From: a virus
Strand: one strand, 5' to 3'
IMG/VR virus record: IMGVR_UViG_3300017963_007659
Coordinates: 122,315 to 186,314 of that record
DNA: 64,000 nucleotides
In this document: one piece after another, positions 1 to 64,000 of the stretch
Numbering within the stretch: the stretch's first letter is position 1
Layout: every line of letters starts with the position of its first letter
The notes under the pieces: model-generated
What the model was told of the DNA's origin: nothing
Seen by the model: the letters and a program-made list of their open reading frames with translations, nothing else
Databases searched by the model: none
Program-made: the position numbers and the translations under genes

Positions 1-1
1 A

Positions 2-2581
2 GGGATCATCGACACAGCAAAGATTCTCGCGGAGCTGTTCTCCCGTGGGGCTGGCGTCGGGACCTACCTCTCCTCTCTGCGTCCTCGCTTCGCCTACGTG
101 AAGGGTGTCAACGGACGCTCTTCCGGGGCTGTGAGCTGGGGGTCTCTGTACTCGCATCTCACGGGGCTCATTGAGCAAGGAGGCTGCGTCACTGGAGAGA
201 CTCTTGTAGCTACGTCTAAGGGTGATTTTCCAATCAAGAATCTTGTAGGAACGACACCAGACGTCTATTCTTATGACTGCTCCACAGAAAGGACTGTGCT
301 CAAAACAGCGAAGTGGGTGGGTAAGACCGGGGATAGTCAAAGAATCCTACGACTTACGACAACCCAGGGTCTTATTCTTGAAGCTACTCCTGACCATCTC
401 ATCCTGTGTGCTGACAAAAAGTATCGTCCTCTACAAGAATTGGAGGTAGGGACGGCACTGAATGTCGAGAGTGCTTCTATCCACCATGTCCAATCCGTAG
501 AAGACTGTGGGGAAGAAGACGTTTACGATCTCGAAGTCCCTGATACTCACAATTTCTTTGTATTCTCGAAGGGTTGTAAAGAGGGTGTCTTCATACACAA
601 CTCCCGTCGCGGTGCCGCAATGCTCGTTCTACACGTCTGGCACCCGGATGTGTACGAGTTCATTGAGTGCAAGAGGGAGCCCAAAGCTAAGCAGCTCGCT
701 CTCCTGGCTGACAAGCTCGAATACGGCTTTGGTCTCACGGAGTTCGCTCAAGAAGCCAGAGATCTCGCGGGGCAATGGCCAGCTCACATCCAGCACGCCA
801 ATCTCTCGGTTGGAATCACAGACGATTTCATGGAAGCTGTTATTCACGATCGGGACTGGCAGCTCGTCTTTCCTGATACGACAGTTCCGGAGTACACAGA
901 GAAGTGGGATGGGGACCTCAAGAAGTGGCAAGAGGAAGGTCATCCAATCAAAGTCCACAAGGTAGTCAAGGCGCGCGACCTGTGGAACAAGCTCATGTAC
1001 TCCGCGTGGGACTCGGCTGAGCCGGGAGTCATCTACATCGATACGGTCAACAGTGAGAGTACCTCATGGTGGTACTGCAACATGCTGGCGACGAACCCTT
1101 GCGGAGAGCAGCCTCTCCCGAGCTGGTACGGTGTCTGTAACCTTGGAGCAATCAATCTCCCTCGCTTCCTCATGGAGGATCCAGACGACCCGAACAAAGT
1201 CATCCTTGACAAGGAAGCCTACAAGAATGCGATCCATGTCTCCATGCGCTTCCTGGACAACGTTATCGACACCACTCCCTACTTCTTCGATGAGCAAGAA
1301 TACAATGCGAAGCGTGAGCGTCGAGTTGGCTTGAGTCCCTTCATGGGGCTTGCCGAAGCTCTGGTCATTCTTGGTATTCGCTATGGGTCTGAGGAGGCGG
1401 TAGACTTCGTGGAGGAGGCTGGCTTGGTCGCGGCTTCAGAGTCCCTCAGAGCCAGCGTGGACCTCGCAGAAGAGAAGGGCTGCTGTGATGTGTTGGCTAC
1501 TCCAGAGGACCGGGAGAAGTTCTTGGAGAGTCTGTATGTGCAACGTATTCTCCGGTATCTGCCTCCAGAGGACAACCAGGACTTGCAGTCACGGATTCGT
1601 GAGCATGGAGCCAGGAACGTGAGCTTCACGACCTCAGCGCCTACCGGGACCATCGGGACCATGGTGGCAACGTCTACCGGAATCGAGCCCTTCTTTCGTT
1701 TCGAGTACCGCCAGAACACCAATCTCGGAACCCATATCAAACGAGAGCGTGTTCTGGATGAATGGTATAGGCAACACGGTGAGAGCGCTGCTGTTCCGGA
1801 TTACTTCGTGAGCGCTGGGGAGCTGACTCCAAAAGAGCACCTCGTCATGACTGCTGCGCTCCAGCGGTGGATTGACTCAGGTATCAGTAAGACCTACAAC
1901 CTACCACAGGAGTATACACCAGAGGACATCGGAAAGATCTACATGGAGATCTGGAAACGTCGATGTAAGGGAGGCACGGTCTTCCGTGAAGGGTCTCGTA
2001 CCGTTCAGGTTCTTGAGAGTCTCGACCCCAAGGAGAAGAAGACGTTCGAGATGAGCTTCCCGGAGAAGACTCCTGGACCGCCGAAGGGGGACAAGAAAGA
2101 TGGTTCCACGTGGTCCATCGACTCTCCCTCTGGTACCCTGCACGCTACGTTCAATCAGTATCCGACGCCAGACAACCCCTTCGAGACATTCCTGAGAATT
2201 GGGAAGGCAGGCTCTGATGTTGGAGCTATGACCGAAGCTTTCGGACGTGTCATCTCCCTCTTCCTCCAGATGAGAGGTCCAATCCGGCCCACAAGACGCT
2301 GTGAGCTTCTTGTCGAGCAGCTTGAGGGGATCGGTGGTCGAGACCAGGTTGGCTTCGGTCCAAATAAGATTCGTTCGATCCCTGATGCGATTGCTAAGTC
2401 GATAAGTCGACATTTGCAGTCAATAGTAGGTAGGGACGATGACTTGTCATGCTCAGAAGATGAAGAAGAGAAACCAGCTTCAACTCATGGCTTGGATATG
2501 TGTCCCGAGTGTGGTAATCTCGGATTGCGGTCGGAGGAAGGGTGCACGAGCTGCGCCTTCTGCGGCTATAGCAAATGCTGA
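2..2581 (+). CDS. nrdJ: Class II (adenosylcobalamin-dependent) ribonucleotide reductase, 5'-truncated by window, with intein
   Basis: This enzyme reduces ribonucleotides to deoxyribonucleotides for phage DNA synthesis. The reading frame is open to the left edge, so the true start lies outside the window. Visible family motifs are GAGVGTYLSSLRP before the intein, SRRGAAM and HPDVYEFIECK after it, NPCGEQPL with a following CNLGAINL, the APTGTIG loop, SGISKTYNLP, and a C-terminal Cys-rich tail (CPECG ... CTSCAFCGYSKC) typical of NrdJ. No small subunit (NrdB) gene follows, which fits class II. A 139-residue intein splits the conserved segment between EQGG and SRRGAAM. Known of the family: class II needs no oxygen. 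I see no activity-site ATP cone, but the N-terminus is missing. Confidence 0.93.
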   Translation, partial: GIIDTAKILAELFSRGAGVGTYLSSLRPRFAYVKGVNGRSSGAVSWGSLYSHLTGLIEQGGCVTGETLVATSKGDFPIKNLVGTTPDVYSYDCSTERTVLKTAKWVGKTGDSQRILRLTTTQGLILEATPDHLILCADKKYRPLQELEVGTALNVESASIHHVQSVEDCGEEDVYDLEVPDTHNFFVFSKGCKEGVFIHNSRRGAAMLVLHVWHPDVYEFIECKREPKAKQLALLADKLEYGFGLTEFAQEARDLAGQWPAHIQHANLSVGITDDFMEAVIHDRDWQLVFPDTTVPEYTEKWDGDLKKWQEEGHPIKVHKVVKARDLWNKLMYSAWDSAEPGVIYIDTVNSESTSWWYCNMLATNPCGEQPLPSWYGVCNLGAINLPRFLMEDPDDPNKVILDKEAYKNAIHVSMRFLDNVIDTTPYFFDEQEYNAKRERRVGLSPFMGLAEALVILGIRYGSEEAVDFVEEAGLVAASESLRASVDLAEEKGCCDVLATPEDREKFLESLYVQRILRYLPPEDNQDLQSRIREHGARNVSFTTSAPTGTIGTMVATSTGIEPFFRFEYRQNTNLGTHIKRERVLDEWYRQHGESAAVPDYFVSAGELTPKEHLVMTAALQRWIDSGISKTYNLPQEYTPEDIGKIYMEIWKRRCKGGTVFREGSRTVQVLESLDPKEKKTFEMSFPEKTPGPPKGDKKDGSTWSIDSPSGTLHATFNQYPTPDNPFETFLRIGKAGSDVGAMTEAFGRVISLFLQMRGPIRPTRRCELLVEQLEGIGGRDQVGFGPNKIRSIPDAIAKSISRHLQSIVGRDDDLSCSEDEEEKPASTHGLDMCPECGNLGLRSEEGCTSCAFCGYSKC
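185..601 (+). other. Mini-intein inside NrdJ
   Basis: An in-frame 139-codon insert interrupts the RNR at a highly conserved site. It begins with Cys (CVTGETLV, block A), has a block B like region (TPDHLIL), and ends with block F/G like residues (VYDLEVPDTHNFFV ... GVFIHN). The next residue is Ser, the expected +1 nucleophile. It is too short to hold a homing endonuclease domain, so it should splice but not spread by itself. Boundaries were set from the Cys1 and His-Asn/Ser splice rules. Confidence 0.9.
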
Positions 2582-2587
2582 GGTGCT

Positions 2588-2869
2588 ATGAAAGGGAACC
2601 GAATGATTCTGACGTCTTACGAATGGGGTGAGCGCATCGACTACTTCATCCAAGAGGTGGAGAGCAATAGCACTCACCCCGTATCGATGATGGCTGACCT
2701 CGCTTTCTTGTATCGCCACATCGATGGGGAAGTGTTCGAGAGGTCAGAAGAGAACAATGATCGAGTCGACAGGTTGGTGGAGGCGTGCACGGTTGCAGGC
2801 GTCTCCATCGATGGTGTGGCTAAGATTGTGGAACAACAACGGTTTTTTGAAGCTAAGAGGAGAAGCTGA
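2588..2869 (+). CDS. Small hypothetical protein (93 aa)
   Basis: This gene follows the RNR by 6 bases and its stop overlaps the next ATG (TGATG). A GAGG element sits just before the chosen ATG; a second in-frame ATG at 2612 is possible. The product is acidic and predicted mostly helical, with no motif I recognise. Its tight packing suggests co-transcription with the RNR. Confidence 0.7.
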   Translation: MKGNRMILTSYEWGERIDYFIQEVESNSTHPVSMMADLAFLYRHIDGEVFERSEENNDRVDRLVEACTVAGVSIDGVAKIVEQQRFFEAKRRS

Positions 2870-3201
2870 TGGGGAAAATAAAGTACGGCAACAAGAAAAG
2901 TCACGGTGGTGCGATGGCAAAAGCCATGGTCGTTGGGATGGAGAAGAGGCATGCTCACGCGCAGACGGCGAAGCGAAAGAGGATCTTCAGTAGATTCATG
3001 AAGACAGAGAAGGGTCGGCAGGTCGCGGCGCAGATTGAAGCTGGAGCCCTCCCTGCCGAGAGCATCGAAGTCGATGGCAACAACATCGAAGTCAAGGCGA
3101 CCGTCAATCCAGAGGTTGCAGAGGACACTTCCTCCGATGAAGGCTCAGAAAACGAGTCAAAGGATCAGGAGGAGGAAGGCGATGAGCGAACGGAAGATTG
3201 A
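2869..3201 (+). CDS. Small hypothetical protein, basic head and acidic tail (110 aa)
   Basis: The N-terminal half is rich in Lys, Arg and His (KIKYGNKKSHGG, KRHAHAQTAKRKR) and could bind nucleic acid; the last 30 residues are almost entirely Glu, Asp and Ser. The start overlaps the previous stop and the 3' end overlaps the next gene by 20 bases. No family was recognised. The charge segregation is seen directly; any role is unknown. Confidence 0.7.
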   Translation: MGKIKYGNKKSHGGAMAKAMVVGMEKRHAHAQTAKRKRIFSRFMKTEKGRQVAAQIEAGALPAESIEVDGNNIEVKATVNPEVAEDTSSDEGSENESKDQEEEGDERTED

Positions 3202-3514
3202 CTTCGTTGACGGTGATGTCGTGCTGTTCCTGTCTGGAGGCGTGGCGGTTCGCCGAGATGGTGTGGGGATGTATCGGGTGGATATCCGAGATGAGCCACA
3301 TACCATCCAAATCTACTACCATGCAGGTGTTGGCTTTATCAACATAAACGATAACAGTCGTGACACAAGGATGCGCCTGCTTCTTCCGAGGGGGCTTGGG
3401 TCCAATCTTGAAGACGATATCGTCAGTGCTATGCTGGAGTTGGAGATCCTCTCTCAGATCAACAGCGACAAGGCTCAGAAGGGCAAGCTGCCTGACGGTT
3501 GGGCGAAGAAATGA
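3182..3514 (+). CDS. Hypothetical protein (110 aa)
   Basis: I chose the ATG at 3182 (MSERKIDF), although the frame is open further upstream, because this start gives the usual short overlap with the preceding gene and lies after a GGAGG-rich stretch (AGGAGGAAGGCG). The product is a compact alternating beta-type sequence (VDGDVVLFLSGGVAVRRDG) with a helical C-terminus. No family was recognised. Confidence 0.7.
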   Translation: MSERKIDFVDGDVVLFLSGGVAVRRDGVGMYRVDIRDEPHTIQIYYHAGVGFININDNSRDTRMRLLLPRGLGSNLEDDIVSAMLELEILSQINSDKAQKGKLPDGWAKK

Positions 3515-3651
3515 CCTCTTCCAACGAGAAGTCCTATCGTGCCGTTGAGATGGCTAAGGTGTCTGCGCGCTATCGTCTCCGACTCGTCCGTAAGGTCATT
3601 GAAAAGCTAGACAAGAAAGCCTCAAGTAGAACCTCCGTTTCCGCACACTAA
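3511..3651 (+). CDS. Very small basic protein (46 aa)
   Basis: This short frame begins with ATGA overlapping the previous stop, the coupling style used throughout this genome. The product (MTSSNEKSYRAVEMAKVSAR...) is strongly basic in its middle. Nothing else occupies this stretch. It was found by reading the frame directly, and its function is unknown. Confidence 0.55.
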   Translation: MTSSNEKSYRAVEMAKVSARYRLRLVRKVIEKLDKKASSRTSVSAH

Positions 3652-3686
3652 CACCTCCTACGTTACTATGCGGTTCCACTGTTATC

Positions 3687-3703
3687 GAAATCCAGTCAAA
3701 GTA
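3687..3703 (+). promoter_or_regulatory. AGTCAAAGTA-type motif (putative phage early/middle signal)
   Basis: GAAATCC followed by AGTCAAAGTA, ending 18 bases before the next gene's ATG. It is one copy of a motif found before at least a dozen accessory genes here (see findings). Whether it is a promoter or a translation signal cannot be decided by eye. Confidence 0.5.
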
Positions 3704-3721
3704 CAGTAAGTGAGAAGACAG

Positions 3722-4201
3722 ATGGCAAACAAAGAGGAAGAGCTGTACTACATTCAGGACACACGCAGTGTGGTAGGAGACTGCGTTCTGTGGTGGGGTC
3801 CAGACGGCAATGGCTACACCCTCAATATCGAAAGGGCTGGCCTATACACCTACAAGCAGGCGTCGAGCCATCGGGAAACCGACGTTCCTTGGCCAAAGTC
3901 CATGGTCGACAGCCTCATCTCTTCTCATGTGCATATCGACAGCTTGAGAACGGTTCCCACAGTTGAGGTCAAGCGGTGGAAAGGCGATTGGTACAAAACC
4001 ACACACCAGGTCGTCCGGACAACGGAAACGCAGATCCTCATTTCGTGCGGACAGCGAGAGGAGCGCTACAGTCGAAAGACGGGACGTCGCGTCGGAGCTT
4101 CCAAGCAAGGACTCCGGAGCGCGAGACTCCCGCGCATCGAAAAGAGAGAACTCAAGTGGCTTGAGTCGAGGCTCACGAACACGTGGAACAAAAAACGCTG
4201 A
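3722..4201 (+). CDS. Hypothetical phage protein, YIQD-type (159 aa)
   Basis: The N-terminus (YYIQDTRSVVGDCVLWWGPDGNGYT) resembles a short domain I recall from many uncharacterised phage proteins that begin YIQDTRxxVGNxxxWW. The C-terminal third is very basic. I prefer the ATG at 3722 over the in-frame GTG at 3710 because purine-rich sequence precedes it at suitable spacing. The AGTCAAAGTA motif upstream suggests it starts a transcription unit. Function is unknown. Confidence 0.7.
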   Translation: MANKEEELYYIQDTRSVVGDCVLWWGPDGNGYTLNIERAGLYTYKQASSHRETDVPWPKSMVDSLISSHVHIDSLRTVPTVEVKRWKGDWYKTTHQVVRTTETQILISCGQREERYSRKTGRRVGASKQGLRSARLPRIEKRELKWLESRLTNTWNKKR

Positions 4202-4230
4202 AGTTTTGAGAGCAATTCTCAAAGAAAGGT

Positions 4231-4240
4231 AGTCAAAGTA
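4231..4240 (+). promoter_or_regulatory. AGTCAAAGTA motif upstream of TnpB-like gene
   Basis: The core motif ends 7 bases before the ATG at 4248. It is preceded by a 7-bp stem hairpin (TTTGAGA/TCTCAAA, 4205-4223) that may end the upstream transcript. The match to the motif before other phage genes implies that the TnpB-like gene is under phage control. Confidence 0.5.
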
Positions 4241-4247
4241 TATTGTC

Positions 4248-5429
4248 ATGAAGGTTTATCGCTCGACACGCTGTACCTTGAAGTACACCAATCCACACAA
4301 GCTGGACATCTTGTCTGAGATTATAGACGAGTACGGCAGGGTGGTGCGGTTGTACATCGACTTGTTCTGGGAAAAGTCGCGATACCTTCATAATAATGAC
4401 CTCTTGAAGCCTGTCATCGAATCAATCCCTCCGACGTGGCTGGGATATAAATTCAAAAGGGACGCGGCTCGTGAGGCTCTGCGAAACATCCGGTCTATAA
4501 CGAATAGACCAGGGACGCCACAAAAGAAGCCGAACTATAAAGGGCGGTCAATGACTCTCCATTTTGACACCGCCTATCTGACGGACTCCAAAAAGACAGA
4601 TTCTTTTGACGCCTGGTTTAGATTGCGTGGAGTTGGGAAGTATTCGGATACAGGAGAGGGGATATGCATCGCTTTTCCTATAAAATTCCACAAGCATTTC
4701 AATCAATTGAGCGCCAAAGGAAGGCGCGTCAATACTATCCATGTCTATCGGGACTCAGTACAATTCATCTTTGAACTTGAGACCGGGGAGAAGAGGACCA
4801 AGGGCAAGCAGGTCGGAGTCTACACAAATGGGGAGACTCTTGCCACTATCTCCGATGGCACGAAGTACGGTACGGACATCGGACGCTATGTCGATCGTGT
4901 ACAAAGATGCGTGCCTGGGTCAAAGGGCCACAGGAAGGCGCAGCGAGCGCTCAAACAGCGTCTGAATGAAGTAGTCAAAGAAATTGGGCGTAAGCATGTC
5001 AAGCTCTTTGTGCTTGAGCGTGCCAAACCCAAGAAGGATGCGATAGGCGGACGTTGCTCGCCAGAAAACAAGCAACGATCTCTCGGTATCTGGGCATACA
5101 CCTACTGGTTGGAGAGGTTTCATAGAGAGTGTGAGATGAGACGTTCTCGCTTTCGCTCTACCGCTCCTGTATATACCAAGACGTGTTGTTCAGCATGTGG
5201 AAGTACCGAGAGGAGTAATCTGTCCGGTGAAACGTTCCTGTGTACCACATGTGGTCATAGGAGCAAAGCAGCAGTGAACGTTGCTCAAAACACTTTGGAC
5301 AGGTATCTCTCTGGACCCTACGGTGCCAGATTCAAACCCGGACGCTCTGGAAAACGAGGTCAGGGAACGGTATTTGTACAATCGCCTATCTCTCAAAAAC
5401 AGGGATCGACGAAAGGACTACAAGAATGA
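4248..5429 (+). CDS. TnpB/Cas12f-like protein with inactivated RuvC (TldR-like)
   Basis: This 393-aa protein has the TnpB layout: N-terminal helical/beta part, RuvC-like core, and a zinc finger (C314/C317 and C332/C335) near the end. Where TnpB has GIDxGxxxLAT, this protein has GVYTNGETLAT, so the first catalytic Asp is Tyr192. Glu257 (FVLERAKP) is kept. The last motif, normally DxNAAxN, reads AVNVAQN, so the third Asp is Ala342. I infer loss of DNA cleavage with RNA/DNA binding possibly kept, as in the described TnpB-derived nuclease-dead repressors. No TnpA lies nearby. It has a phage-type upstream motif and its stop overlaps the next ATG, so it is built into an operon rather than sitting as a loose insertion. 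It could also be simple decay. Confidence 0.8.
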   Translation: MKVYRSTRCTLKYTNPHKLDILSEIIDEYGRVVRLYIDLFWEKSRYLHNNDLLKPVIESIPPTWLGYKFKRDAAREALRNIRSITNRPGTPQKKPNYKGRSMTLHFDTAYLTDSKKTDSFDAWFRLRGVGKYSDTGEGICIAFPIKFHKHFNQLSAKGRRVNTIHVYRDSVQFIFELETGEKRTKGKQVGVYTNGETLATISDGTKYGTDIGRYVDRVQRCVPGSKGHRKAQRALKQRLNEVVKEIGRKHVKLFVLERAKPKKDAIGGRCSPENKQRSLGIWAYTYWLERFHRECEMRRSRFRSTAPVYTKTCCSACGSTERSNLSGETFLCTTCGHRSKAAVNVAQNTLDRYLSGPYGARFKPGRSGKRGQGTVFVQSPISQKQGSTKGLQE

Positions 5430-5773
5430 CCTACTGTTGTCCTCTATGTGACCTGGAGATCACCAAGGACCGTCCGTACTGTAGCAACATGTACTGCACC
5501 GTCGGCTACTACAACTGTCTATCCATGAACTGTCTATCCATGCCAGATGCTCCAGACATGGAGGATGTCGACAATCCTCTGGATAAACGGGAAGCTCTCA
5601 ATCGAAAGCAGGGTTCCTATTTTGGAGTGGATGCGGCTTCTCAGTGGCTACTGGAGAGAGCAGCATATTCTTTCACGAAGAATCAGGATGACACAGCGCG
5701 CACTCTCAGGGAGGCAGCTACCCTGATGCGTGACTCCAAGAAGGATATCCTCGCAGACTCGAACGAAGGGTAA
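5426..5773 (+). CDS. Cys-rich small protein with zinc-ribbon-like N-terminus (115 aa)
   Basis: The start overlaps the TnpB-like stop (ATGA). CPLCDLEI and nearby Cys residues (C23, C28) could bind zinc. Residues around 29-40 contain a repeated NCLSM unit caused by a 15-bp tandem duplication. The C-terminal half is helical. No family was recognised. Its coupling to the nuclease-dead TnpB-like gene makes it a possible functional partner, which is inference only. Confidence 0.7.
   Translation: MTYCCPLCDLEITKDRPYCSNMYCTVGYYNCLSMNCLSMPDAPDMEDVDNPLDKREALNRKQGSYFGVDAASQWLLERAAYSFTKNQDDTARTLREAATLMRDSKKDILADSNEG
5513..5542 (+). repeat. 15-bp perfect tandem duplication
   Basis: The unit AACTGTCTATCCATG occurs twice without a gap and keeps the reading frame, giving NCLSM-NCLSM. 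It is a recent slippage-type duplication. Confidence 0.9.
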
Positions 5774-5779
5774 GTCCTC

Positions 5780-5789
5780 GGTTATTGTG
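5780..5789 (+). promoter_or_regulatory. GGTTAT-type late motif
   Basis: GGTTATTGTG lies 40 bases before the putative virion gene at 5830. It is a looser match to the GGTTATCTTT motif found before sheath and head operons. Confidence 0.4.
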
Positions 5790-5829
5790 ATTTAGGGGCA
5801 TTTTACGCCTCTGGACACAACGAGGCTTC

Positions 5830-6846
5830 ATGGTTGCTACCAAACCACCGGACTACATCTACAAGGATATTCCCCGATCCACCGCTGAAGCTGTTCAGAA
5901 CAACGCCTATGAGGAGTCCCTCGTCCTCGTCAAGTCCGCCATCCAGCACTACCTTAATCAGTTTTTCGATTCAGATGGGAAGTATCGAAGACTTGTAGAG
6001 TCTGTGTGCCCAACTGTAGGACAATTCGTTACAGACGTTCGTGTCCCTCGGCCTGGAGAATACGAAGACCCAACAAAGTACAAAATTCAGATCGCTCGGA
6101 TGTGGCAAGGTCTCAAGCAGCGTCTTCCTTGCATCGTCATTGCGGAGACTGGCTGGACTCGTCAGAACTCTCTGAGTGACATCTCGGGTGGTATCTCCGT
6201 GCCGGGGACCGATGGGCTCCAGCACTCTCCGTTGTGGCTCAGCAACTTCCTCATGGGGAGCATCGATATTCTTGTAGGGGCGTTGGATGAACATACGACA
6301 GGGCAGATAACTTCCCAACTTATCAATATCTTTGGGCCTTTGAAGGAGTTCACCAAAGAGACAATCTTGAAGCCGACGACACCTACAGGTGGGTCAACCT
6401 GGGAAGTTCGGCTTCCGATGAATCAAACCATCAGCTCCAGAGAGCGAATCAACATCGGAGATGACCCTGTCTCGTCGCTGTGGTCGGCTACGCTGTCCTT
6501 GGATGACGTCCACTTCGAGGGGTCAACACCTCTCGATATGGAGGCTGCTGTTCCGACGGAGCCCGATTATGGTCCGAATACCCCTGTAGACAGCGATGAC
6601 TTCCCTGACACCACAATCGTTGTTTCCTCTCCGGTTAAGTTGGGGAGAGCCCAACCATTCCGTGTAGTTAACGAACGCTACAGCGCCGTCATCTACAGCG
6701 ACAATCCCCGTGTGGCACTGATACGGGGCTACACCATCATCCCTAGGAAAGTTGGTACATTTAATATAGTCGTGGCTAATGGTAATAGTGTTGGTCTTGA
6801 GGCCGACATCTTTGCAAAGCAAGAGGTGTCTGTGGCACTTATATAG
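5830..6846 (+). CDS. Putative virion (neck/tail completion type) protein
   Basis: This 338-aa protein sits just upstream of the tail sheath and downstream of a GGTTAT motif, a position typical of neck or tail-terminator proteins; I do not recognise a family. Mid-protein text such as HSPLWLSNFLMGSIDILVG and EFTKETILKP looks like a folded structural domain. The last 31 codons (from 6754) are rich in AAT, GGT, AGT and CTT and look unlike the upstream part of the gene. A second copy of those codons follows the downstream TnpB (8087-8179). This suggests that the 3' end was replaced when the element inserted, or that the two copies are old paralogues. Confidence 0.75.
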   Translation: MVATKPPDYIYKDIPRSTAEAVQNNAYEESLVLVKSAIQHYLNQFFDSDGKYRRLVESVCPTVGQFVTDVRVPRPGEYEDPTKYKIQIARMWQGLKQRLPCIVIAETGWTRQNSLSDISGGISVPGTDGLQHSPLWLSNFLMGSIDILVGALDEHTTGQITSQLINIFGPLKEFTKETILKPTTPTGGSTWEVRLPMNQTISSRERINIGDDPVSSLWSATLSLDDVHFEGSTPLDMEAAVPTEPDYGPNTPVDSDDFPDTTIVVSSPVKLGRAQPFRVVNERYSAVIYSDNPRVALIRGYTIIPRKVGTFNIVVANGNSVGLEADIFAKQEVSVALI

Positions 6847-6903
6847 CTCAGAGAGGGTTAGATAGCTAGTAGGCGCATAGAGCAGCAATCACATAGAAAT
6901 TTA

Positions 6904-8097
6904 ATGTTTGTGGCACATAAAATAGCGTTATCTCCTACCCCAGATCAGGAGACGTACTTCAGGAAAGCAGCAGGTACAGCGCGCTTCGCTTATAATTGGG
7001 CTTTAGACCAATGGGTATCTCTTTACCGATTGGGAGAAAAGCCAAGTGAAGCTATGATCCGAAAAAACTTAAACAAGATCAAGTATATTGAATTCCCTTG
7101 GATGAAAGACGTTTCAAAAACGGTACCACAACAATCGATTAAAAATCTGGGAAAGGCTTTCAACAACTTTTTCAATAAGCGTGCTAAATACCCGAAATAT
7201 AAGAAACTTGGGAGGCATGACGCATTCCGTGCGGATAATGGTCCTCAAACTAAAGGAGCCGATGCGGTCCAGGTTAATGGAAAATCAGTCGGCATACCAA
7301 AACTCGGCTGGGTACGAATGCGAGAAGCGCTTCGTTTTGAAGGCCAAATAAAGTCCGCTACGATCTCACGAAGAGCCCAGCGGTGGTACATCAGTTTTTT
7401 GGTTGATAGCCCGCTTTGCTCCTTCCAGCGCGAAAACCAAGCAGTTGGAGGAGTAGACCTTGGTCTTCGTTGGATGGCTGTTACAAGCGATGGTGTCTTC
7501 TATGAGAATCCGAAGCCGCTGAAAGCTAACTTGAGGAAGCTTAAGAGACTACAGCGACAACTTCGCAACAAGAAGAAGGGGTCGAACAGACGGACGCGAC
7601 TCCAACATCGGATCGCGGAGCTTCATGTGAGAATCGCTGATATCAGAAAAGATGCTCTGCATAAGGCGACGACATCCTTGGTTAGAGATTACTCTACAAT
7701 TGTTATCGAAGACCTAAATGTAGTGGGGATGCTGAAGAATCGTTATCTCTCCAGAGCTGTCTCGGATGTGGGATTGTACGAATTCCGTCGTCAACTTGAG
7801 TACAAAGCGAAGTGGTATGGGACAAAAGTCCTCTTAGCAGATCGTTGGTTCCCTTCCAGCAAACTCTGTTCGTGTTGTGGCTATAAGTACTCAGAACTAA
7901 AGCTTGGAATGGAATCGTGGGTGTGTCCTGTCTGTAAGACAGAGCATGATAGAGACCGGAACGCAGCTATCAATCTACGGGAAGTTCTCCCGGAAGTTAC
8001 GCACGTGGAGACCACGTCCTCTACTTCTCTAGCTGGACTAGAGAAGCAAGGCAGGTCGATGAAGCGTGAACTTGTTGAAAGAGAACGGTACTTTTAA
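6904..8097 (+). CDS. tnpB: TnpB RNA-guided nuclease, catalytically intact
   Basis: This 397-aa TnpB has an N-terminal OrfB helix-turn-helix-like region (residues 1-100), a RuvC core with Asp185 (GGVDLGL), Glu269 (IVIEDLNV) and Asp351 (DRDRNAAIN), and a zinc finger at C322/C325 and C341/C344. All three catalytic acids are present, so it should cut DNA guided by an omega-RNA made from its own 3' end. No TnpA transposase accompanies it. The ORF starts 57 bases after the virion gene and its stop codon (TTTTAA) is created by the flanking gene fragment. It is probably a solitary mobile or homing-like element. It shares no obvious close similarity with the dead TnpB-like protein at 4248. Confidence 0.9.
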   Translation: MFVAHKIALSPTPDQETYFRKAAGTARFAYNWALDQWVSLYRLGEKPSEAMIRKNLNKIKYIEFPWMKDVSKTVPQQSIKNLGKAFNNFFNKRAKYPKYKKLGRHDAFRADNGPQTKGADAVQVNGKSVGIPKLGWVRMREALRFEGQIKSATISRRAQRWYISFLVDSPLCSFQRENQAVGGVDLGLRWMAVTSDGVFYENPKPLKANLRKLKRLQRQLRNKKKGSNRRTRLQHRIAELHVRIADIRKDALHKATTSLVRDYSTIVIEDLNVVGMLKNRYLSRAVSDVGLYEFRRQLEYKAKWYGTKVLLADRWFPSSKLCSCCGYKYSELKLGMESWVCPVCKTEHDRDRNAAINLREVLPEVTHVETTSSTSLAGLEKQGRSMKRELVERERYF

Positions 8098-8106
8098 CAT
8101 AGTGGT
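8003..8106 (+). ncRNA. Candidate omega-RNA 3' scaffold and guide of TnpB
   Basis: Within the tnpB 3' end are two strong hairpins: ACGTGG/CCACGT (8003-8017) and a 9-bp stem CTTCTCTAG/CTAGAGAAG (8024-8046). Known TnpB omega-RNAs overlap the ORF end, are hairpin-rich and run into the flanking DNA, which acts as guide. If the element ends near 8083-8086, the guide would start in the duplicated virion-gene sequence. The 5' extent and exact end are not known. Confidence 0.4.
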
Positions 8107-8179
8107 TGCTGATGGCAACTCCACAGGGCTCGAAGCTAGAATTTTTGCAACTCAGGAAGTCTCTGTATCTCTCATATGA
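8087..8179 (+). pseudogene. Second copy of the 3' end of the virion gene at 5830 (31 codons)
   Basis: Frame-matched translation gives GTFNIVVADGNSTGLEARI and so on, ending SLI-stop. It aligns to the last 30 residues of the intact gene with 25 identities and no gaps. At DNA level I count 60 of 90 identical bases; 17 of the 22 changed codons are synonymous. It starts exactly where tnpB ends. It is either the original 3' end of the gene left behind by insertion, or the remnant of a paralogue. Confidence 0.85.
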
Positions 8180-8195
8180 TCTGGTCGCACGGATG

Positions 8196-8237
8196 CGTCT
8201 TATAAAGACGACCTCTCTAGAGCGAGGTTATCTTTAG
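8196..8237 (+). promoter_or_regulatory. Hairpins and GGTTATCTTTAG late motif before tail sheath
   Basis: A perfect 6-bp hairpin CGTCTT-ATA-AAGACG (8196-8210) is followed by ACCTC/GAGGT and then GGTTATCTTTAG at 8226-8237. The motif is 46 bases before the sheath ATG. The same 12 bases occur at 34880-34891 before another virion-type gene. Confidence 0.55.
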
Positions 8238-8283
8238 ACGATATCGATGAAATTGACCAAATAAGAACGGAGCGTTCAGAACC

Positions 8284-11200
8284 ATGGCTGACGTCTTAGT
8301 CACATCACAATATGTGCTCCCAGGTTCGTACCTAGGAAGAATCTACACACCCAACGCCGGAACGCTGTCGGGCGACCCAAGACAACCCTGTTACGTTGGG
8401 AAGGGTAGTCGACTTGCGACCGCAGCGAACGTTCCGATCCGCCGTGCGTTTTTGCAGGGAGAGGTCATCCCCTTCCCGCAGACGGTGCCGCACTTGGTAA
8501 CTCTTGCGCACCCATCGGATGGCGACCAGACGTTGGCAACGATGACTACACAGTCGGGGGCTGTCATTCCAGCCTCGAAGTGGCAGTTCCAGAAGTCCGC
8601 TCCCGGTATCACAGGATACGACCAAATTCTGCTGTTGCCGGAAGCCTTCAACTCCACCTCGACCTACACTCTCGACTACCAGACCATCGACCGAGATGTT
8701 GTCGATGATGTCCCGTTTGACGAGATGCGTCAAATGGTTAGAGTAGGCGACTACCAGGACCAGGATTTCTACTCCGAGCAGGTGGACTACCGCGTTATCA
8801 CCTCCAATACGGATCCAGTTCCGGACCCGACGGTGGCGAACGCGACGACTACGCTGTTCACTCCTGTTCAGCAGACGGCTACGGGTGGTGGTGCTCCGAC
8901 TCCGACGGTCAATGTTGGTGCCACCTACACAGGGCAGCACAACAGGCACTATCGCTTTGAGGCGGTTGGGCTCGCACCGCTGACCTTCTTGGTGGACATC
9001 ACCAACGAGGGTGGCGGCAACAACCTGACTCCGGACTATCCGGTAGGTCCGAACATCAGCGGGCTGACCTTCCCGGTCGCTATCGCGGGTGCTTACGACC
9101 TCGACTCTCAGATGGGGCTCACCTCTCTTGGTGTGCTAGTCGACCTCGACCCGGCTGACCCTGGTGTCTGGGCTGTTGGTGACGTTTTTGAGTTCAACGC
9201 GCTTGGACCGTCCGTCATCGAATTGGACCCAACCTACGACAACACCAACCAGTTCTCTTCGGTTTCTGCCCTCACAGCAGCGGCTGGAAATGGTGGAACT
9301 GGTACAGTGACACTGAACCCCAATACGGACTTCACGGGATCGACGAACAAAGATGTGCGCATCGAATGTGCCTCCTTTGCTGGTCTGTCTCCGAACCGAA
9401 CCGCTCTCTTCGATTGGCAGACCTACGGGGCTGATGCGATTGAGAAGGGATCGATTCTTGTAGATGAGTCTGTCGCGGGGAACCTGATCAACCGAACGGT
9501 AGCCGATGGAATCTCTGTCGACTTCGACTTCGGCACGGATGCTGGTGGAAACAGCGCGAACTTCGTTTTTGCGGCTGGTATCATCACCTTCGATGCGGGT
9601 ACAGGTACCTTCACTCCTAGCATGGTTGGTCGGCAGATCACCATCGTTGGAGCCACTACCCCTGCGAATGATGGTACCTTCGTCATCGCTTCCTATATCT
9701 CTCCAACACAAATCACCTACGCCAACGCTCTTGGTGTAACCGAGGTTGGAGCAGGTACCTGGGTTGTGGAAGGTTTCTTCGTTCCGACCTCAGCGACGAC
9801 ACAGGGCGACCTCTTCACGACGGCTGCTACTGCCCCCATGCTCTATTACACGGGTAAGGACGACCGAGAGTACACTCTGGAGGTCACAGCAGCTACGTCT
9901 ACTCCGTTCACCGCAGTGACTGGTGTTGCGATTGCTCCAACGAATACGTTCGACGTCGCAACGGATCTCACGACAGCCATCGCGCTTCATCCGAACATTC
10001 GGGTCGAAGGTTCGACGGGCAACGACAATCTCTATACGGTCCAGTCCACCTCCTACGATTCTGGAACGGACACCACGACTATCACCACAGTCGAGAACGT
10101 CCCGAATGCCGTAGCAGATGGAAACCTCTGGTACGGAACAGGCGCAGCGTCCATCTTCTGGTCGACAGCTACTCCTGAAGGTGGTTTCGGTACCCTTTCT
10201 CTGTTGGATAACGACACGGCTTCACCGCTCGCCGATGAGATCAAGTTCTATGTCCGAAACTCTGGAAATCCGCTGCTTCGCTCGGATGCTCAGAATCAGA
10301 GAAACGTCATCGCAGACGTCTGGACCTTCACGGTTACGAATGAGGATGAGATCTCTTGGACGCTCGCAGCGCGCGAGACGGAGACCATCGCTGTAGCGGA
10401 CCTTCGACAAGATACCACGGGTTCCATCACAGGAGCTTCTGGTGGCGTTCCTGGCACGCGTTACCTCATCCTTGAGCAAACTCCTACGATCCAGCCTCTT
10501 CGAGTGTGGACGACCAACCCGACGACCAGTGTCACCACTGAGCTGACGGTTGCAACGACACCTCCCTATGTCGCTGGTTCGGACGCCTACTGGATCACCG
10601 GGACACCGTACATCTTCTTCCCGACGACTCCGACTGAGCCTGTCTCGGTCACCTACCAGCACAGAGCGTTGGAGCCGGATCCTGGACAGGTCTACTACAT
10701 CACGTCGTACTACCTGCGACCCCTCAACTTCTACAACAACCCGATTCGGTTGCTGAACGAAGACGAGGCGATCTCGGTTCTCGGTCCCATGGACCCCGAG
10801 AACGACCTTCTCATCATGGCTCTCGTTGCCCTGGTGGACTGCAACGCCTTCGCTGTTTGGGTCACGCAGGTTCGAGACACAGACGATGACGGTGTGTATA
10901 CCACATACGACTACAACACGGCTATTGAAGCCACAGAGCTGAATGACCAACTCACGGACATCACAGTTCTACAGAACTTCGATTCGCTGTCCAAGCTGAA
11001 GACGTCTGTCATCCAGATGAACGACCCCTTCGAGCGGAAGCAGCGTCTGTGCTGGGTTGGAGCCCCCATTGGGACAGAGATTGGCGATACCGACACTCCG
11101 GACACTTTGGTCTACTTGGCCAAGAGAACGCTCCAGGTGTACGGTGAGAGCCCCGCGCACGGTGCCTTCATTCTTGTAGGCAACACGGTGTGTGAGCGCA

Positions 11201-11844
11201 CCATTGAGCTGGCTGAAGGGACTCAGACCACTGTCACCCTTGACGGAAGCTTCGTGGCGGGTGCTGCGGCTGCTCTTGTCGCCTCCTACACTGATCCTGG
11301 TGAGACCATTCTCCGAAAGGACCAGCCAGGGTTCGACCGTATCGGTGGAACGACCATCGATATTCAGTACGAGGAGAAGGAACTCAAGCTGCTTGGTGCG
11401 GCGGGTGCAAGTACCTTGAATGAGGTTGGCTCCGGTATCTACCAGTGGGTTGAGGACATCACCGTAGACACATTCGCCCAAGATACTCAGCAGATCAACG
11501 CGATGACCCAGAAGCAATTCGTCGAGCGTTACGTCCGAAGTCGGATGGACACCTCGATTACGGGTATCGTGGCTCCGTCTGCTCAGGCGGGTGTCGCCAT
11601 CGTCAAGGGCTTCCTGGTTGAGCTGCTTCGCTCACTGGCAAGTCGGGGTATCATCGGTGCGTGGACGGATGACTCTGGGAATGAGCGAGACATCGATCCT
11701 CAGAACGATGTTGAAGTATTCCGGGATGATACGGACCGAACGTTGTACCACTACAAGTTCTGGTTCAACATTCGGTACCCAATCAAGCGGACCTTCGGTC
11801 TCTACTCCGTCGACTCTCGTTCCTTCACACCGCTCGCTGCCTAG
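8284..11844 (+). CDS. Tail sheath protein
   Basis: This 1186-aa protein forms the contractile tube around the tail. The C-terminal domain is the diagnostic part: a helical segment (TQKQFVERYVRSRMDTSITG), then VAIVKGFLVELLRSLASRGII, and a final strand region ending in RYPIKRTFGLYSVDSR, as in myovirus sheaths. The central part is a long beta-rich region with many Thr/Val/Asp strands, probably extra surface domains, which explains a length about twice that of small sheaths. It has its own GGTTATCTTTAG upstream motif and lies close to the tube gene, as in most contractile phages. Confidence 0.85.
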   Translation: MADVLVTSQYVLPGSYLGRIYTPNAGTLSGDPRQPCYVGKGSRLATAANVPIRRAFLQGEVIPFPQTVPHLVTLAHPSDGDQTLATMTTQSGAVIPASKWQFQKSAPGITGYDQILLLPEAFNSTSTYTLDYQTIDRDVVDDVPFDEMRQMVRVGDYQDQDFYSEQVDYRVITSNTDPVPDPTVANATTTLFTPVQQTATGGGAPTPTVNVGATYTGQHNRHYRFEAVGLAPLTFLVDITNEGGGNNLTPDYPVGPNISGLTFPVAIAGAYDLDSQMGLTSLGVLVDLDPADPGVWAVGDVFEFNALGPSVIELDPTYDNTNQFSSVSALTAAAGNGGTGTVTLNPNTDFTGSTNKDVRIECASFAGLSPNRTALFDWQTYGADAIEKGSILVDESVAGNLINRTVADGISVDFDFGTDAGGNSANFVFAAGIITFDAGTGTFTPSMVGRQITIVGATTPANDGTFVIASYISPTQITYANALGVTEVGAGTWVVEGFFVPTSATTQGDLFTTAATAPMLYYTGKDDREYTLEVTAATSTPFTAVTGVAIAPTNTFDVATDLTTAIALHPNIRVEGSTGNDNLYTVQSTSYDSGTDTTTITTVENVPNAVADGNLWYGTGAASIFWSTATPEGGFGTLSLLDNDTASPLADEIKFYVRNSGNPLLRSDAQNQRNVIADVWTFTVTNEDEISWTLAARETETIAVADLRQDTTGSITGASGGVPGTRYLILEQTPTIQPLRVWTTNPTTSVTTELTVATTPPYVAGSDAYWITGTPYIFFPTTPTEPVSVTYQHRALEPDPGQVYYITSYYLRPLNFYNNPIRLLNEDEAISVLGPMDPENDLLIMALVALVDCNAFAVWVTQVRDTDDDGVYTTYDYNTAIEATELNDQLTDITVLQNFDSLSKLKTSVIQMNDPFERKQRLCWVGAPIGTEIGDTDTPDTLVYLAKRTLQVYGESPAHGAFILVGNTVCERTIELAEGTQTTVTLDGSFVAGAAAALVASYTDPGETILRKDQPGFDRIGGTTIDIQYEEKELKLLGAAGASTLNEVGSGIYQWVEDITVDTFAQDTQQINAMTQKQFVERYVRSRMDTSITGIVAPSAQAGVAIVKGFLVELLRSLASRGIIGAWTDDSGNERDIDPQNDVEVFRDDTDRTLYHYKFWFNIRYPIKRTFGLYSVDSRSFTPLAA

Positions 11845-12002
11845 TCCGTATCCTTATCCTCTTCTTCCACTTTTCTAACAGGCATAAGAGTCCTGCAAAC
11901 CCCATCTGGAGGGCTCTGCAAGTAATCCATGATTACGTCCGCACAGAGTAGCGCTATGTACTCCGTGGACACCTTGTCGCGCTCTTCTTCGTCTGTACTC
12001 AT
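11841..12002 (-). CDS. Small acidic protein on the opposite strand (53 aa)
   Basis: This is the only frame that fills the gap after the sheath gene. I prefer the inner ATG at 12002 because AGTCAAAGAGAAGC, carrying both the accessory-gene motif and a purine-rich ribosome site, precedes it. The outer ATG at 12023 lacks this. The product (MSTDEEERDKVSTEYIALLC...) has charged ends and a short hydrophobic middle. Its stop overlaps the sheath stop in a convergent arrangement. Function is unknown. Confidence 0.45.
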   Translation of the reverse strand: MSTDEEERDKVSTEYIALLCADVIMDYLQSPPDGVCRTLMPVRKVEEEDKDTD

Positions 12003-12008
12003 GCTTCT

Positions 12009-12016
12009 CTTTGACT
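12009..12016 (-). promoter_or_regulatory. AGTCAAAG motif, minus strand
   Basis: This minus-strand copy of the accessory-gene motif lies 6 bases upstream of the ATG at 12002, within the late tail region. It supports the small reversed gene being real. Confidence 0.4.
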
Positions 12017-12040
12017 GTTTCATTTTAGGCGCTTCCCTTG

Positions 12041-12050
12041 GGTTACTCTA
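12041..12050 (+). promoter_or_regulatory. GGTTACTCTA late-type motif
   Basis: This variant of the GGTTA(T/C) motif is placed 22 bases before the ATG at 12073, followed by TATACATAGGAG. Confidence 0.4.
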
Positions 12051-12072
12051 TACATAGGAGTCTTTCCCTTCG

Positions 12073-12402
12073 ATGGATAGAAAAACAGCAACCATCCTCA
12101 CGAATCTTGAAGAGCAGGGCTTCAAGAATGAAGCTGACCTGCTTCTCCGTGCCTCCTTAAAGAAGGTAGCGGAATCTATGCCTCTCTTCCAGCCTCACCA
12201 GAAAGTATCCTTGGTGTACCACAATCGTCAGGAAGCTCTGGCGGGTGTAGTGGTTGGAATAGATGAGCGCACCATCACCGTCGCGTCGTCAACGGAGACG
12301 CATGAGTATCGATGGACAGGAGAGATCTTCGAGGATCTGGATGCGAGTAGTACTCTGTCGATTCCTGTAGCAATCCTCCCAGAGTATAACGGAGACGAAT
12401 AG
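12073..12402 (+). CDS. Hypothetical protein in tail cluster (109 aa)
   Basis: An N-terminal helical stretch (residues 1-35) is followed by a small beta-barrel-like part (KVSLVYHNRQEALAGVVVGI) and an acidic end. The next gene starts directly after the stop. No family was recognised; its location suggests a virion or assembly role. Confidence 0.7.
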   Translation: MDRKTATILTNLEEQGFKNEADLLLRASLKKVAESMPLFQPHQKVSLVYHNRQEALAGVVVGIDERTITVASSTETHEYRWTGEIFEDLDASSTLSIPVAILPEYNGDE

Positions 12403-14136
12403 ATGTCTGCACTTTTGACCAAAAAAGACCTTCGTGAAGCCGCCGTCCTCCTGGACACTCTTGACGTCGTTTTGGATATCGACCAGTCCTCCTGTGAAAA
12501 GAACGCTGCGGCTGTTTCCGAATTCGCCTTCACTGGACTTGTCAAGAAGTTCCCTGGACTTTGTGACAACATCGACAGGTCCGTAGAGGAGATCGACGCG
12601 GAGATCAAGAAGTTCGAGCGTCTCCGGGACAAATGGAAGAATGCAAAGGTGCAGGGAGCGCGTGCTGTGCTCCATGCTACCGCCGTAGCTATCGTCGGCT
12701 ATGTGTTCGGTGATATTGGAAAAGCTGGAATAGCAGCCGCCGTCTCCTTGGTCAGTGAAGGGGTCATCGCTCTATTCTTGAGGGCTCTGGTTGCCATGAA
12801 GAAGCGCAAGAAGCGCAAGGCTATCGATGAGTTCGACCCCAAGATGGTGACAGCTTGTGAGAAGGCCAAGAAGCAGAAGGCCAAGGATGTGGAGAAGACC
12901 TTGACGGAGATAGCGGAGAAGGAAGCTGGAGCCAAAGCCCCGTCTGTGATGGAGTTGGTGGCTACGTTTGATACTATCTCCGTGCTCTGTGAGACCCTTG
13001 ACAACGAGAAGGTTGCTGGTACTGATGCTGAGCGGGAGATCCGTGAGAAGATCGCTGATTGGTCTGATGTGGCGTTTCGAGTAGCTATTCTGAGAGCCCC
13101 CAACCTATGCACTTATGTAGGTGCCCCTCCTGAAGCTATCTCTAAAGAGATCAAGAATATCAACAGGATATTGAAGAAAACTAAGAGAGAGATGCTTCAC
13201 AATCCCCTAACTGTAAGTGCTACAGGAGGCATTCTGGGGATATCTCTGATATCCGCGCTCTTCGGAGGTCCCGGTGCTTTGGTTCCGGGTGCGGTGACCC
13301 TAGGACTGATGTGGGCTGCTATTGGTGCTACTTACCTCTATCTCAAAGCTCTTACCGCTCTCTACAAGATGACACTTCGTGGTGTTATGGATGACGAGAG
13401 GGTGCAACAAATCAAAGAGATCTGTGGGAAACATTATCCTGAGAAGCTACGTCGTGAATGGGTTGACCGACATGCGAAGGATGCACCTCCAGAAGAAGGC
13501 TCTTTCCCAAAGAAAGCTGAAGCACATCCCCCCTTGCATATAGCTACGATGCTTGAAGCGGACCTCGACGAGATGGAGACTTCTATCGAGCGTCTCTACC
13601 TCCTAGCCGAAGAGTTGGACGCAGCGAACTTCAAGGATGCTGCCATCCGTGACAAGGTGATTGAGAAGTGGGCCAAGCAGTGGGCCAAGCTCGTCACCAA
13701 GGCTCCAGGGCTCTGTCGATACCTCAACATGTCTCAGTACGGTTTGAAGGTCGTCATCGACCGTGTTGAGAAAGAGTCCGAGTTGGTGAAGAAGTACTGG
13801 AAGGGACGCAACGCTGACGCTGCCAAGGGTGCTGCTATCGCCATCTTCGCGCGAGTGAAGGGTTTCCCTCCTGGCTCCGAGATCATCGCTCAGTTTGCTC
13901 TTCCTGTCGTAGAGAAGCTCATCGTGCTGTACTTGAAGGGATTGTGGCTGCTCCACAAGTTCATGAGGAAGCAAGCAGTCCCTGTCATGCTCTACGAAGC
14001 CTTCGATTTGGCCTGTAAGACGGTGTATCCAATGAAGACACCTTCGGAAAAGGTTATTTTGAAAGAGGAAAAAGAGTATCAAACTCGACTTGAGAATGGA
14101 ACTGCTGCTCCGGGGCTCCCGGCAGTCAAAATATAG
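12403..14136 (+). CDS. Membrane-associated protein made of three degenerate repeats (577 aa)
   Basis: The protein consists of three units of roughly 140-150 residues (about 1-140, 185-330 and 375-530). Each has a helical start, a PxLCxxx signature (FPGLCDNI, APNLCTYV, APGLCRYL), a basic helix, and a long hydrophobic Ala/Gly/Val-rich stretch ending in a helix such as ALYKM or LLHKFMRK. The hydrophobic stretches could be membrane segments. Basic linkers follow unit 1 (KKRKKRK). I do not recognise the family. Position between sheath and tube suggests a virion component or a protein delivered with the tail. Holin function seems unlikely at this size. Confidence 0.75.
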   Translation: MSALLTKKDLREAAVLLDTLDVVLDIDQSSCEKNAAAVSEFAFTGLVKKFPGLCDNIDRSVEEIDAEIKKFERLRDKWKNAKVQGARAVLHATAVAIVGYVFGDIGKAGIAAAVSLVSEGVIALFLRALVAMKKRKKRKAIDEFDPKMVTACEKAKKQKAKDVEKTLTEIAEKEAGAKAPSVMELVATFDTISVLCETLDNEKVAGTDAEREIREKIADWSDVAFRVAILRAPNLCTYVGAPPEAISKEIKNINRILKKTKREMLHNPLTVSATGGILGISLISALFGGPGALVPGAVTLGLMWAAIGATYLYLKALTALYKMTLRGVMDDERVQQIKEICGKHYPEKLRREWVDRHAKDAPPEEGSFPKKAEAHPPLHIATMLEADLDEMETSIERLYLLAEELDAANFKDAAIRDKVIEKWAKQWAKLVTKAPGLCRYLNMSQYGLKVVIDRVEKESELVKKYWKGRNADAAKGAAIAIFARVKGFPPGSEIIAQFALPVVEKLIVLYLKGLWLLHKFMRKQAVPVMLYEAFDLACKTVYPMKTPSEKVILKEEKEYQTRLENGTAAPGLPAVKI

Positions 14137-14191
14137 GCTTGAGTTGCTTTGTCCCTTGGTGGAATAAAGCTAGCGATAACGAGGATTTAAC

Positions 14192-14710
14192 ATGTCTTCA
14201 ATTTCTCCCTACGGCGGCAACGTACATGGCGTGCGCGCCACCCCGTTGGATCTCGACGCCACAGGTGCGCCAACAATCAAAACCTACCATGGTGTGACCA
14301 TCAGTGTCGATGGGAAGATTGTTGGACGTATCACTACGTGGAATCCGAACCCCTACACCCGTGAAGGCATGCATGTCTACGAAGTGAGCCACATCACGTG
14401 GGGTAAGCCAGTGGACTACGTTCCTGGCAAGGGTGGCGATTGGACCATCTCTTGTGGTCGAACCGAGGTTTGGAACCAAGAGCTTGAAATCGCTCTCGGT
14501 TTCCCGTCGGTCTGGTCTGACCTCACTGAGCAGGACCGTCCGTTCACGGCGCAAGAGTATTGGTACCGTGGAACAACCATCTATCGAGTATGGAACTACT
14601 CTGGTTGCTGGTTCCAAGATCGTTCTGAAGATGGTGTGGAGAACGAAGGTGACGCCATCGTTCGCACCAACCCGACGATCGCTTTCGTCTCCAGAACCAT
14701 GGTGATCTAA
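14192..14710 (+). CDS. Tail tube protein
   Basis: This 172-aa protein has the size and pattern of a myovirus tail tube subunit: a beta-rich core with ISVDGKIVGRITTWNPNPYTREG, a segment around the GRTEVWNQELEIALG helix, and a C-terminal strand (NPTIAFVSRTMVI). It lies downstream of the sheath with a short unknown pair between. No upstream motif is clear; GGTGGAATAAAG and GATAACGAGG precede the ATG. Confidence 0.75.
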   Translation: MSSISPYGGNVHGVRATPLDLDATGAPTIKTYHGVTISVDGKIVGRITTWNPNPYTREGMHVYEVSHITWGKPVDYVPGKGGDWTISCGRTEVWNQELEIALGFPSVWSDLTEQDRPFTAQEYWYRGTTIYRVWNYSGCWFQDRSEDGVENEGDAIVRTNPTIAFVSRTMVI

Positions 14711-14723
14711 CCCTATCCATCGT

Positions 14724-16487
14724 ATGTCGACACAAGAACAACAGAGGTCGGCGCGGTCTATCCGCCAACTACTTGATCAGAAGCCCAACTACGGTCGAGA
14801 CGACCCTCGCTTTTGGAGGGAGAAGATCGATCGTTGGGAGCGGGGGAAGGACCGCGATCGTCGACAGATGGATACGCAGCAACGGGGCGAGCAGCCCCTG
14901 ACGCTCAAGCCAACCTCCTTTTGGCAAGCTCCTCAGTCCTTCTGGCAGGGGCCACAGTCTTTCTGGCAGGAGCCTGAACCGCTCAAAGACGCTCTGATTG
15001 CCGAGATCGTCAAGCCTCTTGAAGCCGAGATTCGGCATGTTGTTCGGAGCAAGCTGGAAGCTCTCTGGGCAGTCAAGAAGGTTCGACAGCAGCAACAGAA
15101 TGTCGGAAATATCAAATGGTTCTTTCAAAAGATCCAACGGCAGTTCGAGGACAAGGTAATCAAACTAGGGGACTACCTCCGAATCTTGAAGGCATTCTAC
15201 GCACTCTTGAAGCTCCTTGACGAACGACGCGCCAAGAACAAGGCGAAGAAAGACCTAGAGCAGAAAGAGTGGTACGAGCAGCAAGAGGAGAAAAAGCGTC
15301 AAGAGAAGGAGAAGTTCACTCTTGGCTCTTCTTTCTCCCAAGAGCGCGCTTGGATTGCCAAGGAAGTCTCTGCGCTAGCTGTTTTCAAGGCGAAGGGCGA
15401 CGAAGGTCTCGCTGACCAGTTCCTACAAGAAACAGGTATGGGCTCTCTTGACGAGATTGAGCTAATGCCTGGTTTGAAGATCAAGGTCAAGGATGATGGT
15501 GGAGACGACGGTGGTGGTCCGGACGATTCAGGTCCCGATACTACAGATGACTCCTCTTCCTCCGATTCTGAGACCAAGAAGAAGAAGGATAAGCCGAAAA
15601 CCCCCCAAGAAGAAAAGTCTTCTAGGAAGTGGATGGCTCTCTCTGCCAAATTGAGGGCAGAAGCTACAGGGTTAGATAAGAAGGAAGCCCGACGAATCAT
15701 GAAGGAATTCGGCAAGGCTGTCGCTGCGGGAGATGAGAACGAAGCGCGTAAGTCACTCTCGAAGGCGAAAAATTCAACTGAGATTTGGAAATGGGCCAAA
15801 GGTATGTTTTTCAAGAAGTCGGCCCGAGGAGCAATCATGAGCGACCCTAAAGAAATCATGGCAATGGTCAAGGACCTGGACGAAGTTGCTGAAAGCCTCG
15901 AAGCCTCTGGTGCCGATGAAGCTCTCATCGAAACGATCGACAAACAGGCGGCAAAGCTCCAGGCGTACTACGGCATGGAAGAGACGATGTACGATGACGA
16001 CGAAGACATCGTAGACGACTCGGAAGAGCTGGCGCTGGACTATCAGCAGGCTCCTCCGATGCAAGCTCCGATGCAGCAGCCTCCAATGCCTCGGCAGCCC
16101 CCAATGGGTGGTCCGATGGATCCCGGCTGTCAGCAAGCTCCGATGCTTGAAGACCAGACGACCATTCCGAATCCCGGTTTGCCGACGCCGACTCTTCCGG
16201 ATCAGACCACGCTCATGAACCCGCGTCTGCCTGCTCCAGGTATCCCAGGTCCGACCAACTCGACCATGCCTGTCCCGCAGTCTTCTGTCCCGATGGAAGA
16301 AGACGTGGCACTCGACGACGTCGTATATGACGATGATGATGACGCCTATGGCGACGACGAGATCATGGACTACGAGTCTGATATGGTCTTCGCCGATGTC
16401 GTAGCTTCTGTCTCCAGTAAGTTGGACGAGCGTGGCGCTACCGAGCTGGCGGCTGAGGTTCGTTCCCTGCTGAATGAGACTGAGTAG
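14724..16487 (+). CDS. Large structural/assembly protein with Trp-box repeats and acidic Pro-rich tail (587 aa)
   Basis: Residues 60-85 hold three copies of a SFWQxPQ-like unit. A long charged helical and coiled-coil region follows (110-210), then an Asp/Gly/Ser-rich linker, a helical domain (300-420), and a Met/Pro/Gln-rich low-complexity tail with Asp clusters before a short helical end. No enzyme motif is seen. Its place between tube and chaperone genes suggests a tail assembly or internal virion protein. Short linear Trp motifs could be docking sites, which is inference. Confidence 0.7.
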   Translation: MSTQEQQRSARSIRQLLDQKPNYGRDDPRFWREKIDRWERGKDRDRRQMDTQQRGEQPLTLKPTSFWQAPQSFWQGPQSFWQEPEPLKDALIAEIVKPLEAEIRHVVRSKLEALWAVKKVRQQQQNVGNIKWFFQKIQRQFEDKVIKLGDYLRILKAFYALLKLLDERRAKNKAKKDLEQKEWYEQQEEKKRQEKEKFTLGSSFSQERAWIAKEVSALAVFKAKGDEGLADQFLQETGMGSLDEIELMPGLKIKVKDDGGDDGGGPDDSGPDTTDDSSSSDSETKKKKDKPKTPQEEKSSRKWMALSAKLRAEATGLDKKEARRIMKEFGKAVAAGDENEARKSLSKAKNSTEIWKWAKGMFFKKSARGAIMSDPKEIMAMVKDLDEVAESLEASGADEALIETIDKQAAKLQAYYGMEETMYDDDEDIVDDSEELALDYQQAPPMQAPMQQPPMPRQPPMGGPMDPGCQQAPMLEDQTTIPNPGLPTPTLPDQTTLMNPRLPAPGIPGPTNSTMPVPQSSVPMEEDVALDDVVYDDDDDAYGDDEIMDYESDMVFADVVASVSSKLDERGATELAAEVRSLLNETE

Positions 16488-16503
16488 CATACTTCCAACT
16501 CAA

Positions 16504-16523
16504 CCTAGTCAATAAAGACTAGG
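16504..16523 (+). promoter_or_regulatory. Perfect 7-bp hairpin overlapping a ribosome binding site
   Basis: CCTAGTC-AATAAA-GACTAGG forms a perfect stem; its right arm overlaps the AGGAGG at 16521-16526. Folding would partly mask the ribosome site of the next gene, so it may act as a terminator, processing site or translation control. Confidence 0.5.
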
Positions 16524-16536
16524 AGGAATGGACTGT

Positions 16537-17007
16537 ATGGGCACTACGACGCCACTGCATAGTCAGGACTCAAGCCCATGGAAGCTGTTCGAGTTCTACG
16601 CACGACGCTTCCAGACCTTTTCGTCGCAGCTCGCTGCATTTCAGCGTGCCCTTATTGTTGTGTTCACAGAAGGCTCCTCTGAATCTCTGAACTACCCTCT
16701 CCATCGCAGTCAGGTGGTGGAGATGACTACCTTCTGGACCTCCAGCCAAGAAACCCTCATTGAGCTATTTTTGGATGTCCCTGCAAACAAACGACGACTT
16801 CTGTCCAAATACGTCGATACCCTTACGAGAAACCTCCCTCTCATCGATGAGAAAAGCTGCGCGCTTCAGCAGAATCAAGGGGAGTTGTCCGTGCTCATGA
16901 AGGATGCACAGAAAGCATTCACAAGAGTTTCTGCAAAGTTAGAAGAGCGTGCTCGCTGGTATCGAGTACACCCCATCTTGAAGAGCCACGCAGAGACAAG
17001 CGAATAG
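16537..17007 (+). CDS. Hypothetical tail-region protein (156 aa)
   Basis: Two nearby ATGs are in frame (16528 and 16537). AGGAGG ends 1 base before the first but 10 before the second, so I choose 16537. The protein is helical with a coiled-coil-like second half (QQNQGELSVLMKDAQKAFTRVSAKLEERA). No family was recognised. The upstream hairpin may tune its translation. Confidence 0.7.
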   Translation: MGTTTPLHSQDSSPWKLFEFYARRFQTFSSQLAAFQRALIVVFTEGSSESLNYPLHRSQVVEMTTFWTSSQETLIELFLDVPANKRRLLSKYVDTLTRNLPLIDEKSCALQQNQGELSVLMKDAQKAFTRVSAKLEERARWYRVHPILKSHAETSE

Positions 17008-17018
17008 CCCGATCAGGG

Positions 17019-17028
17019 GGTTATCTTC
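17019..17028 (+). promoter_or_regulatory. GGTTATCTTC late motif
   Basis: The motif lies 44 bases before the ATG of the tail-assembly chaperone gene. CTTGTAGGAG downstream supplies the ribosome site. Confidence 0.5.
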
Positions 17029-17072
17029 TTCCAGTACCGTTGAGAAGCTCATACTTGTAGGAGAACTTAGTC

Positions 17073-17837
17073 ATGTCAACTACTCCACGTAAACCTACTC
17101 TTGCCCCCAAAACGGAGAACCTTGGTGGTCGCTCCGCTACAAGAGTCGATTTGAACGAGATGGCTGAAGAGGAGCTGGAGAGCACCAATCAAACTGGTGT
17201 AGCCCCTACTTTGGGACCGAATCCTCCACAACCACAAAACTTCGTTCCGTCAGAGCAGCACCTTTCCGACGAAGCGGCTCCAGAAGCAGCTCCCGAACCT
17301 CCCGTTGTCGGCGCTGATCGCCCCTACGCTCCGGAGCAGCAAGCTCAGAACGTCTTGAAGATGCTCAAAGAGAAGCTGGGAGTTCGGCGCGTTGAGCCTA
17401 TCGATGTGAATGTGGGCGGCATGCGCTTCACCATGGTCAAGCTCTCCGATCGTGATGCGGAGTGGGCAGTCAGCAACTCCGATGAGAACACCGCGCACAG
17501 AGGTGCCTCTGTCTCCTCTCTCCGCACGTCTATCGTTGCGATGTCGGTGCGCGCTATCGAGGGTATCCCTCTCTATCAGGTTCTGGACATCCAGCTTCCT
17601 GAAGACCAAAGAGGGAAGGCATTGGAAATCGCTGACCAGCTCTATCCTCCTGTAGCCGTGCGCTTCGCTGCGGCTGCGAAGTACCTGAACATGCTTCGAG
17701 ATGAAGTAGACGATAGTGTCTGCCCTGCATTGTATGACATCTACAACGTTCAAATCGAGGAAAAGCATGCGGTCAAAGTGGAGATGGACGCCCCTTTCTC
17801 CGAGACGCCTTCAGAGAAGGAAGAGACCCAGAGCTAG
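17073..17837 (+). CDS. Tail assembly chaperone, short (0-frame) form
   Basis: This 254-aa protein has a disordered Pro/Glu/Ala-rich N-terminus (1-85) and a folded region from residue 90 (LKEKLGVRRVEPIDVNVGG). Phages with long tails usually encode a chaperone pair here, the second made by -1 frameshifting near the end of the first gene. That is what the sequence shows: a CCCTTTC slippery site at 17792 and an open -1 frame running past this stop to 18286. The function is to hold the tape measure protein and recruit tube subunits. The family was not recognised by sequence; the call rests on position, size and frameshift. Confidence 0.65.
   Translation: MSTTPRKPTLAPKTENLGGRSATRVDLNEMAEEELESTNQTGVAPTLGPNPPQPQNFVPSEQHLSDEAAPEAAPEPPVVGADRPYAPEQQAQNVLKMLKEKLGVRRVEPIDVNVGGMRFTMVKLSDRDAEWAVSNSDENTAHRGASVSSLRTSIVAMSVRAIEGIPLYQVLDIQLPEDQRGKALEIADQLYPPVAVRFAAAAKYLNMLRDEVDDSVCPALYDIYNVQIEEKHAVKVEMDAPFSETPSEKEETQS
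17792..17820 (+). promoter_or_regulatory. Programmed -1 ribosomal frameshift site
   Basis: The heptamer C CCT TTC at 17792-17798 is in the correct phase (codons gcC CCT TTC) and lets both tRNAs re-pair after slipping to CCC TTT. Nine bases downstream is a hairpin CCTTC-AGA-GAAGG (17808-17820). The -1 frame is open from here to 18286. Confidence 0.75.
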
Positions 17838-18286
17838 ACCAGCTCGGTTGGGTTCTCGCGAAGTGTAAGGTTCTGCCTACGGACCCTGCTGTCCGTAAGA
17901 TGGACCCAATCACTACGCTGTGGTACTCCATGTGGTTGCATCGTGTAGATGAAGAGAATCGTCGCTGGTGGGACGATACTCTCGGTACCCGATGGGACAG
18001 AGAGTACTTCGACAGCCTAGCGAGAGGCGGTGGAGACGGGGAGCGTCCGGACTCAGTTCGTGTCCCCATAACACTGGCGCTAGCTCAAGTCGACTTCCTC
18101 AAGGAGGTCAAGAAGATTCTCGGTACGGCTGCTGCGGACATGCCTGGAGGCATTCCGAGTGGGTTGGAAGACAGTCCTGTAGTCGAGATCGGCAATTGGC
18201 CGAAGAATGACTTCCTGGCTCTCATCAGTGGTGCAGGTCTCCTTCCTGAGCACCTCGACCCCAAGACCAAGCCCAAGAAGAAGTAG
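17798..18286 (+). CDS. Frameshift extension of the tail assembly chaperone (long form C-terminus)
   Basis: This is the -1 frame segment, read after slippage, that adds about 162 residues to the first 242 and gives a product of about 404 aa. It bridges the 0-frame stop with sensible protein (DPELDQLGWVLAKCKVLP). The first internal ATG, at 17900, has no ribosome binding site, which argues against separate initiation. The tail is Lys-rich (KTKPKKK). No tape measure gene follows directly on this strand; a candidate lies at the far right on the minus strand. Confidence 0.7.
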   Translation, partial: LRDAFREGRDPELDQLGWVLAKCKVLPTDPAVRKMDPITTLWYSMWLHRVDEENRRWWDDTLGTRWDREYFDSLARGGGDGERPDSVRVPITLALAQVDFLKEVKKILGTAAADMPGGIPSGLEDSPVVEIGNWPKNDFLALISGAGLLPEHLDPKTKPKKK

Positions 18287-18294
18287 TCAAAGTA
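18285..18294 (+). promoter_or_regulatory. AGTCAAAGTA motif
   Basis: The motif overlaps the stop of the chaperone extension and stands 15 bases before the ATG at 18310, with GGAGG in between. It marks the switch from tail genes to the accessory region. Confidence 0.55.
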
Positions 18295-18309
18295 GACAGA
18301 GGAGGACAG

Positions 18310-18546
18310 ATGCACTACGATGACGAGAAACGTCTTGGCGCGGATCTCACTACAAGAATCGCCAAGGCGGCGCAGCAGTTCTACCCCTCTGGCATTGTAG
18401 TCCCTGATGGTCAAGTAGCGCATATGCGCAATCTACAAGACTTCATGGGGAAGTTGGGGGAGTCAAAGCAAGACCCTCTCATCGGTTGGTACCAAGGGCT
18501 CCCTGTATACCGGTCTCTCGGGAGAGACGAACTCCTCATCTTCTGA
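18310..18546 (+). CDS. Small hypothetical protein (78 aa)
   Basis: A good ribosome site (GAGGAGGACAG) precedes the ATG. The mixed alpha/beta product ends LIGWYQGLPVYRSLGRDELLIF, resembling a small folded domain with a terminal beta hairpin. No family was recognised. It is the first gene of the accessory block. Confidence 0.65.
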   Translation: MHYDDEKRLGADLTTRIAKAAQQFYPSGIVVPDGQVAHMRNLQDFMGKLGESKQDPLIGWYQGLPVYRSLGRDELLIF

Positions 18547-18581
18547 GTCCCAAAAACCTCTTGACATAAGCTCAAAATTCT

Positions 18582-18591
18582 GGTCAAAGTA
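18582..18591 (+). promoter_or_regulatory. GGTCAAAGTA motif with upstream TTGACA
   Basis: The motif lies 4 bases before a micro-ORF ATG at 18596. A TTGACA occurs at 18561-18566 but no good -10 box follows it at standard spacing, so a plain sigma-70 promoter is not convincing. Confidence 0.45.
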
Positions 18592-18595
18592 GGAC

Positions 18596-18646
18596 ATGGG
18601 CGAACGCTGTTCTCCTCAGCATGAGATGACCTATATAGTTACATGA
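18596..18646 (+). CDS. Possible 16-aa leader peptide
   Basis: An ATG directly behind the GGTCAAAGTA motif opens a 16-codon frame (MGERCSPQHEMTYIVT) whose stop overlaps the next gene's ATG (ATGA). Its coupling suggests a translated leader. The evidence is limited to the arrangement. Confidence 0.3.
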   Translation: MGERCSPQHEMTYIVT

Positions 18647-18888
18647 GCGACGACATGGAGTCAGCGTTGGCCAAGCGCTACTATCTCTACGCGAAGTCCT
18701 TTGGTCTTTCCCCGACAGAAGCTCTTGCTCGTGACTCAGAAATCTTTCCTGACGACAAGATGGAAGGATTCGTTGCGTGGAACAAGACGCAGATCTACCA
18801 TTGGGCTCAAGCCAAGAACACTCATCCTGATTGGGCTGTGCTCTATCGGGAAGAGGTCTCAGCCTGGATTGAGGAGCAGCTCGAATGA
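18643..18888 (+). CDS. Small hypothetical protein (81 aa)
   Basis: A helical, Trp/Tyr-rich product (SALAKRYYLYAKSFGLSPTEALARD). Both ends overlap neighbours by ATGA, indicating translational coupling in a run of small genes. No family was recognised. Confidence 0.65.
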   Translation: MSDDMESALAKRYYLYAKSFGLSPTEALARDSEIFPDDKMEGFVAWNKTQIYHWAQAKNTHPDWAVLYREEVSAWIEEQLE

Positions 18889-19016
18889 AACGATTCGGTG
18901 AAGTTGACTATGAGACCCAACTGAAGAAGATAGGCTTCAAGAAAGTGATGGTCGGTTCGACGATTGCCTACACTCGCCCTGGTCTCGTCATTCCCTCGGA
19001 GCCGCCGAAGAAATAG
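18885..19016 (+). CDS. Very small basic protein (43 aa)
   Basis: The ATG overlaps the previous stop. The product has a basic helix (QLKKIGFKKVMVG) and a Pro/Lys end. It fills the space before the next motif. Function is unknown. Confidence 0.5.
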   Translation: MKRFGEVDYETQLKKIGFKKVMVGSTIAYTRPGLVIPSEPPKK

Positions 19017-19048
19017 CCAGTCTCCAGACGCCTCTCGGGACTTTCCTG

Positions 19049-19058
19049 GTCAAAGGTA
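19049..19058 (+). promoter_or_regulatory. GGTCAAAGGT motif
   Basis: A variant of the accessory-gene motif 14 bases before the ATG at 19073, with AGGGAGG between as ribosome site. Confidence 0.45.
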
Positions 19059-19072
19059 TGTAGGGAGGTCTC

Positions 19073-19405
19073 ATGGCAGACGACAAGGCAGAAGAAGTCC
19101 GAGATGCGATCAATATTCTTGTAGCTACTCTCGCCGTCACGAACTCTCTATTCGATATCGGGAAGGAGAAGACGGTCGCGTTGATTGAAGACTGCGGTCT
19201 TCTAGCTCCAGAGGAGCCTGACGTTACCTTTGCCGTATTCCAGGCTCTCCTAGGGAGGAGTAAGCTCAAGATACTTGAAGACCTTGAGCTTCTTGCCCAA
19301 AGGTTGGAAGCGGTTCCGGGGGCCATTCGAGAGGCTTGTGCGGTCTACAAGGAGCTACAAGGATTGGAGACCTCCACCGACGAGGACGACGAGGAGACGT
19401 CATGA
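19073..19405 (+). CDS. Hypothetical helical protein (110 aa)
   Basis: Almost entirely predicted helix with heptad-like Leu spacing (KILEDLELLAQRLEAVPGAIREA) and an acidic tail. Its stop overlaps the next ATG. No family was recognised; dimerisation through the helices is likely but inferred. Confidence 0.65.
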   Translation: MADDKAEEVRDAINILVATLAVTNSLFDIGKEKTVALIEDCGLLAPEEPDVTFAVFQALLGRSKLKILEDLELLAQRLEAVPGAIREACAVYKELQGLETSTDEDDEETS

Positions 19406-20325
19406 AGCTGATTAAAGATGGGATCTGCAACGACGTCGAATTCACTCTCGACGACATGCGGGAAGCCATGACGGACTACTACTTGAAGAAGGCGAAAGAA
19501 GACCCCTCTCTTCGGGTAGACGACGCTCCTCATCCCACCTGTGGTGTAGTCACCGATATGCCTGATTACGAGAACCTGGGGGCCTCTTATGTCCAAGATA
19601 CTCCCAACTCCGGACACTTGCGTTGGATCGACAAGAAGCGTGCCCGAGATCTGAGTCTGAAGGCTCAGATGAAGCGACGGCTAAGACAGGGGCTTGATAC
19701 CCGAATTGTCGCACACAGCTCTCCAGGGCACTCATCAGACCCCGAACATGTGCGCTGGGAAGTGTTGAAGAATCGCAACACTCCTATCCAGGGGAGTGCT
19801 TCGGACGCTTTTCATTTTGAGGTCTCGAAGAGTCGAAAGAGGGAAGAAGCGCTTGTCTACTTGAGGGGGCTAGGGGTTCCTGATTTCATCATCCAAGGTT
19901 GGGACTCCGCGCGGGAAGAGTCTGACTCCTACACGGCGTATGTGCTCGCTGCCGTGCAGTGTGGTCTTCCAGCGACGATCCAAGAATTCGGACATGCGGC
20001 TGGTTTCACCAAAGAACACATGCGAGACGCTTTGAAGGTGAGTGCGAACCTTCCTCCTGCTGACCACGCGGCGGCTGAACCTGGTCTTCTCGACGTCTCG
20101 CAGGAAGAGAAGACCATCACCGACGGTATGCTACACGCTCTTGGTGTTGACCCAGAGTTCCACGAAGAGATGAAGAAGAAGCACGAGGAGCACAAGGAAG
20201 GCATATGCTGTGTCCAGGGCTGCTCAGCCGAAGCATGGACCCGTCCTAACGGCACCAAGAAGTTCTGTACGGAGCACGAGACCGAAGAGTTCACCTACAA
20301 GAAAACAGGCTTAACCCTCCTGTAA
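19402..20325 (+). CDS. Hypothetical protein with C-terminal Cys/His cluster (307 aa)
   Basis: I chose the ATG at 19402 because it overlaps the preceding stop; the frame is open upstream without reason to start there. The middle (residues 150-230) is helical and may hold a helix-turn-helix-like stretch (ATIQEFGHAAGFTKEHMRDAL). The end has CCVQGCSAEAW and FCTEHE, a plausible zinc site. No enzyme motif was recognised. A role in DNA or protein binding is inference. Confidence 0.65.
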   Translation: MKLIKDGICNDVEFTLDDMREAMTDYYLKKAKEDPSLRVDDAPHPTCGVVTDMPDYENLGASYVQDTPNSGHLRWIDKKRARDLSLKAQMKRRLRQGLDTRIVAHSSPGHSSDPEHVRWEVLKNRNTPIQGSASDAFHFEVSKSRKREEALVYLRGLGVPDFIIQGWDSAREESDSYTAYVLAAVQCGLPATIQEFGHAAGFTKEHMRDALKVSANLPPADHAAAEPGLLDVSQEEKTITDGMLHALGVDPEFHEEMKKKHEEHKEGICCVQGCSAEAWTRPNGTKKFCTEHETEEFTYKKTGLTLL

Positions 20326-20335
20326 CCCAAAACAA

Positions 20336-20357
20336 AACAATATTGTTGTACAACGTT
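20336..20357 (+). promoter_or_regulatory. Cluster of overlapping palindromes (operator-like)
   Basis: AACAATATTGTT (12-bp perfect palindrome), GTTGTACAAC (10 bp) and AACGTT overlap one another in this AT-rich gap, which is followed by the AGTCAAAGTA motif. The layout resembles binding sites for a dimeric repressor, but no regulator gene is tied to it. Confidence 0.45.
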
Positions 20358-20389
20358 TCTGTTTTTGTTCTCCTCCTCAAGACAAACCT

Positions 20390-20399
20390 AGTCAAAGTA
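20390..20399 (+). promoter_or_regulatory. AGTCAAAGTA motif
   Basis: The motif ends 4 bases before the ATG at 20404, with no separate AGGAGG between. If it marks transcription, the mRNA would be nearly leaderless. Confidence 0.55.
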
Positions 20400-20403
20400 G
20401 AAT

Positions 20404-20610
20404 ATGCCCTATACAGAAGATGGCACCATCTACACCGATCAGTGCTGGCGAGAAACAGAAGACTCTCCAGGGGTCAAGATTACTGATATTCTCCTGGACG
20501 ATGCGTCAGGAGAGGAAGTCATAGTCTACCGGTACTTCAAGGATAAAAATAGAGGGAGCGGATATTGTTCCCCGCGCTCTCGGTTCGTAAAGAGGTTCAC
20601 GAGGTATTAG
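20404..20610 (+). CDS. Small hypothetical protein (68 aa)
   Basis: A beta-type small product with conserved-looking EEVIVYRYF and a basic, aromatic C-terminus (RFVKRFTRY). It starts directly behind the AGTCAAAGTA motif. No family was recognised. Confidence 0.6.
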   Translation: MPYTEDGTIYTDQCWRETEDSPGVKITDILLDDASGEEVIVYRYFKDKNRGSGYCSPRSRFVKRFTRY

Positions 20611-20611
20611 G

Positions 20612-20824
20612 GTGACTGAGGTACCATCGAAGCTCCGAAGAGGGCACGTCTGGGTACGAAAGGGAAGTCCCCAGAGTGCGTGGGTTCAGATTGAAGCTGT
20701 AGCTACGCCCACGTTCGATGACCCTCAGAAGTATGTTGCCTTTCGTCAGATCGGAGCCAATGACGCCTTCCTCTCGACGGTGGATGAATTCTTGAAGGAG
20801 TACGAGTACGATGACGGATCCTGA
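20612..20824 (+). CDS. Small hypothetical protein, GTG start (70 aa)
   Basis: A beta-rich product (HVWVRKGSPQSAWVQIEAV) reminiscent of small phage proteins of the pattern WxxxxGxxWxxI. The GTG start lies one base after the previous stop. It overlaps the next gene by 14 bases. Confidence 0.55.
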   Translation: MTEVPSKLRRGHVWVRKGSPQSAWVQIEAVATPTFDDPQKYVAFRQIGANDAFLSTVDEFLKEYEYDDGS

Positions 20825-21050
20825 CAAGACATTCGAGATCTGCTACTCTGGTGGAACCAATATCAAGGTCAGAGAGGTGTGGCCGGATGGAGATGCTCCA
20901 GAGAACCCCACGGCTGAGGATGTCATGAAGAGGATGAAGGAGTCCTGCAAGGGAGTCAAAGCCGACCTTCTCATGGATTGGAATCTCGCTGGGGACCTCG
21001 ACATCTCAGTCATCGACTACAAGGTCGGCAGGGCACATTGGGACGAATGA
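20811..21050 (+). CDS. Small hypothetical protein (79 aa)
   Basis: An alpha/beta acidic product (MTDPDKTFEICYSGGTNIKVREVW). It overlaps both neighbours. No family was recognised. Confidence 0.6.
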   Translation: MTDPDKTFEICYSGGTNIKVREVWPDGDAPENPTAEDVMKRMKESCKGVKADLLMDWNLAGDLDISVIDYKVGRAHWDE

Positions 21051-21274
21051 AGAAGGAACGTCAACCACGACCAGGAGTGATGAAACGCGTCCTCTTTTCC
21101 GAGCTGGAGGGGCGGTTGGATGAGTGCCACAAACACATCCGACGCACAGGGGATCAGATCATTCTTGTAGACGAGGAGAATCTTCCTCTTGGAATCTTCA
21201 TGGATATCAACACGCACAACGAGCTGAGACCGTACTTTGAGAGAAAGCTCGGACGTAGGAAGATAGACCTATGA
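21047..21274 (+). CDS. Small hypothetical protein (75 aa)
   Basis: I set the start at the ATG overlapping the previous stop. A basic head (MKKERQPRPGVMKR) is followed by a sequence like prevent-host-death/antitoxin folds (DQIILVDEENLPLGIFMDI), with a strand-turn-strand and a helix. The antitoxin resemblance is loose and no toxin neighbour is recognised. Confidence 0.6.
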   Translation: MKKERQPRPGVMKRVLFSELEGRLDECHKHIRRTGDQIILVDEENLPLGIFMDINTHNELRPYFERKLGRRKIDL

Positions 21275-21516
21275 TCCTCTTCGATAAGGTCAAGATAGAT
21301 GAGATACGGCATGGGTCCTACTGTGACCTGTGTCATGCCTTTCTGGAGTGGGGTGCGGAGTGCGTGGAGTCCAAGGTCTGGGACTATGGATTCAAGAGGA
21401 TGGAGAAGAAGCTCCTCTGTCTTGACTGCATTGGTCCGATGTCACAGCTTGCGGACTCTCCTGTCGGAGCCTCGATACACGCTGAGGACAGGCAAGAATA
21501 CCCGGAGGAAGAGTGA
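21271..21516 (+). CDS. Small Cys-rich protein, probable zinc binding (81 aa)
   Basis: CDLCH near the start and CLDC at about residue 50 form a CxxC...CxxC pair typical of zinc ribbons. ATGA overlaps occur at its start. Likely a small nucleic-acid or protein-binding factor; the family was not identified. Confidence 0.65.
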   Translation: MILFDKVKIDEIRHGSYCDLCHAFLEWGAECVESKVWDYGFKRMEKKLLCLDCIGPMSQLADSPVGASIHAEDRQEYPEEE

Positions 21517-22136
21517 TGGAACGCTACCCGCAGATCCCACACCGAACCCAAGTCAAGACGAAGGGGGAGATCTTCTACGCGTTCGATAAGCTCGATGGGT
21601 CGAACGTCCGCGTCGAGTGGACCAAGAAGAATGGCTATCACAAGTTCGGTCGGCGTAAGGCGCTCCTGGACAACTCCAACGAGTTCCTACCGGAATCGGA
21701 GGACATCATCCGAGCTAAGTACGCCTCGGAGCTTGAGGAGGTCTTCAAGAGTCGGCGTTGGCCTCTCGTCACCTGCTTCTTCGAGTTCTTTGGTCCGAAC
21801 TCCTTCGCGGGGAACCATGTGCACGAGCCGCATGACGCTGTACTCTTGGATGTCCGTCCCTTCAAGAAAGGGATCATCCCTCCACGGGAATTCTTGAAGC
21901 ACTTCGATCACCTCGACATTCCGAAGCTCCTCTACAAGGGACCGATGAACCAGGAGTTGATTGAGTCGGTGGAGAACGGGACTCTTGAAGGGATGACCTT
22001 CGAGGGAGTTGTCTGCAAGGGGAGCTACGACCGGAAGAAAGGTCGTCCGACCATGTTCAAGATCAAGAATCGAGCGTGGTTGGAGAAGCTGAGGGCACGG
22101 TGCCCTGACGAGAAGACGTTTGAGAGGCTGAGATGA
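21516..22136 (+). CDS. RNA ligase (Rnl2-like nucleotidyltransferase domain)
   Basis: This 206-aa protein has the covalent nucleotidyltransferase motifs: motif I KLDGSN at 25-30 (Lys25 the expected AMP-acceptor), motif III-like FFEFFG (88-93), motif IV EGVV (163-166) and motif V FKIKN (181-185). It is about the minimal catalytic domain and lacks the Rnl2-type C-terminal domain. It would join RNA ends, for example repaired tRNAs. It is in a coupled run of small accessory genes. A second, Rnl1-type ligase is encoded at 27029. Confidence 0.88.
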   Translation: MERYPQIPHRTQVKTKGEIFYAFDKLDGSNVRVEWTKKNGYHKFGRRKALLDNSNEFLPESEDIIRAKYASELEEVFKSRRWPLVTCFFEFFGPNSFAGNHVHEPHDAVLLDVRPFKKGIIPPREFLKHFDHLDIPKLLYKGPMNQELIESVENGTLEGMTFEGVVCKGSYDRKKGRPTMFKIKNRAWLEKLRARCPDEKTFERLR

Positions 22137-22477
22137 GTACCAAAATTCCGAAAGAGACCACCTTCTTATGGGATGACGGGTCCTATGCTGTCGCCCGACA
22201 GGATAACGAGACATTTGCTCAGGACTTCTGTGAGATGGTGTGGCTCAAAGGTCTGCCGACCTCGTTTCGAGAGACCGAGTGGGTAACGGAAACCATTCCC
22301 ACACAGTCGTCCTACTGTTGTAGTAAGACCTGTACCTGGATTGAGTACATCGATAGATGTTCCTTGTATGAGGAAGACCTGTACTACAACGCTGATTTGA
22401 AGATGATGGTGCGCTGTGACAAGTGCTTGAAAGAGAATCCGACGAAAGAGATCGCGGATCTGCGAGAAGAAGAGTAG
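22133..22477 (+). CDS. Hypothetical Cys-rich protein (114 aa)
   Basis: It overlaps the ligase stop (ATGA). Cys residues cluster at YCCSKTCTW and CDKC, which could bind zinc. The middle is aromatic. No family was recognised. Coupling with the ligase may indicate a shared task. Confidence 0.6.
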   Translation: MSTKIPKETTFLWDDGSYAVARQDNETFAQDFCEMVWLKGLPTSFRETEWVTETIPTQSSYCCSKTCTWIEYIDRCSLYEEDLYYNADLKMMVRCDKCLKENPTKEIADLREEE

Positions 22478-22945
22478 ATGCATACTTGTAGCACGACGAG
22501 AGCCTGTGAGGGAGAGCGCTGGACCTGGAAGGTAGAAGACCTCTGGGAAGCTGCTAGGGACCTCCCTGTGCATGAACTGGACATCCCAGCGGTCACAGAG
22601 ATTACCGACCTCCTAGAATCACCTGTGGGGCATGTGTGGGGCTCTGAGGGAGAGTTCACCTTCTGGAATCTGTTGGAGCACATGGAGAGGGTACTTGAAG
22701 CTGACCTGAGCTATCCTATCCTGGCTAGTCCAGAAGGAAGCATTTTGGACGGGATTCATCGGCTGGTCAAAGCTCGTCTCTACGATAAGACGGTTAGGTG
22801 GCAGCAGTTTGAGGAGTGGCCTGAACCGTGGAAGAGGGAGAAGGTCACAGCTCCTACCGATTGCCCTGAACGGGACGAGCAGTGCGACCCGCAGTGTGCT
22901 GTCTGGGCTACGGGCGACCACAGGTGCAGAACGGAGTGGGAATGA
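22478..22945 (+). CDS. ParB/Srx-like nuclease-fold protein (155 aa)
   Basis: The core segment (YPILASPEGSILDGIHRLVKARL, residues about 84-106) matches the ParB N-terminal pattern of a strand, ILDGxHR and a helix. This fold binds CTP in ParB and acts in nucleases and sulfiredoxins. The C-terminus holds a Cys cluster. It follows the previous stop directly. The exact activity cannot be stated. Confidence 0.55.
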   Translation: MHTCSTTRACEGERWTWKVEDLWEAARDLPVHELDIPAVTEITDLLESPVGHVWGSEGEFTFWNLLEHMERVLEADLSYPILASPEGSILDGIHRLVKARLYDKTVRWQQFEEWPEPWKREKVTAPTDCPERDEQCDPQCAVWATGDHRCRTEWE

Positions 22946-23214
22946 GCGAAAGAACCCCAAAAGATGCGCTTCGCCACGCGATGCACCGGGCTATTCGGTA
23001 TGCAGAGATGCGCCGAGACGCAACCAAGCCAGGAGCTGTCATCGAAGCGATGTCCGAGGAAGACAGGCGACTCTTGAAGGAGCTGTCCTCAGATGACTTC
23101 AAGGATGTCTGGCGAGACGTCATTCCGGACGAGCCTCCGCATGGGTCTCCTGCATGGAACGCGATGGGATGGGAGTACACTCTGAAGGCGATTCTTGAAG
23201 GCAGGTACAAATGA
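22942..23214 (+). CDS. Small hypothetical protein (90 aa)
   Basis: The start was chosen at the ATGA overlap. A helical product with basic N-terminal half (HAMHRAIRYAEMRRDATK) and a Trp-containing end. No family was recognised. Confidence 0.6.
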   Translation: MSERTPKDALRHAMHRAIRYAEMRRDATKPGAVIEAMSEEDRRLLKELSSDDFKDVWRDVIPDEPPHGSPAWNAMGWEYTLKAILEGRYK

Positions 23215-23228
23215 GCGACGAGAAGAAG
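23205..23228 (+). repeat. 24-bp direct repeat spanning two gene starts
   Basis: The same 24 bases, beginning GTACAAATGAGCGACG, occur here and at 23444-23467. Each copy contains the end of one gene and the first codons (MSDEKK) of the next. It is a trace of gene-start duplication. Confidence 0.85.
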
Positions 23229-23453
23229 AATACCGTCCTGAAACCAAGCAAGCTGAACCTCGACTGCCCGGAGTGTCAGCGCAAAATCTCGCATGAATGG
23301 GATCCTTCTGCGGAGACGTGTAGATGCACTGGCTGTGACTACACGCGCAGTGAAGATGTGGTCATGGAGCCTCCTGGAGCGAATCATATACGCTTCATCA
23401 TTCACTACGAGAATGAGCTTCAGAAGGTGATGGACAGGTTGGTGTACAAATGA
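23211..23453 (+). CDS. Zinc-ribbon small protein (80 aa)
   Basis: CPEC (19-22) and CRCTGC (37-42) form a classic zinc ribbon of two CxxC knuckles. The first six residues (MSDEKK) equal those of the next gene through the 24-bp repeat. ATGA overlaps occur at both ends. Confidence 0.7.
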   Translation: MSDEKKNTVLKPSKLNLDCPECQRKISHEWDPSAETCRCTGCDYTRSEDVVMEPPGANHIRFIIHYENELQKVMDRLVYK

Positions 23454-24184
23454 GCGACGAGAAGAAGGAACGTCCTGAGTGGATGGAGAAGCTGTTGGAG
23501 GCACCTCTTCAAAAGGACTGTTTGATCATGTCCGAGGGTACCTTCAAGATGCTGCTTCAAGATTCAGCACTCAGTGTAGAAGAAGGCACTATGGACGATG
23601 AGACCTACGCTGGTCTCGAAAAGGTCTTCTCAGAGAGTATCGAGCGTCGAGACGCAGCACTCAGGAAGCTCCGCGCGTTGCCTTCATTCCCAGGTTCTCT
23701 CATGGCTACGACAAGCCTCCCTAACGAAGAGGACCTTGAACAGGCTGTAGAGCTGATCCGAGAGCCAGAGACAGCCGCGAAGATCAAGGAGCTGGATGCG
23801 GAGACTGTCCCGGAGCCTTCTATGTTTGAAGATGTGGAGCGCATCCGCAAGTACACAACACCTCAGCACCTACAAGGAGTTCCTTGGACCAAGCTGAGCC
23901 GTTCCTACATGGCACGGGTCGCTCCTCATGTCTTTGAAGGTCAAGACAAGGCATACAGTCTCGACTTCGAGATCTGCAACACCTATTGGGACAACTCGGG
24001 GGAGTGTTCTGACCTCGTGGCTGAGGGACATGTGAAATGGGATGGCTGCATGAACGTCTGCTTCTACGATGACTACATGCACTTCTGCTGTCCGGATGAC
24101 GCTGATGAGCTGAACAAGGCTTTGAGATGGGTCTGGTCGCAGGGGAAGACGCTAGAGACTTGGGATGAGCTGCTGGACTACTAG
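23450..24184 (+). CDS. Hypothetical protein (244 aa)
   Basis: It shares its first residues with the preceding zinc-ribbon gene, then diverges. The helical N-terminal half ends about residue 125, and the C-terminal half is Cys/aromatic-rich (CNTYWDNSGECSDLV, MNVCFYDDYMHFCC). No family was recognised. It is the last gene of the coupled run that starts at 18.6 kb. Confidence 0.65.
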   Translation: MSDEKKERPEWMEKLLEAPLQKDCLIMSEGTFKMLLQDSALSVEEGTMDDETYAGLEKVFSESIERRDAALRKLRALPSFPGSLMATTSLPNEEDLEQAVELIREPETAAKIKELDAETVPEPSMFEDVERIRKYTTPQHLQGVPWTKLSRSYMARVAPHVFEGQDKAYSLDFEICNTYWDNSGECSDLVAEGHVKWDGCMNVCFYDDYMHFCCPDDADELNKALRWVWSQGKTLETWDELLDY

Positions 24185-24186
24185 CT

Positions 24187-24495
24187 CTATCCTTTGTAGT
24201 ATCCGTGGTCGATTTTGTGGCTCATTCCTAGCCCTGTACACCACTGCCTACTGACCTCCACGGGAGCCCACTTGGGCATTTCCCCATCAGACACGGACCA
24301 GGAGCTTCGCTCGCTATAACGATGTTCCCAGCTATTGCAGTCGGGGAATTGGCGGCGCACGACGCGTGCCTGGAGGGTCTTGATCTCACCAGTCTCTGGG
24401 TTCTCATAAACACCGTTCGCGATGTCTCTTGATACCACAGCAGCCGTGAACCAGTGAATCTTGACCATGAGGGTGGCTTTCTTGTCGTCTGTCAT
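24187..24495 (-). CDS. Small protein on the minus strand (102 aa)
   Basis: The inner ATG at 24495 has GGAGG at 6-base spacing, so I prefer it to the TTG at 24507. A sigma-70-like promoter lies upstream. The product is beta-rich (KIHWFTAAVVSRDIANGVYENPETGEIKTL) with several Trp residues, resembling uncharacterised phage proteins that modify host functions. It runs against its neighbours and is convergent with 23450-24184. Confidence 0.65.
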   Translation of the reverse strand: MTDDKKATLMVKIHWFTAAVVSRDIANGVYENPETGEIKTLQARVVRRQFPDCNSWEHRYSERSSWSVSDGEMPKWAPVEVSRQWCTGLGMSHKIDHGYYKG

Positions 24496-24515
24496 GCTTG
24501 CCTCCAACAGCTACA

Positions 24516-24544
24516 GTTATCTCAAATTTCAGGTCTTCTGTCAA
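24516..24544 (-). promoter_or_regulatory. Sigma-70-like promoter for the 24495 minus-strand gene
   Basis: Read on the minus strand: TTGACA, a 17-base spacer, then GATAAC. The -35 is a perfect match and the -10 matches at four positions. It ends 20 bases before the ATG. Confidence 0.6.
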
Positions 24545-24607
24545 GAGGAATTTTGCTACGTAAGCGCGGCGAGATCGCCTTTTCGTCAAAATTATCCCAT
24601 GTAAGGG

Positions 24608-24625
24608 AGAAATCTGGTCAAAGGG
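24608..24625 (+). promoter_or_regulatory. GAAATCTGGTCAAAG motif
   Basis: A long form of the accessory motif, 18 bases before the ATG at 24644 with GGAAGGAG between. Confidence 0.5.
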
Positions 24626-24643
24626 TAGTAGGGAAGGAGCGCG

Positions 24644-24859
24644 ATGTACAACTTCAACTTCACTGAACACAGCGGCATTTACTCGAACGCGAAGAGGAAG
24701 ATTGCCTTCTGTGTGGAGGGCTACCGGGTATCAAGGGAAGCATTCATCGCCTACATGGAGAAGAATCGAAGTCCCTCTGAACTCGCGGAAATCTTGGAGA
24801 TAGAGCAGTCCTATTTGGACAAGGGCTACACTCGCGCAAGAGAGCCTGCTCTCCTCTGA
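24644..24859 (+). CDS. Small protein with helix-turn-helix-like end (71 aa)
   Basis: The second half (NRSPSELAEILEIEQSYLDKGYTRA) has the rhythm of a small helix-turn-helix. A good ribosome site (GGAAGGAG) and upstream motif support expression. It may be a DNA-binding regulator; this is inference from a short pattern. Confidence 0.6.
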   Translation: MYNFNFTEHSGIYSNAKRKIAFCVEGYRVSREAFIAYMEKNRSPSELAEILEIEQSYLDKGYTRAREPALL

Positions 24860-24860
24860 A

Positions 24861-24880
24861 GAAATCTAGTCAAAGTATAG
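24861..24880 (+). promoter_or_regulatory. GAAATCTAGTCAAAGTA motif without a real downstream gene
   Basis: This is the best full-length copy of the motif, yet only micro-ORFs follow before reversed genes begin at 24937. It may be an orphan signal left when a cassette was inserted. Confidence 0.5.
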
Positions 24881-24888
24881 GGACCAAG

Positions 24889-24940
24889 ATGATTCAACCA
24901 CCATGAAGGGAACCACAAGGAGGACACCATGAGGCGCTAA
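24889..24940 (+). other. Chain of three overlapping micro-ORFs
   Basis: ATG-to-stop frames of 5, 9 and 3 codons follow one another, each stop overlapping the next ATG (ATGA). A GGAGG precedes the last. They may be regulatory leaders or decay products; they are too short to assess. Confidence 0.3.
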
Positions 24941-25704
24941 AGAACTTGAATCTTCGATTGTTGGCTTGGGACACTTCCATAGCCTAGGTCTACAAGAATC
25001 GCCCGCCTTCCCCTGAACCTGACATTCCCAGCATGCAAGTCATAGAAGACAATACGTCTATGTGACAGAGCCTTAGCCCATTCCATGAGGGTGTGGAGTT
25101 CATTCTTGTAGCGGTCCATCAGAGGTTCATACTTGAAGTTCTTGCCGAACTCCCCCCATCCTTCCAGGTCCATCCCCTCTTCTTCAACCTTGCGGTCTTT
25201 CTCTCGGTAGTAGTCCTCAAGAGCGTAGATGAGCTTGCGGTTGAGACCCTTCTTGAGCATCTTCCGGAATGGAAGATTGCGGTCTCGAAGCGTATCGAAG
25301 ATATGGAGGTACTGACTGAGTTCCATCCCCGCAGCATCCGTGAGCTTCTCAGCCACGATACAGTAAAGGACCTTCGCTTCTGGAAGAGGACGGAAGACGT
25401 CATGAACCTGGAGCAACCAAGGACTCGGCTTGTCTTTGAGGATCTGAGCTGCCCACGCATCGTTGTAGTCGGTGGTGATCTTGAGCACACGTTTTCGGTT
25501 GCCCTTCAGCCAGAAGACTACCGCATACTGTCCATGACCCAGCATCGCTGGCTCTTGCGTCTCCCCCAGACGGTCTAGGATAGCCGTTGTTATCTCATGG
25601 ATCTGTGCAGGCGTCTTCTCTTCGGGAAGATGCTCTCGCTTGAGGAGCTGCGCGAAGACCTTATCGAATCGTGTGAGGTCCATATACGTGAAGTCCTCTA
25701 CCAT
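24937..25704 (-). CDS. Protein-kinase-like fold protein (255 aa)
   Basis: A glycine-rich loop (LGHGQYAVVF, 55-64), a VLKIT lysine (Lys75), a catalytic-loop equivalent YDLHAGN (Asp222, Asn227) and a DFG equivalent VDLG (Asp239) appear in the order of the kinase/aminoglycoside-phosphotransferase superfamily. The protein is near the minimal size for the fold. Substrate is unknown: it could phosphorylate host proteins or small molecules. It overlaps the upstream ART-like gene by 7 bases, so the two form one unit. It is reversed relative to its neighbours. Confidence 0.72.
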   Translation of the reverse strand: MVEDFTYMDLTRFDKVFAQLLKREHLPEEKTPAQIHEITTAILDRLGETQEPAMLGHGQYAVVFWLKGNRKRVLKITTDYNDAWAAQILKDKPSPWLLQVHDVFRPLPEAKVLYCIVAEKLTDAAGMELSQYLHIFDTLRDRNLPFRKMLKKGLNRKLIYALEDYYREKDRKVEEEGMDLEGWGEFGKNFKYEPLMDRYKNELHTLMEWAKALSHRRIVFYDLHAGNVRFRGRRAILVDLGYGSVPSQQSKIQVL

Positions 25705-26111
25705 TGCTTCTTCCCGTCCTTGGTCGGATAGCCCAGCACACCATCATCCATTCCAATAGGCGCTTCTTCGTCTTCCCACACCTTGGAGCCGTCTAGGAGG
25801 CGTAGGGCTTTCTTGTAGGGCAGCTCGACTGCTGTACGCAGCTTGATCTTCTTTTCCTTCCAGACAACCTCTTCCGGATAGACTAGATCTGGGTAGGTGT
25901 ATGTACTGAATAGGACTACTTTCTTGCGATGCTTCGGTCGTCCTAAGCTCGTCTCCTGCACACCAGGAACGTAGGCTCCTCCGAGAGCTACGGCGTAGAC
26001 TCCAGGGACAATACTCGAATCCCAAATCTCTTTAGTTCTGATGATTTCGGAGAGACCTTCATCATCGGTGAAGTGGACGTAGAAGAGGTTTCTTGGAGAG
26101 GGTTTCTGCAT
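25698..26111 (-). CDS. Putative ADP-ribosyltransferase-fold protein (137 aa)
   Basis: The opening (FYVHFTDDEGLSEIIRTKEIW) resembles the H-x-T start and following helix of ART-fold enzymes such as DarT or RNA 2'-phosphotransferase. A later GVYAVALGG and a strand-rich middle would fit. The catalytic Glu could be in the TAVELPYKKA region. The match is by pattern only. It is paired with the kinase-like gene, suggesting a host-modifying or toxin-like module. Confidence 0.45.
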   Translation of the reverse strand: MQKPSPRNLFYVHFTDDEGLSEIIRTKEIWDSSIVPGVYAVALGGAYVPGVQETSLGRPKHRKKVVLFSTYTYPDLVYPEEVVWKEKKIKLRTAVELPYKKALRLLDGSKVWEDEEAPIGMDDGVLGYPTKDGKKQW

Positions 26112-26126
26112 AATGCGCTCGTTTTT

Positions 26127-26134
26127 AGGTAACC
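26127..26134 (-). promoter_or_regulatory. GGTTACCT motif, minus strand
   Basis: On the minus strand CGGTTACCTAAAAAC lies 15 bases before the ATG of the ART-like gene. It resembles the late motif class and a sequence at 29673. Confidence 0.35.
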
Positions 26135-26156
26135 GTTTGGAAACTCGTCACAAACT

Positions 26157-26166
26157 AGTCAAAGAG
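26157..26166 (+). promoter_or_regulatory. AGTCAAAGAG motif
   Basis: Located 18 bases before the ATG at 26185 with GAAGGAG between. It lies back to back with the minus-strand signal of the kinase/ART unit. Confidence 0.45.
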
Positions 26167-26184
26167 AGTAGAAGGAGATTCTAC

Positions 26185-26478
26185 ATGACAGACGAAACGT
26201 TTACCACCTCTACGGGAAGCATAACGATCTCGGTCAACGAGGTAGAACCGAACAGTCCCTTGGGAGAGATCACGGAGAACACCTATCCTATTGGAACAGT
26301 GGTTCGCCTCATCGCTGGAAGTCCTCTCATGACGGTGGCAGAAATCGTCAGCAAGACGTTGCGCAAATGCTATTGGTTCATTCCCTCTGGAGATGTTCCA
26401 GACTTCTATGAAGGCAAATGCTACGCGGAGACCTTCCATGTCAATGCTCTGATGACTGTTGATAGGGACGCTGAGTGA
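26185..26478 (+). CDS. Small hypothetical protein (97 aa)
   Basis: The ATG at 26185 follows GAAGGAGATTCTAC, a good ribosome site. The product is beta-rich (GSITISVNEVEPNSPLGEI). No family was recognised. It overlaps the next GTG start. Confidence 0.65.
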   Translation: MTDETFTTSTGSITISVNEVEPNSPLGEITENTYPIGTVVRLIAGSPLMTVAEIVSKTLRKCYWFIPSGDVPDFYEGKCYAETFHVNALMTVDRDAE

Positions 26479-26696
26479 GCTGGAAGCAGGTCGATATCGG
26501 TGGAGCCGCGATGTGGTCCAAAACTGGGGAGACCGAGCTGCACCTATACCCTCCAAATGGTACCCTATGGTCGGAAGTAGACCGAGGTACGTTGCCTGGC
26601 TTCACTCCAGAAGGGCGTCAGCAGTATGGGGCGAGTGACAATAAGTACTTGCTGAGACTGGTAGGAGCTATAAGCGAGCGGCTTCAAGAAATCTAG
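26475..26696 (+). CDS. Small hypothetical protein, GTG start (73 aa)
   Basis: GTGA overlaps the previous stop. The product is aromatic and beta-like (AAMWSKTGETELHLYPPNG). No family was recognised. The next gene's motif overlaps its 3' end. Confidence 0.55.
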   Translation: MSWKQVDIGGAAMWSKTGETELHLYPPNGTLWSEVDRGTLPGFTPEGRQQYGASDNKYLLRLVGAISERLQEI

Positions 26697-26704
26697 TCAA
26701 AGAT
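26686..26704 (+). promoter_or_regulatory. AAGAAATCTAGTCAAAG motif
   Basis: A long motif copy ending 5 bases before the ATG at 26710, nearly identical to the one at 24861-24880. Confidence 0.55.
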
Positions 26705-26709
26705 AGGGT

Positions 26710-27027
26710 ATGAAGCTGACCAAAGCCCAGAAGGAACAGCGTGCCCTCTGGAAGAATCCTCCTCCTGTAGAGGCAACGAGAGAGCAGGCGCGAGCCCTCT
26801 TCGATGAGAACGGTAACTTCAAGAATTACGATCCCTACCGCCGTGCTGACGATCTGTTCTTTAACAAGGATGGCTGGCCTGTGGCAGAAGTGCTGGCATA
26901 TGCACAGATTCTTGTAGACACCAAGGAGCTGGACCATTTCTGTGATGCTGTAAAGATTCTGCATGCTTGTGCGTTTGCTCGTTGCACCAAAGGGAACTAC
27001 TCCCCCTGCTACATGTGGAGAAGGTAA
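26710..27027 (+). CDS. Hypothetical protein (105 aa)
   Basis: A basic helical start and a segment FNKDGWPVAEVLAYAQILVD that suggests a compact alpha/beta domain. It starts directly behind the long accessory motif and is followed by the RNA ligase after one base. No family was recognised. Confidence 0.6.
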   Translation: MKLTKAQKEQRALWKNPPPVEATREQARALFDENGNFKNYDPYRRADDLFFNKDGWPVAEVLAYAQILVDTKELDHFCDAVKILHACAFARCTKGNYSPCYMWRR

Positions 27028-27028
27028 G

Positions 27029-28321
27029 ATGGAACGTGTGCGCATCCTAGCTCAAGACTACCTGTTGACCCATTCCTTTGGTGATCTCTACGAGAAGCAC
27101 CACATCAGAGCGAGCATTCGAGGGCGATTCGTCTCTCTGAACTACCATCAGCTCAAGTCAACAAGGTCTGACCCTGTCTCGCAGCAGTGTCGAGGAGCTG
27201 TCCTCCTCCATGACCACGACGACATCGACTACGAGACTGTGGTAGGAGAGACGCAGCTCCTTGCTTGGCCTTTCAACCGCTTCTTCAACTTCAATGAAGG
27301 CGTATGCGCGGACATTGATTGGACCACAGCGGAAATCCAAGAGAAGCTGGATGGCTCGCTCTGCTTCGTCTACTACAACCCCCTCGACGGTCAGTGGGAA
27401 GTCGCTACGAGGAAGGTCCCGCAAGGCAACCTCCCTATCAATCCATATGGAACAGAGACCGTTCGTGACCTCTTTCTTCAAGGATTGCAGAGGGTCATCG
27501 GAGGCTTCAAGAGTCGAGGTGTCTCTGACTTCGATGACCTCATGAACAAGATGGACCCGTTTCGCATGCACACCTGGATGTTCGAGCTGACCTCTCCGGT
27601 CAACCGGATCGTCTGTGTGTACAATGACATCTCAGTCACCCTCTTGGGACGGCGTAATCTCCAGACGGGGAGGGAGCGGAGCGTCCGAAACAGTGCCCTT
27701 CCCTTTGGTATCCCCATAGCGGAGACCTACGACCTGAAGGATCTCAACGCCATCATTTCCTTCGTGCAAAGGCGTCCTCCGCATGACCATGAAGGGATTG
27801 TGGTCTGTGACGCATACTTCAACAGAATCAAAGTGAAGTCGGAAGCTTACGTGTTAGCGAACAAGATGCAAGGGCACCTCGCTTCAAGCCCCCAGAAGAT
27901 CACGAGCATCATTCTTGAAGGGGGCTGGGATGACGTCTCAGGTCAGCTACCGGACTACATTCGGGAGCAAGGGGACCTCATGTCCCAAGCCTTCGGGGAC
28001 ATCGTTGCCAGAACTATCAAAGCATTCCGAGAGATTGAGAAAGAGGTCGCGGACCAAGGTCTCACCATCGAGGACAAGGACCACCGGAAGACATTCGCTC
28101 TCGCCGCCAAGGCTCGGAAGTGTGATGTCCAGGCAGTCATGAATTGCTATGGACAAAACGCGGACGCCATGATAGAGTGGTTCCATTATCGGGATGGTCG
28201 AAAGCCTGATATGCGTGGTAGGCACGTCAAGCGCATAAGGGACATGATCAAGAAGGAGATGGAACGGAATGGGACATCGCGCAAAGCGTTCTGGGAAATC
28301 CAAGAAGACGAGGAAGAATAA
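27029..28321 (+). CDS. rnlA: T4 RNA ligase 1-like protein (Rnl1)
   Basis: This 430-aa protein has the order of motifs of T4 Rnl1: QCRGAVL (53-59), motif I EKLDGS (Lys106 the expected nucleophile), MFELTSPVNRIV (about 184-195, motif III/IIIa), motif IV EGIVV (255-259) and motif V IKVK (267-270). A helical C-terminal domain follows, as in Rnl1, where it recognises tRNA. Its known role in T4 is to repair tRNA cut by a host anticodon nuclease. I chose the ATG at 27029, preceded by GAAGGTAAG. No polynucleotide kinase/phosphatase partner is recognised in this window. Confidence 0.9.
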   Translation: MERVRILAQDYLLTHSFGDLYEKHHIRASIRGRFVSLNYHQLKSTRSDPVSQQCRGAVLLHDHDDIDYETVVGETQLLAWPFNRFFNFNEGVCADIDWTTAEIQEKLDGSLCFVYYNPLDGQWEVATRKVPQGNLPINPYGTETVRDLFLQGLQRVIGGFKSRGVSDFDDLMNKMDPFRMHTWMFELTSPVNRIVCVYNDISVTLLGRRNLQTGRERSVRNSALPFGIPIAETYDLKDLNAIISFVQRRPPHDHEGIVVCDAYFNRIKVKSEAYVLANKMQGHLASSPQKITSIILEGGWDDVSGQLPDYIREQGDLMSQAFGDIVARTIKAFREIEKEVADQGLTIEDKDHRKTFALAAKARKCDVQAVMNCYGQNADAMIEWFHYRDGRKPDMRGRHVKRIRDMIKKEMERNGTSRKAFWEIQEDEEE

Positions 28322-28571
28322 GACACGGAAGCCGAAGCCGAAGGTAGTGGTTCTCCCGCTGAGTCGTCATCGGGTTCGGTATCCAGAGAAGAGCGAAGAG
28401 TGGAGTCCCTGGCTATATTCGTCGCTTCGCAGGAAACGAGTCAAAGTAGTAGACGGGAGCTTCCGGTGGATGGTTCTCCCGCCGACGCCAGACACAAAGA
28501 AGATAGCTCGGCTGTCGAGAGAGGCATTTGACGCATGGCAACAGAACCAGAGCTGTACTACGAGCCCCTGA
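28269..28571 (+). CDS. Small very basic protein (100 aa)
   Basis: The N-terminal 26 residues are almost all Lys/Arg (KRSGKSKKTRKNKTRKPKPK). The frame overlaps the ligase end by 53 bases and the clamp-loader start by 37. An AGTCAAAGTA at 28439 and an in-frame ATG at 28470 allow a shorter 33-aa version. No family was recognised; nucleic-acid binding is plausible. Confidence 0.45.
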   Translation: MGHRAKRSGKSKKTRKNKTRKPKPKVVVLPLSRHRVRYPEKSEEWSPWLYSSLRRKRVKVVDGSFRWMVLPPTPDTKKIARLSREAFDAWQQNQSCTTSP

Positions 28572-29665
28572 CTGACAAGTACAGGCCCAAGACGCTGGAT
28601 GCAGTCTTCGGTCAAGATACAGCCAAGAAAATCTTGAAGGGGATGCTGACTACGAAGAAGATAGCACGCGCCTATCTCCTCACAGGTCCCCACTCCACAG
28701 GAAAGACGACGCTCGCACGCATTCTCGCGCGAAACATGAACTGTGAAAAGGGACCTGCTAAATCATGTGGGAAGTGTCCCTCCTGTAACGCGATGGACAA
28801 GAAGGTCCACCCTGACGTCACAGAGATCGACGCAGCGAGCAACCGAGGTATCAACGAAGCCAGAGAGTTGAAGGCTCAAGCCTCTCTGGCTCCTCGCTAC
28901 AAGAAACGTGTCTTCATCATCGACGAAGTTCATGGACTTACGGGGCATGCCGAAGAGGCATTACTCAAGACTCTTGAAGAGCCTCCACCCTCAACAGTCT
29001 TCATCCTCTGCACGACAGACCCTGGGAAGGTGCGCGCTACCATCCGGTCTCGGCTGAAGTGGCTCAAGCTCTCCCCTCTGAATATCAAGGACTGTGGAAA
29101 CCTGGTTCAGATGGTCTCGGCTGGAGAAGGGTTCCCTCTCGACGAGACGAACTCTCAGCTCGTTGCCAAGTATGCCTACGGACATCCACGGGAAGCTCTC
29201 CACCTTGTCGAGAACATCATCGACTTCGCTGCGAGTGGCGAGAACGTGGAAGACCTGAACCAAGTCCTGGACAGGATTGTCTCCCGTGCGCTCCAGATGA
29301 GCCCCGAGATGCTCTCTGAGAAGTATGTGGAGAACGTGCTCCAGGGACTTTCGGATCAAGTCTACAAGTATGTGGCGGAAGTGGACAACGCTCCTGCCTT
29401 CCTCGAACGTGTCTGCTACATCCTCCGTCAGAGCCTCATCCTCTCCACAGGAGGGTTCAAGAGCGCGGACGAGTATTTCGATCGTTTCTTCTCGCGGGGA
29501 TGGGTACGAAACTTCGGACCGGCCCAGACTCTCAAGATCTACAACATCCATCTGGACGCACTCCTGAAAGCTTCCACCTATACCATGGATCCTGTGGAGA
29601 TTCTCATGAAGGCTGCGATTGAGAGTCTACTCATCATCATGGAATGTCCGCCAACCGCCAAGTAA
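28535..29665 (+). CDS. dnaX: DnaX-like clamp loader subunit (DNA polymerase III gamma/tau)
   Basis: The AAA+ ATPase loads the sliding clamp at replication forks. Walker A is GPHSTGKT (51-58), a zinc module is formed by C70, C78, C81 and C84, Walker B is FIIDEVH (127-133), and the sensor-1 and arginine-finger regions follow (CTTDPGK, TIRSRLKW). EIDAASNRGI and LLKTLEEPP are hallmark DnaX stretches. At 376 aa it is about gamma length without a tau tail. A bacterial-type loader in a phage points to a large, fairly autonomous replication system. No other loader subunit is in the window. Confidence 0.9.
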   Translation: MATEPELYYEPLTDKYRPKTLDAVFGQDTAKKILKGMLTTKKIARAYLLTGPHSTGKTTLARILARNMNCEKGPAKSCGKCPSCNAMDKKVHPDVTEIDAASNRGINEARELKAQASLAPRYKKRVFIIDEVHGLTGHAEEALLKTLEEPPPSTVFILCTTDPGKVRATIRSRLKWLKLSPLNIKDCGNLVQMVSAGEGFPLDETNSQLVAKYAYGHPREALHLVENIIDFAASGENVEDLNQVLDRIVSRALQMSPEMLSEKYVENVLQGLSDQVYKYVAEVDNAPAFLERVCYILRQSLILSTGGFKSADEYFDRFFSRGWVRNFGPAQTLKIYNIHLDALLKASTYTMDPVEILMKAAIESLLIIMECPPTAK

Positions 29666-29672
29666 CTTCAGC

Positions 29673-29682
29673 GGTTACCTTG
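29673..29682 (+). promoter_or_regulatory. GGTTACCTTG motif
   Basis: It lies 7 bases before the ATG at 29690 and right after a possible hairpin (AACCGC/GCGGTT). It belongs loosely to the GGTTA class. Confidence 0.3.
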
Positions 29683-29689
29683 TAGACGG

Positions 29690-30508
29690 ATGAACTACAA
29701 GAATATCCTGAATGTAGCAGACGTTCTTGACTGTGACTTCAGCGAAACCTCGTTGGCAAGAGCCCTCATTCTCAAAGAAGTACACCCTGTTATTCTTGAA
29801 GAGTATCATACTCTTGTGCATGTACAGGGACCAGGAGGCGTTGGTTGGGTTCTCCCGACTTCAACGAACGTCGAATCTGTGTATAGGAGGGTCACGCGGT
29901 TGGTTTCCAAAGGAGAGATGCTGGTAGTTCCACCCTCTCTCCTGGACAAACGTTGTATACCTCTACCCCATGACTTTACATTTATTGGGGAGACCTCCTA
30001 CATGGAGGGACAAGCGCACTCTCCGCATTACAGCCAGTTCTCCAAGGACCCAGACAACTTCCGGATCATCCCTCTCTACTCTGAAGGATACGACCCCGAT
30101 AGTCTCCACATCATGCTCATGGAGTGGTTCAAAGATGACCTTCTCCTCTCCGAGTATGACAAGCATGCGGTAGAGCATCTGATTGGCAAGCGACCTTGGT
30201 TCGCCGATTACGTGGGCCTGAAGGGACTCATCCTTCAAGAAAGAGTGCCCATGGAGTCTGCCGACATCTGGGAACCAAGAGGACTCATCATCACGGCGCA
30301 GCTCTCCAAAAGGCGTTGGGGTGTGCTCTACAGGTTCGGAGAGGACACACAGACCTATCTCACTACCTGTGCTGCCAATACCTACTTTGCCCCTGAGTTC
30401 GACGATGGCTGCTCCAAAGGCGACTCCGCGCTGCACTTCTTCAAAGCTGGTCTGACCAAGACTATGGTGCCGCTCTATCAGGCTACGGGGAAACTTAGTC
30501 AAAGCTAG
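29690..30508 (+). CDS. Hypothetical protein (272 aa)
   Basis: An alpha/beta protein with no motif I recognise. Segments include VDVLDC-like helices at the start and a core GLIITAQLSKRRWGVLYRFGED near residue 205. The accessory motif for the next gene overlaps its last codons. Placed between clamp loader and recombination genes, it may act in DNA metabolism; this is context only. Confidence 0.65.
   Translation: MNYKNILNVADVLDCDFSETSLARALILKEVHPVILEEYHTLVHVQGPGGVGWVLPTSTNVESVYRRVTRLVSKGEMLVVPPSLLDKRCIPLPHDFTFIGETSYMEGQAHSPHYSQFSKDPDNFRIIPLYSEGYDPDSLHIMLMEWFKDDLLLSEYDKHAVEHLIGKRPWFADYVGLKGLILQERVPMESADIWEPRGLIITAQLSKRRWGVLYRFGEDTQTYLTTCAANTYFAPEFDDGCSKGDSALHFFKAGLTKTMVPLYQATGKLSQS
30497..30506 (+). 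promoter_or_regulatory. AGTCAAAGCT motif
   Basis: A copy of the accessory motif inside the 3' end of the previous gene, 5 bases before the ATG at 30512. Confidence 0.45.
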
Positions 30509-30511
30509 GTG

Positions 30512-30694
30512 ATGCTTGAAATTCTATTTAGCATAGACGCCACCCTACGGTTGCTGCTCGTCTACTGTGTCCTATCGATGACGGCGATGACTGTTCTCCT
30601 CTTTCTCATCTGGCTCCAAATCAAACGAGTCAATAATAAAGAGGATGAGAAGACAGAAACCAAACGGAACTCCACAGATAAGAGATCTCCTTGA
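30512..30694 (+). CDS. Small single-pass membrane protein (60 aa)
   Basis: Residues about 14-36 are continuously hydrophobic (LLLVYCVLSMTAMTVLLFLIW), followed by a charged cytoplasmic tail rich in Lys/Glu. A GTG one codon upstream is an alternative start. Such proteins in phages can be spanins, superinfection exclusion factors or membrane anchors; the choice is open. Confidence 0.6.
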   Translation: MLEILFSIDATLRLLLVYCVLSMTAMTVLLFLIWLQIKRVNNKEDEKTETKRNSTDKRSP

Positions 30695-30848
30695 CACGAT
30701 TCTTGTAGCCGTAGAGAACCATCACATAGAGTGGTACGACGCCACGGAGGGGACGGTTCCCATAGAGCCCCTCGACAAGAAGCTCTGGGATACAGCGAAA
30801 GAGGTCCGTGACGCTTTGGAGGGCAACGATGACAGACTCAGAGGGTAA
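30645..30848 (+). CDS. Small hypothetical protein (67 aa)
   Basis: It overlaps the membrane protein by 50 bases in another frame. The product is helical and acidic (IRDLLDTILVAVENHHIEWYD). No family was recognised. Confidence 0.5.
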   Translation: MRRQKPNGTPQIRDLLDTILVAVENHHIEWYDATEGTVPIEPLDKKLWDTAKEVRDALEGNDDRLRG

Positions 30849-31200
30849 TACCGTCGAGCAGCCTTGGGTGGATATCGTTCCGGGGCAGATGAATCAAACC
30901 CATCAGCTCATGGGATGCATCGCTCCACTCTTGACGTACCTGGAGGGCTATGATTCCAGATCCCTCCACACGCTTCTTAGCATGAATCAGAACCCTTACT
31001 GTGAAGGGGACGGTTCGATGTCTGTCGAACAATGGAACGCAGCGGCTGATGTTAACGATATGGTCAACGACCTCCGAGAGGCATGTAGGGCATTCATGAA
31101 CGCTCCGCTTGGTCCTGCTGTTCGTGAAGGACCTCGACACATAGCTCGTGCTTCCAAAGTCATCGCTAATGTCTTCGCAGACGACGACATCCCTTTTTAG
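30829..31200 (+). CDS. Hypothetical protein (123 aa)
   Basis: The ATG at 30829 follows GGAGGG, so I prefer it to an upstream in-frame ATG. The product is helical (QLMGCIAPLLTYLEGYDSRSLHTLL) with DVNDMVNDLREACRAFM near residue 80. It precedes the SbcC-like gene by 18 bases. No family was recognised. Confidence 0.6.
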   Translation: MTDSEGNTVEQPWVDIVPGQMNQTHQLMGCIAPLLTYLEGYDSRSLHTLLSMNQNPYCEGDGSMSVEQWNAAADVNDMVNDLREACRAFMNAPLGPAVREGPRHIARASKVIANVFADDDIPF

Positions 31201-31218
31201 GAGTATTTAAGGTAAGTT

Positions 31219-33624
31219 ATGACAGCTACGTTCAAACGCCTTCGAGCTACCAACACTCTCACCTACCGTGAGTTGGATGTCCCCCTCGACAACCAGGGAC
31301 TCGTCCTCATCACGGCGAAAAACAAGGACACAAACGGGAGCAATGGGTCGGGGAAGTCGAACATCTGGGAGATGCTCTGCCATCTCATCTTCGGGACAAC
31401 GGGGAAGGGGCTGAACAAGAAGGGAATCATAAACCAGTTCGTAGGCAAGGACATGCTTGTAGAGCTGGACCTGGAGGTCAACGGTACTCCCTACACCTTC
31501 GTGGAAGCCAGAAAGCACAAGAAGCACGGGACTGGTTTCCAGGTTCTCGAAAATGGGAATGACATCACGCCCAAGCGATCTGCTGGAAAGAATGAACCTC
31601 AGCTCCTCATGCAGGAGATCATCGGGTTCTCCCTACCAGAATACCTTGGTATGGTCTACCTCTGTCAGAAATTCAACCATGTGCTCGTCAAGGGAACGAG
31701 GAGCGAGAAACAAGCCTACCTCTCCGCACTCTTCGACCTCGACAAGTATGAGGTGCTCCACAAAGAGGCTAAGGAGCGGTCCAAGCAAGTCGAAAAGGAC
31801 ATGGCAGGCTACCAGTCCTATGAGAGAGACCTGGAACGCTGCAATGAAACCTTGGCTAACATTCCGGATACCGCTGTCCTCACACAGGCCCTGAATGACT
31901 CCACAACCATCATCAGTCAGAAGAAAGAGGAGAGGACTCTCCTGACACAGGAGATCACCAAACTCCGAGCTGCCAACCAGCAAGCCCAGAGGAAAGTTGA
32001 CGCCCTCTCTGCCTTGAATGACCTCAACTTCGCTGTCATATCTGAAGAGGCGTTCCAGACGCAGCGTACAGCGGTGGAAGCGAACCTGACGAAGGTACGT
32101 CAGACAATCAAGTCTCTGGAGCTGATGATTGAAAAGCTGAAGCACCGGGAGAAGGTCCAGAGCCAAATCCCAGCTCCACCGACACTGAGTCAGCAGGAGC
32201 TTCTTGACACAGCGCAGCAACTCCGCAGCAGCATTCCCACCAAGCAACTCCTCATTCAGCAGATTGAGGAGCGGAATCGAATCGCTGTGCAGCTCGAACA
32301 GTTCAAGACGCAGAGGGAAGCCTATCCCCCTCCTGAAGAGCTTGACGCCTCTCTTGCGAAGCTTCGAGAAGAGAACGCGACGGTCAAGGCTCAAGTACGA
32401 GAAGCGGAGTTCGCGCTCCGTGCTGCTACAGAGGCGAAGAAGTCTCTGGACGATATCACCGGGAGCGTATGTCCCACCTGCCATCGTGGAATTTCTCCGG
32501 AAGAGAAAGACCTGCTCATTACTGGTTTGGGTCTTCCGGAGAAGCAAGCCTCCTACGATACTCTGAGTCAGCAGGGACGAGATCTCGTAGCTGAAGAGGC
32601 GCAAGTCGTACAGCAGAAACTCGCTGTGGACAAGATCTTCGAGGAGGAGAAACGCCTCCTAGAGCGCTACGTGACCCTTCCTACGGACATTCTTGAAGAG
32701 GTGCAGGAAGCCCTTCAAGAGAACCAGGAAGCCCTCCAGACGGCTGAGAACCGCCTACAAATCTGGTCTACCATTGAGACCTTGAACGCGCAGCTCGCCA
32801 ACTTGCCTGAAGGCGACATTGCCATGAACGAAGCTGTTCTTGTGGACTTCCAGGAGCAGAAGGCGGCCTACAAGAATGAGGGTGACATCCTCAACAAGGT
32901 GTCCATTTGGATTCGAGATGCGAACTTGGACACTGATGACCTTACGGGGGATGAGGTGCTCCAGGAGAAGCAGGGGATTCTTGAAGATCTGACGACTCAG
33001 ATTGAGGACCTTATTAAAGAGCAGACTGTTGTACAGGGACAGCTTCGCGAGAGACATGAAGTCGAGACCCTGAAGCAGACGGCTGAAGAGATGTTGCAGG
33101 AAGCCTCTGCTCTTCGCCCCCGACAGATTTATCTTCCCAAGCTCGTCGATGCGTTTGGTCCGAAGGGACTCAAGACGGTTCGCTTGGATATCATCATGCA
33201 GCAGCTTGTGAAGATTCTGCCACACTACCTCAATCCCCTCTTCTCTGGTTCTGGTTATAAGGTCAGCGTGGGCAAAAATCTAGAGTTCGAGCTGTCGATG
33301 CAGCATGAGGGAAAGAGGATCGTACTTCCAGGTAAGGGGACGAGCGGAGGGGAAGCCAAATCTCTCGATATGGCGAACCTCTTTGCGCTCCGAACGTTGC
33401 GAACATCGCATAAGTCCGCTAATATATTGATTGTGGATGAGCCTTACGGAGACTTGGACGCAGGGAAGCGAGGTATCTTGACTGACCTCTTCCAGCAGCT
33501 CCGAGCTACTGAGGCTGTTAGTAGCGTGTTCGTAATCACGCATGAATCTGAGGTCTTACAGCACTCCTTTGACAAGGTTTGGACTGTGGTCCGTGAGAAC
33601 AACGAATCAAAACTGAAAGTGTGA
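31219..33624 (+). CDS. SbcC/Rad50/gp46-like recombination ATPase
   Basis: This 801-aa SMC-like protein has Walker A GSNGSGKS (40-47), long coiled-coil arms either side of a zinc hook CPTC (418-421), the ABC signature TSGGEAKS (from 708) and Walker B ILIVDEP (736-742) followed by a D-loop GDLD. It would work with an Mre11/SbcD-type nuclease to process DNA ends during recombination-dependent replication; such a partner gene is not in this window. An H-loop (VFVITHE) is present near residue 773, so the ATPase looks complete. Confidence 0.92.
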   Translation: MTATFKRLRATNTLTYRELDVPLDNQGLVLITAKNKDTNGSNGSGKSNIWEMLCHLIFGTTGKGLNKKGIINQFVGKDMLVELDLEVNGTPYTFVEARKHKKHGTGFQVLENGNDITPKRSAGKNEPQLLMQEIIGFSLPEYLGMVYLCQKFNHVLVKGTRSEKQAYLSALFDLDKYEVLHKEAKERSKQVEKDMAGYQSYERDLERCNETLANIPDTAVLTQALNDSTTIISQKKEERTLLTQEITKLRAANQQAQRKVDALSALNDLNFAVISEEAFQTQRTAVEANLTKVRQTIKSLELMIEKLKHREKVQSQIPAPPTLSQQELLDTAQQLRSSIPTKQLLIQQIEERNRIAVQLEQFKTQREAYPPPEELDASLAKLREENATVKAQVREAEFALRAATEAKKSLDDITGSVCPTCHRGISPEEKDLLITGLGLPEKQASYDTLSQQGRDLVAEEAQVVQQKLAVDKIFEEEKRLLERYVTLPTDILEEVQEALQENQEALQTAENRLQIWSTIETLNAQLANLPEGDIAMNEAVLVDFQEQKAAYKNEGDILNKVSIWIRDANLDTDDLTGDEVLQEKQGILEDLTTQIEDLIKEQTVVQGQLRERHEVETLKQTAEEMLQEASALRPRQIYLPKLVDAFGPKGLKTVRLDIIMQQLVKILPHYLNPLFSGSGYKVSVGKNLEFELSMQHEGKRIVLPGKGTSGGEAKSLDMANLFALRTLRTSHKSANILIVDEPYGDLDAGKRGILTDLFQQLRATEAVSSVFVITHESEVLQHSFDKVWTVVRENNESKLKV

Positions 33625-33634
33625 GGCGTAAGCT

Positions 33635-34027
33635 ATGCCTAAAGGGTCAGACCTGTATATGTCCGCTGCGATGTCCGCAGCCATGGTTGAGGGAGATTGC
33701 ACAGAGTACAACTGTGTGAACTGCAAAGCACCGTGCTGTGGGTTCCATGTTGGCCTCAATGAGCAGGAGTTGAAAAACGGGCACTACCTTGTGACCGAAG
33801 CTCCTGGGTATCCTATTCTGGCTCGTACAAAGGAGGGGGCTTGTGTATACCAGAATCCTGATGGGTCTTGTGGTATTTACGCAAGGCGTCCGTGGATTTG
33901 TCGAACCTATACCTGTGAGAAGGATACTCGAATTGACGACGTAGCTCGTTTCGAGACAGGACGTCCCAATATCGATACTCTCCTTCCAGATGAAAAGGCA
34001 TCGGATGGCGAAGACACAAACAAGTGA
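33635..34027 (+). CDS. YkgJ-type cysteine cluster protein (130 aa)
   Basis: Cysteines are spaced as in the YkgJ/Fe-S cluster family: CVNCKAPCCGF near residue 27, CVYQNPDGSCGIY near 69, and RPWICRTYTCE near 85. Members probably bind a metal or Fe-S cluster; the function is unknown. The gene follows the SbcC-like gene by 10 bases and overlaps the next. Confidence 0.78.
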   Translation: MPKGSDLYMSAAMSAAMVEGDCTEYNCVNCKAPCCGFHVGLNEQELKNGHYLVTEAPGYPILARTKEGACVYQNPDGSCGIYARRPWICRTYTCEKDTRIDDVARFETGRPNIDTLLPDEKASDGEDTNK

Positions 34028-34871
34028 GGAAATGCCAAAGTGCCGTGTCAAAGCACATGGCTACTGTAAGGGGCAGTGCGATACGTGTATTTCTCATGAA
34101 GTAGCTGAAGTCATTGCAATGGTGTCTGCTTCAGACCCGAAGACGGCACAGCTATGTCTTCAAGAATTGGACTTCGGCACGGTCTGGGACAAGATTCCGG
34201 AGAACTTGAAAGCTCCTCCTGAAGACCCCTTCTACTGCTCTATTCTTAAGACAGAGGTCGTCGTTCCCTGTTTGCTGAGGAGTTGTCCCTATTGGGTAGA
34301 TAGGACATCAGCGCAGAATTGTCTCCTGTGCTACTACAAGGAGCAAGAGGGAAACGAGGAGCTATCAACACGGGAGATTGCGGAGGTCTTAGACTACACG
34401 GTCACGGAAACGAACAGCCTGTTGGAATCTGCTATCACTGCTCTTAGGCATATGGCAATTGGTCTTCCTGTCGGCAGTCAAGACTTGCAGGCGACCTTCG
34501 AGTTCGTTCAGACGGAGTATGTGTGTTGTGTCTGTGAGAGACCTACACCAGAGGACCTGACGGAAGTGCTGAGAATCCCAGAGCTTGGGTTGGCTTACTG
34601 TTCTTTGGCTTGTAGAGTACGGAAGAATCCTACAGTGATTCATCTGGAACACAAATTCCATGCGGACATTGCTGACATTTTGACCTGGACGTTGGCCAAC
34701 TTTGTCAAAGCGAGTGCTATGGAGCAGGCACTGAACATGGATTCCTGTGCGATTCAGCAGCTTATCCGCCAATTCCTTGGGAAAAACGCCTTATCCGCCT
34801 TCCCTGGAGAGAAGCTCCCTGAAGCTATTCAGCCCTTCGAGGCGCTCTTCTCTTTCAACAAACTGGTTTAA
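34005..34871 (+). CDS. Multi-zinc-finger protein with sigma region 4-like helix-turn-helix (288 aa)
   Basis: Several Cys clusters (CKGQCDTC, CLLRSCPYW, CLLCYYKE, CCVCERPT, CSLACR) surround a segment ELSTREIAEVLDYTVTETNS followed by LESAITALRHM, which has the pattern of a sigma-factor region 4 or LuxR-type helix-turn-helix. I infer a transcription regulator. The start is uncertain: 34005 is chosen, with 33990 and 34032 also possible. A late-type motif follows immediately downstream. Confidence 0.55.
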   Translation: MAKTQTSEEMPKCRVKAHGYCKGQCDTCISHEVAEVIAMVSASDPKTAQLCLQELDFGTVWDKIPENLKAPPEDPFYCSILKTEVVVPCLLRSCPYWVDRTSAQNCLLCYYKEQEGNEELSTREIAEVLDYTVTETNSLLESAITALRHMAIGLPVGSQDLQATFEFVQTEYVCCVCERPTPEDLTEVLRIPELGLAYCSLACRVRKNPTVIHLEHKFHADIADILTWTLANFVKASAMEQALNMDSCAIQQLIRQFLGKNALSAFPGEKLPEAIQPFEALFSFNKLV

Positions 34872-34879
34872 AAAGCAAA

Positions 34880-34891
34880 GGTTATCTTTAG
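34880..34891 (+). promoter_or_regulatory. GGTTATCTTTAG late motif
   Basis: Twelve bases identical to the copy before the tail sheath (8226-8237). It starts the long head-gene block. The next ATG is at 34930. Confidence 0.6.
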
Positions 34892-34929
34892 ATGAAGTTC
34901 TTGACGCACAGAAAAAGGGTTGGTTTACG

Positions 34930-35679
34930 ATGAGCCAAGATATGTTTCAAAAATTCCAAGAGCGAAAAGCTGCTGCTGGGCGTCCAAGGGGCGATCTCTA
35001 CCTCGCAGACATTCAGCCCATGGACTCCAAGAATGCCGCGCGCATCCTGCTCGGGTATCATTCGTCTTTGAAAGAGCCGACTATGGATGAAGTTCAAGCA
35101 TTCGTGGTTCAGCGCTTCAAGGGTAAGGTCGAGCCTGTTTCGCGCAGTGCTGCTCGACATCCTGATGTCAATGGGTTCAGCTTGGTCGTCAAGTCTTTCA
35201 CGCCTCGTCGACCGATTGGCGATGCTGATGGCATGACGCGAGTCACTGGTTCAATCTACACAGACAAAGAGAACGTGTTCTGGGATGTGGACACCGACGA
35301 GAACGGCACGACTTTCCTGGCTCGCAGGCAAGAAGCTACTCTCATGGACATCCTGAACGAGCATCGCGCACCGTCCAGCCTCAAGAATGCCAGCTTCGCC
35401 AAGACCCAAATCTCGGCTGCGGTTGTGTATGCTGGAGATACGGTCAAAGGCTACGCGAATGGTCGTCTGTACGTCGGAACGGTCACCGACGTTCGTGGAA
35501 CGGACATCATCGTTCAGCCGAAGCAGGGGGAAGCTCTCAAAGCTTCTCTGACTGAGATTATCTCGGTTGAAGAGCGAACCGCTGAGCTGGACAATGCGAC
35601 GAAGCAGAAGCTGTACGAGTACTACACTCAAGCCTACGGCAGCGAAGAGTACGCTCGTAAGCTCGTATACGGACCGTAA
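34930..35679 (+). CDS. Putative virion protein upstream of terminase (249 aa)
   Basis: The frame is open upstream but the ATG at 34930 is the first start after the late motif. A middle beta-rich part contains an SH3-like stretch (AGDTVKGYANGRLYVGTVTDV, near residue 165). The end is helical (KQKLYEYYTQAYGSEEYARKL). No family was recognised. Its place and promoter class suggest a structural role. Confidence 0.65.
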   Translation: MSQDMFQKFQERKAAAGRPRGDLYLADIQPMDSKNAARILLGYHSSLKEPTMDEVQAFVVQRFKGKVEPVSRSAARHPDVNGFSLVVKSFTPRRPIGDADGMTRVTGSIYTDKENVFWDVDTDENGTTFLARRQEATLMDILNEHRAPSSLKNASFAKTQISAAVVYAGDTVKGYANGRLYVGTVTDVRGTDIIVQPKQGEALKASLTEIISVEERTAELDNATKQKLYEYYTQAYGSEEYARKLVYGP

Positions 35680-35714
35680 TAGCTGGTGCTGAAAGCACCT
35701 GGGAGAATGGTGCT

Positions 35715-36365
35715 ATGACCTCCTGTCCTGTCTGCCTGAACAAGGATGCAGAGACGCTTGAAGCGATCAAATCCGCCTACCTGGATGAAGGTGCATCTGC
35801 GGAGGAGATATCGAGCGAGTTCAGCATTCCCTACGACCTCATCATGGAGCATCTCTCCAAGTGTATCACCTCTGGCGAGAACAAGATCGATGGTATGAAT
35901 GATCGGTCTGAGGACCTCCAGGAAGTATACAGGAAAGTCAAAGAAGCGCTAGATGAGGCGCATATCACCTACATGGCAGACTCCAAGGGCAGTAATGCCC
36001 AAGGGTATTCTCAAATTCTGATGCAGTTTCGTGGACTTGTTCAAGACATCCATCAGCTCGACAGTCCAGAGAAGCTCGCCAGTGAGCTAGCGAATGACGT
36101 GGTTGGACCTCTTGTCTCCCGTGTCATCACTACGGTAACTGAAGAGCTGCATCGTCTCCGGGAAGACCTGACTCCTAAAGTTGGAGCGGAGCACTCCAAG
36201 GCGGTCAGCAATGCCTCCAGCGACATGCTGAAGCGTATTGGTTCTAGGCTCACCATGGACCAACAAGAAGCTGTAATCAAGATTCAGAAGCGCTTCAATG
36301 TCGTCGGGGATGACGAAGGTTCCAAGAAGAAAAAGCCCTACAAGAGTGACGCTGCTCTACACTAA
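35715..36365 (+). CDS. terS: Probable small terminase subunit (216 aa)
   Basis: It lies immediately before the large terminase. The N-terminus has CPVC...H...C and a helix-turn-helix-like run (DEGASAEEISSEFSIPYDLIMEHLSKC) suited to DNA recognition. The middle is helical, fit for oligomerisation, and the end is basic (KKKKPYKS). I have not recognised it by family; the call rests on position and domain plan. Confidence 0.55.
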   Translation: MTSCPVCLNKDAETLEAIKSAYLDEGASAEEISSEFSIPYDLIMEHLSKCITSGENKIDGMNDRSEDLQEVYRKVKEALDEAHITYMADSKGSNAQGYSQILMQFRGLVQDIHQLDSPEKLASELANDVVGPLVSRVITTVTEELHRLREDLTPKVGAEHSKAVSNASSDMLKRIGSRLTMDQQEAVIKIQKRFNVVGDDEGSKKKKPYKSDAALH

Positions 36366-36388
36366 CGAATCCACTGAAACCTTCCTCG

Positions 36389-36397
36389 GTTACTTGT
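36389..36397 (+). promoter_or_regulatory. GGTTACTTG late-type motif
   Basis: A weaker GGTTA-class copy, 35 bases before the large terminase ATG and directly followed by a terminator-like hairpin. Confidence 0.35.
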
Positions 36398-36401
36398 AGG
36401 A

Positions 36402-36420
36402 GAGGGAATGCCCTCTTTTT
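36402..36420 (+). terminator. Intrinsic terminator-like hairpin between terminase genes
   Basis: GAGGG-AATG-CCCTC followed by TTTTT. It could end or weaken transcription from upstream, lowering large terminase expression, or be a processing site. Confidence 0.55.
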
Positions 36421-36431
36421 AGTGGACAACT

Positions 36432-38621
36432 ATGCCTAAAGTAAAACCTACCATTTTAGAGGACCCTACTGCGGTTCCGTCTCTGGACTTGCCAGATCCG
36501 GAAGCAATGGTCCAACAAGCTATAGACGCTGACCTTGACGCTAGCGTCTTTTCCATTGACGAATCGGGTATTGAGTGGTGCCCTAACATTGTTGAATGGG
36601 TCACTGAGCCCAAATTCCTGTCAGCAGAGAACCCTCCCTTCCCAAAGCAGATGCAATGGATGCTTCAGCTTTTCGAGGACTACTGCCCTCATTGTAGTGA
36701 TTACGACTACATACAGGACGTCCCTGCCGGGTCCTCTTTCGATGAGCTGTTGGATAGGGTTCAACCGCTGGAATTCGGCGTATGCCCTAAGTGCAGAAAG
36801 AACAAGCTCCAATTCGAGAAAGAGGGGCTGTTTCACTTCCCGAATGAAGTCAACGTGTGCGCTGGGATGCGCTCTGGTAAAACAGCATGCGCTGGGATGA
36901 TTACCAGCTATCATATTCACAAGTTCTTGCAGCTTCCAACTCCTGCGAAGACCTTTGGTCTCTTGACGGCGAAGCAGACGCTGTATGGCACTTTCACTGC
37001 GACTACTGCGGGTCAAGCTGAGCAAACGCTGTGGAAAGCCTTCAAGGATTTGCAGGACGGCTCCGCTTGGTACCAAGAGTACATCAGCTTCATGGAGGAC
37101 AAAGCAGCTCGTCTCGGTACGGAGCTGTACCGTGAAGGTGATACCTTCGTCTACTTCATCGGGAAGCGCATCTATCTCACCTACGCTCCTGCTGACATGA
37201 AGAAGCTTCGTGGTCGCACGAGGTTGATTGCTGGGGTCGATGAGATTGGCTTCATGGATGACAACCCACAGCGCGTCACGGCGAACGCGGATGAGACATA
37301 CGAAGCTCTAATCAAGTCTCTACGTACTGTTCGCTCAGGAGCGGAAGAGCAGCGGCGTCGTGGGAACTTCAACATTCCAGACGGTCTCATGATCAATATC
37401 TCATCGCCATGCTCCGCTTCGGACAAGATCATGCGTCTGGTGGAAGAGTCCATCAGAGACCCGCGAAGAGTTTGGGATCATGTCTCCACGTGGGAAGCCA
37501 ACCCCACAATCAAAGAAGAAGACCTCGCTTCTGAGAAGCGTGCGAACTACGTCACGTACCTGCGAGACTACGGTGCTATCCCTCCGATGGCGCATAACCC
37601 CTTCATCTCCTCAGAACAGTCAGTCTTGAAGCTCGCGGACAACACCATCGTTGGTCCAGGGACGATGCAGTATGAGACGCAGAAGGATGACACCAGTGAC
37701 GGCTACTACGTTACTGGAAGGCTCGTGAGTTGTATCCGAGATAAGAACACGCCTCGGATTCTCACGATGGACGCGGGAGAGTCCTACTGCTCTTTCTCTG
37801 GTACGCTTTGCCATTACGAGAAGGATGTCGACCGCGCCATCTGTGACCTCATCTTTGAGATCATCCCCCGAGATGATGACCTGACAGGAAAGTGGCCTGT
37901 GCACTTCCCTTCTGTCTACGAGAATATCATCGAACGGTTCTGCGAAGATCTGAAGATCATACACGTAGTTACAGACCGCTGGAATTCGACTCAGATTATC
38001 CAGTCTCTTCGGATGCACACACTCAAGAGGCGTGCTGTAGAGGCTGAGAAGTACACCCTGAAGTGGGCGGACTTCGTGAACTTCCGCGCTCACGTCATGC
38101 AGAGCAACTGGCGTTTCCCCTATCCTGAGATGGAGATTCTGGAGAAACCGAAAGTTGTAGATTCGATTGCTGCTCGACGCCGGAAGAGACTGAATCTTGA
38201 AGATGCTTCAGAGACACAACGTATCGCTGAGGCTCTTAAAGACCTTCCTCTTGGTAATCCTGATGCGCTACAGAAGGTTCCCAACGCACACCTGCTACGT
38301 CAAATTTTGACAGTCAAAGAAGTAGGTAGGAAGGTGTTGAAGCCCTCTAATGACCAAGATGACATTTTCAGGTGTCTCTGCTTGGCTGACCGCTACATCT
38401 TCGCGAACAGAGAGATGTACGAATACTCAGGAACAGCAGGACAAAAGAATCTTCATCAGGGACCAAGTGCTATTGCAACTGTGAAACGTGCAGGCAGTCG
38501 AGGCGTCTACAGTCGGAAGAATTCTGACCGTGTAGTCGTTCGGAATGCTCGTCAAACTAATTCTAGTAGAAGACAAGGCGTCCGAAAAGTCAACAACCCA
38601 AATTTCTTTCCCAACAGGTAG
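36432..38621 (+). CDS. terL: Terminase large subunit
   Basis: This is the ATPase-nuclease motor that packages DNA. Walker A is GMRSGKT (145-151), Walker B is LIAGVDE (265-271), and the coupling region ISSPCS is near 323. The RNase H-like nuclease has Asp447 (LTMDAGES), Asp515 (VVTDRWNS) and Asp643/644 (QDDIFRC). Two CxxC knuckles (85-88 and 118-121) form a zinc finger in the N-terminal part, an unusual addition. At 729 aa it is longer than most. The C-terminus is basic and Asn/Arg-rich. Confidence 0.92.
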   Translation: MPKVKPTILEDPTAVPSLDLPDPEAMVQQAIDADLDASVFSIDESGIEWCPNIVEWVTEPKFLSAENPPFPKQMQWMLQLFEDYCPHCSDYDYIQDVPAGSSFDELLDRVQPLEFGVCPKCRKNKLQFEKEGLFHFPNEVNVCAGMRSGKTACAGMITSYHIHKFLQLPTPAKTFGLLTAKQTLYGTFTATTAGQAEQTLWKAFKDLQDGSAWYQEYISFMEDKAARLGTELYREGDTFVYFIGKRIYLTYAPADMKKLRGRTRLIAGVDEIGFMDDNPQRVTANADETYEALIKSLRTVRSGAEEQRRRGNFNIPDGLMINISSPCSASDKIMRLVEESIRDPRRVWDHVSTWEANPTIKEEDLASEKRANYVTYLRDYGAIPPMAHNPFISSEQSVLKLADNTIVGPGTMQYETQKDDTSDGYYVTGRLVSCIRDKNTPRILTMDAGESYCSFSGTLCHYEKDVDRAICDLIFEIIPRDDDLTGKWPVHFPSVYENIIERFCEDLKIIHVVTDRWNSTQIIQSLRMHTLKRRAVEAEKYTLKWADFVNFRAHVMQSNWRFPYPEMEILEKPKVVDSIAARRRKRLNLEDASETQRIAEALKDLPLGNPDALQKVPNAHLLRQILTVKEVGRKVLKPSNDQDDIFRCLCLADRYIFANREMYEYSGTAGQKNLHQGPSAIATVKRAGSRGVYSRKNSDRVVVRNARQTNSSRRQGVRKVNNPNFFPNR

Positions 38622-38630
38622 GTAAGAGCA

Positions 38631-38993
38631 ATGACGGCTACAAGCTTTGATACCCTCTTTAATCAGGTTGCTGCGGAGCAAGGCGTATCTGCTCTCTACA
38701 AGGGTCATGCGAGAAGCGCACTACGGTACGCAAACTTTGACCTCACCAACATCGATAACACAGAGCTGGCGAAGAAGATCATCTGCACGGCAGTGACCAA
38801 AGCGGCTGAAGCTGACGAAGGTGAGAAGGAAAAGACCGCTTCCACTTTCATGGTACCGATGTCTTTGAACAAAGAGGACCACGACGCTCAATGCCCACGA
38901 TGCAAGAGCGCGACCCCGATGCAAAATATCGAGTTACTTAACAACGTAAAGGCTCGTTATTGTGCTCAGTGTCGGCTGACTGATATCGCGTAA
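38631..38993 (+). CDS. Small zinc-ribbon protein (120 aa)
   Basis: A helical N-terminal part and a C-terminal zinc ribbon: CPRC (88-91) with CAQC (111-114). It lies 9 bases after the terminase and 24 before the portal gene. It may be a head-assembly or packaging accessory protein; the family is unknown. Confidence 0.65.
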   Translation: MTATSFDTLFNQVAAEQGVSALYKGHARSALRYANFDLTNIDNTELAKKIICTAVTKAAEADEGEKEKTASTFMVPMSLNKEDHDAQCPRCKSATPMQNIELLNNVKARYCAQCRLTDIA

Positions 38994-39017
38994 ACATTGA
39001 GCTTTAAGTAGGTACCA

Positions 39018-42000
39018 ATGTTCAGTATAGCTAGGTCTCGTCGTCGTGCTCGACAACACAGCGTTCGGACTGCGTCTGCGCAGCCCGGTCCACAGGATGT
39101 AAGACAGGCTTTCTTCCAGCATCTGTCTGACCAGGCAAAACACAAGACGGCTTCCCATTCGAGGACAGCGACGTCTCCTGGTAGGACGTATTACAACCCG
39201 ACGTATGATGACCTGACGCTGGACACTCTCACTTCTCGTTTCATTCCAAACGATTACAGGAAGCAGAACGAGCTTTGGCGGAAAATCTACGTAGAGGATG
39301 CTACGGCAGGACCCGCTGTCGACCTCTACAAGGATATGCCATGGTCTGACTTCGGTCTCCTTGGAGTCAAAGACCCCAAGATTCTCCAAATCTACGAAGA
39401 CTGCCTCGAAGCCATCCAGCTCGAATCGCAGCTTCCTTTCATTTCACTCGATTTTCTCATGTTGGGTCGGTTCATCCCTCACTTCCTCTTCGACTCCTCG
39501 AAGGGGTACTGGTCTCGGATGATTCTCCATGACCCAGACTATATCAAGATCAGCCCCATCCCTATCCCAGGGTTGGCTCCGAAGCTCGACCTCGTGCCTA
39601 CAGACGCGATGAAACAGTTCGCACGGAGCAAGGACCCCAGAGACATCGCGGCTAAGCAGCAGCTCTCTCAGGACCTCTTGGCCTATCTCCTTAAAGGACA
39701 GGAGATTCCTCTCGACCCGCGCAACACCTCCTACATTGCTAGAAGGTCCTCAGCGACGGACTCTGTAGGGACCTCCATCTACACAAGGATCCTCGATATC
39801 ATCGCCTACCAGAAGGGTCTCATTCAAGGGTCTCAGGCTGCTGTGCGTCGTCGCCTTGGAGCAGTACGGACCGTCACGGTAGGAAACGAGGATTGGGAAC
39901 CAACAGTAGGCGAGATCAACGAAGCCGTTGAAGCTCTTCTGGCTGCCGAAGAGGACCCTGTAGGAGCTGTCGTAGGTGTCCGACAGGGTATCGAGTTCAG
40001 TGAAGCTGGTGGTGGTTCGGCTCAGGATATCTTAAAAATCAGTGATGAGTGGCAATTTATCACCGAAGCGAAGATGCAAGCTCTTGGAATCAATGAGTCA
40101 TTTTTGAGTGGTGACGCCACCTATTCATGTCTGACCGGAGACACCCTTGTTCCAACGAAGGAACAGGGGATTGTACGTCTAGACGAGTTGCTCAAAGAAA
40201 AGAACCCAGACGAAAAGACTCCCCGTCCTTTGAGCGTTACAGTAGACTCTCGTTTTGGACTGGCTAGTACAAAAGTTTGGCTCTACAACGGGAAAGCTCC
40301 AACATACCGCATTCTTACAGAAAGTGGTAATGAACTGACAGGTACTCCAACGCATCCCCTGTTGGTACTGCGAGGAGTCGACCTAGACTTCGTAGAGCTG
40401 AGAGATCTTCAAGAAGGAGACCTCCTCTGTATCAGCACAAATAAGGTGGTGAGAGAGACCACATTGGAATTCTCTCTCAGTGATGCCTGTAAGAAGACTG
40501 AGGACTCTTTTGTCACGTGTGCTGAGTGTGGAAAAACATACAAGAGTCTTGGGTCGCATATCCTCGCTCATGGTTTGGATACAAAAGGCTACTTGACGAA
40601 GCATCCTGGAGCATCTCTGACTAGTGCCTCTGCGCGGCAAAATATTGCCAATGGAGCAACCAAAGAGGTCCAGAAGCCACGCGCCATGACGCCAATGCTC
40701 GCCTATGTGTTGGGCAGTCTGACGGCTGAAGGGTGGCGTGATAAGTACTCCTTCTGGTTCTCCAACTCTGATCTCTCTTTCCTGGATAAAGTAGAGGGTT
40801 TTGTCGCTGAGGTGTTCGGGCTGACAGGAACCAGGCACCTTATGCTTGAAGAGGGTACCCCTCAAAGTATCAATGGTGTCGAGACAGTATGCCATAAGAA
40901 CGTCTACGCCACTAAATTTGATAGCCTTCCTGTATGCTGCTGGTTGAATGAACTAGGATTCACGGAGAAGAAGTCTCTCGAAAAAGAGGTTCCGTGGTCT
41001 ATTCTTCAAGCAGACGCGTCTTCTCAGAATGCCTTCTTGGCAGCTTTCTTGGAAGGAGATGGGTCTGTTAGAGAGAACAGAGAGCAGGCTACCTTCCTGA
41101 GTGGAAGTCCAGAACTTCTTCGCGGCATTCAAGCGGTGCTCAATGCGCATGGCTATGCTTCAGCTCGTCGGAATGGTCGACGGCTGACCTTGGACCGTCA
41201 TGATAGCCTTGAACTCTACAAGAATCTCAAGCCGTATGTTCTCACGAAAAGCATCGTGCAGGGAAGGAAGCTAAAGTCTAGGAATCGTTTTGGAATTCCT
41301 ATTGAGCCCTTGCAAGAATTCTTGAAAGCCCGTCAAACAAAGACCAACAGACACGGGAGCTTCTACAAGAATGACTCGGGTGAGGAAGTCTGCATCAGTT
41401 GGCATAAACTAGGGACGCATCCTCTTCGTGATGAGAAGCGCCTGTTGTATGACCGTGATGACCGTGGCGATTACACGAGTCTGCTGACAGCGCTCCACAA
41501 AATTAGCCCAAGTTTCACTGCGAAGTTGAAGGCTCTTTTTGTACTACGATATCGATTCACTCCTGTTACTTCCATTGACGAGGCTGGAGAACACGCTGTG
41601 TACGACCTCTCTATGGAGGACCGAGAGAATCGTTCCTTTGTAGCAAATGGTCTACTTTCCAGTAATACAATGGAGACCCTGTTGTCAGTTTTCCTGGAAA
41701 GGGTACGGGCACACCGGGAGTTCATCACCAGATTCTTCATCGAAGACAAGATCCTTAAGCCAATCGCTGAGATCAACAACTTCCGACGCATCCCCGAGAA
41801 GAAGCTCGCGCACCGCTACCGTATCGCCGACTCGACGACGAACGAAGAGTGGATGATCCCTACGGTTCAGTTCTCCAAGAATCTCCGTCCTGTAGCCGAC
41901 CGTGAGTATCTAGAAATTCTGGAGATGGCGCAAGAGCGCGGTCTCCCTGTCACTCTGAAGACGTGGGCTACCTTTGCGGGGTTCGACCTTCAAGATGAGC

Positions 42001-44117
42001 TGGAGCGTCTTCCGGAAGACTTGGCGCTTCGTCGGTCTCTACGAGAATACCAAGCGGCGACGGACCCAGACTACGCGGACAAGATCCAGAACATCACTCA
42101 AGAGTCTGGTCTGGTTGTGCCCCTGAGAGTTTGGGCCAACTCGATTGGTTTGGATATCGATGAGCTGGCTTTGGCTATGGAAGATGATGTAGCACTGCGG
42201 AGGAAGTTCCGTCAGTGGGCTCTACAAGCATCTCCTGAAATGCCAGATAAGATTCGTGACGCTATAGAGCAGGGCGTCCCCGTTCCAATCGCGGAGGTTT
42301 CCTCTGCCTACGGGTTGAACCTCGACAAGCTTCTTGAAGTCAAGGATGACGATGTTGCTCTCCGTGTAGAGATCAAGAAGTGGCTGACGGCTGTGAGTCC
42401 GGAAGCACGCGACTTCCTGGAGATGGCTCAAGACAAGGGTATCCCTGTCAACCTAGAGATGTGGGCCAAGGTCCTGGGTCTCGACCTCGCACAGCTCCGA
42501 ACAGAAGCGCCTGAAGATATTCAACTCCGTCAAGAGCTGACACCTTGGCGCAATGCCGCTGAAGGTGAATTCGAGGGAGAAGAAGGAGGAGAAGAGGAAG
42601 GCGACTTCGGGGAGCTTCCTGGCTTCGGTGGTGCAGAAGAGGGTGAAGAAGAAGGCGGCATGCCTCCAGAGTTGGGTCTTCCTGAGATTCCGGAAGAGCT
42701 GCCTGGAGAGGGTGAAGAGCCCCATGTTCTGGAAGTCGAGAAAGAAGACCTACCAGAATTGATCGATAAGGTCAAGGAAACGCATCCAGACGCTGAGATC
42801 CCCGAGCTGCCTCCAGAGGTGAAGGATGAGCTGGAAGAAGGGGAAAAGGTTCCTGGAGCTGAGGGAGCTGAGGGAGCTGAGGAAGAGATTCTTGAAGAGG
42901 AGCTGCCTCCTCCGACGCCGAAGAAGCGTCCTGTCCGCAAGCTCACTCCTGAACAAGAGGAGAAGCTCACAAAGTCCATCCGAGACGTTCTGATGGAGGC
43001 GTTGAAGACGCACAAGAAGGCGGCTGATACGGCACAAGCAGCGACGAAGTTCTACAAGAATGGCTACTTCTCTCTCGCTGATACCATCTATAAGAAAGGT
43101 GTCACGGCGACGTCGGAAGATGTTCCTGTAGATCTCGGCTACCTCCTGGATGGAATTCTTCCGGATGATGTCATACCTCCACAGGGATACTTGAAGTCTG
43201 ACGTCTTGGAGTATAAGACGGTCGACATTCCTATGGATGAGTGGCAGAACCTCATTGACAAGCTGAACCAGACGCAGGCTCGCCAGTCTGGTTCGTGGGG
43301 GAAGTCTCTCGCGGAGTTCTTGAGGACCAAGAGTCCCTTCCCGACACATCCGCAGAACGCGCTGACTTGTGTCTCCCGTGTACGCATCTTTGTGTCGCAT
43401 AAAACCAAGTATGTTCGGATAGTTCCTGAGCTGTCCTCTGATAGGCCGGATTTCTACACATGCACGTACTACAATGTTGTGCGGTTGAAGCGTCCGGATG
43501 AGATTGACCCCAAGAAGCTCCTCTTGACGGACCTGGAGCGCTCCTTCCAGATGCAGTTGCTTCTGGCTGATCCTCCGAAAGAAGAGGTCCCTCTTCCGGA
43601 CGTGGTTCCGGTGGAGACTCCTGCTGCTCCTCCGCAGCCTCCTCAAGTGGTCAACATTAACATCCCTGAAGGAACGTCGGAGCAGGTTGTTCAGATCATG
43701 CGCAGCCTTCCCATTTGGAGTCGGGACAAAAAGTTCGTCGACCTCCGTCAGAGAGAAGCCGAAGTCCTCGTCAAAAAGGTGTTGAACGCCAGGGGTATTG
43801 GTCGTCAGGGACGCTATGCCATGCAGATGGGATTGCTCAATCCCAAGAAGAAGCAGCTTGCACAGTACATTCTGGCGAGACTGGGACTCATTAAGGACGT
43901 CTCATTGGAGCCGGATGTTGCTGCTGACATCGTGAACCATCTGACCAAGAGGGTTCCACAGGCTGCAAATCCAGAGCAGGTCAACGAATTGTTCATGATG
44001 GCGTCCATGAAGACTGATGATAATCAGCCGAGACGGGCAGCTCCTGAACAAAACACTCGGAATTGGCCCATGGCTTCCAGCCAACTTTTGACCGGGCACA
44101 TCCCAAAATCCAAATAA
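39018..44117 (+). CDS. Portal protein with large intein and extended repeat-bearing C-terminus
   Basis: The mature portal (about 1186 aa after splicing) forms the dodecameric DNA gate. The N-terminal 370 residues look like a myovirus portal (DPDYIKISPIPIPGLAPKL, YQKGLIQGSQAAV, VGVRQGIEFSEAGGGS). The intein occupies residues 371-883. The following extein (TMETLLSVFLERVRAHREFITRFF) is the expected portal wing/stem continuation. Then come four tandem repeats of about 55 residues (41898-42561), a Glu/Gly-rich acidic stretch, and a final domain. Such a long C-terminal extension is unusual. The gene sits between terminase and prohead protease. Confidence 0.85.
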   Translation: MFSIARSRRRARQHSVRTASAQPGPQDVRQAFFQHLSDQAKHKTASHSRTATSPGRTYYNPTYDDLTLDTLTSRFIPNDYRKQNELWRKIYVEDATAGPAVDLYKDMPWSDFGLLGVKDPKILQIYEDCLEAIQLESQLPFISLDFLMLGRFIPHFLFDSSKGYWSRMILHDPDYIKISPIPIPGLAPKLDLVPTDAMKQFARSKDPRDIAAKQQLSQDLLAYLLKGQEIPLDPRNTSYIARRSSATDSVGTSIYTRILDIIAYQKGLIQGSQAAVRRRLGAVRTVTVGNEDWEPTVGEINEAVEALLAAEEDPVGAVVGVRQGIEFSEAGGGSAQDILKISDEWQFITEAKMQALGINESFLSGDATYSCLTGDTLVPTKEQGIVRLDELLKEKNPDEKTPRPLSVTVDSRFGLASTKVWLYNGKAPTYRILTESGNELTGTPTHPLLVLRGVDLDFVELRDLQEGDLLCISTNKVVRETTLEFSLSDACKKTEDSFVTCAECGKTYKSLGSHILAHGLDTKGYLTKHPGASLTSASARQNIANGATKEVQKPRAMTPMLAYVLGSLTAEGWRDKYSFWFSNSDLSFLDKVEGFVAEVFGLTGTRHLMLEEGTPQSINGVETVCHKNVYATKFDSLPVCCWLNELGFTEKKSLEKEVPWSILQADASSQNAFLAAFLEGDGSVRENREQATFLSGSPELLRGIQAVLNAHGYASARRNGRRLTLDRHDSLELYKNLKPYVLTKSIVQGRKLKSRNRFGIPIEPLQEFLKARQTKTNRHGSFYKNDSGEEVCISWHKLGTHPLRDEKRLLYDRDDRGDYTSLLTALHKISPSFTAKLKALFVLRYRFTPVTSIDEAGEHAVYDLSMEDRENRSFVANGLLSSNTMETLLSVFLERVRAHREFITRFFIEDKILKPIAEINNFRRIPEKKLAHRYRIADSTTNEEWMIPTVQFSKNLRPVADREYLEILEMAQERGLPVTLKTWATFAGFDLQDELERLPEDLALRRSLREYQAATDPDYADKIQNITQESGLVVPLRVWANSIGLDIDELALAMEDDVALRRKFRQWALQASPEMPDKIRDAIEQGVPVPIAEVSSAYGLNLDKLLEVKDDDVALRVEIKKWLTAVSPEARDFLEMAQDKGIPVNLEMWAKVLGLDLAQLRTEAPEDIQLRQELTPWRNAAEGEFEGEEGGEEEGDFGELPGFGGAEEGEEEGGMPPELGLPEIPEELPGEGEEPHVLEVEKEDLPELIDKVKETHPDAEIPELPPEVKDELEEGEKVPGAEGAEGAEEEILEEELPPPTPKKRPVRKLTPEQEEKLTKSIRDVLMEALKTHKKAADTAQAATKFYKNGYFSLADTIYKKGVTATSEDVPVDLGYLLDGILPDDVIPPQGYLKSDVLEYKTVDIPMDEWQNLIDKLNQTQARQSGSWGKSLAEFLRTKSPFPTHPQNALTCVSRVRIFVSHKTKYVRIVPELSSDRPDFYTCTYYNVVRLKRPDEIDPKKLLLTDLERSFQMQLLLADPPKEEVPLPDVVPVETPAAPPQPPQVVNINIPEGTSEQVVQIMRSLPIWSRDKKFVDLRQREAEVLVKKVLNARGIGRQGRYAMQMGLLNPKKKQLAQYILARLGLIKDVSLEPDVAADIVNHLTKRVPQAANPEQVNELFMMASMKTDDNQPRRAAPEQNTRNWPMASSQLLTGHIPKSK
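40128..41666 (+). other. Intein with LAGLIDADG homing endonuclease and zinc-finger insert
   Basis: The 513-residue insert starts with Cys (CLTGDTLVPT) and ends LLSSN before Thr, matching splice-site rules. Block B is GTPTHPLLVL. Two LAGLIDADG-type helices are visible: YVLGSLTAEGW and FLAAFLEGDGS. Between block B and the first helix lies a zinc-finger-like stretch (CAECGKTYKSLGSHILAHG) similar to the MucR/Ros DNA-binding domain. The C-terminal splicing part includes VYDLSMEDRENRSFVANG. It looks complete and possibly mobile. Confidence 0.92.
41898..42561 (+). repeat. Four tandem ~55-codon repeats in the portal gene
   Basis: Units start near 41898, 42064, 42234 and 42400. Each reads like xDKIxxAxExGxPVxLxxWAxxxGLDLxxL followed by (E/D)DxALRxxxxxW. 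They are similar at protein level but diverged in DNA, so the duplication is old. Confidence 0.8.
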
Positions 44118-44141
44118 ATAATAAGTACCTTTCAAAACTTA

Positions 44142-44150
44142 GGTTATATT
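44142..44150 (+). promoter_or_regulatory. GGTTATATT late motif
   Basis: It lies 18 bases before the prohead protease ATG, followed by AGAGAGGTG as ribosome site. Confidence 0.5.
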
Positions 44151-44168
44151 GACCTAGAGAGGTGCAAA

Positions 44169-44900
44169 ATGCCTATTCTAAAAGTGGGCGAGTCTGAAGC
44201 TGCCTCCAATATTTTTGAGGGGCATGGTCTCGACGTCAGAGCTGACGGCGAAGGGAACACCCGACTTGCGTCTCCGCTTCAGCAACGACCTCTGATCGAC
44301 ATTTCGTGGCTTCCGTTGGCGTCTCCCGCCTACAAGATTAGCCCGCACATCGCGGACTATGTCTTCGTGGAGATCCCGATTGTCACAGCAGATGTACCGA
44401 ACAGAAACCTGGATTGTTTCCCGCTGGCTGAGCTTCTTCGCTTCGACGTGCAGTCCGGTAAGCCTGTGTTTGGAAGCTTCATTGGAAAGCCCACACACGC
44501 AGACCATGACAACAAGGACCCATTGAAGGCGAAAGGTGTTATCTTTGACGCGTACATGACCCCGATGGAGATTCGTGGTCATCGCTATGTAAAGGTAAGG
44601 ATTCTAGCTGGGTGGGACCGGACGAAAGACACTGCTCTCGTCCAGAAGATCCTCAAGCGCGACCGGGTAGCTCATAGCATGGGAGCTTGGGTGGATTACA
44701 CTCAGTGTTCCTACTGTGGAGCGATTGCGAAAAGCGGGCAGATTACATGCCATCCCAAGGGTCAAATCATCGGAGGTATTCTGGTGTATGAGACTTGCGG
44801 AGGGGTGTGTTTCATCGAATCATCTAGTGTCGGCGACCCCGCTGACTTTGACGCTGTGGACAGTGGAGTCAAAAATCCTCCACATTCCGAAGCAGCTTAA
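44169..44900 (+). CDS. Prohead (capsid maturation) protease
   Basis: A 243-aa serine protease of the herpesvirus-type/T4 gp21 class. Visible catalytic candidates are His in KPTHADHDN (near residue 117) and Ser in VAHSMGAWVDYT (near 176). A Cys-rich loop (CSYCGAIAKSGQITCH) follows, perhaps zinc-bound, and a C-terminal CGGVCFIESS strand. It would cleave scaffold and capsid precursors. Its place between portal and scaffold/capsid genes is standard. Confidence 0.82.
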   Translation: MPILKVGESEAASNIFEGHGLDVRADGEGNTRLASPLQQRPLIDISWLPLASPAYKISPHIADYVFVEIPIVTADVPNRNLDCFPLAELLRFDVQSGKPVFGSFIGKPTHADHDNKDPLKAKGVIFDAYMTPMEIRGHRYVKVRILAGWDRTKDTALVQKILKRDRVAHSMGAWVDYTQCSYCGAIAKSGQITCHPKGQIIGGILVYETCGGVCFIESSSVGDPADFDAVDSGVKNPPHSEAA

Positions 44901-44909
44901 ATTTAACTA

Positions 44910-44944
44910 GGTTACTTGGAAGTGATGTAGGTTAGTTATCTTTG
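44910..44944 (+). promoter_or_regulatory. Double GGTTA late motif
   Basis: GGTTACTTGG (44910) and GGTTAGTTATCTTTG (44930) lie in tandem before the scaffold-like gene, whose GTG start is at 44974 behind AAAGGAG. Confidence 0.5.
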
Positions 44945-44973
44945 TATAAAGGTGACTATGAAAGGAGTTCACA

Positions 44974-46065
44974 GTGACTGAGACCCGAGCAGCCTTACGA
45001 GAAAAGCGGAAGGAAAGGATGGCTCAGTACGCACAGGAAGATGAGTCAACTCAAGTTGAGGCGAATGCCGATGCTGACGAGACCACCCCTGAGCCCGCCC
45101 CGAAAGAGGCGGTAGCTGAGACGGTGGAAGCGGAAGCCGCTACCGAGACGACTCCTGAACCTGAAGCTACTGAAGTCGACGCTTCTGCGGATTCTCCAGA
45201 GGGCACGACTCCAACAACCGAAGGTGGGCAGTCTTACGAAGAAACCGCACCCGCTCCGGAAACCGAGTCTGCCGGTCAGCAGCTTATCGCTGAGGTAACA
45301 GCATGGGACAATCTCCCGGCTGACGCTTCCGTCGATATGGTGTTGTTCCAATACGACGAGGAAAACCCGAGCTGGTCCGTGTTCGCCGCAGGCCAACCGC
45401 TCGCCGAGGTCCGTCTATCGGATCAACCAAATCCCGCTGACATCCGTGCATTGTTTCTGAGTCAAGGCTATGCCGAAACCGTCAAGAAGGCGTGTGCACA
45501 GGATGGATTGCAGAAGACCCTGGAAGGGATCTCTGCTCGCCCCTACGCCGTTGCCATGGAGCGCTCTGATGTTGTAGCGCAGCTCCGTGAAACGATGGAA
45601 GCCGAGCAAGCCGATTCTCTCCGGGAAAAGCAGGCAGAAGCCGCTCAAGATCTCATGAGCGCGCTTGGTCTCGTCTTGACCGCCATGCAGAAGGGCGTGC
45701 TCGTGAGCAACCCTCTGAAGACCGCTCTGTACGAAGCACTGGCCAACGTAGGTGTGGCAGCTCCCGTACCGACAGTCGAGGCTGTTTTCGACGAAACCGG
45801 TCCCGCTTTCTTCGAGACCGCAATCAATCAAGCTCGCGAGTGGGCGTCCTACAGTCCGGAAGCGTACCATCAGATTGAGGCTTCGGTCAACAAAGCTGAG
45901 AAGTACACTCCGTCTGAGGTCGTCAGTGCACCGAATTCTCCTCAGTTGGCACAGCAGGCAGCATTCCCTGAGTTGCCCGCGAACGTTCCGCTGGAGACGA
46001 AGACGGCTGGTCAGGAAACAATGGATCGAAAAGCCGCGCTGCGACAGCGCTTGGCACTTAAGTAA
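44974..46065 (+). CDS. Scaffold / prohead core-like protein (363 aa)
   Basis: Between the protease and the head proteins, this acidic protein has a basic first 20 residues, a long disordered Glu/Ala/Thr/Pro-rich region (20-95), and a helical second half (LREKQAEAAQDLMSALGLVLTAMQ). This is the usual composition of scaffolds. GTG start chosen, with a good AAAGGAG site. The end (DRKAALRQRLALK) is helical and basic, suitable for binding capsid protein. Confidence 0.7.
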   Translation: MTETRAALREKRKERMAQYAQEDESTQVEANADADETTPEPAPKEAVAETVEAEAATETTPEPEATEVDASADSPEGTTPTTEGGQSYEETAPAPETESAGQQLIAEVTAWDNLPADASVDMVLFQYDEENPSWSVFAAGQPLAEVRLSDQPNPADIRALFLSQGYAETVKKACAQDGLQKTLEGISARPYAVAMERSDVVAQLRETMEAEQADSLREKQAEAAQDLMSALGLVLTAMQKGVLVSNPLKTALYEALANVGVAAPVPTVEAVFDETGPAFFETAINQAREWASYSPEAYHQIEASVNKAEKYTPSEVVSAPNSPQLAQQAAFPELPANVPLETKTAGQETMDRKAALRQRLALK

Positions 46066-46080
46066 GGGAAGGAATAAATC

Positions 46081-46818
46081 ATGTACGATCGAAATTTCTC
46101 AGACCTGGAAGCTCCTCGGGAGTTCCCCCTCGCTGCTGGCGCGAACGTCGCAGAAGAGGGCCAGCTCTTTGTTTTTGTGGATGACGGTGCTGGTGGCTCC
46201 GCAGTACAGCCTTCGGCTGGTGCTGCCGGTGAGCGCCTCGCTGGATTCTCGTCCACGGACGCTTTCCTCCACGTAACGCGCTCCCTCGTTGAGGATGCGA
46301 CTGTTCCGGCTGCGGCTCCTTTGACCGTGCAGCTTGAGAACACGAACCTCGTCGGCGCAGCGGGCACGGACATTCGTGTGTGGGACGTCACCCAGGCTAT
46401 CAACCTCGTCTTCAACGTGGCTGTTGGTGTTGGTCAGTTCAACGTGAACTACGCGACTGGCGTTCTCACCTTCAACGCGAACGAGGCTTCGGATGTCTTG
46501 GAGATCACCTACAGGTACAACCTGACGGTAAACGAGGCTCTGACGCGCTACCAGGACGCTGGCGTGCACCGCTATGCCCAGCAGTTCTTTGCGCAGCTCG
46601 CCGTTGTCGGTGGTCACGGGATCATCTACACCAACCAGTACGATGCCGCGCAAGCGTGGGCTATCGGCGACCAGGTTTTCTCTGGTGCGGCTGGTCAGCT
46701 CGTCGGTGCCGGTCCCGGTACGCTGGTTGGAGTCGTTCACGCGACTCCGGAAGTTGGTCAGACTGACTCGGATCGTCCCGGCATGCTGGGCGTTCGCTTC
46801 GAGATTCAGCCCGTCTAA
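46081..46818 (+). CDS. Probable capsid decoration/stabilisation protein (245 aa)
   Basis: A beta-rich protein with Gly/Ala/Val strands. The first half (AAGANVAEEGQLFVFVDDG ... AAGERLAGFSST) resembles small head-decoration proteins in which a barrel with a GxxxxGxA loop repeats. It sits between scaffold and capsid genes, where decoration proteins usually lie. The second domain is Ig-like in composition. Identity is inferred from position and composition. Confidence 0.6.
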   Translation: MYDRNFSDLEAPREFPLAAGANVAEEGQLFVFVDDGAGGSAVQPSAGAAGERLAGFSSTDAFLHVTRSLVEDATVPAAAPLTVQLENTNLVGAAGTDIRVWDVTQAINLVFNVAVGVGQFNVNYATGVLTFNANEASDVLEITYRYNLTVNEALTRYQDAGVHRYAQQFFAQLAVVGGHGIIYTNQYDAAQAWAIGDQVFSGAAGQLVGAGPGTLVGVVHATPEVGQTDSDRPGMLGVRFEIQPV

Positions 46819-46906
46819 CCTCTGACCTCGCTCTCTTCCTTCTTCTTTCCACACATTCTCTCGTCAAAACCACCAATAGGGATACGTCTGTCTGATTCTT
46901 GTAGAC

Positions 46907-46924
46907 AGAGGGTCTTCCTCTTTT
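46907..46924 (+). terminator. Weak terminator-like hairpin
   Basis: AGAGG-GTCTT-CCTCT followed by TTT in the 190-base gap after the decoration gene. The stem is short. An ATTCTTGTAG word lies just upstream in non-coding DNA. Confidence 0.35.
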
Positions 46925-46984
46925 GGGGTTATTTTGTAACAACCTCCTACTTTTCACTTTTAAAACTAAGGGTTGAAAAGAGTA

Positions 46985-46993
46985 GGTTATATG
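46985..46993 (+). promoter_or_regulatory. GGTTATATG late motif
   Basis: It lies 17 bases before the ATG at 47011, with GGAAGG between. Confidence 0.5.
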
Positions 46994-47010
46994 CAAAGTG
47001 GAAGGTGAAA

Positions 47011-47511
47011 ATGAGTGCTGTAGAGAAAAGCCTTCATATTCGTCTTTTTGAGGCGAATGACTATCCAGTGCGGTTAGCCGCTTTGGAAGACGCCGCCGTC
47101 AGTCTTATGGAAGCCGGTTTTACGGATCAAGCACGCAGCGTTATGGAAGTGTACGCTGACTTCATGGACTATGTGCTGGACAATGGTCTCGACATTCTGT
47201 TGGCAGAGGGAATTGATAACCTTAAAGAAGCTGTCAGCGACCGAATGCAGACCAAACTTCGCTTCAAGAAATTGAAGATGAAGCACAAGACAACCAAGAA
47301 GAAGTGGCTGTGTTGTAAGAAGCCGCGACTGAAGAAGCAGCGTGCATCTGGCAAACGGGTTTGGATGTCCACCTGTCGCTATCGAGACTTGAGAAGTAGG
47401 CGCATCAGAGTCATGAACATGATGCTTGGCAAGGATACTTCAAAAAAGCCGAAGTTCGTCACAGTGCAAGGGAAAAAGATGCGCTGGTGTACCGGACAGA
47501 ACGCGAAGTAA
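47011..47511 (+). CDS. Basic Lys/Arg-rich protein upstream of capsid gene (166 aa)
   Basis: I chose the ATG at 47011 over a GTG at 47005 because GGAAGG is spaced properly. The first 75 residues are helical and acidic; the rest is very basic with paired Cys (WLCCKKPRLKKQ, MSTCRYRDLRSRR). The repeated KxW/C pattern could bind DNA inside the head. No family was recognised. Confidence 0.65.
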   Translation: MSAVEKSLHIRLFEANDYPVRLAALEDAAVSLMEAGFTDQARSVMEVYADFMDYVLDNGLDILLAEGIDNLKEAVSDRMQTKLRFKKLKMKHKTTKKKWLCCKKPRLKKQRASGKRVWMSTCRYRDLRSRRIRVMNMMLGKDTSKKPKFVTVQGKKMRWCTGQNAK

Positions 47512-47566
47512 CTGCGAAGCTGACTCTGTGCAGTTTCCATAAAGGACAACGGAAAAGGTAACCAAA

Positions 47567-48652
47567 ATGACTATGATGATTGCAGGAACGGACGTTCCGG
47601 CTGTTGAGGGCCTTGCTCGCCCCGATGGCAACAAGATCTTCGCGAACATGGGCGACCACTTCGAGATCAACGCCAATGACAAGAAGGGTCTCATGCAGCA
47701 GATCGGCTATCTGCTCAACAACTACGGCAACGGCAAGCTCGCTGAGTCGCGTGTTTCCGGTCGTGAGAAGGCAGCTCAGGTTGCAGAGCGCAATCAGGCT
47801 CTCGCTGAGGCGTACCAGGATCGCACTGGTAACGACTTCGAGCTTATCGGTGAGGTCGTAACTGACCAGATCATCGAGACCTCGGAACGTCAGGGTTTCG
47901 CTCGCACCATTCTCGGCGTTCGACCGCTGGGTAAGGGCGAAGACGCCAAGATCCCCGTGCGCAAGCGCGACGTGGTTGCGTTCATGGCTACCGTGGACAG
48001 CAAAATCACCACGCAGGAAATCCGACAGGCGTATCTCTACCCACCGCTCTTCTCCGTTGACGCATACATCGTCATCGAAGAAGGTGACATCCAGGGTGCA
48101 CCGTTCGATCTCCTCGACGCGAAGTACCAGGACGGACTCATCGCGATGATGGTTCGTGAAGACCGCATCCTCCGCGACCTCATGCTCGCAGCGGCTCCGC
48201 TCTTCAACGACCGCGTTTTCTTCGGCAACTTCAACCCGGCGTCACTGGCTCAGATGCAGACTCAGGTCTCGTCCTGGGGTGCCCCGGCTGCGAACCTGTT
48301 GATTGCCTATGATCTCTGGCAGGACATCATCAGCAACAACGACTTCGTGAACTGGTTCGATCCAGTCCACCAGCACGAGCTGATCCTCGAAGGTCGCCTC
48401 GGTACGCTCCTCGGTATGCAGGTCCTCACGGACGGCTTCCGTTACGAGCAGCTCCGAGTTCTGGAGCAGGGCGAAGCTTTCGTGACCGCGCCTCCTGGAA
48501 ACCTCGGCGTGATCCTTGAGCAGACTCCTCCGGAAGCCAAGGCTATCGACCTCGCGGTCGTCGGTCAGGCAGCCCGTGGTTGGTTCATCCACTCGGGTGA
48601 AGGCATGATCATCGGCAACGCCCGAGCAGTGTGCTTCGGACAGCGCGTCTAA
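47567..48652 (+). CDS. Major capsid protein (HK97 fold)
   Basis: A 361-aa protein of the size and pattern of an HK97-fold capsid: helical N-arm (KAAQVAERNQALAEAYQDR), an E-loop-like stretch, a spine helix with FDLLDAKYQDGLIAMMVREDRIL, and a C-terminal A-domain ending GMIIGNARAVCFGQRV. Codon use is strongly GC-ending, as expected of a highly expressed gene. Order protease, scaffold, decoration, capsid supports the call. The first residues before the N-arm may be removed by the protease. Confidence 0.85.
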   Translation: MTMMIAGTDVPAVEGLARPDGNKIFANMGDHFEINANDKKGLMQQIGYLLNNYGNGKLAESRVSGREKAAQVAERNQALAEAYQDRTGNDFELIGEVVTDQIIETSERQGFARTILGVRPLGKGEDAKIPVRKRDVVAFMATVDSKITTQEIRQAYLYPPLFSVDAYIVIEEGDIQGAPFDLLDAKYQDGLIAMMVREDRILRDLMLAAAPLFNDRVFFGNFNPASLAQMQTQVSSWGAPAANLLIAYDLWQDIISNNDFVNWFDPVHQHELILEGRLGTLLGMQVLTDGFRYEQLRVLEQGEAFVTAPPGNLGVILEQTPPEAKAIDLAVVGQAARGWFIHSGEGMIIGNARAVCFGQRV

Positions 48653-48708
48653 TCCCTTTCTGTCCTCCTCGTCTTTCTTCTCCAATACTCTACTACATAT
48701 TTGTTTTC

Positions 48709-48731
48709 GCTCTCTCTTTCGAGGGAGAGCG
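48709..48731 (+). terminator. Hairpin after the capsid gene
   Basis: CGCTCTC...GAGAGCG forms a 7-bp stem about 57 bases after the capsid stop. It is preceded by T-rich sequence but lacks a clean T tract after it on the plus strand, so it may be a processing or stabilising hairpin. The rest of this 177-base gap holds a motif and a second possible stem (GGTAGC/GCTACC). Confidence 0.45.
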
Positions 48732-48787
48732 GTGTCTTCTACCTACACCAGAGGTGGTAGCTAAAGTTGCTGCTACCAATGGTGTGA

Positions 48788-48796
48788 GGTTATCTG
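48788..48796 (+). promoter_or_regulatory. GGTTATCTG late motif
   Basis: It lies 33 bases before the ATG at 48830 and opens the connector-gene block after the capsid hairpin. Confidence 0.5.
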
Positions 48797-48829
48797 TATG
48801 TGTATCCGTAGCGTTAAATGGAGCAAGTC

Positions 48830-49285
48830 ATGCCTGAAGATACAAAACTGAAAACCTGTTCAAACTGTGCTGTTTGGGGTACTGAGTACCGTCTCGCCAA
48901 TCGCACCACAAGCTGTGCGGGTCTTGGGTTCGATTCCAATGATACCTGTGACAAATGGACCGCTCCCTTCCAGGCTCTTGTCCGTGTACGGGAACCTTCT
49001 CTAGCTCAGATCCTACAAGAAAAGGATCTCCGTGATCCCTGGAAAGAGCTTCGGACAAAGCTCGCTTCAACGACGGCTTACTACAACAAAGAAGACGGCT
49101 ACTACTATTACTTCTTCGAGGGACAGAACTCACTACAAGAAGCTGAAAAGTTCGCTGCTACACTCTCAGCGGACCACTACGTCCAGAAGAGTCAGGGTAG
49201 GATCATGCCACTTCGCTTCGAGAACATGGAGGAAGAGGACAAAGGTCGCTTCCAGCAACTCGCCAAGGTAGCCAAAGCAGAGTAA
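48830..49285 (+). CDS. Cys-containing virion-region protein (151 aa)
   Basis: The ATG at 48830 has GGAG at 6-base spacing; an in-frame ATG at 48818 includes that site and is less likely. The N-terminal CSNCAVWG ... CAGLGFDSNDTCDKW resembles a small Cys cluster such as high-potential-type or rubredoxin-like folds seen in short phage proteins. The rest is helical with a YYYYFFEG aromatic run. Function is unknown. Confidence 0.65.
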   Translation: MPEDTKLKTCSNCAVWGTEYRLANRTTSCAGLGFDSNDTCDKWTAPFQALVRVREPSLAQILQEKDLRDPWKELRTKLASTTAYYNKEDGYYYYFFEGQNSLQEAEKFAATLSADHYVQKSQGRIMPLRFENMEEEDKGRFQQLAKVAKAE

Positions 49286-49288
49286 CAC

Positions 49289-49675
49289 ATGACCACCTAC
49301 GAATTAGGCGTGTCTGCGACCTATCATGAGACGGGGGATATCGTGCTCGTCACGACCTATATCCTCGACCCTACGATGGGACCAGAAGGCACGTATAGGC
49401 CACAATTGGTCAAAGCAGGAACGTGTACTCTCCTCTCTGGGGACACTCCCATAGACTGCCCTGTTGAGTTCGATTGGAGAAGCGGAACGAGTGAAGGCAG
49501 CTTCCAGATTTTCTTCATCCATCCGTCCAGCCTTCACCACCTGATGGTTCGTTTGTCGCTGCTCGTTATCGACGGTACAAACGAAGACACATACGAGACA
49601 GAAACACACGTCATACGTGTTGAAGCTGAGGACTTGGGTCTCGCAGCCCAGCCTATGGAAAATGAGGTATACTGA
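49289..49675 (+). CDS. Beta-rich structural protein (128 aa)
   Basis: Continuous alternating strands (VSATYHETGDIVLVTTYIL, MVRLSLLVIDG) suggest an Ig-like or jellyroll fold. Its stop overlaps the next ATG by one base. Probably a head or neck component; the family is unknown. Confidence 0.65.
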   Translation: MTTYELGVSATYHETGDIVLVTTYILDPTMGPEGTYRPQLVKAGTCTLLSGDTPIDCPVEFDWRSGTSEGSFQIFFIHPSSLHHLMVRLSLLVIDGTNEDTYETETHVIRVEAEDLGLAAQPMENEVY

Positions 49676-50829
49676 TGGTTCTCCATAGTAAGGAAGCTTC
49701 TGATATCGATGTACAGAGTCTCACTGAGGTTCTGGCGCGTAAGGGGTTTCAACCAACAGAAATTCGTGCACATCTGGAGAGCTTCAAGCTTCCAGTTCCT
49801 GATTTGACCAAGGTTGCTGCTTTCCAGATGACTGCTCAAGCTGCTGAAAAAGAGATTGAGCCTGCTATCAGGGAAGCTGCCCAGCGTCTTGGTAAGAATC
49901 CTTCTGTAGACGAAGAGTCGTGGCTGCTCATGGAAGCAGCTCGTTCTATTGGGGATGAGCTGATTTCTGACACGATTCTTGAAGCGGGTACCTCTCCAGC
50001 CCCAGACACTCCTCCCAAGGGTATCAATCCGAAGGCGATGGGGGTTTGGAAGAAGCTCTTCAAGGAACACGGTAAGGAGATTACAGACGCAAAACCAGCG
50101 AAACAATGGGGAGTTGCTGTAGCCATCTTCAAGAATCTGGCGAAAGCTGACGGCTACGAGCCCTTCGTCGAGAAAGCCGCGTGGACTCTCGATTCGATGT
50201 CTCTGGAAGAGAAAGCCCAGACCATCAGTACTCTGACGGCTCTCGCTGAGAACCTGGAGATGTTGGGGCTGGAGGACCTGGCGTCTGATGTCGACGCTGT
50301 GACTGCTTCCTTTGAGGAGAACATGACTTCAGAGGAGAGGCGTCTTGCGATGGCGACTGAGAACGTGCGCATCTCTTCTATGCTGCGGGATGTACAGGTC
50401 ATGCCCTTCGAGAACTTCGCCATGATCGTCGCTCAGAGTCTGGACTCTATCAAAAGCCGAGACTTCACCCGACTCTTCAAGAAAGCCTCCAAACTTCTTC
50501 GAGAGGGAGGGAACGGCTATCTTCATGGCGTCAAGCAGGTCTACAGCCTCTTCGCTGACGTCTTCACAGAGGACAAAAAACTCTTCTCTCAGGCCCCTCC
50601 AGAGGCTCTTGAAGCGGAGTTGTTCCCTGTATCCTTGGGCTACGTCCATGACGCCATCATGGCGATGGTGGACAGCGTAGGGGGAGATGACTTCTACGAG
50701 CCAGAAGAGAACATCCCTCCAATCAATCGAAGGAAGCTCAAGAACTATCTGCAAAGCCCCTACGTGGAAGGTGAGATACACAAGGTGTTGTCTCGTAGTC
50801 CCTTGTGGCGACAGCAGTTTGGACTGTAG
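49675..50829 (+). CDS. Helical virion-region protein (384 aa)
   Basis: Nearly all helix, with Ala/Glu/Lys-rich segments and an N-terminal DIDVQSLTEVLARKGFQPTEIRAHL module. Residues 110-165 hold a compact GVWKKLFKEHGKEITDAKPAKQWG stretch. No enzyme motif. Its place suggests an internal head or connector protein. No family was recognised. Confidence 0.65.
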   Translation: MVLHSKEASDIDVQSLTEVLARKGFQPTEIRAHLESFKLPVPDLTKVAAFQMTAQAAEKEIEPAIREAAQRLGKNPSVDEESWLLMEAARSIGDELISDTILEAGTSPAPDTPPKGINPKAMGVWKKLFKEHGKEITDAKPAKQWGVAVAIFKNLAKADGYEPFVEKAAWTLDSMSLEEKAQTISTLTALAENLEMLGLEDLASDVDAVTASFEENMTSEERRLAMATENVRISSMLRDVQVMPFENFAMIVAQSLDSIKSRDFTRLFKKASKLLREGGNGYLHGVKQVYSLFADVFTEDKKLFSQAPPEALEAELFPVSLGYVHDAIMAMVDSVGGDDFYEPEENIPPINRRKLKNYLQSPYVEGEIHKVLSRSPLWRQQFGL

Positions 50830-50838
50830 AGGCGTATC

Positions 50839-51201
50839 ATGCTGACTGTTCCCAGGAACGAATCTTACTTGTTCGTCGCTACCCAGATTCTGGATAAGTC
50901 GGCGCTCCCTCCTGTACCGGCTGAGCCTGACTTGCCCCCTTTGGGTCTCATCTATAGAGATGTCAATGGTGCTCCGGTGCCTGCAACAGAGATCGCTGGA
51001 GGATCCGTCACCTTCGTTCAACAAGCCACTTCTACCGGCTTCTACGGCATAGGTCTCCCTATCAGTGCTACGACTCCGCTTGGACGATACTGGATGCGCG
51101 TGACGTTCGATGTTGGTGGAAGCCCCCAAGCTGAACTAATTCAGTTTGAGGTGGTGGAACCGGGGAACTCTCTTCTTGTAGCGCTCGCCGCTATCGGCTA
51201 G
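50839..51201 (+). CDS. Beta-rich structural protein (120 aa)
   Basis: A strand-rich, Pro-rich sequence (PLGLIYRDVNGAPVPATEI, TSTGFYGIGLPISAT, LGRYWMRVTFDVGG) like an Ig-like module of head or tail proteins. It follows the helical gene by 9 bases. Family unknown. Confidence 0.6.
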   Translation: MLTVPRNESYLFVATQILDKSALPPVPAEPDLPPLGLIYRDVNGAPVPATEIAGGSVTFVQQATSTGFYGIGLPISATTPLGRYWMRVTFDVGGSPQAELIQFEVVEPGNSLLVALAAIG

Positions 51202-51203
51202 AC

Positions 51204-51386
51204 CTACTCTTCTCGCAGACGCTCTTCAATAATCTTCTTGTCGGAACGTCGTCTGGCGTGAGAAAGCGCTCGTTTAGCGTGTCTTCTAGCTACATGCCAG
51301 TGGTGGACGTCCTCTTCATGAGCGACGGCTTTGACGCGTCCGCACCGCTCTTCTGCCCACTTCAGCGATTTTCGATGACGTTTCAT
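51204..51386 (-). CDS. Small basic His/Arg-rich protein, minus strand (60 aa)
   Basis: The frame covers most of an otherwise empty 264-base gap. The product is strongly basic (HHWHVARRHAKRALSHARRR). No clear ribosome site is visible (ACAAGAAGT precedes the ATG). It could be a small DNA-binding protein or a chance frame. The remainder of the gap holds the late motif at 51449. Confidence 0.35.
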   Translation of the reverse strand: MKRHRKSLKWAEERCGRVKAVAHEEDVHHWHVARRHAKRALSHARRRSDKKIIEERLREE

Positions 51387-51448
51387 ACTTCTTGTAGTTA
51401 AGTAGCCTCTGTAATTACGAGGACTAACAGCAATAGAGCCCTTCTCTA

Positions 51449-51460
51449 GGTTATCTTTTG
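51449..51460 (+). promoter_or_regulatory. GGTTATCTTTTG late motif
   Basis: It ends only 5 bases before an ATG at 51466 with no ribosome site between, which would place the start codon very near the 5' end of the message. Confidence 0.5.
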
Positions 51461-51465
51461 GCAGT

Positions 51466-51636
51466 ATGAGCTGTTGTGGACAGAAGACGTCTGGAAATAC
51501 TCGCGCTATTCAAGCCCTGATGGACAAAGCCCTGGAGCTTGAGGAAGCTGGGAGAGAAGCTGAATCCACCTTGATTCTTGAGAGTTTGGCCGACTATTTT
51601 GAGACGGTCCAACAGCGCAAGAAAAAGAAGAAGTAG
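51466..51636 (+). CDS. Very small protein (56 aa)
   Basis: Read directly from the frame after the late motif. MSCCGQKTSGNTRA start, a helical middle (QALMDKALELEEAGREAEST) and a five-Lys tail. It resembles the helical start of the gene at 47011 in pattern only. The absence of a ribosome site and the adjacent motif suggest leaderless-type translation. Confidence 0.55.
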   Translation: MSCCGQKTSGNTRAIQALMDKALELEEAGREAESTLILESLADYFETVQQRKKKKK

Positions 51637-51642
51637 GAACAC

Positions 51643-52071
51643 ATGCTTGTCCCGATTGAGATACTCTTCCCGATTAATATCGTAGCCAACTCGTCACACA
51701 CGTTCACTCTTGAAGACAACGTGTCTGACTTCCCGCTGTTCGATCCGATCCTCATGTACTACAATGTGAGTGCTGAGGAAACACACTACAAGATTACCCG
51801 CGCCCTCACTGTTGGGAACAGTTCAAATCCACTGATGTCGGGAACTTACTCCAAGGACCTTGTAGACCTCACAGTAGCAGCGGACATGGTTCTACGGTTT
51901 GAGCCTGAGCATCGCATGTTGACCCAGCGTGGTGTCTACCCAGAAATCGTCCATACTGTGGAAATTACGAACAATTCAACAACGGTTGACATCATAGTCT
52001 ACGCCATCCTCACCGGGCGTATTTGGGAAACTCTTGCTCATTCTCCAGAGCGGCTTCCGGTCATTCGTTAG
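51643..52071 (+). CDS. Structural beta-sandwich-like protein (142 aa)
   Basis: The sequence alternates strands and turns (ILFPINIVANSSHTFTLEDN, VPEIVHTVEITNNSTTVDIIVYAIL) as in small virion proteins. It follows the short gene by 6 bases. The family was not recognised; likely a head or neck component by position. Confidence 0.6.
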   Translation: MLVPIEILFPINIVANSSHTFTLEDNVSDFPLFDPILMYYNVSAEETHYKITRALTVGNSSNPLMSGTYSKDLVDLTVAADMVLRFEPEHRMLTQRGVYPEIVHTVEITNNSTTVDIIVYAILTGRIWETLAHSPERLPVIR

Positions 52072-52079
52072 GAGCAGCC

Positions 52080-53351
52080 ATGTCTATCGATGAAACCAAG
52101 ACCAAAGAGATCAAAGAACTTTCTTCCCTCGTATCTGCTTCTGGACATCCAGATCAAGCACAGGTGCTCCTGACTCTTCTCGCCGCCAAGAAGAAAGACG
52201 ACGACAAGAAGAAAGACGAGAAGAAAAAGAAGCCGAACAAGGACCAAGAGGAAGCGGAAGAGAAGCTCGACGAAGAGAAGAAGGAAGAGGAAGAGAAAGA
52301 AGACGATGAGGTTGAGGAGGGTCCGGAAGACTCCGTAACCGGTCTCGACGTCCCTGAAGACGTTGACGTTGACGTTGAGGTCGAAGAGGAAGTTGTAGAA
52401 GAGGAAGAGAAGCCCAAGGGCAAGGGCAAGAAGGACGACAAGAAAGAGAAGAAGCCCAAGGGCAAAGGCAAGAAAGAGAAGCCTGACGAGGAGCTAGAAG
52501 AAGTCCTTGAAGACGAGATTCTTGAAGAGGAAGATCCTCAGAAAGAGAAGAAGCCCAAGAAGAAGGAAGAGAAGAAGGAAGAGAAGGCTCCCAAAGACGA
52601 CAAGAAGAAGGAAGAGAAGCCCAAGGACAAGGGCAAGGACAAGGGCAAGAAGGACGACAAGAAAGAGAAGCCCGACGAGGAGCTGGAAGAGGTTCTTGAG
52701 GAGGAGGTTGTAGAAGAGGAAGCCCCTCCGAAAGAAAAGAAGGACGAGAAGAAGCCCAAGGGCAAGGACGAGAAGAAGCCCAAGGATAAGAAGGCTCCGA
52801 AAAACGACAAGAAGAAGGAAGAGAAGCCCAAGGGTAAGGAAGAGAAGAAGCCCAAAGAGAAGGGCAATCCTGACGAAGAGGCTGAAGTAACGGAAGAGGA
52901 CATCCCCGAGACGGACAAGCCACCGGAGCCTGACGAGAAGGAAAAGAAGCCCAAGGGCAAGGACAAAGAGAAGGAAGAGAAGCCCAAGGAAGAAAAAGAC
53001 GAGAAGGGGAAGCCTGAAAAAGAGAAGGAGGCCCCCGAAGATATGACTCGTCAAGATGAGATCATCGAAGATATCGAAGAGGAAGTCGAGGAGGACGAGA
53101 AGGATAACATCGATCCTGCTGACATCCCCGATGTGACTCCTGACGGTGGTCTTGGAGAGACGCCTAAAGCCGAAGACGCTAAGAGCGACAAGGGCAAAGG
53201 GAAGAAAAACGACAAGGGTAAAGGGAAAGACAAGGGGAAGGGCAAAGCCAAGGACGACGTGCCTGTAGAGACAGTCGACCTCGAAAAGGTGGTCGATACC
53301 GTCATGGACAAGATCCGTCCCTTGATCAAGAAGGTCTTTGAAGAGGCGTGA
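52080..53351 (+). CDS. Highly charged Lys/Glu/Asp-repeat protein (423 aa)
   Basis: The ATG at 52080 follows GGAGCAGCC; the frame upstream is open by chance. After a short helical head (1-38), residues about 40-390 are almost only Lys, Glu, Asp, Pro and Gly in repeated units such as KKPKGKGK, and a motif KPDEELEEVLE is present twice. A short helical domain (VDLEKVVDTVMDKIRPLIKKVFEEA) ends the protein. This is typical of disordered, sticky assembly or genome-compacting factors. The gene's DNA is internally repetitive and could be error-prone in assembly. Confidence 0.7.
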   Translation: MSIDETKTKEIKELSSLVSASGHPDQAQVLLTLLAAKKKDDDKKKDEKKKKPNKDQEEAEEKLDEEKKEEEEKEDDEVEEGPEDSVTGLDVPEDVDVDVEVEEEVVEEEEKPKGKGKKDDKKEKKPKGKGKKEKPDEELEEVLEDEILEEEDPQKEKKPKKKEEKKEEKAPKDDKKKEEKPKDKGKDKGKKDDKKEKPDEELEEVLEEEVVEEEAPPKEKKDEKKPKGKDEKKPKDKKAPKNDKKKEEKPKGKEEKKPKEKGNPDEEAEVTEEDIPETDKPPEPDEKEKKPKGKDKEKEEKPKEEKDEKGKPEKEKEAPEDMTRQDEIIEDIEEEVEEDEKDNIDPADIPDVTPDGGLGETPKAEDAKSDKGKGKKNDKGKGKDKGKGKAKDDVPVETVDLEKVVDTVMDKIRPLIKKVFEEA

Positions 53352-53812
53352 TGAACGAAGCTCCTCAATCCTTGAAGTTAGTCTTTGGTGCCCACGCGGC
53401 TGGGAAGTCCACCTTTGTAGCTTCCATACAGCCAGAACGAAACATCGGGAGCCGCAGCTTCGACCCTTCTCCTCCATTCCTCTGGGAACGCTTCTTCAAC
53501 GCTCCTGGACTCTACGAGATTGCGCCGATGCTCCCTGGAGCTGTCCAACTGTTCGACCCCTACAACAGCACAGCTTCCTTGGAGAGTATCAACTTCAAGA
53601 ATCTTGTAGTACCTCCACCTACGTTCACCTTCATCCACGTCGAGCCCCCATTCGAGGAGCATTTAAGACGTTATATGGTTAGAGACGGTAAACGTCTTGG
53701 TCTCTCTCAGAGAGAGGCAACTCAACTACTTGTACGACTTCGCGGGTACTACAGAGGGATAAGCCAAGCGCTCACGAAGCAAGGACGATCCGTCTCAAAG
53801 GTCTGCGTATAG
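53351..53812 (+). CDS. P-loop NTPase-like protein (153 aa)
   Basis: A Walker A motif GAHAAGKST lies near residue 13, after a beta strand (LKLVFGAHAAGKST), in the manner of small nucleotide or nucleoside kinases and adaptor ATPases. FTFIHVEPP near residue 96 could be the next core strand. The start overlaps the previous stop. The substrate is unknown; its position among head genes is odd for an enzyme. Confidence 0.6.
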   Translation: MNEAPQSLKLVFGAHAAGKSTFVASIQPERNIGSRSFDPSPPFLWERFFNAPGLYEIAPMLPGAVQLFDPYNSTASLESINFKNLVVPPPTFTFIHVEPPFEEHLRRYMVRDGKRLGLSQREATQLLVRLRGYYRGISQALTKQGRSVSKVCV

Positions 53813-53821
53813 GAACAGCGA

Positions 53822-54541
53822 ATGCCGGATACTGTACAAAAGTCCTATGATTACGCTGAGCTGCTCACTGAGATAATCAAGAGCATGCCAAAGAAGCTGA
53901 ATCTCAACCTGCTTCAGAAGCGAACACGGAAGAAGCTCGCTCAGTTGGAGCCGGATGCTTGGCGCGGATATCTGGAGAGCGCTCTGCTGGAAAACCTTTC
54001 TACTTTCTTTTTTGAGACGGATGACGACGGGAACGTGATTCGGGAGGCTGCCGTTATGGCCAAAGAACGAGACGTACACAAGGAGCTTCTTGTAGCGGCT
54101 GCTCATGCTGTCGACACAGGAGACGCAGACACTGCGCGCTTTCTCCTCCAAGCATTGGATGATATGACTGGAGATGAGGAGATAACGGAGCTTCAAGAAG
54201 AGGTTCAGATGTCTCCCTACCATCGTCTTCCTATGATTGAGGACCAGAGTGCCACCATCGGTCCGTGGGCTGGGTTGAGCTGGATTCGTCTCACCGTGGA
54301 CCGAGCGAACCACGACCCGAACTGGGTCAAGTACTGCAAACTCCACCGTGCTCCGCATGTTGGTCCTCTGACGTGGGACTTCCCCATCTTGCCGCATGAG
54401 GATGCACAAGACGTGCTCCGCACAATCAAGGATGAAACGGGCTATTCCCCTCGTTGGTATGAGCAGCTCGACCTACGCAGGGAGATTGATCACGACCTTC
54501 CTGGACGTCCCTTCCTGGCTGAGACGGAAGACGCTGAGTAG
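53822..54541 (+). CDS. Hypothetical virion-region protein (239 aa)
   Basis: A helical first half (ELLTEIIKSMPKKLNLNLLQKRTRKK) and a second half with aromatic, His-containing sequence (HDPNWVKYCKLHRAPHVGPL). No family was recognised. Closely packed with its neighbours, with the next ATG 3 bases after the stop. Confidence 0.65.
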   Translation: MPDTVQKSYDYAELLTEIIKSMPKKLNLNLLQKRTRKKLAQLEPDAWRGYLESALLENLSTFFFETDDDGNVIREAAVMAKERDVHKELLVAAAHAVDTGDADTARFLLQALDDMTGDEEITELQEEVQMSPYHRLPMIEDQSATIGPWAGLSWIRLTVDRANHDPNWVKYCKLHRAPHVGPLTWDFPILPHEDAQDVLRTIKDETGYSPRWYEQLDLRREIDHDLPGRPFLAETEDAE

Positions 54542-54543
54542 CC

Positions 54544-56475
54544 ATGTCGCTGAAGACAGCCATCATTCGACCGTGCGACAAGAAGGATATCGACCCTGAT
54601 CGTCCTCTTTCCGAGCAGAAGGTCTGCCTCTACTCTAAGAAGACGCCTGGAAAGCTCCTGGGTCGACATCCGAATGAAGAGAGCGCACGGAAGCAAGAGG
54701 CTGTCATCCAGATTCATAAGCACGCCACAGAGTGTGAATGCGAGGAAGAGCGCACAGCGAATCTAAAGGCTCTCCAGACCTACCTTCTCTACGAAGTCGC
54801 GAAGCATATCATAAACTACGCGAAAGGCAAGCGTCTTCAGAAGCCTGCCGAGAAGGTATGGAACGATCTCTTCAGCAAGACCTTCAAGGTGACAACCCGT
54901 GGTCCCTTGAAGCGAGGGCAAGAAGGTGGGCAATACAAGGTCTCTGGGTCGCTCATCTTCACCAGAGGAGACACCAATCGTCCTATAGAGCTTCTAATCG
55001 TGGCAGCCTACTGGAAGTTCAAGATGACGGTGCTGTTCCAGCTCAAGGAGAAGAATGGCCGAAAACCCATCTTCTCTGTAGTGGACAAGGACGTCTCGAA
55101 GGTAGTGAAGAGCGCTAAGGAGTTCATAGCGCAGAACCTCGTCTTCCCTCCGATCAAGGCGGGAGATAGAGTATCCATCGATATTTTTCCACACAAGGGG
55201 CGTGTGGGGGTAGTTCAAAGTTATCAACCATTTGCACGGCGAGTGCTCGTTCGATTGGATCCTGTCATGCAGGACGACCAACCCGTGGACGTGTGGTTTG
55301 ACAGGGATCAGGTGACTCTCATGACAACGAATATGATCACGCGACAGTTCCAAGCCGCGATTGCTGCCTTGGAACCACTCCATCCGGACCTCGCTCAGAA
55401 GCTCGCCAAAGCAAAAGAGCAGTACAAAGCGAAGACAGCTCTGGAGAAGATGATCGGGGAGATGGTCCAGGGGCAATCCGGAATCTGGCTGGACAAGAAG
55501 CAGATGGCTCTCCTGGTCCTCGAACTGCACAAGCAGGGGATCACGGAGCCAAAAGACGGTACGCATGACGAGATTGCGCAAGCCGTCGGGAAGCTCCTGG
55601 ACAAGCTCATCCCTGACGCTGGGGACAAGAAAGAGAAGAAGAAAGACAAGAAGGGGTCACTCCATCCTCTGACTCTTGAAGTCTTCAAGCATCTCCAGCG
55701 GGACCACGGCTTCATCGACGCGCACAAGAACGATGTCACGGAACCGCAAGACACGTGGTTCAAGCTGGATTACGTCGATGACATCTCCGTGAAGAAGGGG
55801 CACCTGGTTCTTGGGACTACTGACGTCCTCGTACCGAACTACGTCGAGGGCGAGTTTGATACCCAGGATGTGGATATCATACAGGTTCACCCCATTCTTG
55901 AAGGGAAGAAGGCTAGGTGTCAATCCTTCGATGTTCTGACCATCCCCGCTTTCGGGGATGTCCCTCCGCGCATGTACGTGGACTTCGGGTCGAAGAGCTA
56001 TCTGCTCAAAGCCGAGACCGCACCTGGCTTGGCAGCTCAAATCTACGTAGCGTCACTGGACCGGAACTTCCTGAGTGAGCGATTGGCTGTCAAGATTGAG
56101 GTTGAGGTAGAGATTGACCTCGGAGACCTCCTCGGAACCGACATCTCTTTGGATGAGCTGGAGGAAGAGGATGAGAGTGATAGCACGGAATCTCAGGAGT
56201 CTTCTGATTCTGAAGTTAGCGGTCCTGGAGAACTCATTACAGAAGAGCAACTCAGGCAGTTTGCGCCTCCTGCTGACATGCCCGATCCGGAACCTCCGGT
56301 CATTGTTGAGCCCGCTTCGGAACCGATGGTGCTGGACCCCGAAGCCCTGAAAGTAGCTCCGGTAGAAGAGACTGTGGTTGAGGAAGAGATTCCAGCGATG
56401 GAAGAGCCAGACCCGATTCCGGTTACAGATATTCCGGACCCGCGCTTCCCTCCTGTCCCGTTCCGTTGGGATTAG
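54544..56475 (+). CDS. Large structural protein with phage-head CLYS-GRH module (643 aa)
   Basis: The N-terminus (residues 20-58: LSEQKVCLYSKKTPGKLLGRH and a following helix) matches a short module I recall from many phage head proteins, often fused to proteases or portals. Other parts: an SH3-like barrel near 200-255 (AGDRVSIDIFPHKGRVGVV), a charged linker near 365-380, a beta-rich domain, and an acidic Pro/Glu-rich tail from about 540. It ends 4 bases into the convergent gene. Function is unknown. Confidence 0.65.
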   Translation: MSLKTAIIRPCDKKDIDPDRPLSEQKVCLYSKKTPGKLLGRHPNEESARKQEAVIQIHKHATECECEEERTANLKALQTYLLYEVAKHIINYAKGKRLQKPAEKVWNDLFSKTFKVTTRGPLKRGQEGGQYKVSGSLIFTRGDTNRPIELLIVAAYWKFKMTVLFQLKEKNGRKPIFSVVDKDVSKVVKSAKEFIAQNLVFPPIKAGDRVSIDIFPHKGRVGVVQSYQPFARRVLVRLDPVMQDDQPVDVWFDRDQVTLMTTNMITRQFQAAIAALEPLHPDLAQKLAKAKEQYKAKTALEKMIGEMVQGQSGIWLDKKQMALLVLELHKQGITEPKDGTHDEIAQAVGKLLDKLIPDAGDKKEKKKDKKGSLHPLTLEVFKHLQRDHGFIDAHKNDVTEPQDTWFKLDYVDDISVKKGHLVLGTTDVLVPNYVEGEFDTQDVDIIQVHPILEGKKARCQSFDVLTIPAFGDVPPRMYVDFGSKSYLLKAETAPGLAAQIYVASLDRNFLSERLAVKIEVEVEIDLGDLLGTDISLDELEEEDESDSTESQESSDSEVSGPGELITEEQLRQFAPPADMPDPEPPVIVEPASEPMVLDPEALKVAPVEETVVEEEIPAMEEPDPIPVTDIPDPRFPPVPFRWD

Positions 56476-57698
56476 GCGAAAGCGGCTGCCATCATATTGT
56501 CGATGTTGGGAGTTTTCCCGACGCTGTTGAACACTGAGACGTCCGTGCCGCCTTGCTCAGCGATGAGCCGCCTGAGCCTCGTTCCGAGGTGTCTCTTGAG
56601 GTCATTCTGGTTAATCTGCAACCAGCCACAAGCAAGCTTGCTCAGCTTCCTGTAGTTGACAGCTCTCACGAAGTCCTCGTGCTTCGGCTTGCGCCCATTC
56701 TTCCAGTAGGCAGGGCGCTTCTTGTCGAGCGTCACCTCTTCAAGAGTCTTGCAGTACTTGTTCTCTACATACTGCTCGAACTCCGTGGGGATGATCTCCA
56801 GCGAGATGATACGGAGGTACGTTTGGTACCTATCGTCAAGACCTCGACTGAGCACACGGACGACCTCCCAGGTGTGCCGTGCTTCCTCTTCGTTCTGAGG
56901 GTCGACGCACATGTTGTGCAGTGACAGCTCTTGAACAGTAGCCGCATCTGCATGTGTTGGTCGGTCCAAACTGAGGGTCGTGACGAACCGCTCGAAATCC
57001 CGGTGAGGACCATCAGTCTCGACCTCCACGCTCGCCAACCGCGCTCGCGATTCATGCGTGTGGTGATGCAGAAGGTCCAGAGCCTCGTTGACGATGGCAC
57101 GACGAGCGAGGTTCAGACGAATCTTCTCGTTCGTGATGTGCCAGTTCAATTGGAGCAGTCGACAGCCCTCCATCCACAGGTCTTCAGCGAAGTCCTCCAG
57201 ACAGATGCCCCGGTCGTAGTTGGCGACGAACTGGAGCCGCTTGTACGCCATCGTCTTCGAGAAGGTCTTTAGCTTCAAAGCGAGCTTGGAGTACTGACGG
57301 GCATTGATTGGATCGAAGCACCATTCTTCCGCTTCGGCCTTTCGGAACATGTGGTCGCACTGCTCACCCGTCAGCCTGTCATAGATGAAGTAGACATCCT
57401 CACGGCTGACCTTGTGACGCCGCGCTACCGACCGAACGGACCGACTGCTACAGATAGCGTCCATGATCGCACGCCACAGATTCCTGTAGCCATTGGTGCG
57501 AGTGAACTGCGAGGCAATCTTCTCTTCGAGGAGCTTTGCCATTGGCCTACTCGTCAGACCCCGAAGATTCCGGCGCATCTCCCAAACGCCTCCCATGACA
57601 TGGGAACGCACAAGCTCTGTGCACACCGCATCAGCCTGGGTAAGGCTCCAGGCTCTTCCATATGTGGCAATGAACTCGGTCAGAGCTTCCTTGAACAT
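56472..57698 (-). CDS. Putative sigma factor-like protein (408 aa)
   Basis: I chose the ATG at 57698 because GGAGG precedes it at 5-base spacing; a TTG at 57710 is in frame. The middle has sigma region 2 character: YDRGICLEDFAEDLWMEGCRLL, compare GIxLEDLxQEGxxGL, followed by a helical part (RLNLARRAIVNEALDLLHHH). An upstream helix-turn-helix-like run (CSSRSVRSVARRHKVSREDVYFIYDRL) and a later basic part (KKRPAYWKNGRKPKHEDFVRAVNYRKLSKLACG) may bind DNA. It is driven by a consensus sigma-70 promoter. I infer a phage transcription factor that redirects RNA polymerase; the similarity is weak and other helical DNA-binding proteins remain possible. Confidence 0.45.
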   Translation of the reverse strand: MFKEALTEFIATYGRAWSLTQADAVCTELVRSHVMGGVWEMRRNLRGLTSRPMAKLLEEKIASQFTRTNGYRNLWRAIMDAICSSRSVRSVARRHKVSREDVYFIYDRLTGEQCDHMFRKAEAEEWCFDPINARQYSKLALKLKTFSKTMAYKRLQFVANYDRGICLEDFAEDLWMEGCRLLQLNWHITNEKIRLNLARRAIVNEALDLLHHHTHESRARLASVEVETDGPHRDFERFVTTLSLDRPTHADAATVQELSLHNMCVDPQNEEEARHTWEVVRVLSRGLDDRYQTYLRIISLEIIPTEFEQYVENKYCKTLEEVTLDKKRPAYWKNGRKPKHEDFVRAVNYRKLSKLACGWLQINQNDLKRHLGTRLRRLIAEQGGTDVSVFNSVGKTPNIDNMMAAAFA

Positions 57699-57743
57699 AC
57701 AATCCTCCAAGCTTCAAGTATCAAGCTAGAACCACCAATTCCC

Positions 57744-57772
57744 GTTATACTTGAAAGCTGAAACGCTGTCAA
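57744..57772 (-). promoter_or_regulatory. Consensus sigma-70 promoter for the sigma-like gene
   Basis: On the minus strand: TTGACA (57772-57767), exactly 17 bases, then TATAAC (57749-57744). The -35 is perfect and the -10 matches five of six. The start codon is 46 bases further on. It is the best host-type promoter I found in the window. Confidence 0.75.
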
Positions 57773-57789
57773 GATAAATTTCCTGTTTC

Positions 57790-58620
57790 TTACGATAGCC
57801 CCCTCCGTCTTCTCTCATCCTTAATGAGTTTCGAGGCTTCGGACCGTCTGATGTTGTCTGGGGCTGGAATTCCCAGAGTCTTCAGCATCTTGAGTTGACG
57901 TTCCGTTGCTGGGATGTTGTTGAGTTTGTCCTGAATGATCTTCGAGGCTTGCCCCCTTGTCCAAGTTGGGTCAGCTTTGATACCCAACGATGCGAGCTTC
58001 TCTCTTTGTCTTTCTGTCGCGTCCTGGTCCTTCCACGCTTTGTCCTTGTTCTCTGTGGCAGCACCGGGGACCGGCGTAGGTGTGTCATCTTCCAGTACCT
58101 CCATGTCGTCGTCTTCGTCGTTGTCTGGACGTTGGGTCATCTCTGTGCCGCGAATCTTCCGGATGACGGCATTCACGTCTAGGAGGTACTTCCCTTCGTA
58201 TTCGATTCCGTAGGTGGGTGTAGGCACCGCTCCTTGTAGGAAGTGAGGGAAGACGAGAGCTGTGTTCTCTATCGCGTCTTCAAGAGTCGGATCGACTATG
58301 ATGTCGCGCAGCACGCCTCCGAACAGCTTCTTGAAGACGATCACTCCCTTCTCCAGATAGAACTTGTAGAGGGAGAGAACATCTGTCTCCAGCTCGTGCT
58401 GCCCATAGACCTGCATAGCCTGTCCTGGACCCAATAGAACAGCTCCAGACTGCCCTTGCAAAAGGACGACATGCGTCAATTCTTGAAGCTCCTTCAAGTC
58501 TACTGTCGCTGTAGCCTTCTTTCGTACAAAGGCAGGAGAGCTGTCTGGCTTCTGCACGATGTACCAGCGGCTCGTGCCTTTCAACGGGTTTTTCTTGAAT
58601 TTGAGAGACTTACCCATCAT
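57790..58620 (-). CDS. Protein with two C-terminal helical repeats, third gene of MoxR operon (276 aa)
   Basis: An alpha/beta N-terminal part (residues 1-160) with strands such as SRWYIVQKPD and THVVLLQGQSGAVLL. An acidic linker follows, then two tandem small domains near the end, TERQREKLASLGIKAD and TERQLKMLKTLGIPAP, each followed by an ASKxI helix. The repeats resemble short DNA- or protein-binding modules found at the ends of phage and bacterial enzymes. It starts 4 bases after the MoxR gene stop, so it is co-expressed and a likely partner. Confidence 0.65.
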   Translation of the reverse strand: MMGKSLKFKKNPLKGTSRWYIVQKPDSSPAFVRKKATATVDLKELQELTHVVLLQGQSGAVLLGPGQAMQVYGQHELETDVLSLYKFYLEKGVIVFKKLFGGVLRDIIVDPTLEDAIENTALVFPHFLQGAVPTPTYGIEYEGKYLLDVNAVIRKIRGTEMTQRPDNDEDDDMEVLEDDTPTPVPGAATENKDKAWKDQDATERQREKLASLGIKADPTWTRGQASKIIQDKLNNIPATERQLKMLKTLGIPAPDNIRRSEASKLIKDERRRRGLS

Positions 58621-58624
58621 CCAC

Positions 58625-59839
58625 CTACAACTCGAACGCTTCTTTGATAAGCTGCGAGATCCCTTCCTCGGAGAGAGGGTAGTCCAGGGTGAACATCTTC
58701 AGCACCTTCATCCGATGCAAAAGAGCGAGCAACAGAGAGTTCCGGATGCTGACTGGGATGACATCCAGCATGCTCACGACCTTGTTCCGCACTCTCCGTA
58801 GCTTCAGCTCGTTGTTGGTTTCCTTGATCTTCGATACGATATCCTCGCTCCAAGCCAGCGTCTCTGTTGTAGGAACTCCGGAATCAAGGAGGTCTTCTAC
58901 GTCAACCGCTGAAGACACGGTGTCCCCTAGCTTGAAGTCAGCGACGATGTTCTTGATCTTCTGGACCAAGGTATCTTTCTGCGTTGTCTTTTGAGTGATC
59001 CCCCAGATTTCCGGAATCGTACTGAGAACGATGTCTACAAGAGTCGTGGAGGTGACCATCTTCGCGTAGTCCTCCGTGCTGACCCTTCTGAGCTTCTCGG
59101 ACGCATCCAGCATGTCATAGAGCATCTTCATGCTGCGGACGTTGTAGCCAGGAGTCGTCGGCGTCACAGAGAGCGCTGTGTGCACGACCTTGGCTATCCT
59201 GGCTACCAGAGACCGAAGCTCCCTTGTGTCTTTCTTCGGTAGCGCTGACCGACGGACCTTCTCCACCAAGCCCACGAACGTGTCTGTTTCCTTCGTGGAG
59301 ATCGTCGTCTCCAGAATGCTGTTGAGCACTCCCTCTGTGAAGATAGACAGGTCGGGGACCTGCACACAGATGAAGCGAGAAGCTAGCGCCAGCTCCATGT
59401 AGAGCGACCCATAGGACTCAGGAGGGTTGACCGCTGCGAAGACGTACTCGACGCCGGTAGGCATGCCCATGACTGTCTTCTCCCGCACCAACTCGACGAG
59501 CTTGTGTTGGACCATCATGGTAGCGCGATTCAGCTCATCCAGGATGATCCCCTTCTTCCCCCAAATCGAGATGGGAGTGGGGACGTAGGACATCGGCTTA
59601 CCTTCAGCTAGGTCTCGTGGGTTTGGATATCCCAGCAGCTCCTCGGCTTGAAGGTTGGGAACGTCGTACTTCTGGACTTGAGCGTCAGGACCAGACAGAG
59701 CCTTGATCAGGACCACAGCACCTTCGGTCTTAGCGGCACCGTGTGTCCCAATGAAGAGGACCGGTTGCTTGGCGACCATGGCTGCCAGAACCACAGGTTC
59801 GATGTCACCCCAACCGTATATCCCAAATTGCTCAAGCAT
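58625..59839 (-). CDS. MoxR-type AAA+ ATPase
   Basis: A 404-aa protein with Walker A GTHGAAKT (31-38), Walker B GIILDELNRA (Asp101/Glu102), and sensor-1/arginine-finger region FAAVNPPE ... ASRF, all typical of the MoxR family. DELNRA and the preceding helix-2 insert are family marks. MoxR ATPases act as remodelling chaperones together with VWA-domain proteins, and a VWA gene precedes this one. The C-terminal half is helical and specific to this protein. Confidence 0.88.
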   Translation of the reverse strand: MLEQFGIYGWGDIEPVVLAAMVAKQPVLFIGTHGAAKTEGAVVLIKALSGPDAQVQKYDVPNLQAEELLGYPNPRDLAEGKPMSYVPTPISIWGKKGIILDELNRATMMVQHKLVELVREKTVMGMPTGVEYVFAAVNPPESYGSLYMELALASRFICVQVPDLSIFTEGVLNSILETTISTKETDTFVGLVEKVRRSALPKKDTRELRSLVARIAKVVHTALSVTPTTPGYNVRSMKMLYDMLDASEKLRRVSTEDYAKMVTSTTLVDIVLSTIPEIWGITQKTTQKDTLVQKIKNIVADFKLGDTVSSAVDVEDLLDSGVPTTETLAWSEDIVSKIKETNNELKLRRVRNKVVSMLDVIPVSIRNSLLLALLHRMKVLKMFTLDYPLSEEGISQLIKEAFEL

Positions 59840-59881
59840 TCTGCTCCACCCTACAAGAAACGATTCTTGAAGTCAAGGAAA

Positions 59882-61621
59882 TTATCGTTCGATTTCCCTC
59901 AAGAGATTGATCTTCCTCGTCGCGATGCTCGACCACCCGTGTCGCTTCATACCTTCTCTTCTCTCCGTGCACAGAAGATAGACCTCCGTCTGCTTCGCTT
60001 GAAGAGTGTTGCGGTGCTCTGTGAGGAGTGTCCCGTCATCATCAGTGAGAATGAGGACCCGCTTGTAGCCCTCTTCCAGGATGTGACGTGCCACGGTATT
60101 GAAACAGGTGCCTTGGGATGTGAGCAGAATCTGTGTGTTCTTGGGGCGCTCCAAGAGAACTCCCGTCCCCGAGAATTGGTAGACCTTCCCCACATGCTGC
60201 TTCAAGTGTTGTACGATCCACGGGATGAAGAGGTACCAATGCCCCATGGATATAGACACATCTACATAGAGAGGCACCTTCTCCTCTGGTTTGTCCAGAT
60301 GGAGATTCCAGGAGGTTGGAGGATACCCAGCTCCCATCATTACGATGTCTTGACGATGAATCTGGTAGGGGTAGACAGACTTCCCACGAAGTCCTGTATC
60401 CTGAAGAGCTGGTGTGCTCATGATGCAACCAATCAGAGAGGCGACTTGGTTGAGCTTGTAGGAGAGGTCTACAACCGCGTTCTGCACATCGGAGGCTAGA
60501 TCGTCGAGAGTCATATCCCACGTTTCTTGTAGGAGCGCACCGTCCATACCGTCCAGGTTCACCTTCGGCACGACGATGGCGTGGAGGAGGTTGTTCCTGT
60601 TTCCACTCTGTGTCCACGCTGTGTCAGGTTCACCGCAAGGATCCTCCGAGTAGAGGGACTTCCCAGCCTCTAGCGCTTGCTCCACAGCAGTTTGGATGTC
60701 TTCTTTGGTAGGACCGTTGCTGTAGTCCTCTTCCATACCCTCGTAGTGGTCTATCTCTCCGTCTCTTTTCCCCTCGTTGGTTCCGATCTTCCCTGTGGCG
60801 GGGTCGATGGTATCGGAGTCTTCAAGAAACTCTTCTGCGGCTTCCTGTGATGCGGGGTTCCCCAAGACACCAATGGAGCCGTAGTCAGTGACACTCTCAC
60901 AGGACTCCGTGCAAGGCTGCTCCTCCGCATCCAGTCGCTCCTCTTCGTCTGCTTTCTGTATGAGCCACAAAACGAGCCGTCTCCCCGCTTTCATCCACTC
61001 TTCGTAGTCCACATGGGCGTAGCTCTCCGAGTCGCCGTCGTAGAGTCGCTGGTGTAGACGGAGGATCTCACGTTTGTGTGGGTCTGGATAGCCTACCTCT
61101 TTCATCCAGGACTTGAACTTGTAGCTCGCTGGATAGAGGATGGTCTGGATGTCCTTCTCATCCTTGTAGTATTCCGTCAGGAACTTGGGACGCAAGAGCC
61201 TGTACAGAGGACCATTGATATAGGCGTCCTCCAGCAGACCACTTGCGTTGGCTGAGATCCCTTGGAGGCGAGCGAACTTCAAGCGTCGGATGAGATAGTG
61301 GTTGCGTTCATGTAGGAGGATGAAGAGGAGGTCTGTGGTGGAGCGTATGTAATTCTTGAAGAATTCTACTCCGATGAGCACTTCTCCAATGATGATGTTG
61401 CATTGCGCTGTCTGTACCTTGTCGTCGAATGCTACTCGATTGACGTAACGGAGGACGTTCGCACAATCACCGTAGGCTCCATGCAGATGGGAACTCACCT
61501 CTGGGTGTGTCAGGTACGAGAGGAGAAGCGCGGACGCCTTCTCTATCTCTCCCAAACCGAGCGCCGAATGGATCTCATGGAGCGCTGGGACCTTATCATT
61601 GGTATGAAGAATTCCGAGCAT
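59882..61621 (-). CDS. VWA-domain protein with N-terminal metallopeptidase-like domain (579 aa)
   Basis: The N-terminal domain carries HERNH at 104-108 (LLHERNHYL), a zincin HExxH motif, as in the putative-metallopeptidase/VWA (DUF2201-like) family. An acidic linker (230-330) separates it from a C-terminal VWA domain with MIDAS residues DVSIS (Asp454, Ser456, Ser458), a TSQGT loop near 501 and a final LTDDDG strand. GGAGG precedes the ATG. Together with the MoxR ATPase it forms the classic ATPase-VWA pair that remodels or activates target proteins. Its role in a phage is unknown. Confidence 0.8.
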   Translation of the reverse strand: MLGILHTNDKVPALHEIHSALGLGEIEKASALLLSYLTHPEVSSHLHGAYGDCANVLRYVNRVAFDDKVQTAQCNIIIGEVLIGVEFFKNYIRSTTDLLFILLHERNHYLIRRLKFARLQGISANASGLLEDAYINGPLYRLLRPKFLTEYYKDEKDIQTILYPASYKFKSWMKEVGYPDPHKREILRLHQRLYDGDSESYAHVDYEEWMKAGRRLVLWLIQKADEEERLDAEEQPCTESCESVTDYGSIGVLGNPASQEAAEEFLEDSDTIDPATGKIGTNEGKRDGEIDHYEGMEEDYSNGPTKEDIQTAVEQALEAGKSLYSEDPCGEPDTAWTQSGNRNNLLHAIVVPKVNLDGMDGALLQETWDMTLDDLASDVQNAVVDLSYKLNQVASLIGCIMSTPALQDTGLRGKSVYPYQIHRQDIVMMGAGYPPTSWNLHLDKPEEKVPLYVDVSISMGHWYLFIPWIVQHLKQHVGKVYQFSGTGVLLERPKNTQILLTSQGTCFNTVARHILEEGYKRVLILTDDDGTLLTEHRNTLQAKQTEVYLLCTERREGMKRHGWSSIATRKINLLREIER

Positions 61622-61755
61622 ATGCCTCCAAGCCTATCAGGCTGAGCTTCAAAAAACAAGCAGATTATTACTTCAAGAATTACGATATGTTGGAGACTAA
61701 TTTCCTATCCAGACTGTGCTGGGAGACCGGATACTACAGAATATTCGCTAATACT

Positions 61756-62301
61756 CTAGGACAATAGACCGGTGCGCGACGAGAGGATATTACTACATGA
61801 CTTCGCCAACTTGAAGATGTTGAACTGCATGTCATCGATCCTCCACATACCCTTCCTGATGAGGTACTGTGTCAAAATCAGGGCTGCGAACTTCGGCACG
61901 CCAAGAGGTCTACCACGGTCCCCTGGGTGTTCAGATGCTAGCACCCTTAATCTTTTGACGAGTTCAGTTGGAAGTGTGACGCGGACTTCGGTTTCGGCGC
62001 GTTCGTCGAGTCCTGGGATGGCGAAGCTCTTCGCGACGAGTTGAGCGAGCTTCATGCTTCGGCTGCGGACTGCGGGGGCTTTGTACTCCAATGTAGCAAG
62101 GTCGACGGCTTCGGAACTCTTGCCGTTGGAAATCATCTCAGCAAACCTGTGTAGGTTGTCATGGCACGTGGGGCACAGGTATACGAGATTGTCTTTGGTG
62201 TCTTTTCCTCCTGCGGCTCGGGGGACTTTGTGGTGTTCATGTGCGAGTTTTCTTGGTTTCAACTGTTTGCAAATGTAGCAGGTGACCAATTGTACGCCCA
62301 T
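61756..62301 (-). CDS. HNH endonuclease (181 aa)
   Basis: An HNH nuclease of the McrA type: CYICK near the start, EHHKVPRAAGGKDTKDNL with the catalytic His pair, and CPTCHDNLH with the second metal-binding half. Residues 90-160 hold an extra domain with a VRVTLPTELVKRLRVLA stretch like a ribbon-helix-helix DNA-binding motif. It could be a free-standing homing enzyme or act in DNA packaging or processing. AAGGAG lies before the ATG. It is separate from the MoxR operon by a 130-base gap with no gene. Confidence 0.85.
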   Translation of the reverse strand: MGVQLVTCYICKQLKPRKLAHEHHKVPRAAGGKDTKDNLVYLCPTCHDNLHRFAEMISNGKSSEAVDLATLEYKAPAVRSRSMKLAQLVAKSFAIPGLDERAETEVRVTLPTELVKRLRVLASEHPGDRGRPLGVPKFAALILTQYLIRKGMWRIDDMQFNIFKLAKSCSNILSSRTGLLS

Positions 62302-62419
62302 GTCTTACGGACTCCTTGCTGGTAGTCAGGTCCCTCTAGCCTTAGAGTAGACCGGTAACATAAATCCTGAAAATCAGGAAATGTGACGGAAACACAAAAC
62401 AAGGATTCAGATATGGATT

Positions 62420-62665
62420 TTACAGCAGAACAAGTAGGTGCCTAGCTTTGACTAGTTTTTTCAGATTTGAAGAGAGTTTGAGTGCCTTCAAGGAGATCAT
62501 GTCCGTGAGAGTCAGTGTTTGTCCTGGCTGGATACCGAGACGGAGAACGACTCCCGTTGGGTAGTTGTTCTCTCCAATCTCCGGATAGTGTAAGCTGATC
62601 TCACCAGATGTGCCGTTCTTGACTGTGACACTTTGTGTAGCTAGAGCTTTCATGAGCTTGTGCAT
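62420..62665 (-). CDS. Small hypothetical protein (81 aa)
   Basis: A short protein with basic helical ends and a beta middle (QSVTVKNGTSGEISLHYPE ... LRLGIQPGQTLTLTD), a pattern seen in small jumbo-phage virion proteins. AAGGAAAC precedes the ATG and a GTTATCTATA element lies upstream. The 118-base gap before the HNH gene contains a weak hairpin CCTGA-AAA-TCAGG (62366-62378) and no other feature. Confidence 0.6.
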   Translation of the reverse strand: MHKLMKALATQSVTVKNGTSGEISLHYPEIGENNYPTGVVLRLGIQPGQTLTLTDMISLKALKLSSNLKKLVKARHLLVLL

Positions 62666-62686
62666 GACAGGAGTTTCCTTTCAGGT

Positions 62687-62696
62687 ATAGATAACA
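62687..62696 (-). promoter_or_regulatory. GTTATCTATA late-like motif, minus strand
   Basis: On the minus strand TTTGTTATCTATAC, just after the stop of the glycine-rich gene and 21 bases before the ATG at 62665. It resembles the GGTTATCTTT class. Confidence 0.35.
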
Positions 62697-62698
62697 AA

Positions 62699-64000
62699 CT
62701 AGCGGGGCACACCTGTGCCAAAGGGAAGTTGAGACTCTTTGGCAGCATCGTAGTTTCCTAAGAGGTCGTAGAAATTGTCAAGGGTGAGAGTGAGCTTCCC
62801 CATGTTGTCTACGCCTGCGTTGAGCGGGATGTCGCCAACTCTGGGGGCACGTGTGGTTTGATTCCCACGAGCAGCAGAAGGAACCATGGCTGCCATCTTG
62901 TCCCTACCAATTAGGTTCCTGAGAACCTCTGGATTGATCTTTGTTGCTGCTCCAAGCTTCGCCTCATTCATGAGGGTTGCGATTCCTCCAGGGGCTGGAG
63001 CAATAGCTGATGAGAGGTCCGCCGTTCGTCGTTCGTCCATGAAACGTTGACCAGCGTCTATAGCAACCTCTTCTCCACCAGCCACAGGTGTAGCTGCTTG
63101 AGCTGAGCGTTCTGCCAGCATGCGATCCGCAGCCGCTAGAGCTGCTTCATCCTCTCTTTTGGACTTCGACTTGGCGCGCTCTGCTATGGTCTCGCCTTTA
63201 GCTGCTGCGATGCGATGCTTCAAGGATTTGAGAGAGGCTCCTGTTCGAGCGGCACGGAGCTTCAGCGCTCCCTCAATAGCTTCCGGAGAGGCTCCCTTTG
63301 CTTGTAGAGCTTTGGAGATGTCGGCTGCGAGGTCTGGACGTCCCCACATGAGGCCAATGGGGCTCTTTCCGTTGTACCTCATCTTGTCGAGGTCGGAAGC
63401 TGATTTGCCTTCCAGGTCGCTAGGCATACCCCCTGTTATTTGATCTAGCATGTCTTTTCTGGCTGCTGTACCGCCAGAAGCAACCACATTCTCAAAGCGT
63501 CGGTCCCACAGTCCACCAGTGACCGCACGGAGTCCTCTACTTAGGAGGTCTTTCCGCTGAGGTCCCTTGGTGACCTTCAGTTCTCCAGCTTCGATGTCTT
63601 TCTTCTCTCGCTTGGCAATCGCCTCTTCTACACGTTGGGATTCTTCTCTCCACTCTAGGATGCTCTTATCCGTCTTGGCTATACGACGAGCAATCCGCTC
63701 GGAAACGAGCAGAGTTCCTGCGAGAGCTGCGAAGGGTGCCGCGAGAGCTGCACCGGCTTTGAGAGCTACGCCTGCTTTCCCGACGAGACCCAAGACGTTG
63801 GCGATAAGACCGCCTCCACCGCCCATAGCAGCGCCGAGAGCGAACTTCCCTGCCGTGACCCCAGAAGCCAGGAACGCGGCTCCCATGCCCCCAAGAGAGC
63901 GCATAATGCCGCCGCCACCGCCTCCTCCAGCAAGAGCCATGGCACCCCCACCCCCCCCACCACCCCCCCGAAGAAGACCCCCCACCGCCGAAGCCCCGCC
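62699..64000 (-). CDS. Glycine-rich virion protein, possible tape measure C-terminus (partial)
   Basis: The frame is open through the right edge, so the gene starts outside the window. The visible 430 residues begin with long glycine runs, then hydrophobic Gly/Ala/Leu segments (about 45-95) that could insert into a membrane. A long charged helical region follows, and a short folded end. This mix is typical of the C-terminal part of tape measure or of virion-delivered proteins. The poly-G DNA (63947-63969 as C tracts) is a possible sequencing weak point. A DNA-injection role is inferred. Confidence 0.55.
   Translation of the reverse strand, partial: GGASAVGGLLRGGGGGGGGAMALAGGGGGGGIMRSLGGMGAAFLASGVTAGKFALGAAMGGGGGLIANVLGLVGKAGVALKAGAALAAPFAALAGTLLVSERIARRIAKTDKSILEWREESQRVEEAIAKREKKDIEAGELKVTKGPQRKDLLSRGLRAVTGGLWDRRFENVVASGGTAARKDMLDQITGGMPSDLEGKSASDLDKMRYNGKSPIGLMWGRPDLAADISKALQAKGASPEAIEGALKLRAARTGASLKSLKHRIAAAKGETIAERAKSKSKREDEAALAAADRMLAERSAQAATPVAGGEEVAIDAGQRFMDERRTADLSSAIAPAPGGIATLMNEAKLGAATKINPEVLRNLIGRDKMAAMVPSAARGNQTTRAPRVGDIPLNAGVDNMGKLTLTLDNFYDLLGNYDAAKESQLPFGTGVPR

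What the first reader, a model, noticed from the sequence alone, without database searches (positions are those of the whole stretch)
6754..8179. Intact TnpB lies exactly between a gene and a second, recoded copy of its last 31 codons
Seen directly: the gene at 5830 ends with a 31-codon block (6754-6846) that reappears after tnpB (8087-8179), in frame, starting where tnpB stops. Thirty aligned residues share 25 identities, but only 60 of 90 bases match, and 17 of 22 changed codons are synonymous. The block in the intact gene is AT-richer than the gene upstream of it. Interpretation: the element (about 6754-8086) may have inserted inside the gene while carrying a recoded 3' end that restores the protein. 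Because a TnpB guide comes from DNA next to the element's right end, the guide would match uninterrupted alleles of the gene but mismatch the recoded copy (three differences in the first 20 bases). That would be a self-sparing, homing-like TnpB. Alternative: two old tandem paralogues, one mostly deleted.
Basis: partly seen in the sequence, partly recalled or inferred. Interest (0 to 1): 0.9.

Follow-up and report, generated by a model that had tools for sequence, protein, structure and literature searches.

The report
RNA-guided phage element with gene-end patch
In this phage an RNA-guided DNA cutter (TnpB) sits inside a gene next to a substitute copy of the gene's last 31 codons, so its guide should cut viruses without the element but spare its own repaired gene; unrelated phages with the same layout, compared with empty relatives, fit this model.

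Summary
The last 31 codons of the gene at 5830 recur in frame behind an intact tnpB: 60/90 bases identical, 25/30 residues, 17 of 22 changed codons synonymous. Independent TnpB relatives share a conserved right end, '...AGAACGG'. That end places the guide start at 8089, exactly where the repeat begins after the shared GG. The upstream copy follows TTGG and mismatches the guide at positions 4, 10, 16 and 19. No relative of the 5830 gene was found, so the empty-allele test could not be run for this phage. A scan of 136 related tnpB loci found four more independent cases with zero-offset junctions. Two had empty alleles. In Bacillus phages, all 26 ordinary tnpB-free alleles match the displaced copy at the guide (16-20/20, after TTAT) and the recoded copy poorly (9-13/20). 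In a marine phage group (tnpB antisense, gene 5' end duplicated) the closest empty alleles match the displaced copy 19/20 after TTAC. Each group also has a tnpB-free mosaic keeping the recoded target. Best reading: a homing TnpB carrying a diverged rescue copy of the gene end, with the displaced native end as guide template. Fungal mitochondrial mORFs are the known analogue. Cleavage and homing are inferred.

The parts
5830..6755 (+). 5' part of the host gene (virion-region gene of unknown function just upstream of a tail-sheath-like gene), up to the junction
   Evidence: Open reading frame. No family or relative found.
6752..6755 (+). Putative target-adjacent motif (TTGG) at the left junction
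   Evidence: Zero-offset junction. GG at both ends fits IS607-type elements; relatives' left ends begin GGGTTTT. The TAM itself is inferred.
6756..6846 (+). Recoded rescue copy of the gene's last codons, in frame with the 5' part
   Evidence: Codon comparison; guide mismatches 4, 10, 16, 19, 23, 28.
6847..6903 (+). 57-nt spacer; no TnpA gene and no recognisable left end
   Evidence: Sequence; ORF list.
6904..8097 (+). tnpB, intact (OrfB_IS605 + Cas12f1-like_TNB), RuvC D/E/D motifs and zinc-finger cysteines present
   Evidence: Pfam, PHROGs phrog_506, similarity to solved TnpB chains (E = 2.4e-65 to 8bf8; motifs read in the alignment to 9yyg).
7950..8088 (+). Probable omega-RNA scaffold, overlapping the 3' end of tnpB
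   Evidence: By analogy with TnpB loci. The right-end motif is conserved, but the fold is not better than shuffles (z -0.59).
8082..8088 (+). Right end of the element, AGAACGG, directly before the guide
   Evidence: Same motif behind tnpB in unrelated insertions (L074-L081, L015, L017, L067), followed each time by different DNA.
8089..8108 (+). Predicted 20-nt guide TACTTTTAACATAGTGGTTG
   Evidence: Position after the right end. Apart from itself, the only site in the 186-kb record with fewer than 6 mismatches is the recoded copy (4 mismatches).
8087..8179 (+). Displaced copy of the gene end (no start codon): guide template and likely right homology arm
   Evidence: The counterpart copies in Bacillus and marine phages match empty alleles.

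Best explanation
This is a homing TnpB element with a rescue patch. From left to right it has: the host gene's 5' part; a diverged copy of the gene end that keeps the protein whole; tnpB with its omega-RNA; and the displaced native gene end. The right end of the element abuts the displaced end, so the omega-RNA guide copies native gene sequence. In a mixed infection the complex should cut phages whose gene is uninterrupted (native end behind the target-adjacent motif). Repair from the element-bearing genome, with the gene's 5' part as one homology arm and the displaced end plus downstream DNA as the other, would then copy the element and its patch. The element's own genome is spared: the patched copy mismatches the guide, and the displaced copy lacks the proper motif. 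Shown: anatomy, junctions, mismatches, intact TnpB, recurrence, and the empty-allele pattern in two other phage groups. Inferred: RNA production, cutting, homing, and that the patched protein works.
For: Zero-offset junction in five independent loci, each after a TnpB right end and with a motif-like sequence before the upstream copy: TTGG here, TTAT, TTAC, ATTAT, and GTAT in L020. Right end fixed from relatives inserted elsewhere. Bacillus group: 26 ordinary tnpB-free alleles match the displaced copy 16-20/20 at the guide and the recoded copy 9-13/20, all behind TTAT; the two alleles with a mid-gene tnpB carry the recoded copy. Marine group: nearest tnpB-free alleles match the displaced copy 19/20 behind TTAC, the recoded copy 13-15/20. 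tnpB-free mosaics L182 and L208 keep the recoded target and then switch to native sequence; no TnpB family match in those records. Own-pair versus crossed-pair control: 11 of 136 loci at 28 bits or more, against 14 of about 18,000 crossed pairs. Synonymous excess 77% against 16% expected. Intact catalytic motifs.
Against: No relative of the 5830 gene was found, so the empty allele of this phage is unseen. The omega-RNA fold is not significant. The TAM of this TnpB is inferred. In Bacillus phages L155/L156 the same recoded gene end stands before a different TnpB inserted after the stop codon, so the patch did not always travel with one TnpB. L020's copies differ by a single base in the guide. 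None of 23 sampled named-phage tnpB loci clearly shows the layout, so it is uncommon.
Confidence: 0.75

Rival explanations
1. Two old tandem paralogues: an IS607-type element inserted into the second copy, then a deletion removed the second copy's 5' part together with the element's left end and TnpA.
For: It also gives a repeat that starts exactly at the right end. Element left end and TnpA are indeed missing. Both copies are AT-rich and similarly constrained.
Against: In the two groups with relatives, empty alleles hold a single gene, not a tandem pair, and match the displaced copy at the target. The same layout in five unrelated genes would need the same two-step accident each time.
Confidence: 0.13
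2. Ordinary TnpB insertion repaired by chance: recombination with a diverged phage supplied a new gene end upstream, and tnpB is now a passenger with no homing.
For: The recoded copy looks like a diverged ortholog end (17 of 22 changes synonymous). No omega-RNA or cutting evidence exists.
Against: tnpB and its RuvC motifs are intact. The guide still matches empty alleles in the Bacillus and marine groups. The layout recurs with the recoded patch on the left and the native end at the guide, in both gene orientations.
Confidence: 0.09
3. Assembly artefact of a metagenome contig.
For: The window layout is seen in one contig only.
Against: The Bacillus layout is present in two separate records and the marine layout in several independent contigs. 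The two copies in the window differ at a third of positions, so reads would not be confused.
Confidence: 0.03

Closest known systems
Fungal mitochondrial mORFs (Allomyces atp6; Glomus atp6, atp9, cox2, nad3; PMC3630166)
   Same: An endonuclease gene sits behind a foreign, in-frame copy of the host gene's C-terminal end. The native end is displaced downstream and matches element-free relatives (91-98% against 64-81% for the inserted copy). Differences are largely synonymous.
   Different: Those encode protein homing endonucleases such as LAGLIDADG, in mitochondria. Here the nuclease is RNA-guided, in phages, and the displaced native end itself is the guide template. The 5'-end, antisense version was not described in the passages read.
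IS607/IS605 TnpB elements, including TnpB as a plasmid gene drive (PMC11870625)
   Same: TnpB with the guide taken from DNA next to the right end; cleavage of element-free sites favours element-bearing DNA.
   Different: Those elements keep TnpA and interrupt their target without repair. Here TnpA and the left end are gone and a rescue copy of the target gene end is part of the element.
Phage homing endonuclease in competition (PhiPA3 gp210, PMC11620839)
   Same: A selfish nuclease cuts the uninterrupted homologous gene of a co-infecting phage.
   Different: gp210 lies in a group I intron that splices out; no duplicated gene end and no guide RNA.
Synthetic home-and-rescue and cleave-and-rescue gene drives (PMC7968924, PMC7951863)
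   Same: Guided nuclease plus a recoded, cut-resistant rescue copy of the target gene.
   Different: Engineered Cas9 systems in insects; resemblance of logic only, no descent.

Membership tests
IS607-type TnpB element | TnpB with intact RuvC D/E/D and zinc finger | tested here: met
   Alignment to solved TnpB chains; Pfam OrfB_IS605 and Cas12f1-like_TNB.
IS607-type TnpB element | Shared right end directly before the guide, GG at the junctions | tested here: met
   AGAACGG shared with independent insertions; GG before 6756 and before 8089.
IS607-type TnpB element | Serine recombinase TnpA | tested here: not met
   None between 6847 and 6903; related L012/L013/L073/L017 have serine-recombinase-like sequence upstream (by eye). 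So it is a TnpB-only derivative.
Fungal mORF type (rescue-copy homing element) | In-frame foreign copy of the gene end upstream of the nuclease, native end displaced downstream | tested here: met
   for the layout.
Fungal mORF type (rescue-copy homing element) | Displaced copy matches element-free alleles better than the in-frame copy | tested here: inconclusive
   No relatives for the window gene; met in the Bacillus and marine groups.
Fungal mORF type (rescue-copy homing element) | Protein homing endonuclease | tested here: not met
   The nuclease is TnpB. So it works like an mORF but is not one.
Homing element | Cuts the empty allele and is copied into it | not testable with these tools
   Needs biochemistry and mixed infection.
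TnpB omega-RNA | Expressed structured RNA ending in the guide | tested here: inconclusive
   Right-end motif conserved, but fold z-score -0.59 and no Rfam match.

The most novel reading that the evidence does not exclude
A natural RNA-guided home-and-rescue gene drive in phages: TnpB elements that have given up transposition, spread by cutting the native end of a phage gene, carry a recoded replacement of that end, and leave behind cut-resistant tnpB-free alleles when lost by recombination between the two copies.
Probability: 0.65. Interest if true: 0.92.

Novelty: new variant of a known kind. Interest (0 to 1): 0.82.

Why it matters
It would show that natural TnpB can spread by homing without its transposase while repairing the gene it enters, the same logic that engineers built into rescue gene drives. 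The Bacillus phage group, with empty, occupied and apparently cured-resistant alleles, is a place where homing, guide specificity and resistance can be tested directly. It also links RNA-guided nucleases to a homing strategy so far described for protein endonucleases of fungal mitochondria.

Tried and rejected
Relatives of the 5830 gene and its neighbours: none in viral contigs or INPHARED, except a distant tail-sheath match in virus Rctr197k. Terminase and capsid searches found only one near-identical contig, which by its coordinates does not reach this region. Rctr197k has a homing-endonuclease gene at the corresponding place, but its upstream gene shows no detectable similarity to the 5830 gene. 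Rfam found nothing relevant. The single-sequence structure model of the 5830 protein is unusable (pLDDT 35.6) and was not searched. The RNA fold of 7950-8088 is not significant. AT-richness as a sign of foreign origin was rejected: both copies are AT-rich. A duplication around the second TnpB (4248-5429) was sought and not found. The 23 named-phage loci gave no clear further case: the L249 hit came from a merged coordinate and L246 holds a 329-nt repeat not resolved further. Relatives of the L026 gene in viral contigs and of the marine gene in named phages: none.

Full report
WHAT IS THERE. The window is bases 122315-186314 of a 186,314-bp virus record. The gene at 5830-6846 encodes 338 residues of unknown family and lies just before a 1186-residue protein whose C-terminal third matches a protein of virus Rctr197k (33% identity); I read this as a tail sheath from its sequence and position. 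Between them lie tnpB (6904-8097) and, behind it, a second copy of the last 31 codons of the 5830 gene.

WHERE THE ELEMENT ENDS. TnpB takes its guide from the DNA directly behind the element's right end (established knowledge). The closest TnpB relatives sit at unrelated places in Sulfobacillus-like Bacillota, other viruses and a Cysteiniphilum genome. Eleven of these loci end in AGAACGG, and the Cysteiniphilum-type loci and L048 in GAGCGG, after which sequences diverge. The window has GAAAGAGAACGG followed by TACTTTTAACATAGTGG, so the guide starts at 8089. In the upstream copy the corresponding base, 6756, follows GTTGG. The two copies are therefore in register from the first base after the shared GG, and the 12 bases before it are unrelated (4/12). 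Related loci L012, L013, L073 and L017 carry upstream sequence that reads as a serine recombinase by eye, and Sulfobacillus copies start at GGG; this fits the IS607 type, in which GG is the exchange dinucleotide (established knowledge). TnpA and the left end are absent here.

SELF-SPARING. The predicted guide differs from the upstream copy at positions 4, 10, 16 and 19. Apart from the guide's own locus, no site in the record on either strand has fewer than 6 mismatches except that copy. Changed codons are 77% synonymous against 16% for random change. The difference therefore built up while both sequences coded for working protein: the patch is best read as the end of an ortholog from a diverged phage.

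RECURRENCE. I fetched TnpB relatives from viral and bacterial genome collections and asked whether DNA behind tnpB encodes a peptide also encoded in front of it, with crossed locus pairs as control. Of 136 loci 11 scored 28 bits or more with their own flank; 14 of about 18,000 crossed pairs did so after removing near-identical loci, and the strongest of those looks like a genuine homologue pair. The 11 loci are five independent cases: the window; a Bacillus phage (L050/L054); a marine phage (L055-L065); L020; and L026. In all five the downstream copy starts with no offset at the TnpB right end. In L026 the downstream copy begins QESIFY in place of KESIFY with nine of 20 guide bases changed, and its middle is degraded, as expected for a displaced end without function. 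In the marine case tnpB is antisense and the 5' end of the gene is duplicated instead: the intact gene with the recoded start lies on the left and the displaced native start on the right. In L020 there is one guide mismatch, and the bases before the copy read GTAT where the related Bacillus TnpB has TTAT.

EMPTY ALLELES. For the Bacillus gene 31 alleles were fetched. Twenty-six have no tnpB and carry TTAT followed by a target matching the displaced copy at 16-20 of 20 bases, and the recoded copy at 9-13. Two alleles with mid-gene tnpB (L153, L154) carry the recoded copy. Upstream of the junction the same alleles are 85-95% identical over the first 150 bases, then drop to 50-60% in the guide region. 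For the marine gene 46 loci were fetched; the nearest tnpB-free alleles match the displaced copy 19/20 behind TTAC, while the recoded copy matches the guide at 14/20. More distant alleles match neither well or lack TTAC.

CURED ALLELES. L182 (Bacillus) and L208 (marine) have no TnpB-family match in their records (both are fragments), yet carry the recoded sequence from the junction for about 110 and 24 bases, then native sequence. That is what recombination between the two copies would leave: tnpB lost, target resistant. Recombination between different phages could give the same pattern.

A COMPLICATION. L155/L156 are 95% identical to L153 over 3.6 kb on the left, including the recoded gene end, a terminator-like stretch and a small Arc-like repressor gene, but carry a different TnpB whose right end abuts the bases after the gene's stop codon. 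No gene end is displaced there. So the left module can be shared by different TnpBs, and the order of events is unknown. They are counted separately from the two mid-gene alleles.

HOW IT PROBABLY WORKS. The displaced native end would serve as guide template and, with the DNA behind it, as right homology arm; the gene's 5' part is the left arm; the patch keeps the gene working, resists cutting, and by its divergence discourages loss of tnpB by repeat recombination. Steps not shown are RNA production, cutting, copying into empty alleles and function of the patched protein.

COMPARISON. The passages read of PMC3630166 describe the same anatomy for mitochondrial endonuclease ORFs in fungi, with native ends 91-98% and inserted ends 64-81% identical to relatives at the DNA level. 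TnpB has been reported to act as a gene drive in plasmids (PMC11870625). A phage intron endonuclease gives an advantage over a co-infecting phage (PMC11620839). Searches for TnpB with recoded gene ends, homing or gene drive in phages found no report of this layout in the open-access library; subscription papers were not searchable. Hence 'new variant of a known kind': mORF-like logic with an RNA-guided nuclease.

LIMITS. For the window itself, the tandem-paralogue reading would also place the repeat at the right end and is not directly excluded. The layout is uncommon: none of 23 named-phage tnpB loci clearly shows it.

Noticed in passing
window 4248-5429: A second, very divergent TnpB-like gene. 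The RuvC-I aspartate (VGVYTNGE) and the RuvC-III aspartate (RSKAAVNVAQN) seem replaced, so it may be nuclease-dead, as in TldR-type RNA-guided repressors. Flanking duplication was sought and not found.
   Followed up: partly
L155/L156, about 3217-4950: A different TnpB (right end ...AACGG, guide starting just after the gene's stop codon) follows the same recoded gene end and Arc-like repressor gene as the L153 TnpB: modules swapped behind a shared left flank.
   Followed up: partly
L182 3217-3381; L208 around 250-504: tnpB-free alleles with the recoded target and native remainder, resembling resistant alleles left by a gene drive.
   Followed up: partly
L002 6496-7383 (KX853510): Virus Rctr197k carries a putative homing endonuclease directly before its related tail-sheath-like gene, the same place as tnpB here.
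   Followed up: partly
L246 (Lactobacillus phage Lpa804): A 329-nt repeat, 82% identical, flanks tnpB and contains short GGTATGTACA...GACATACC units; may be a remnant of a second tnpB end or a regulatory repeat.
   Followed up: no
record bases 2137-20762, 26746-28933 and 147251-148018: At least 16 diverged paralogues of one roughly 230-residue protein family, mostly in tandem arrays, in this phage.
   Followed up: no
L026 record (39,602 bp): A second intact TnpB-family match at 28483-28689 of the same record.
   Followed up: no
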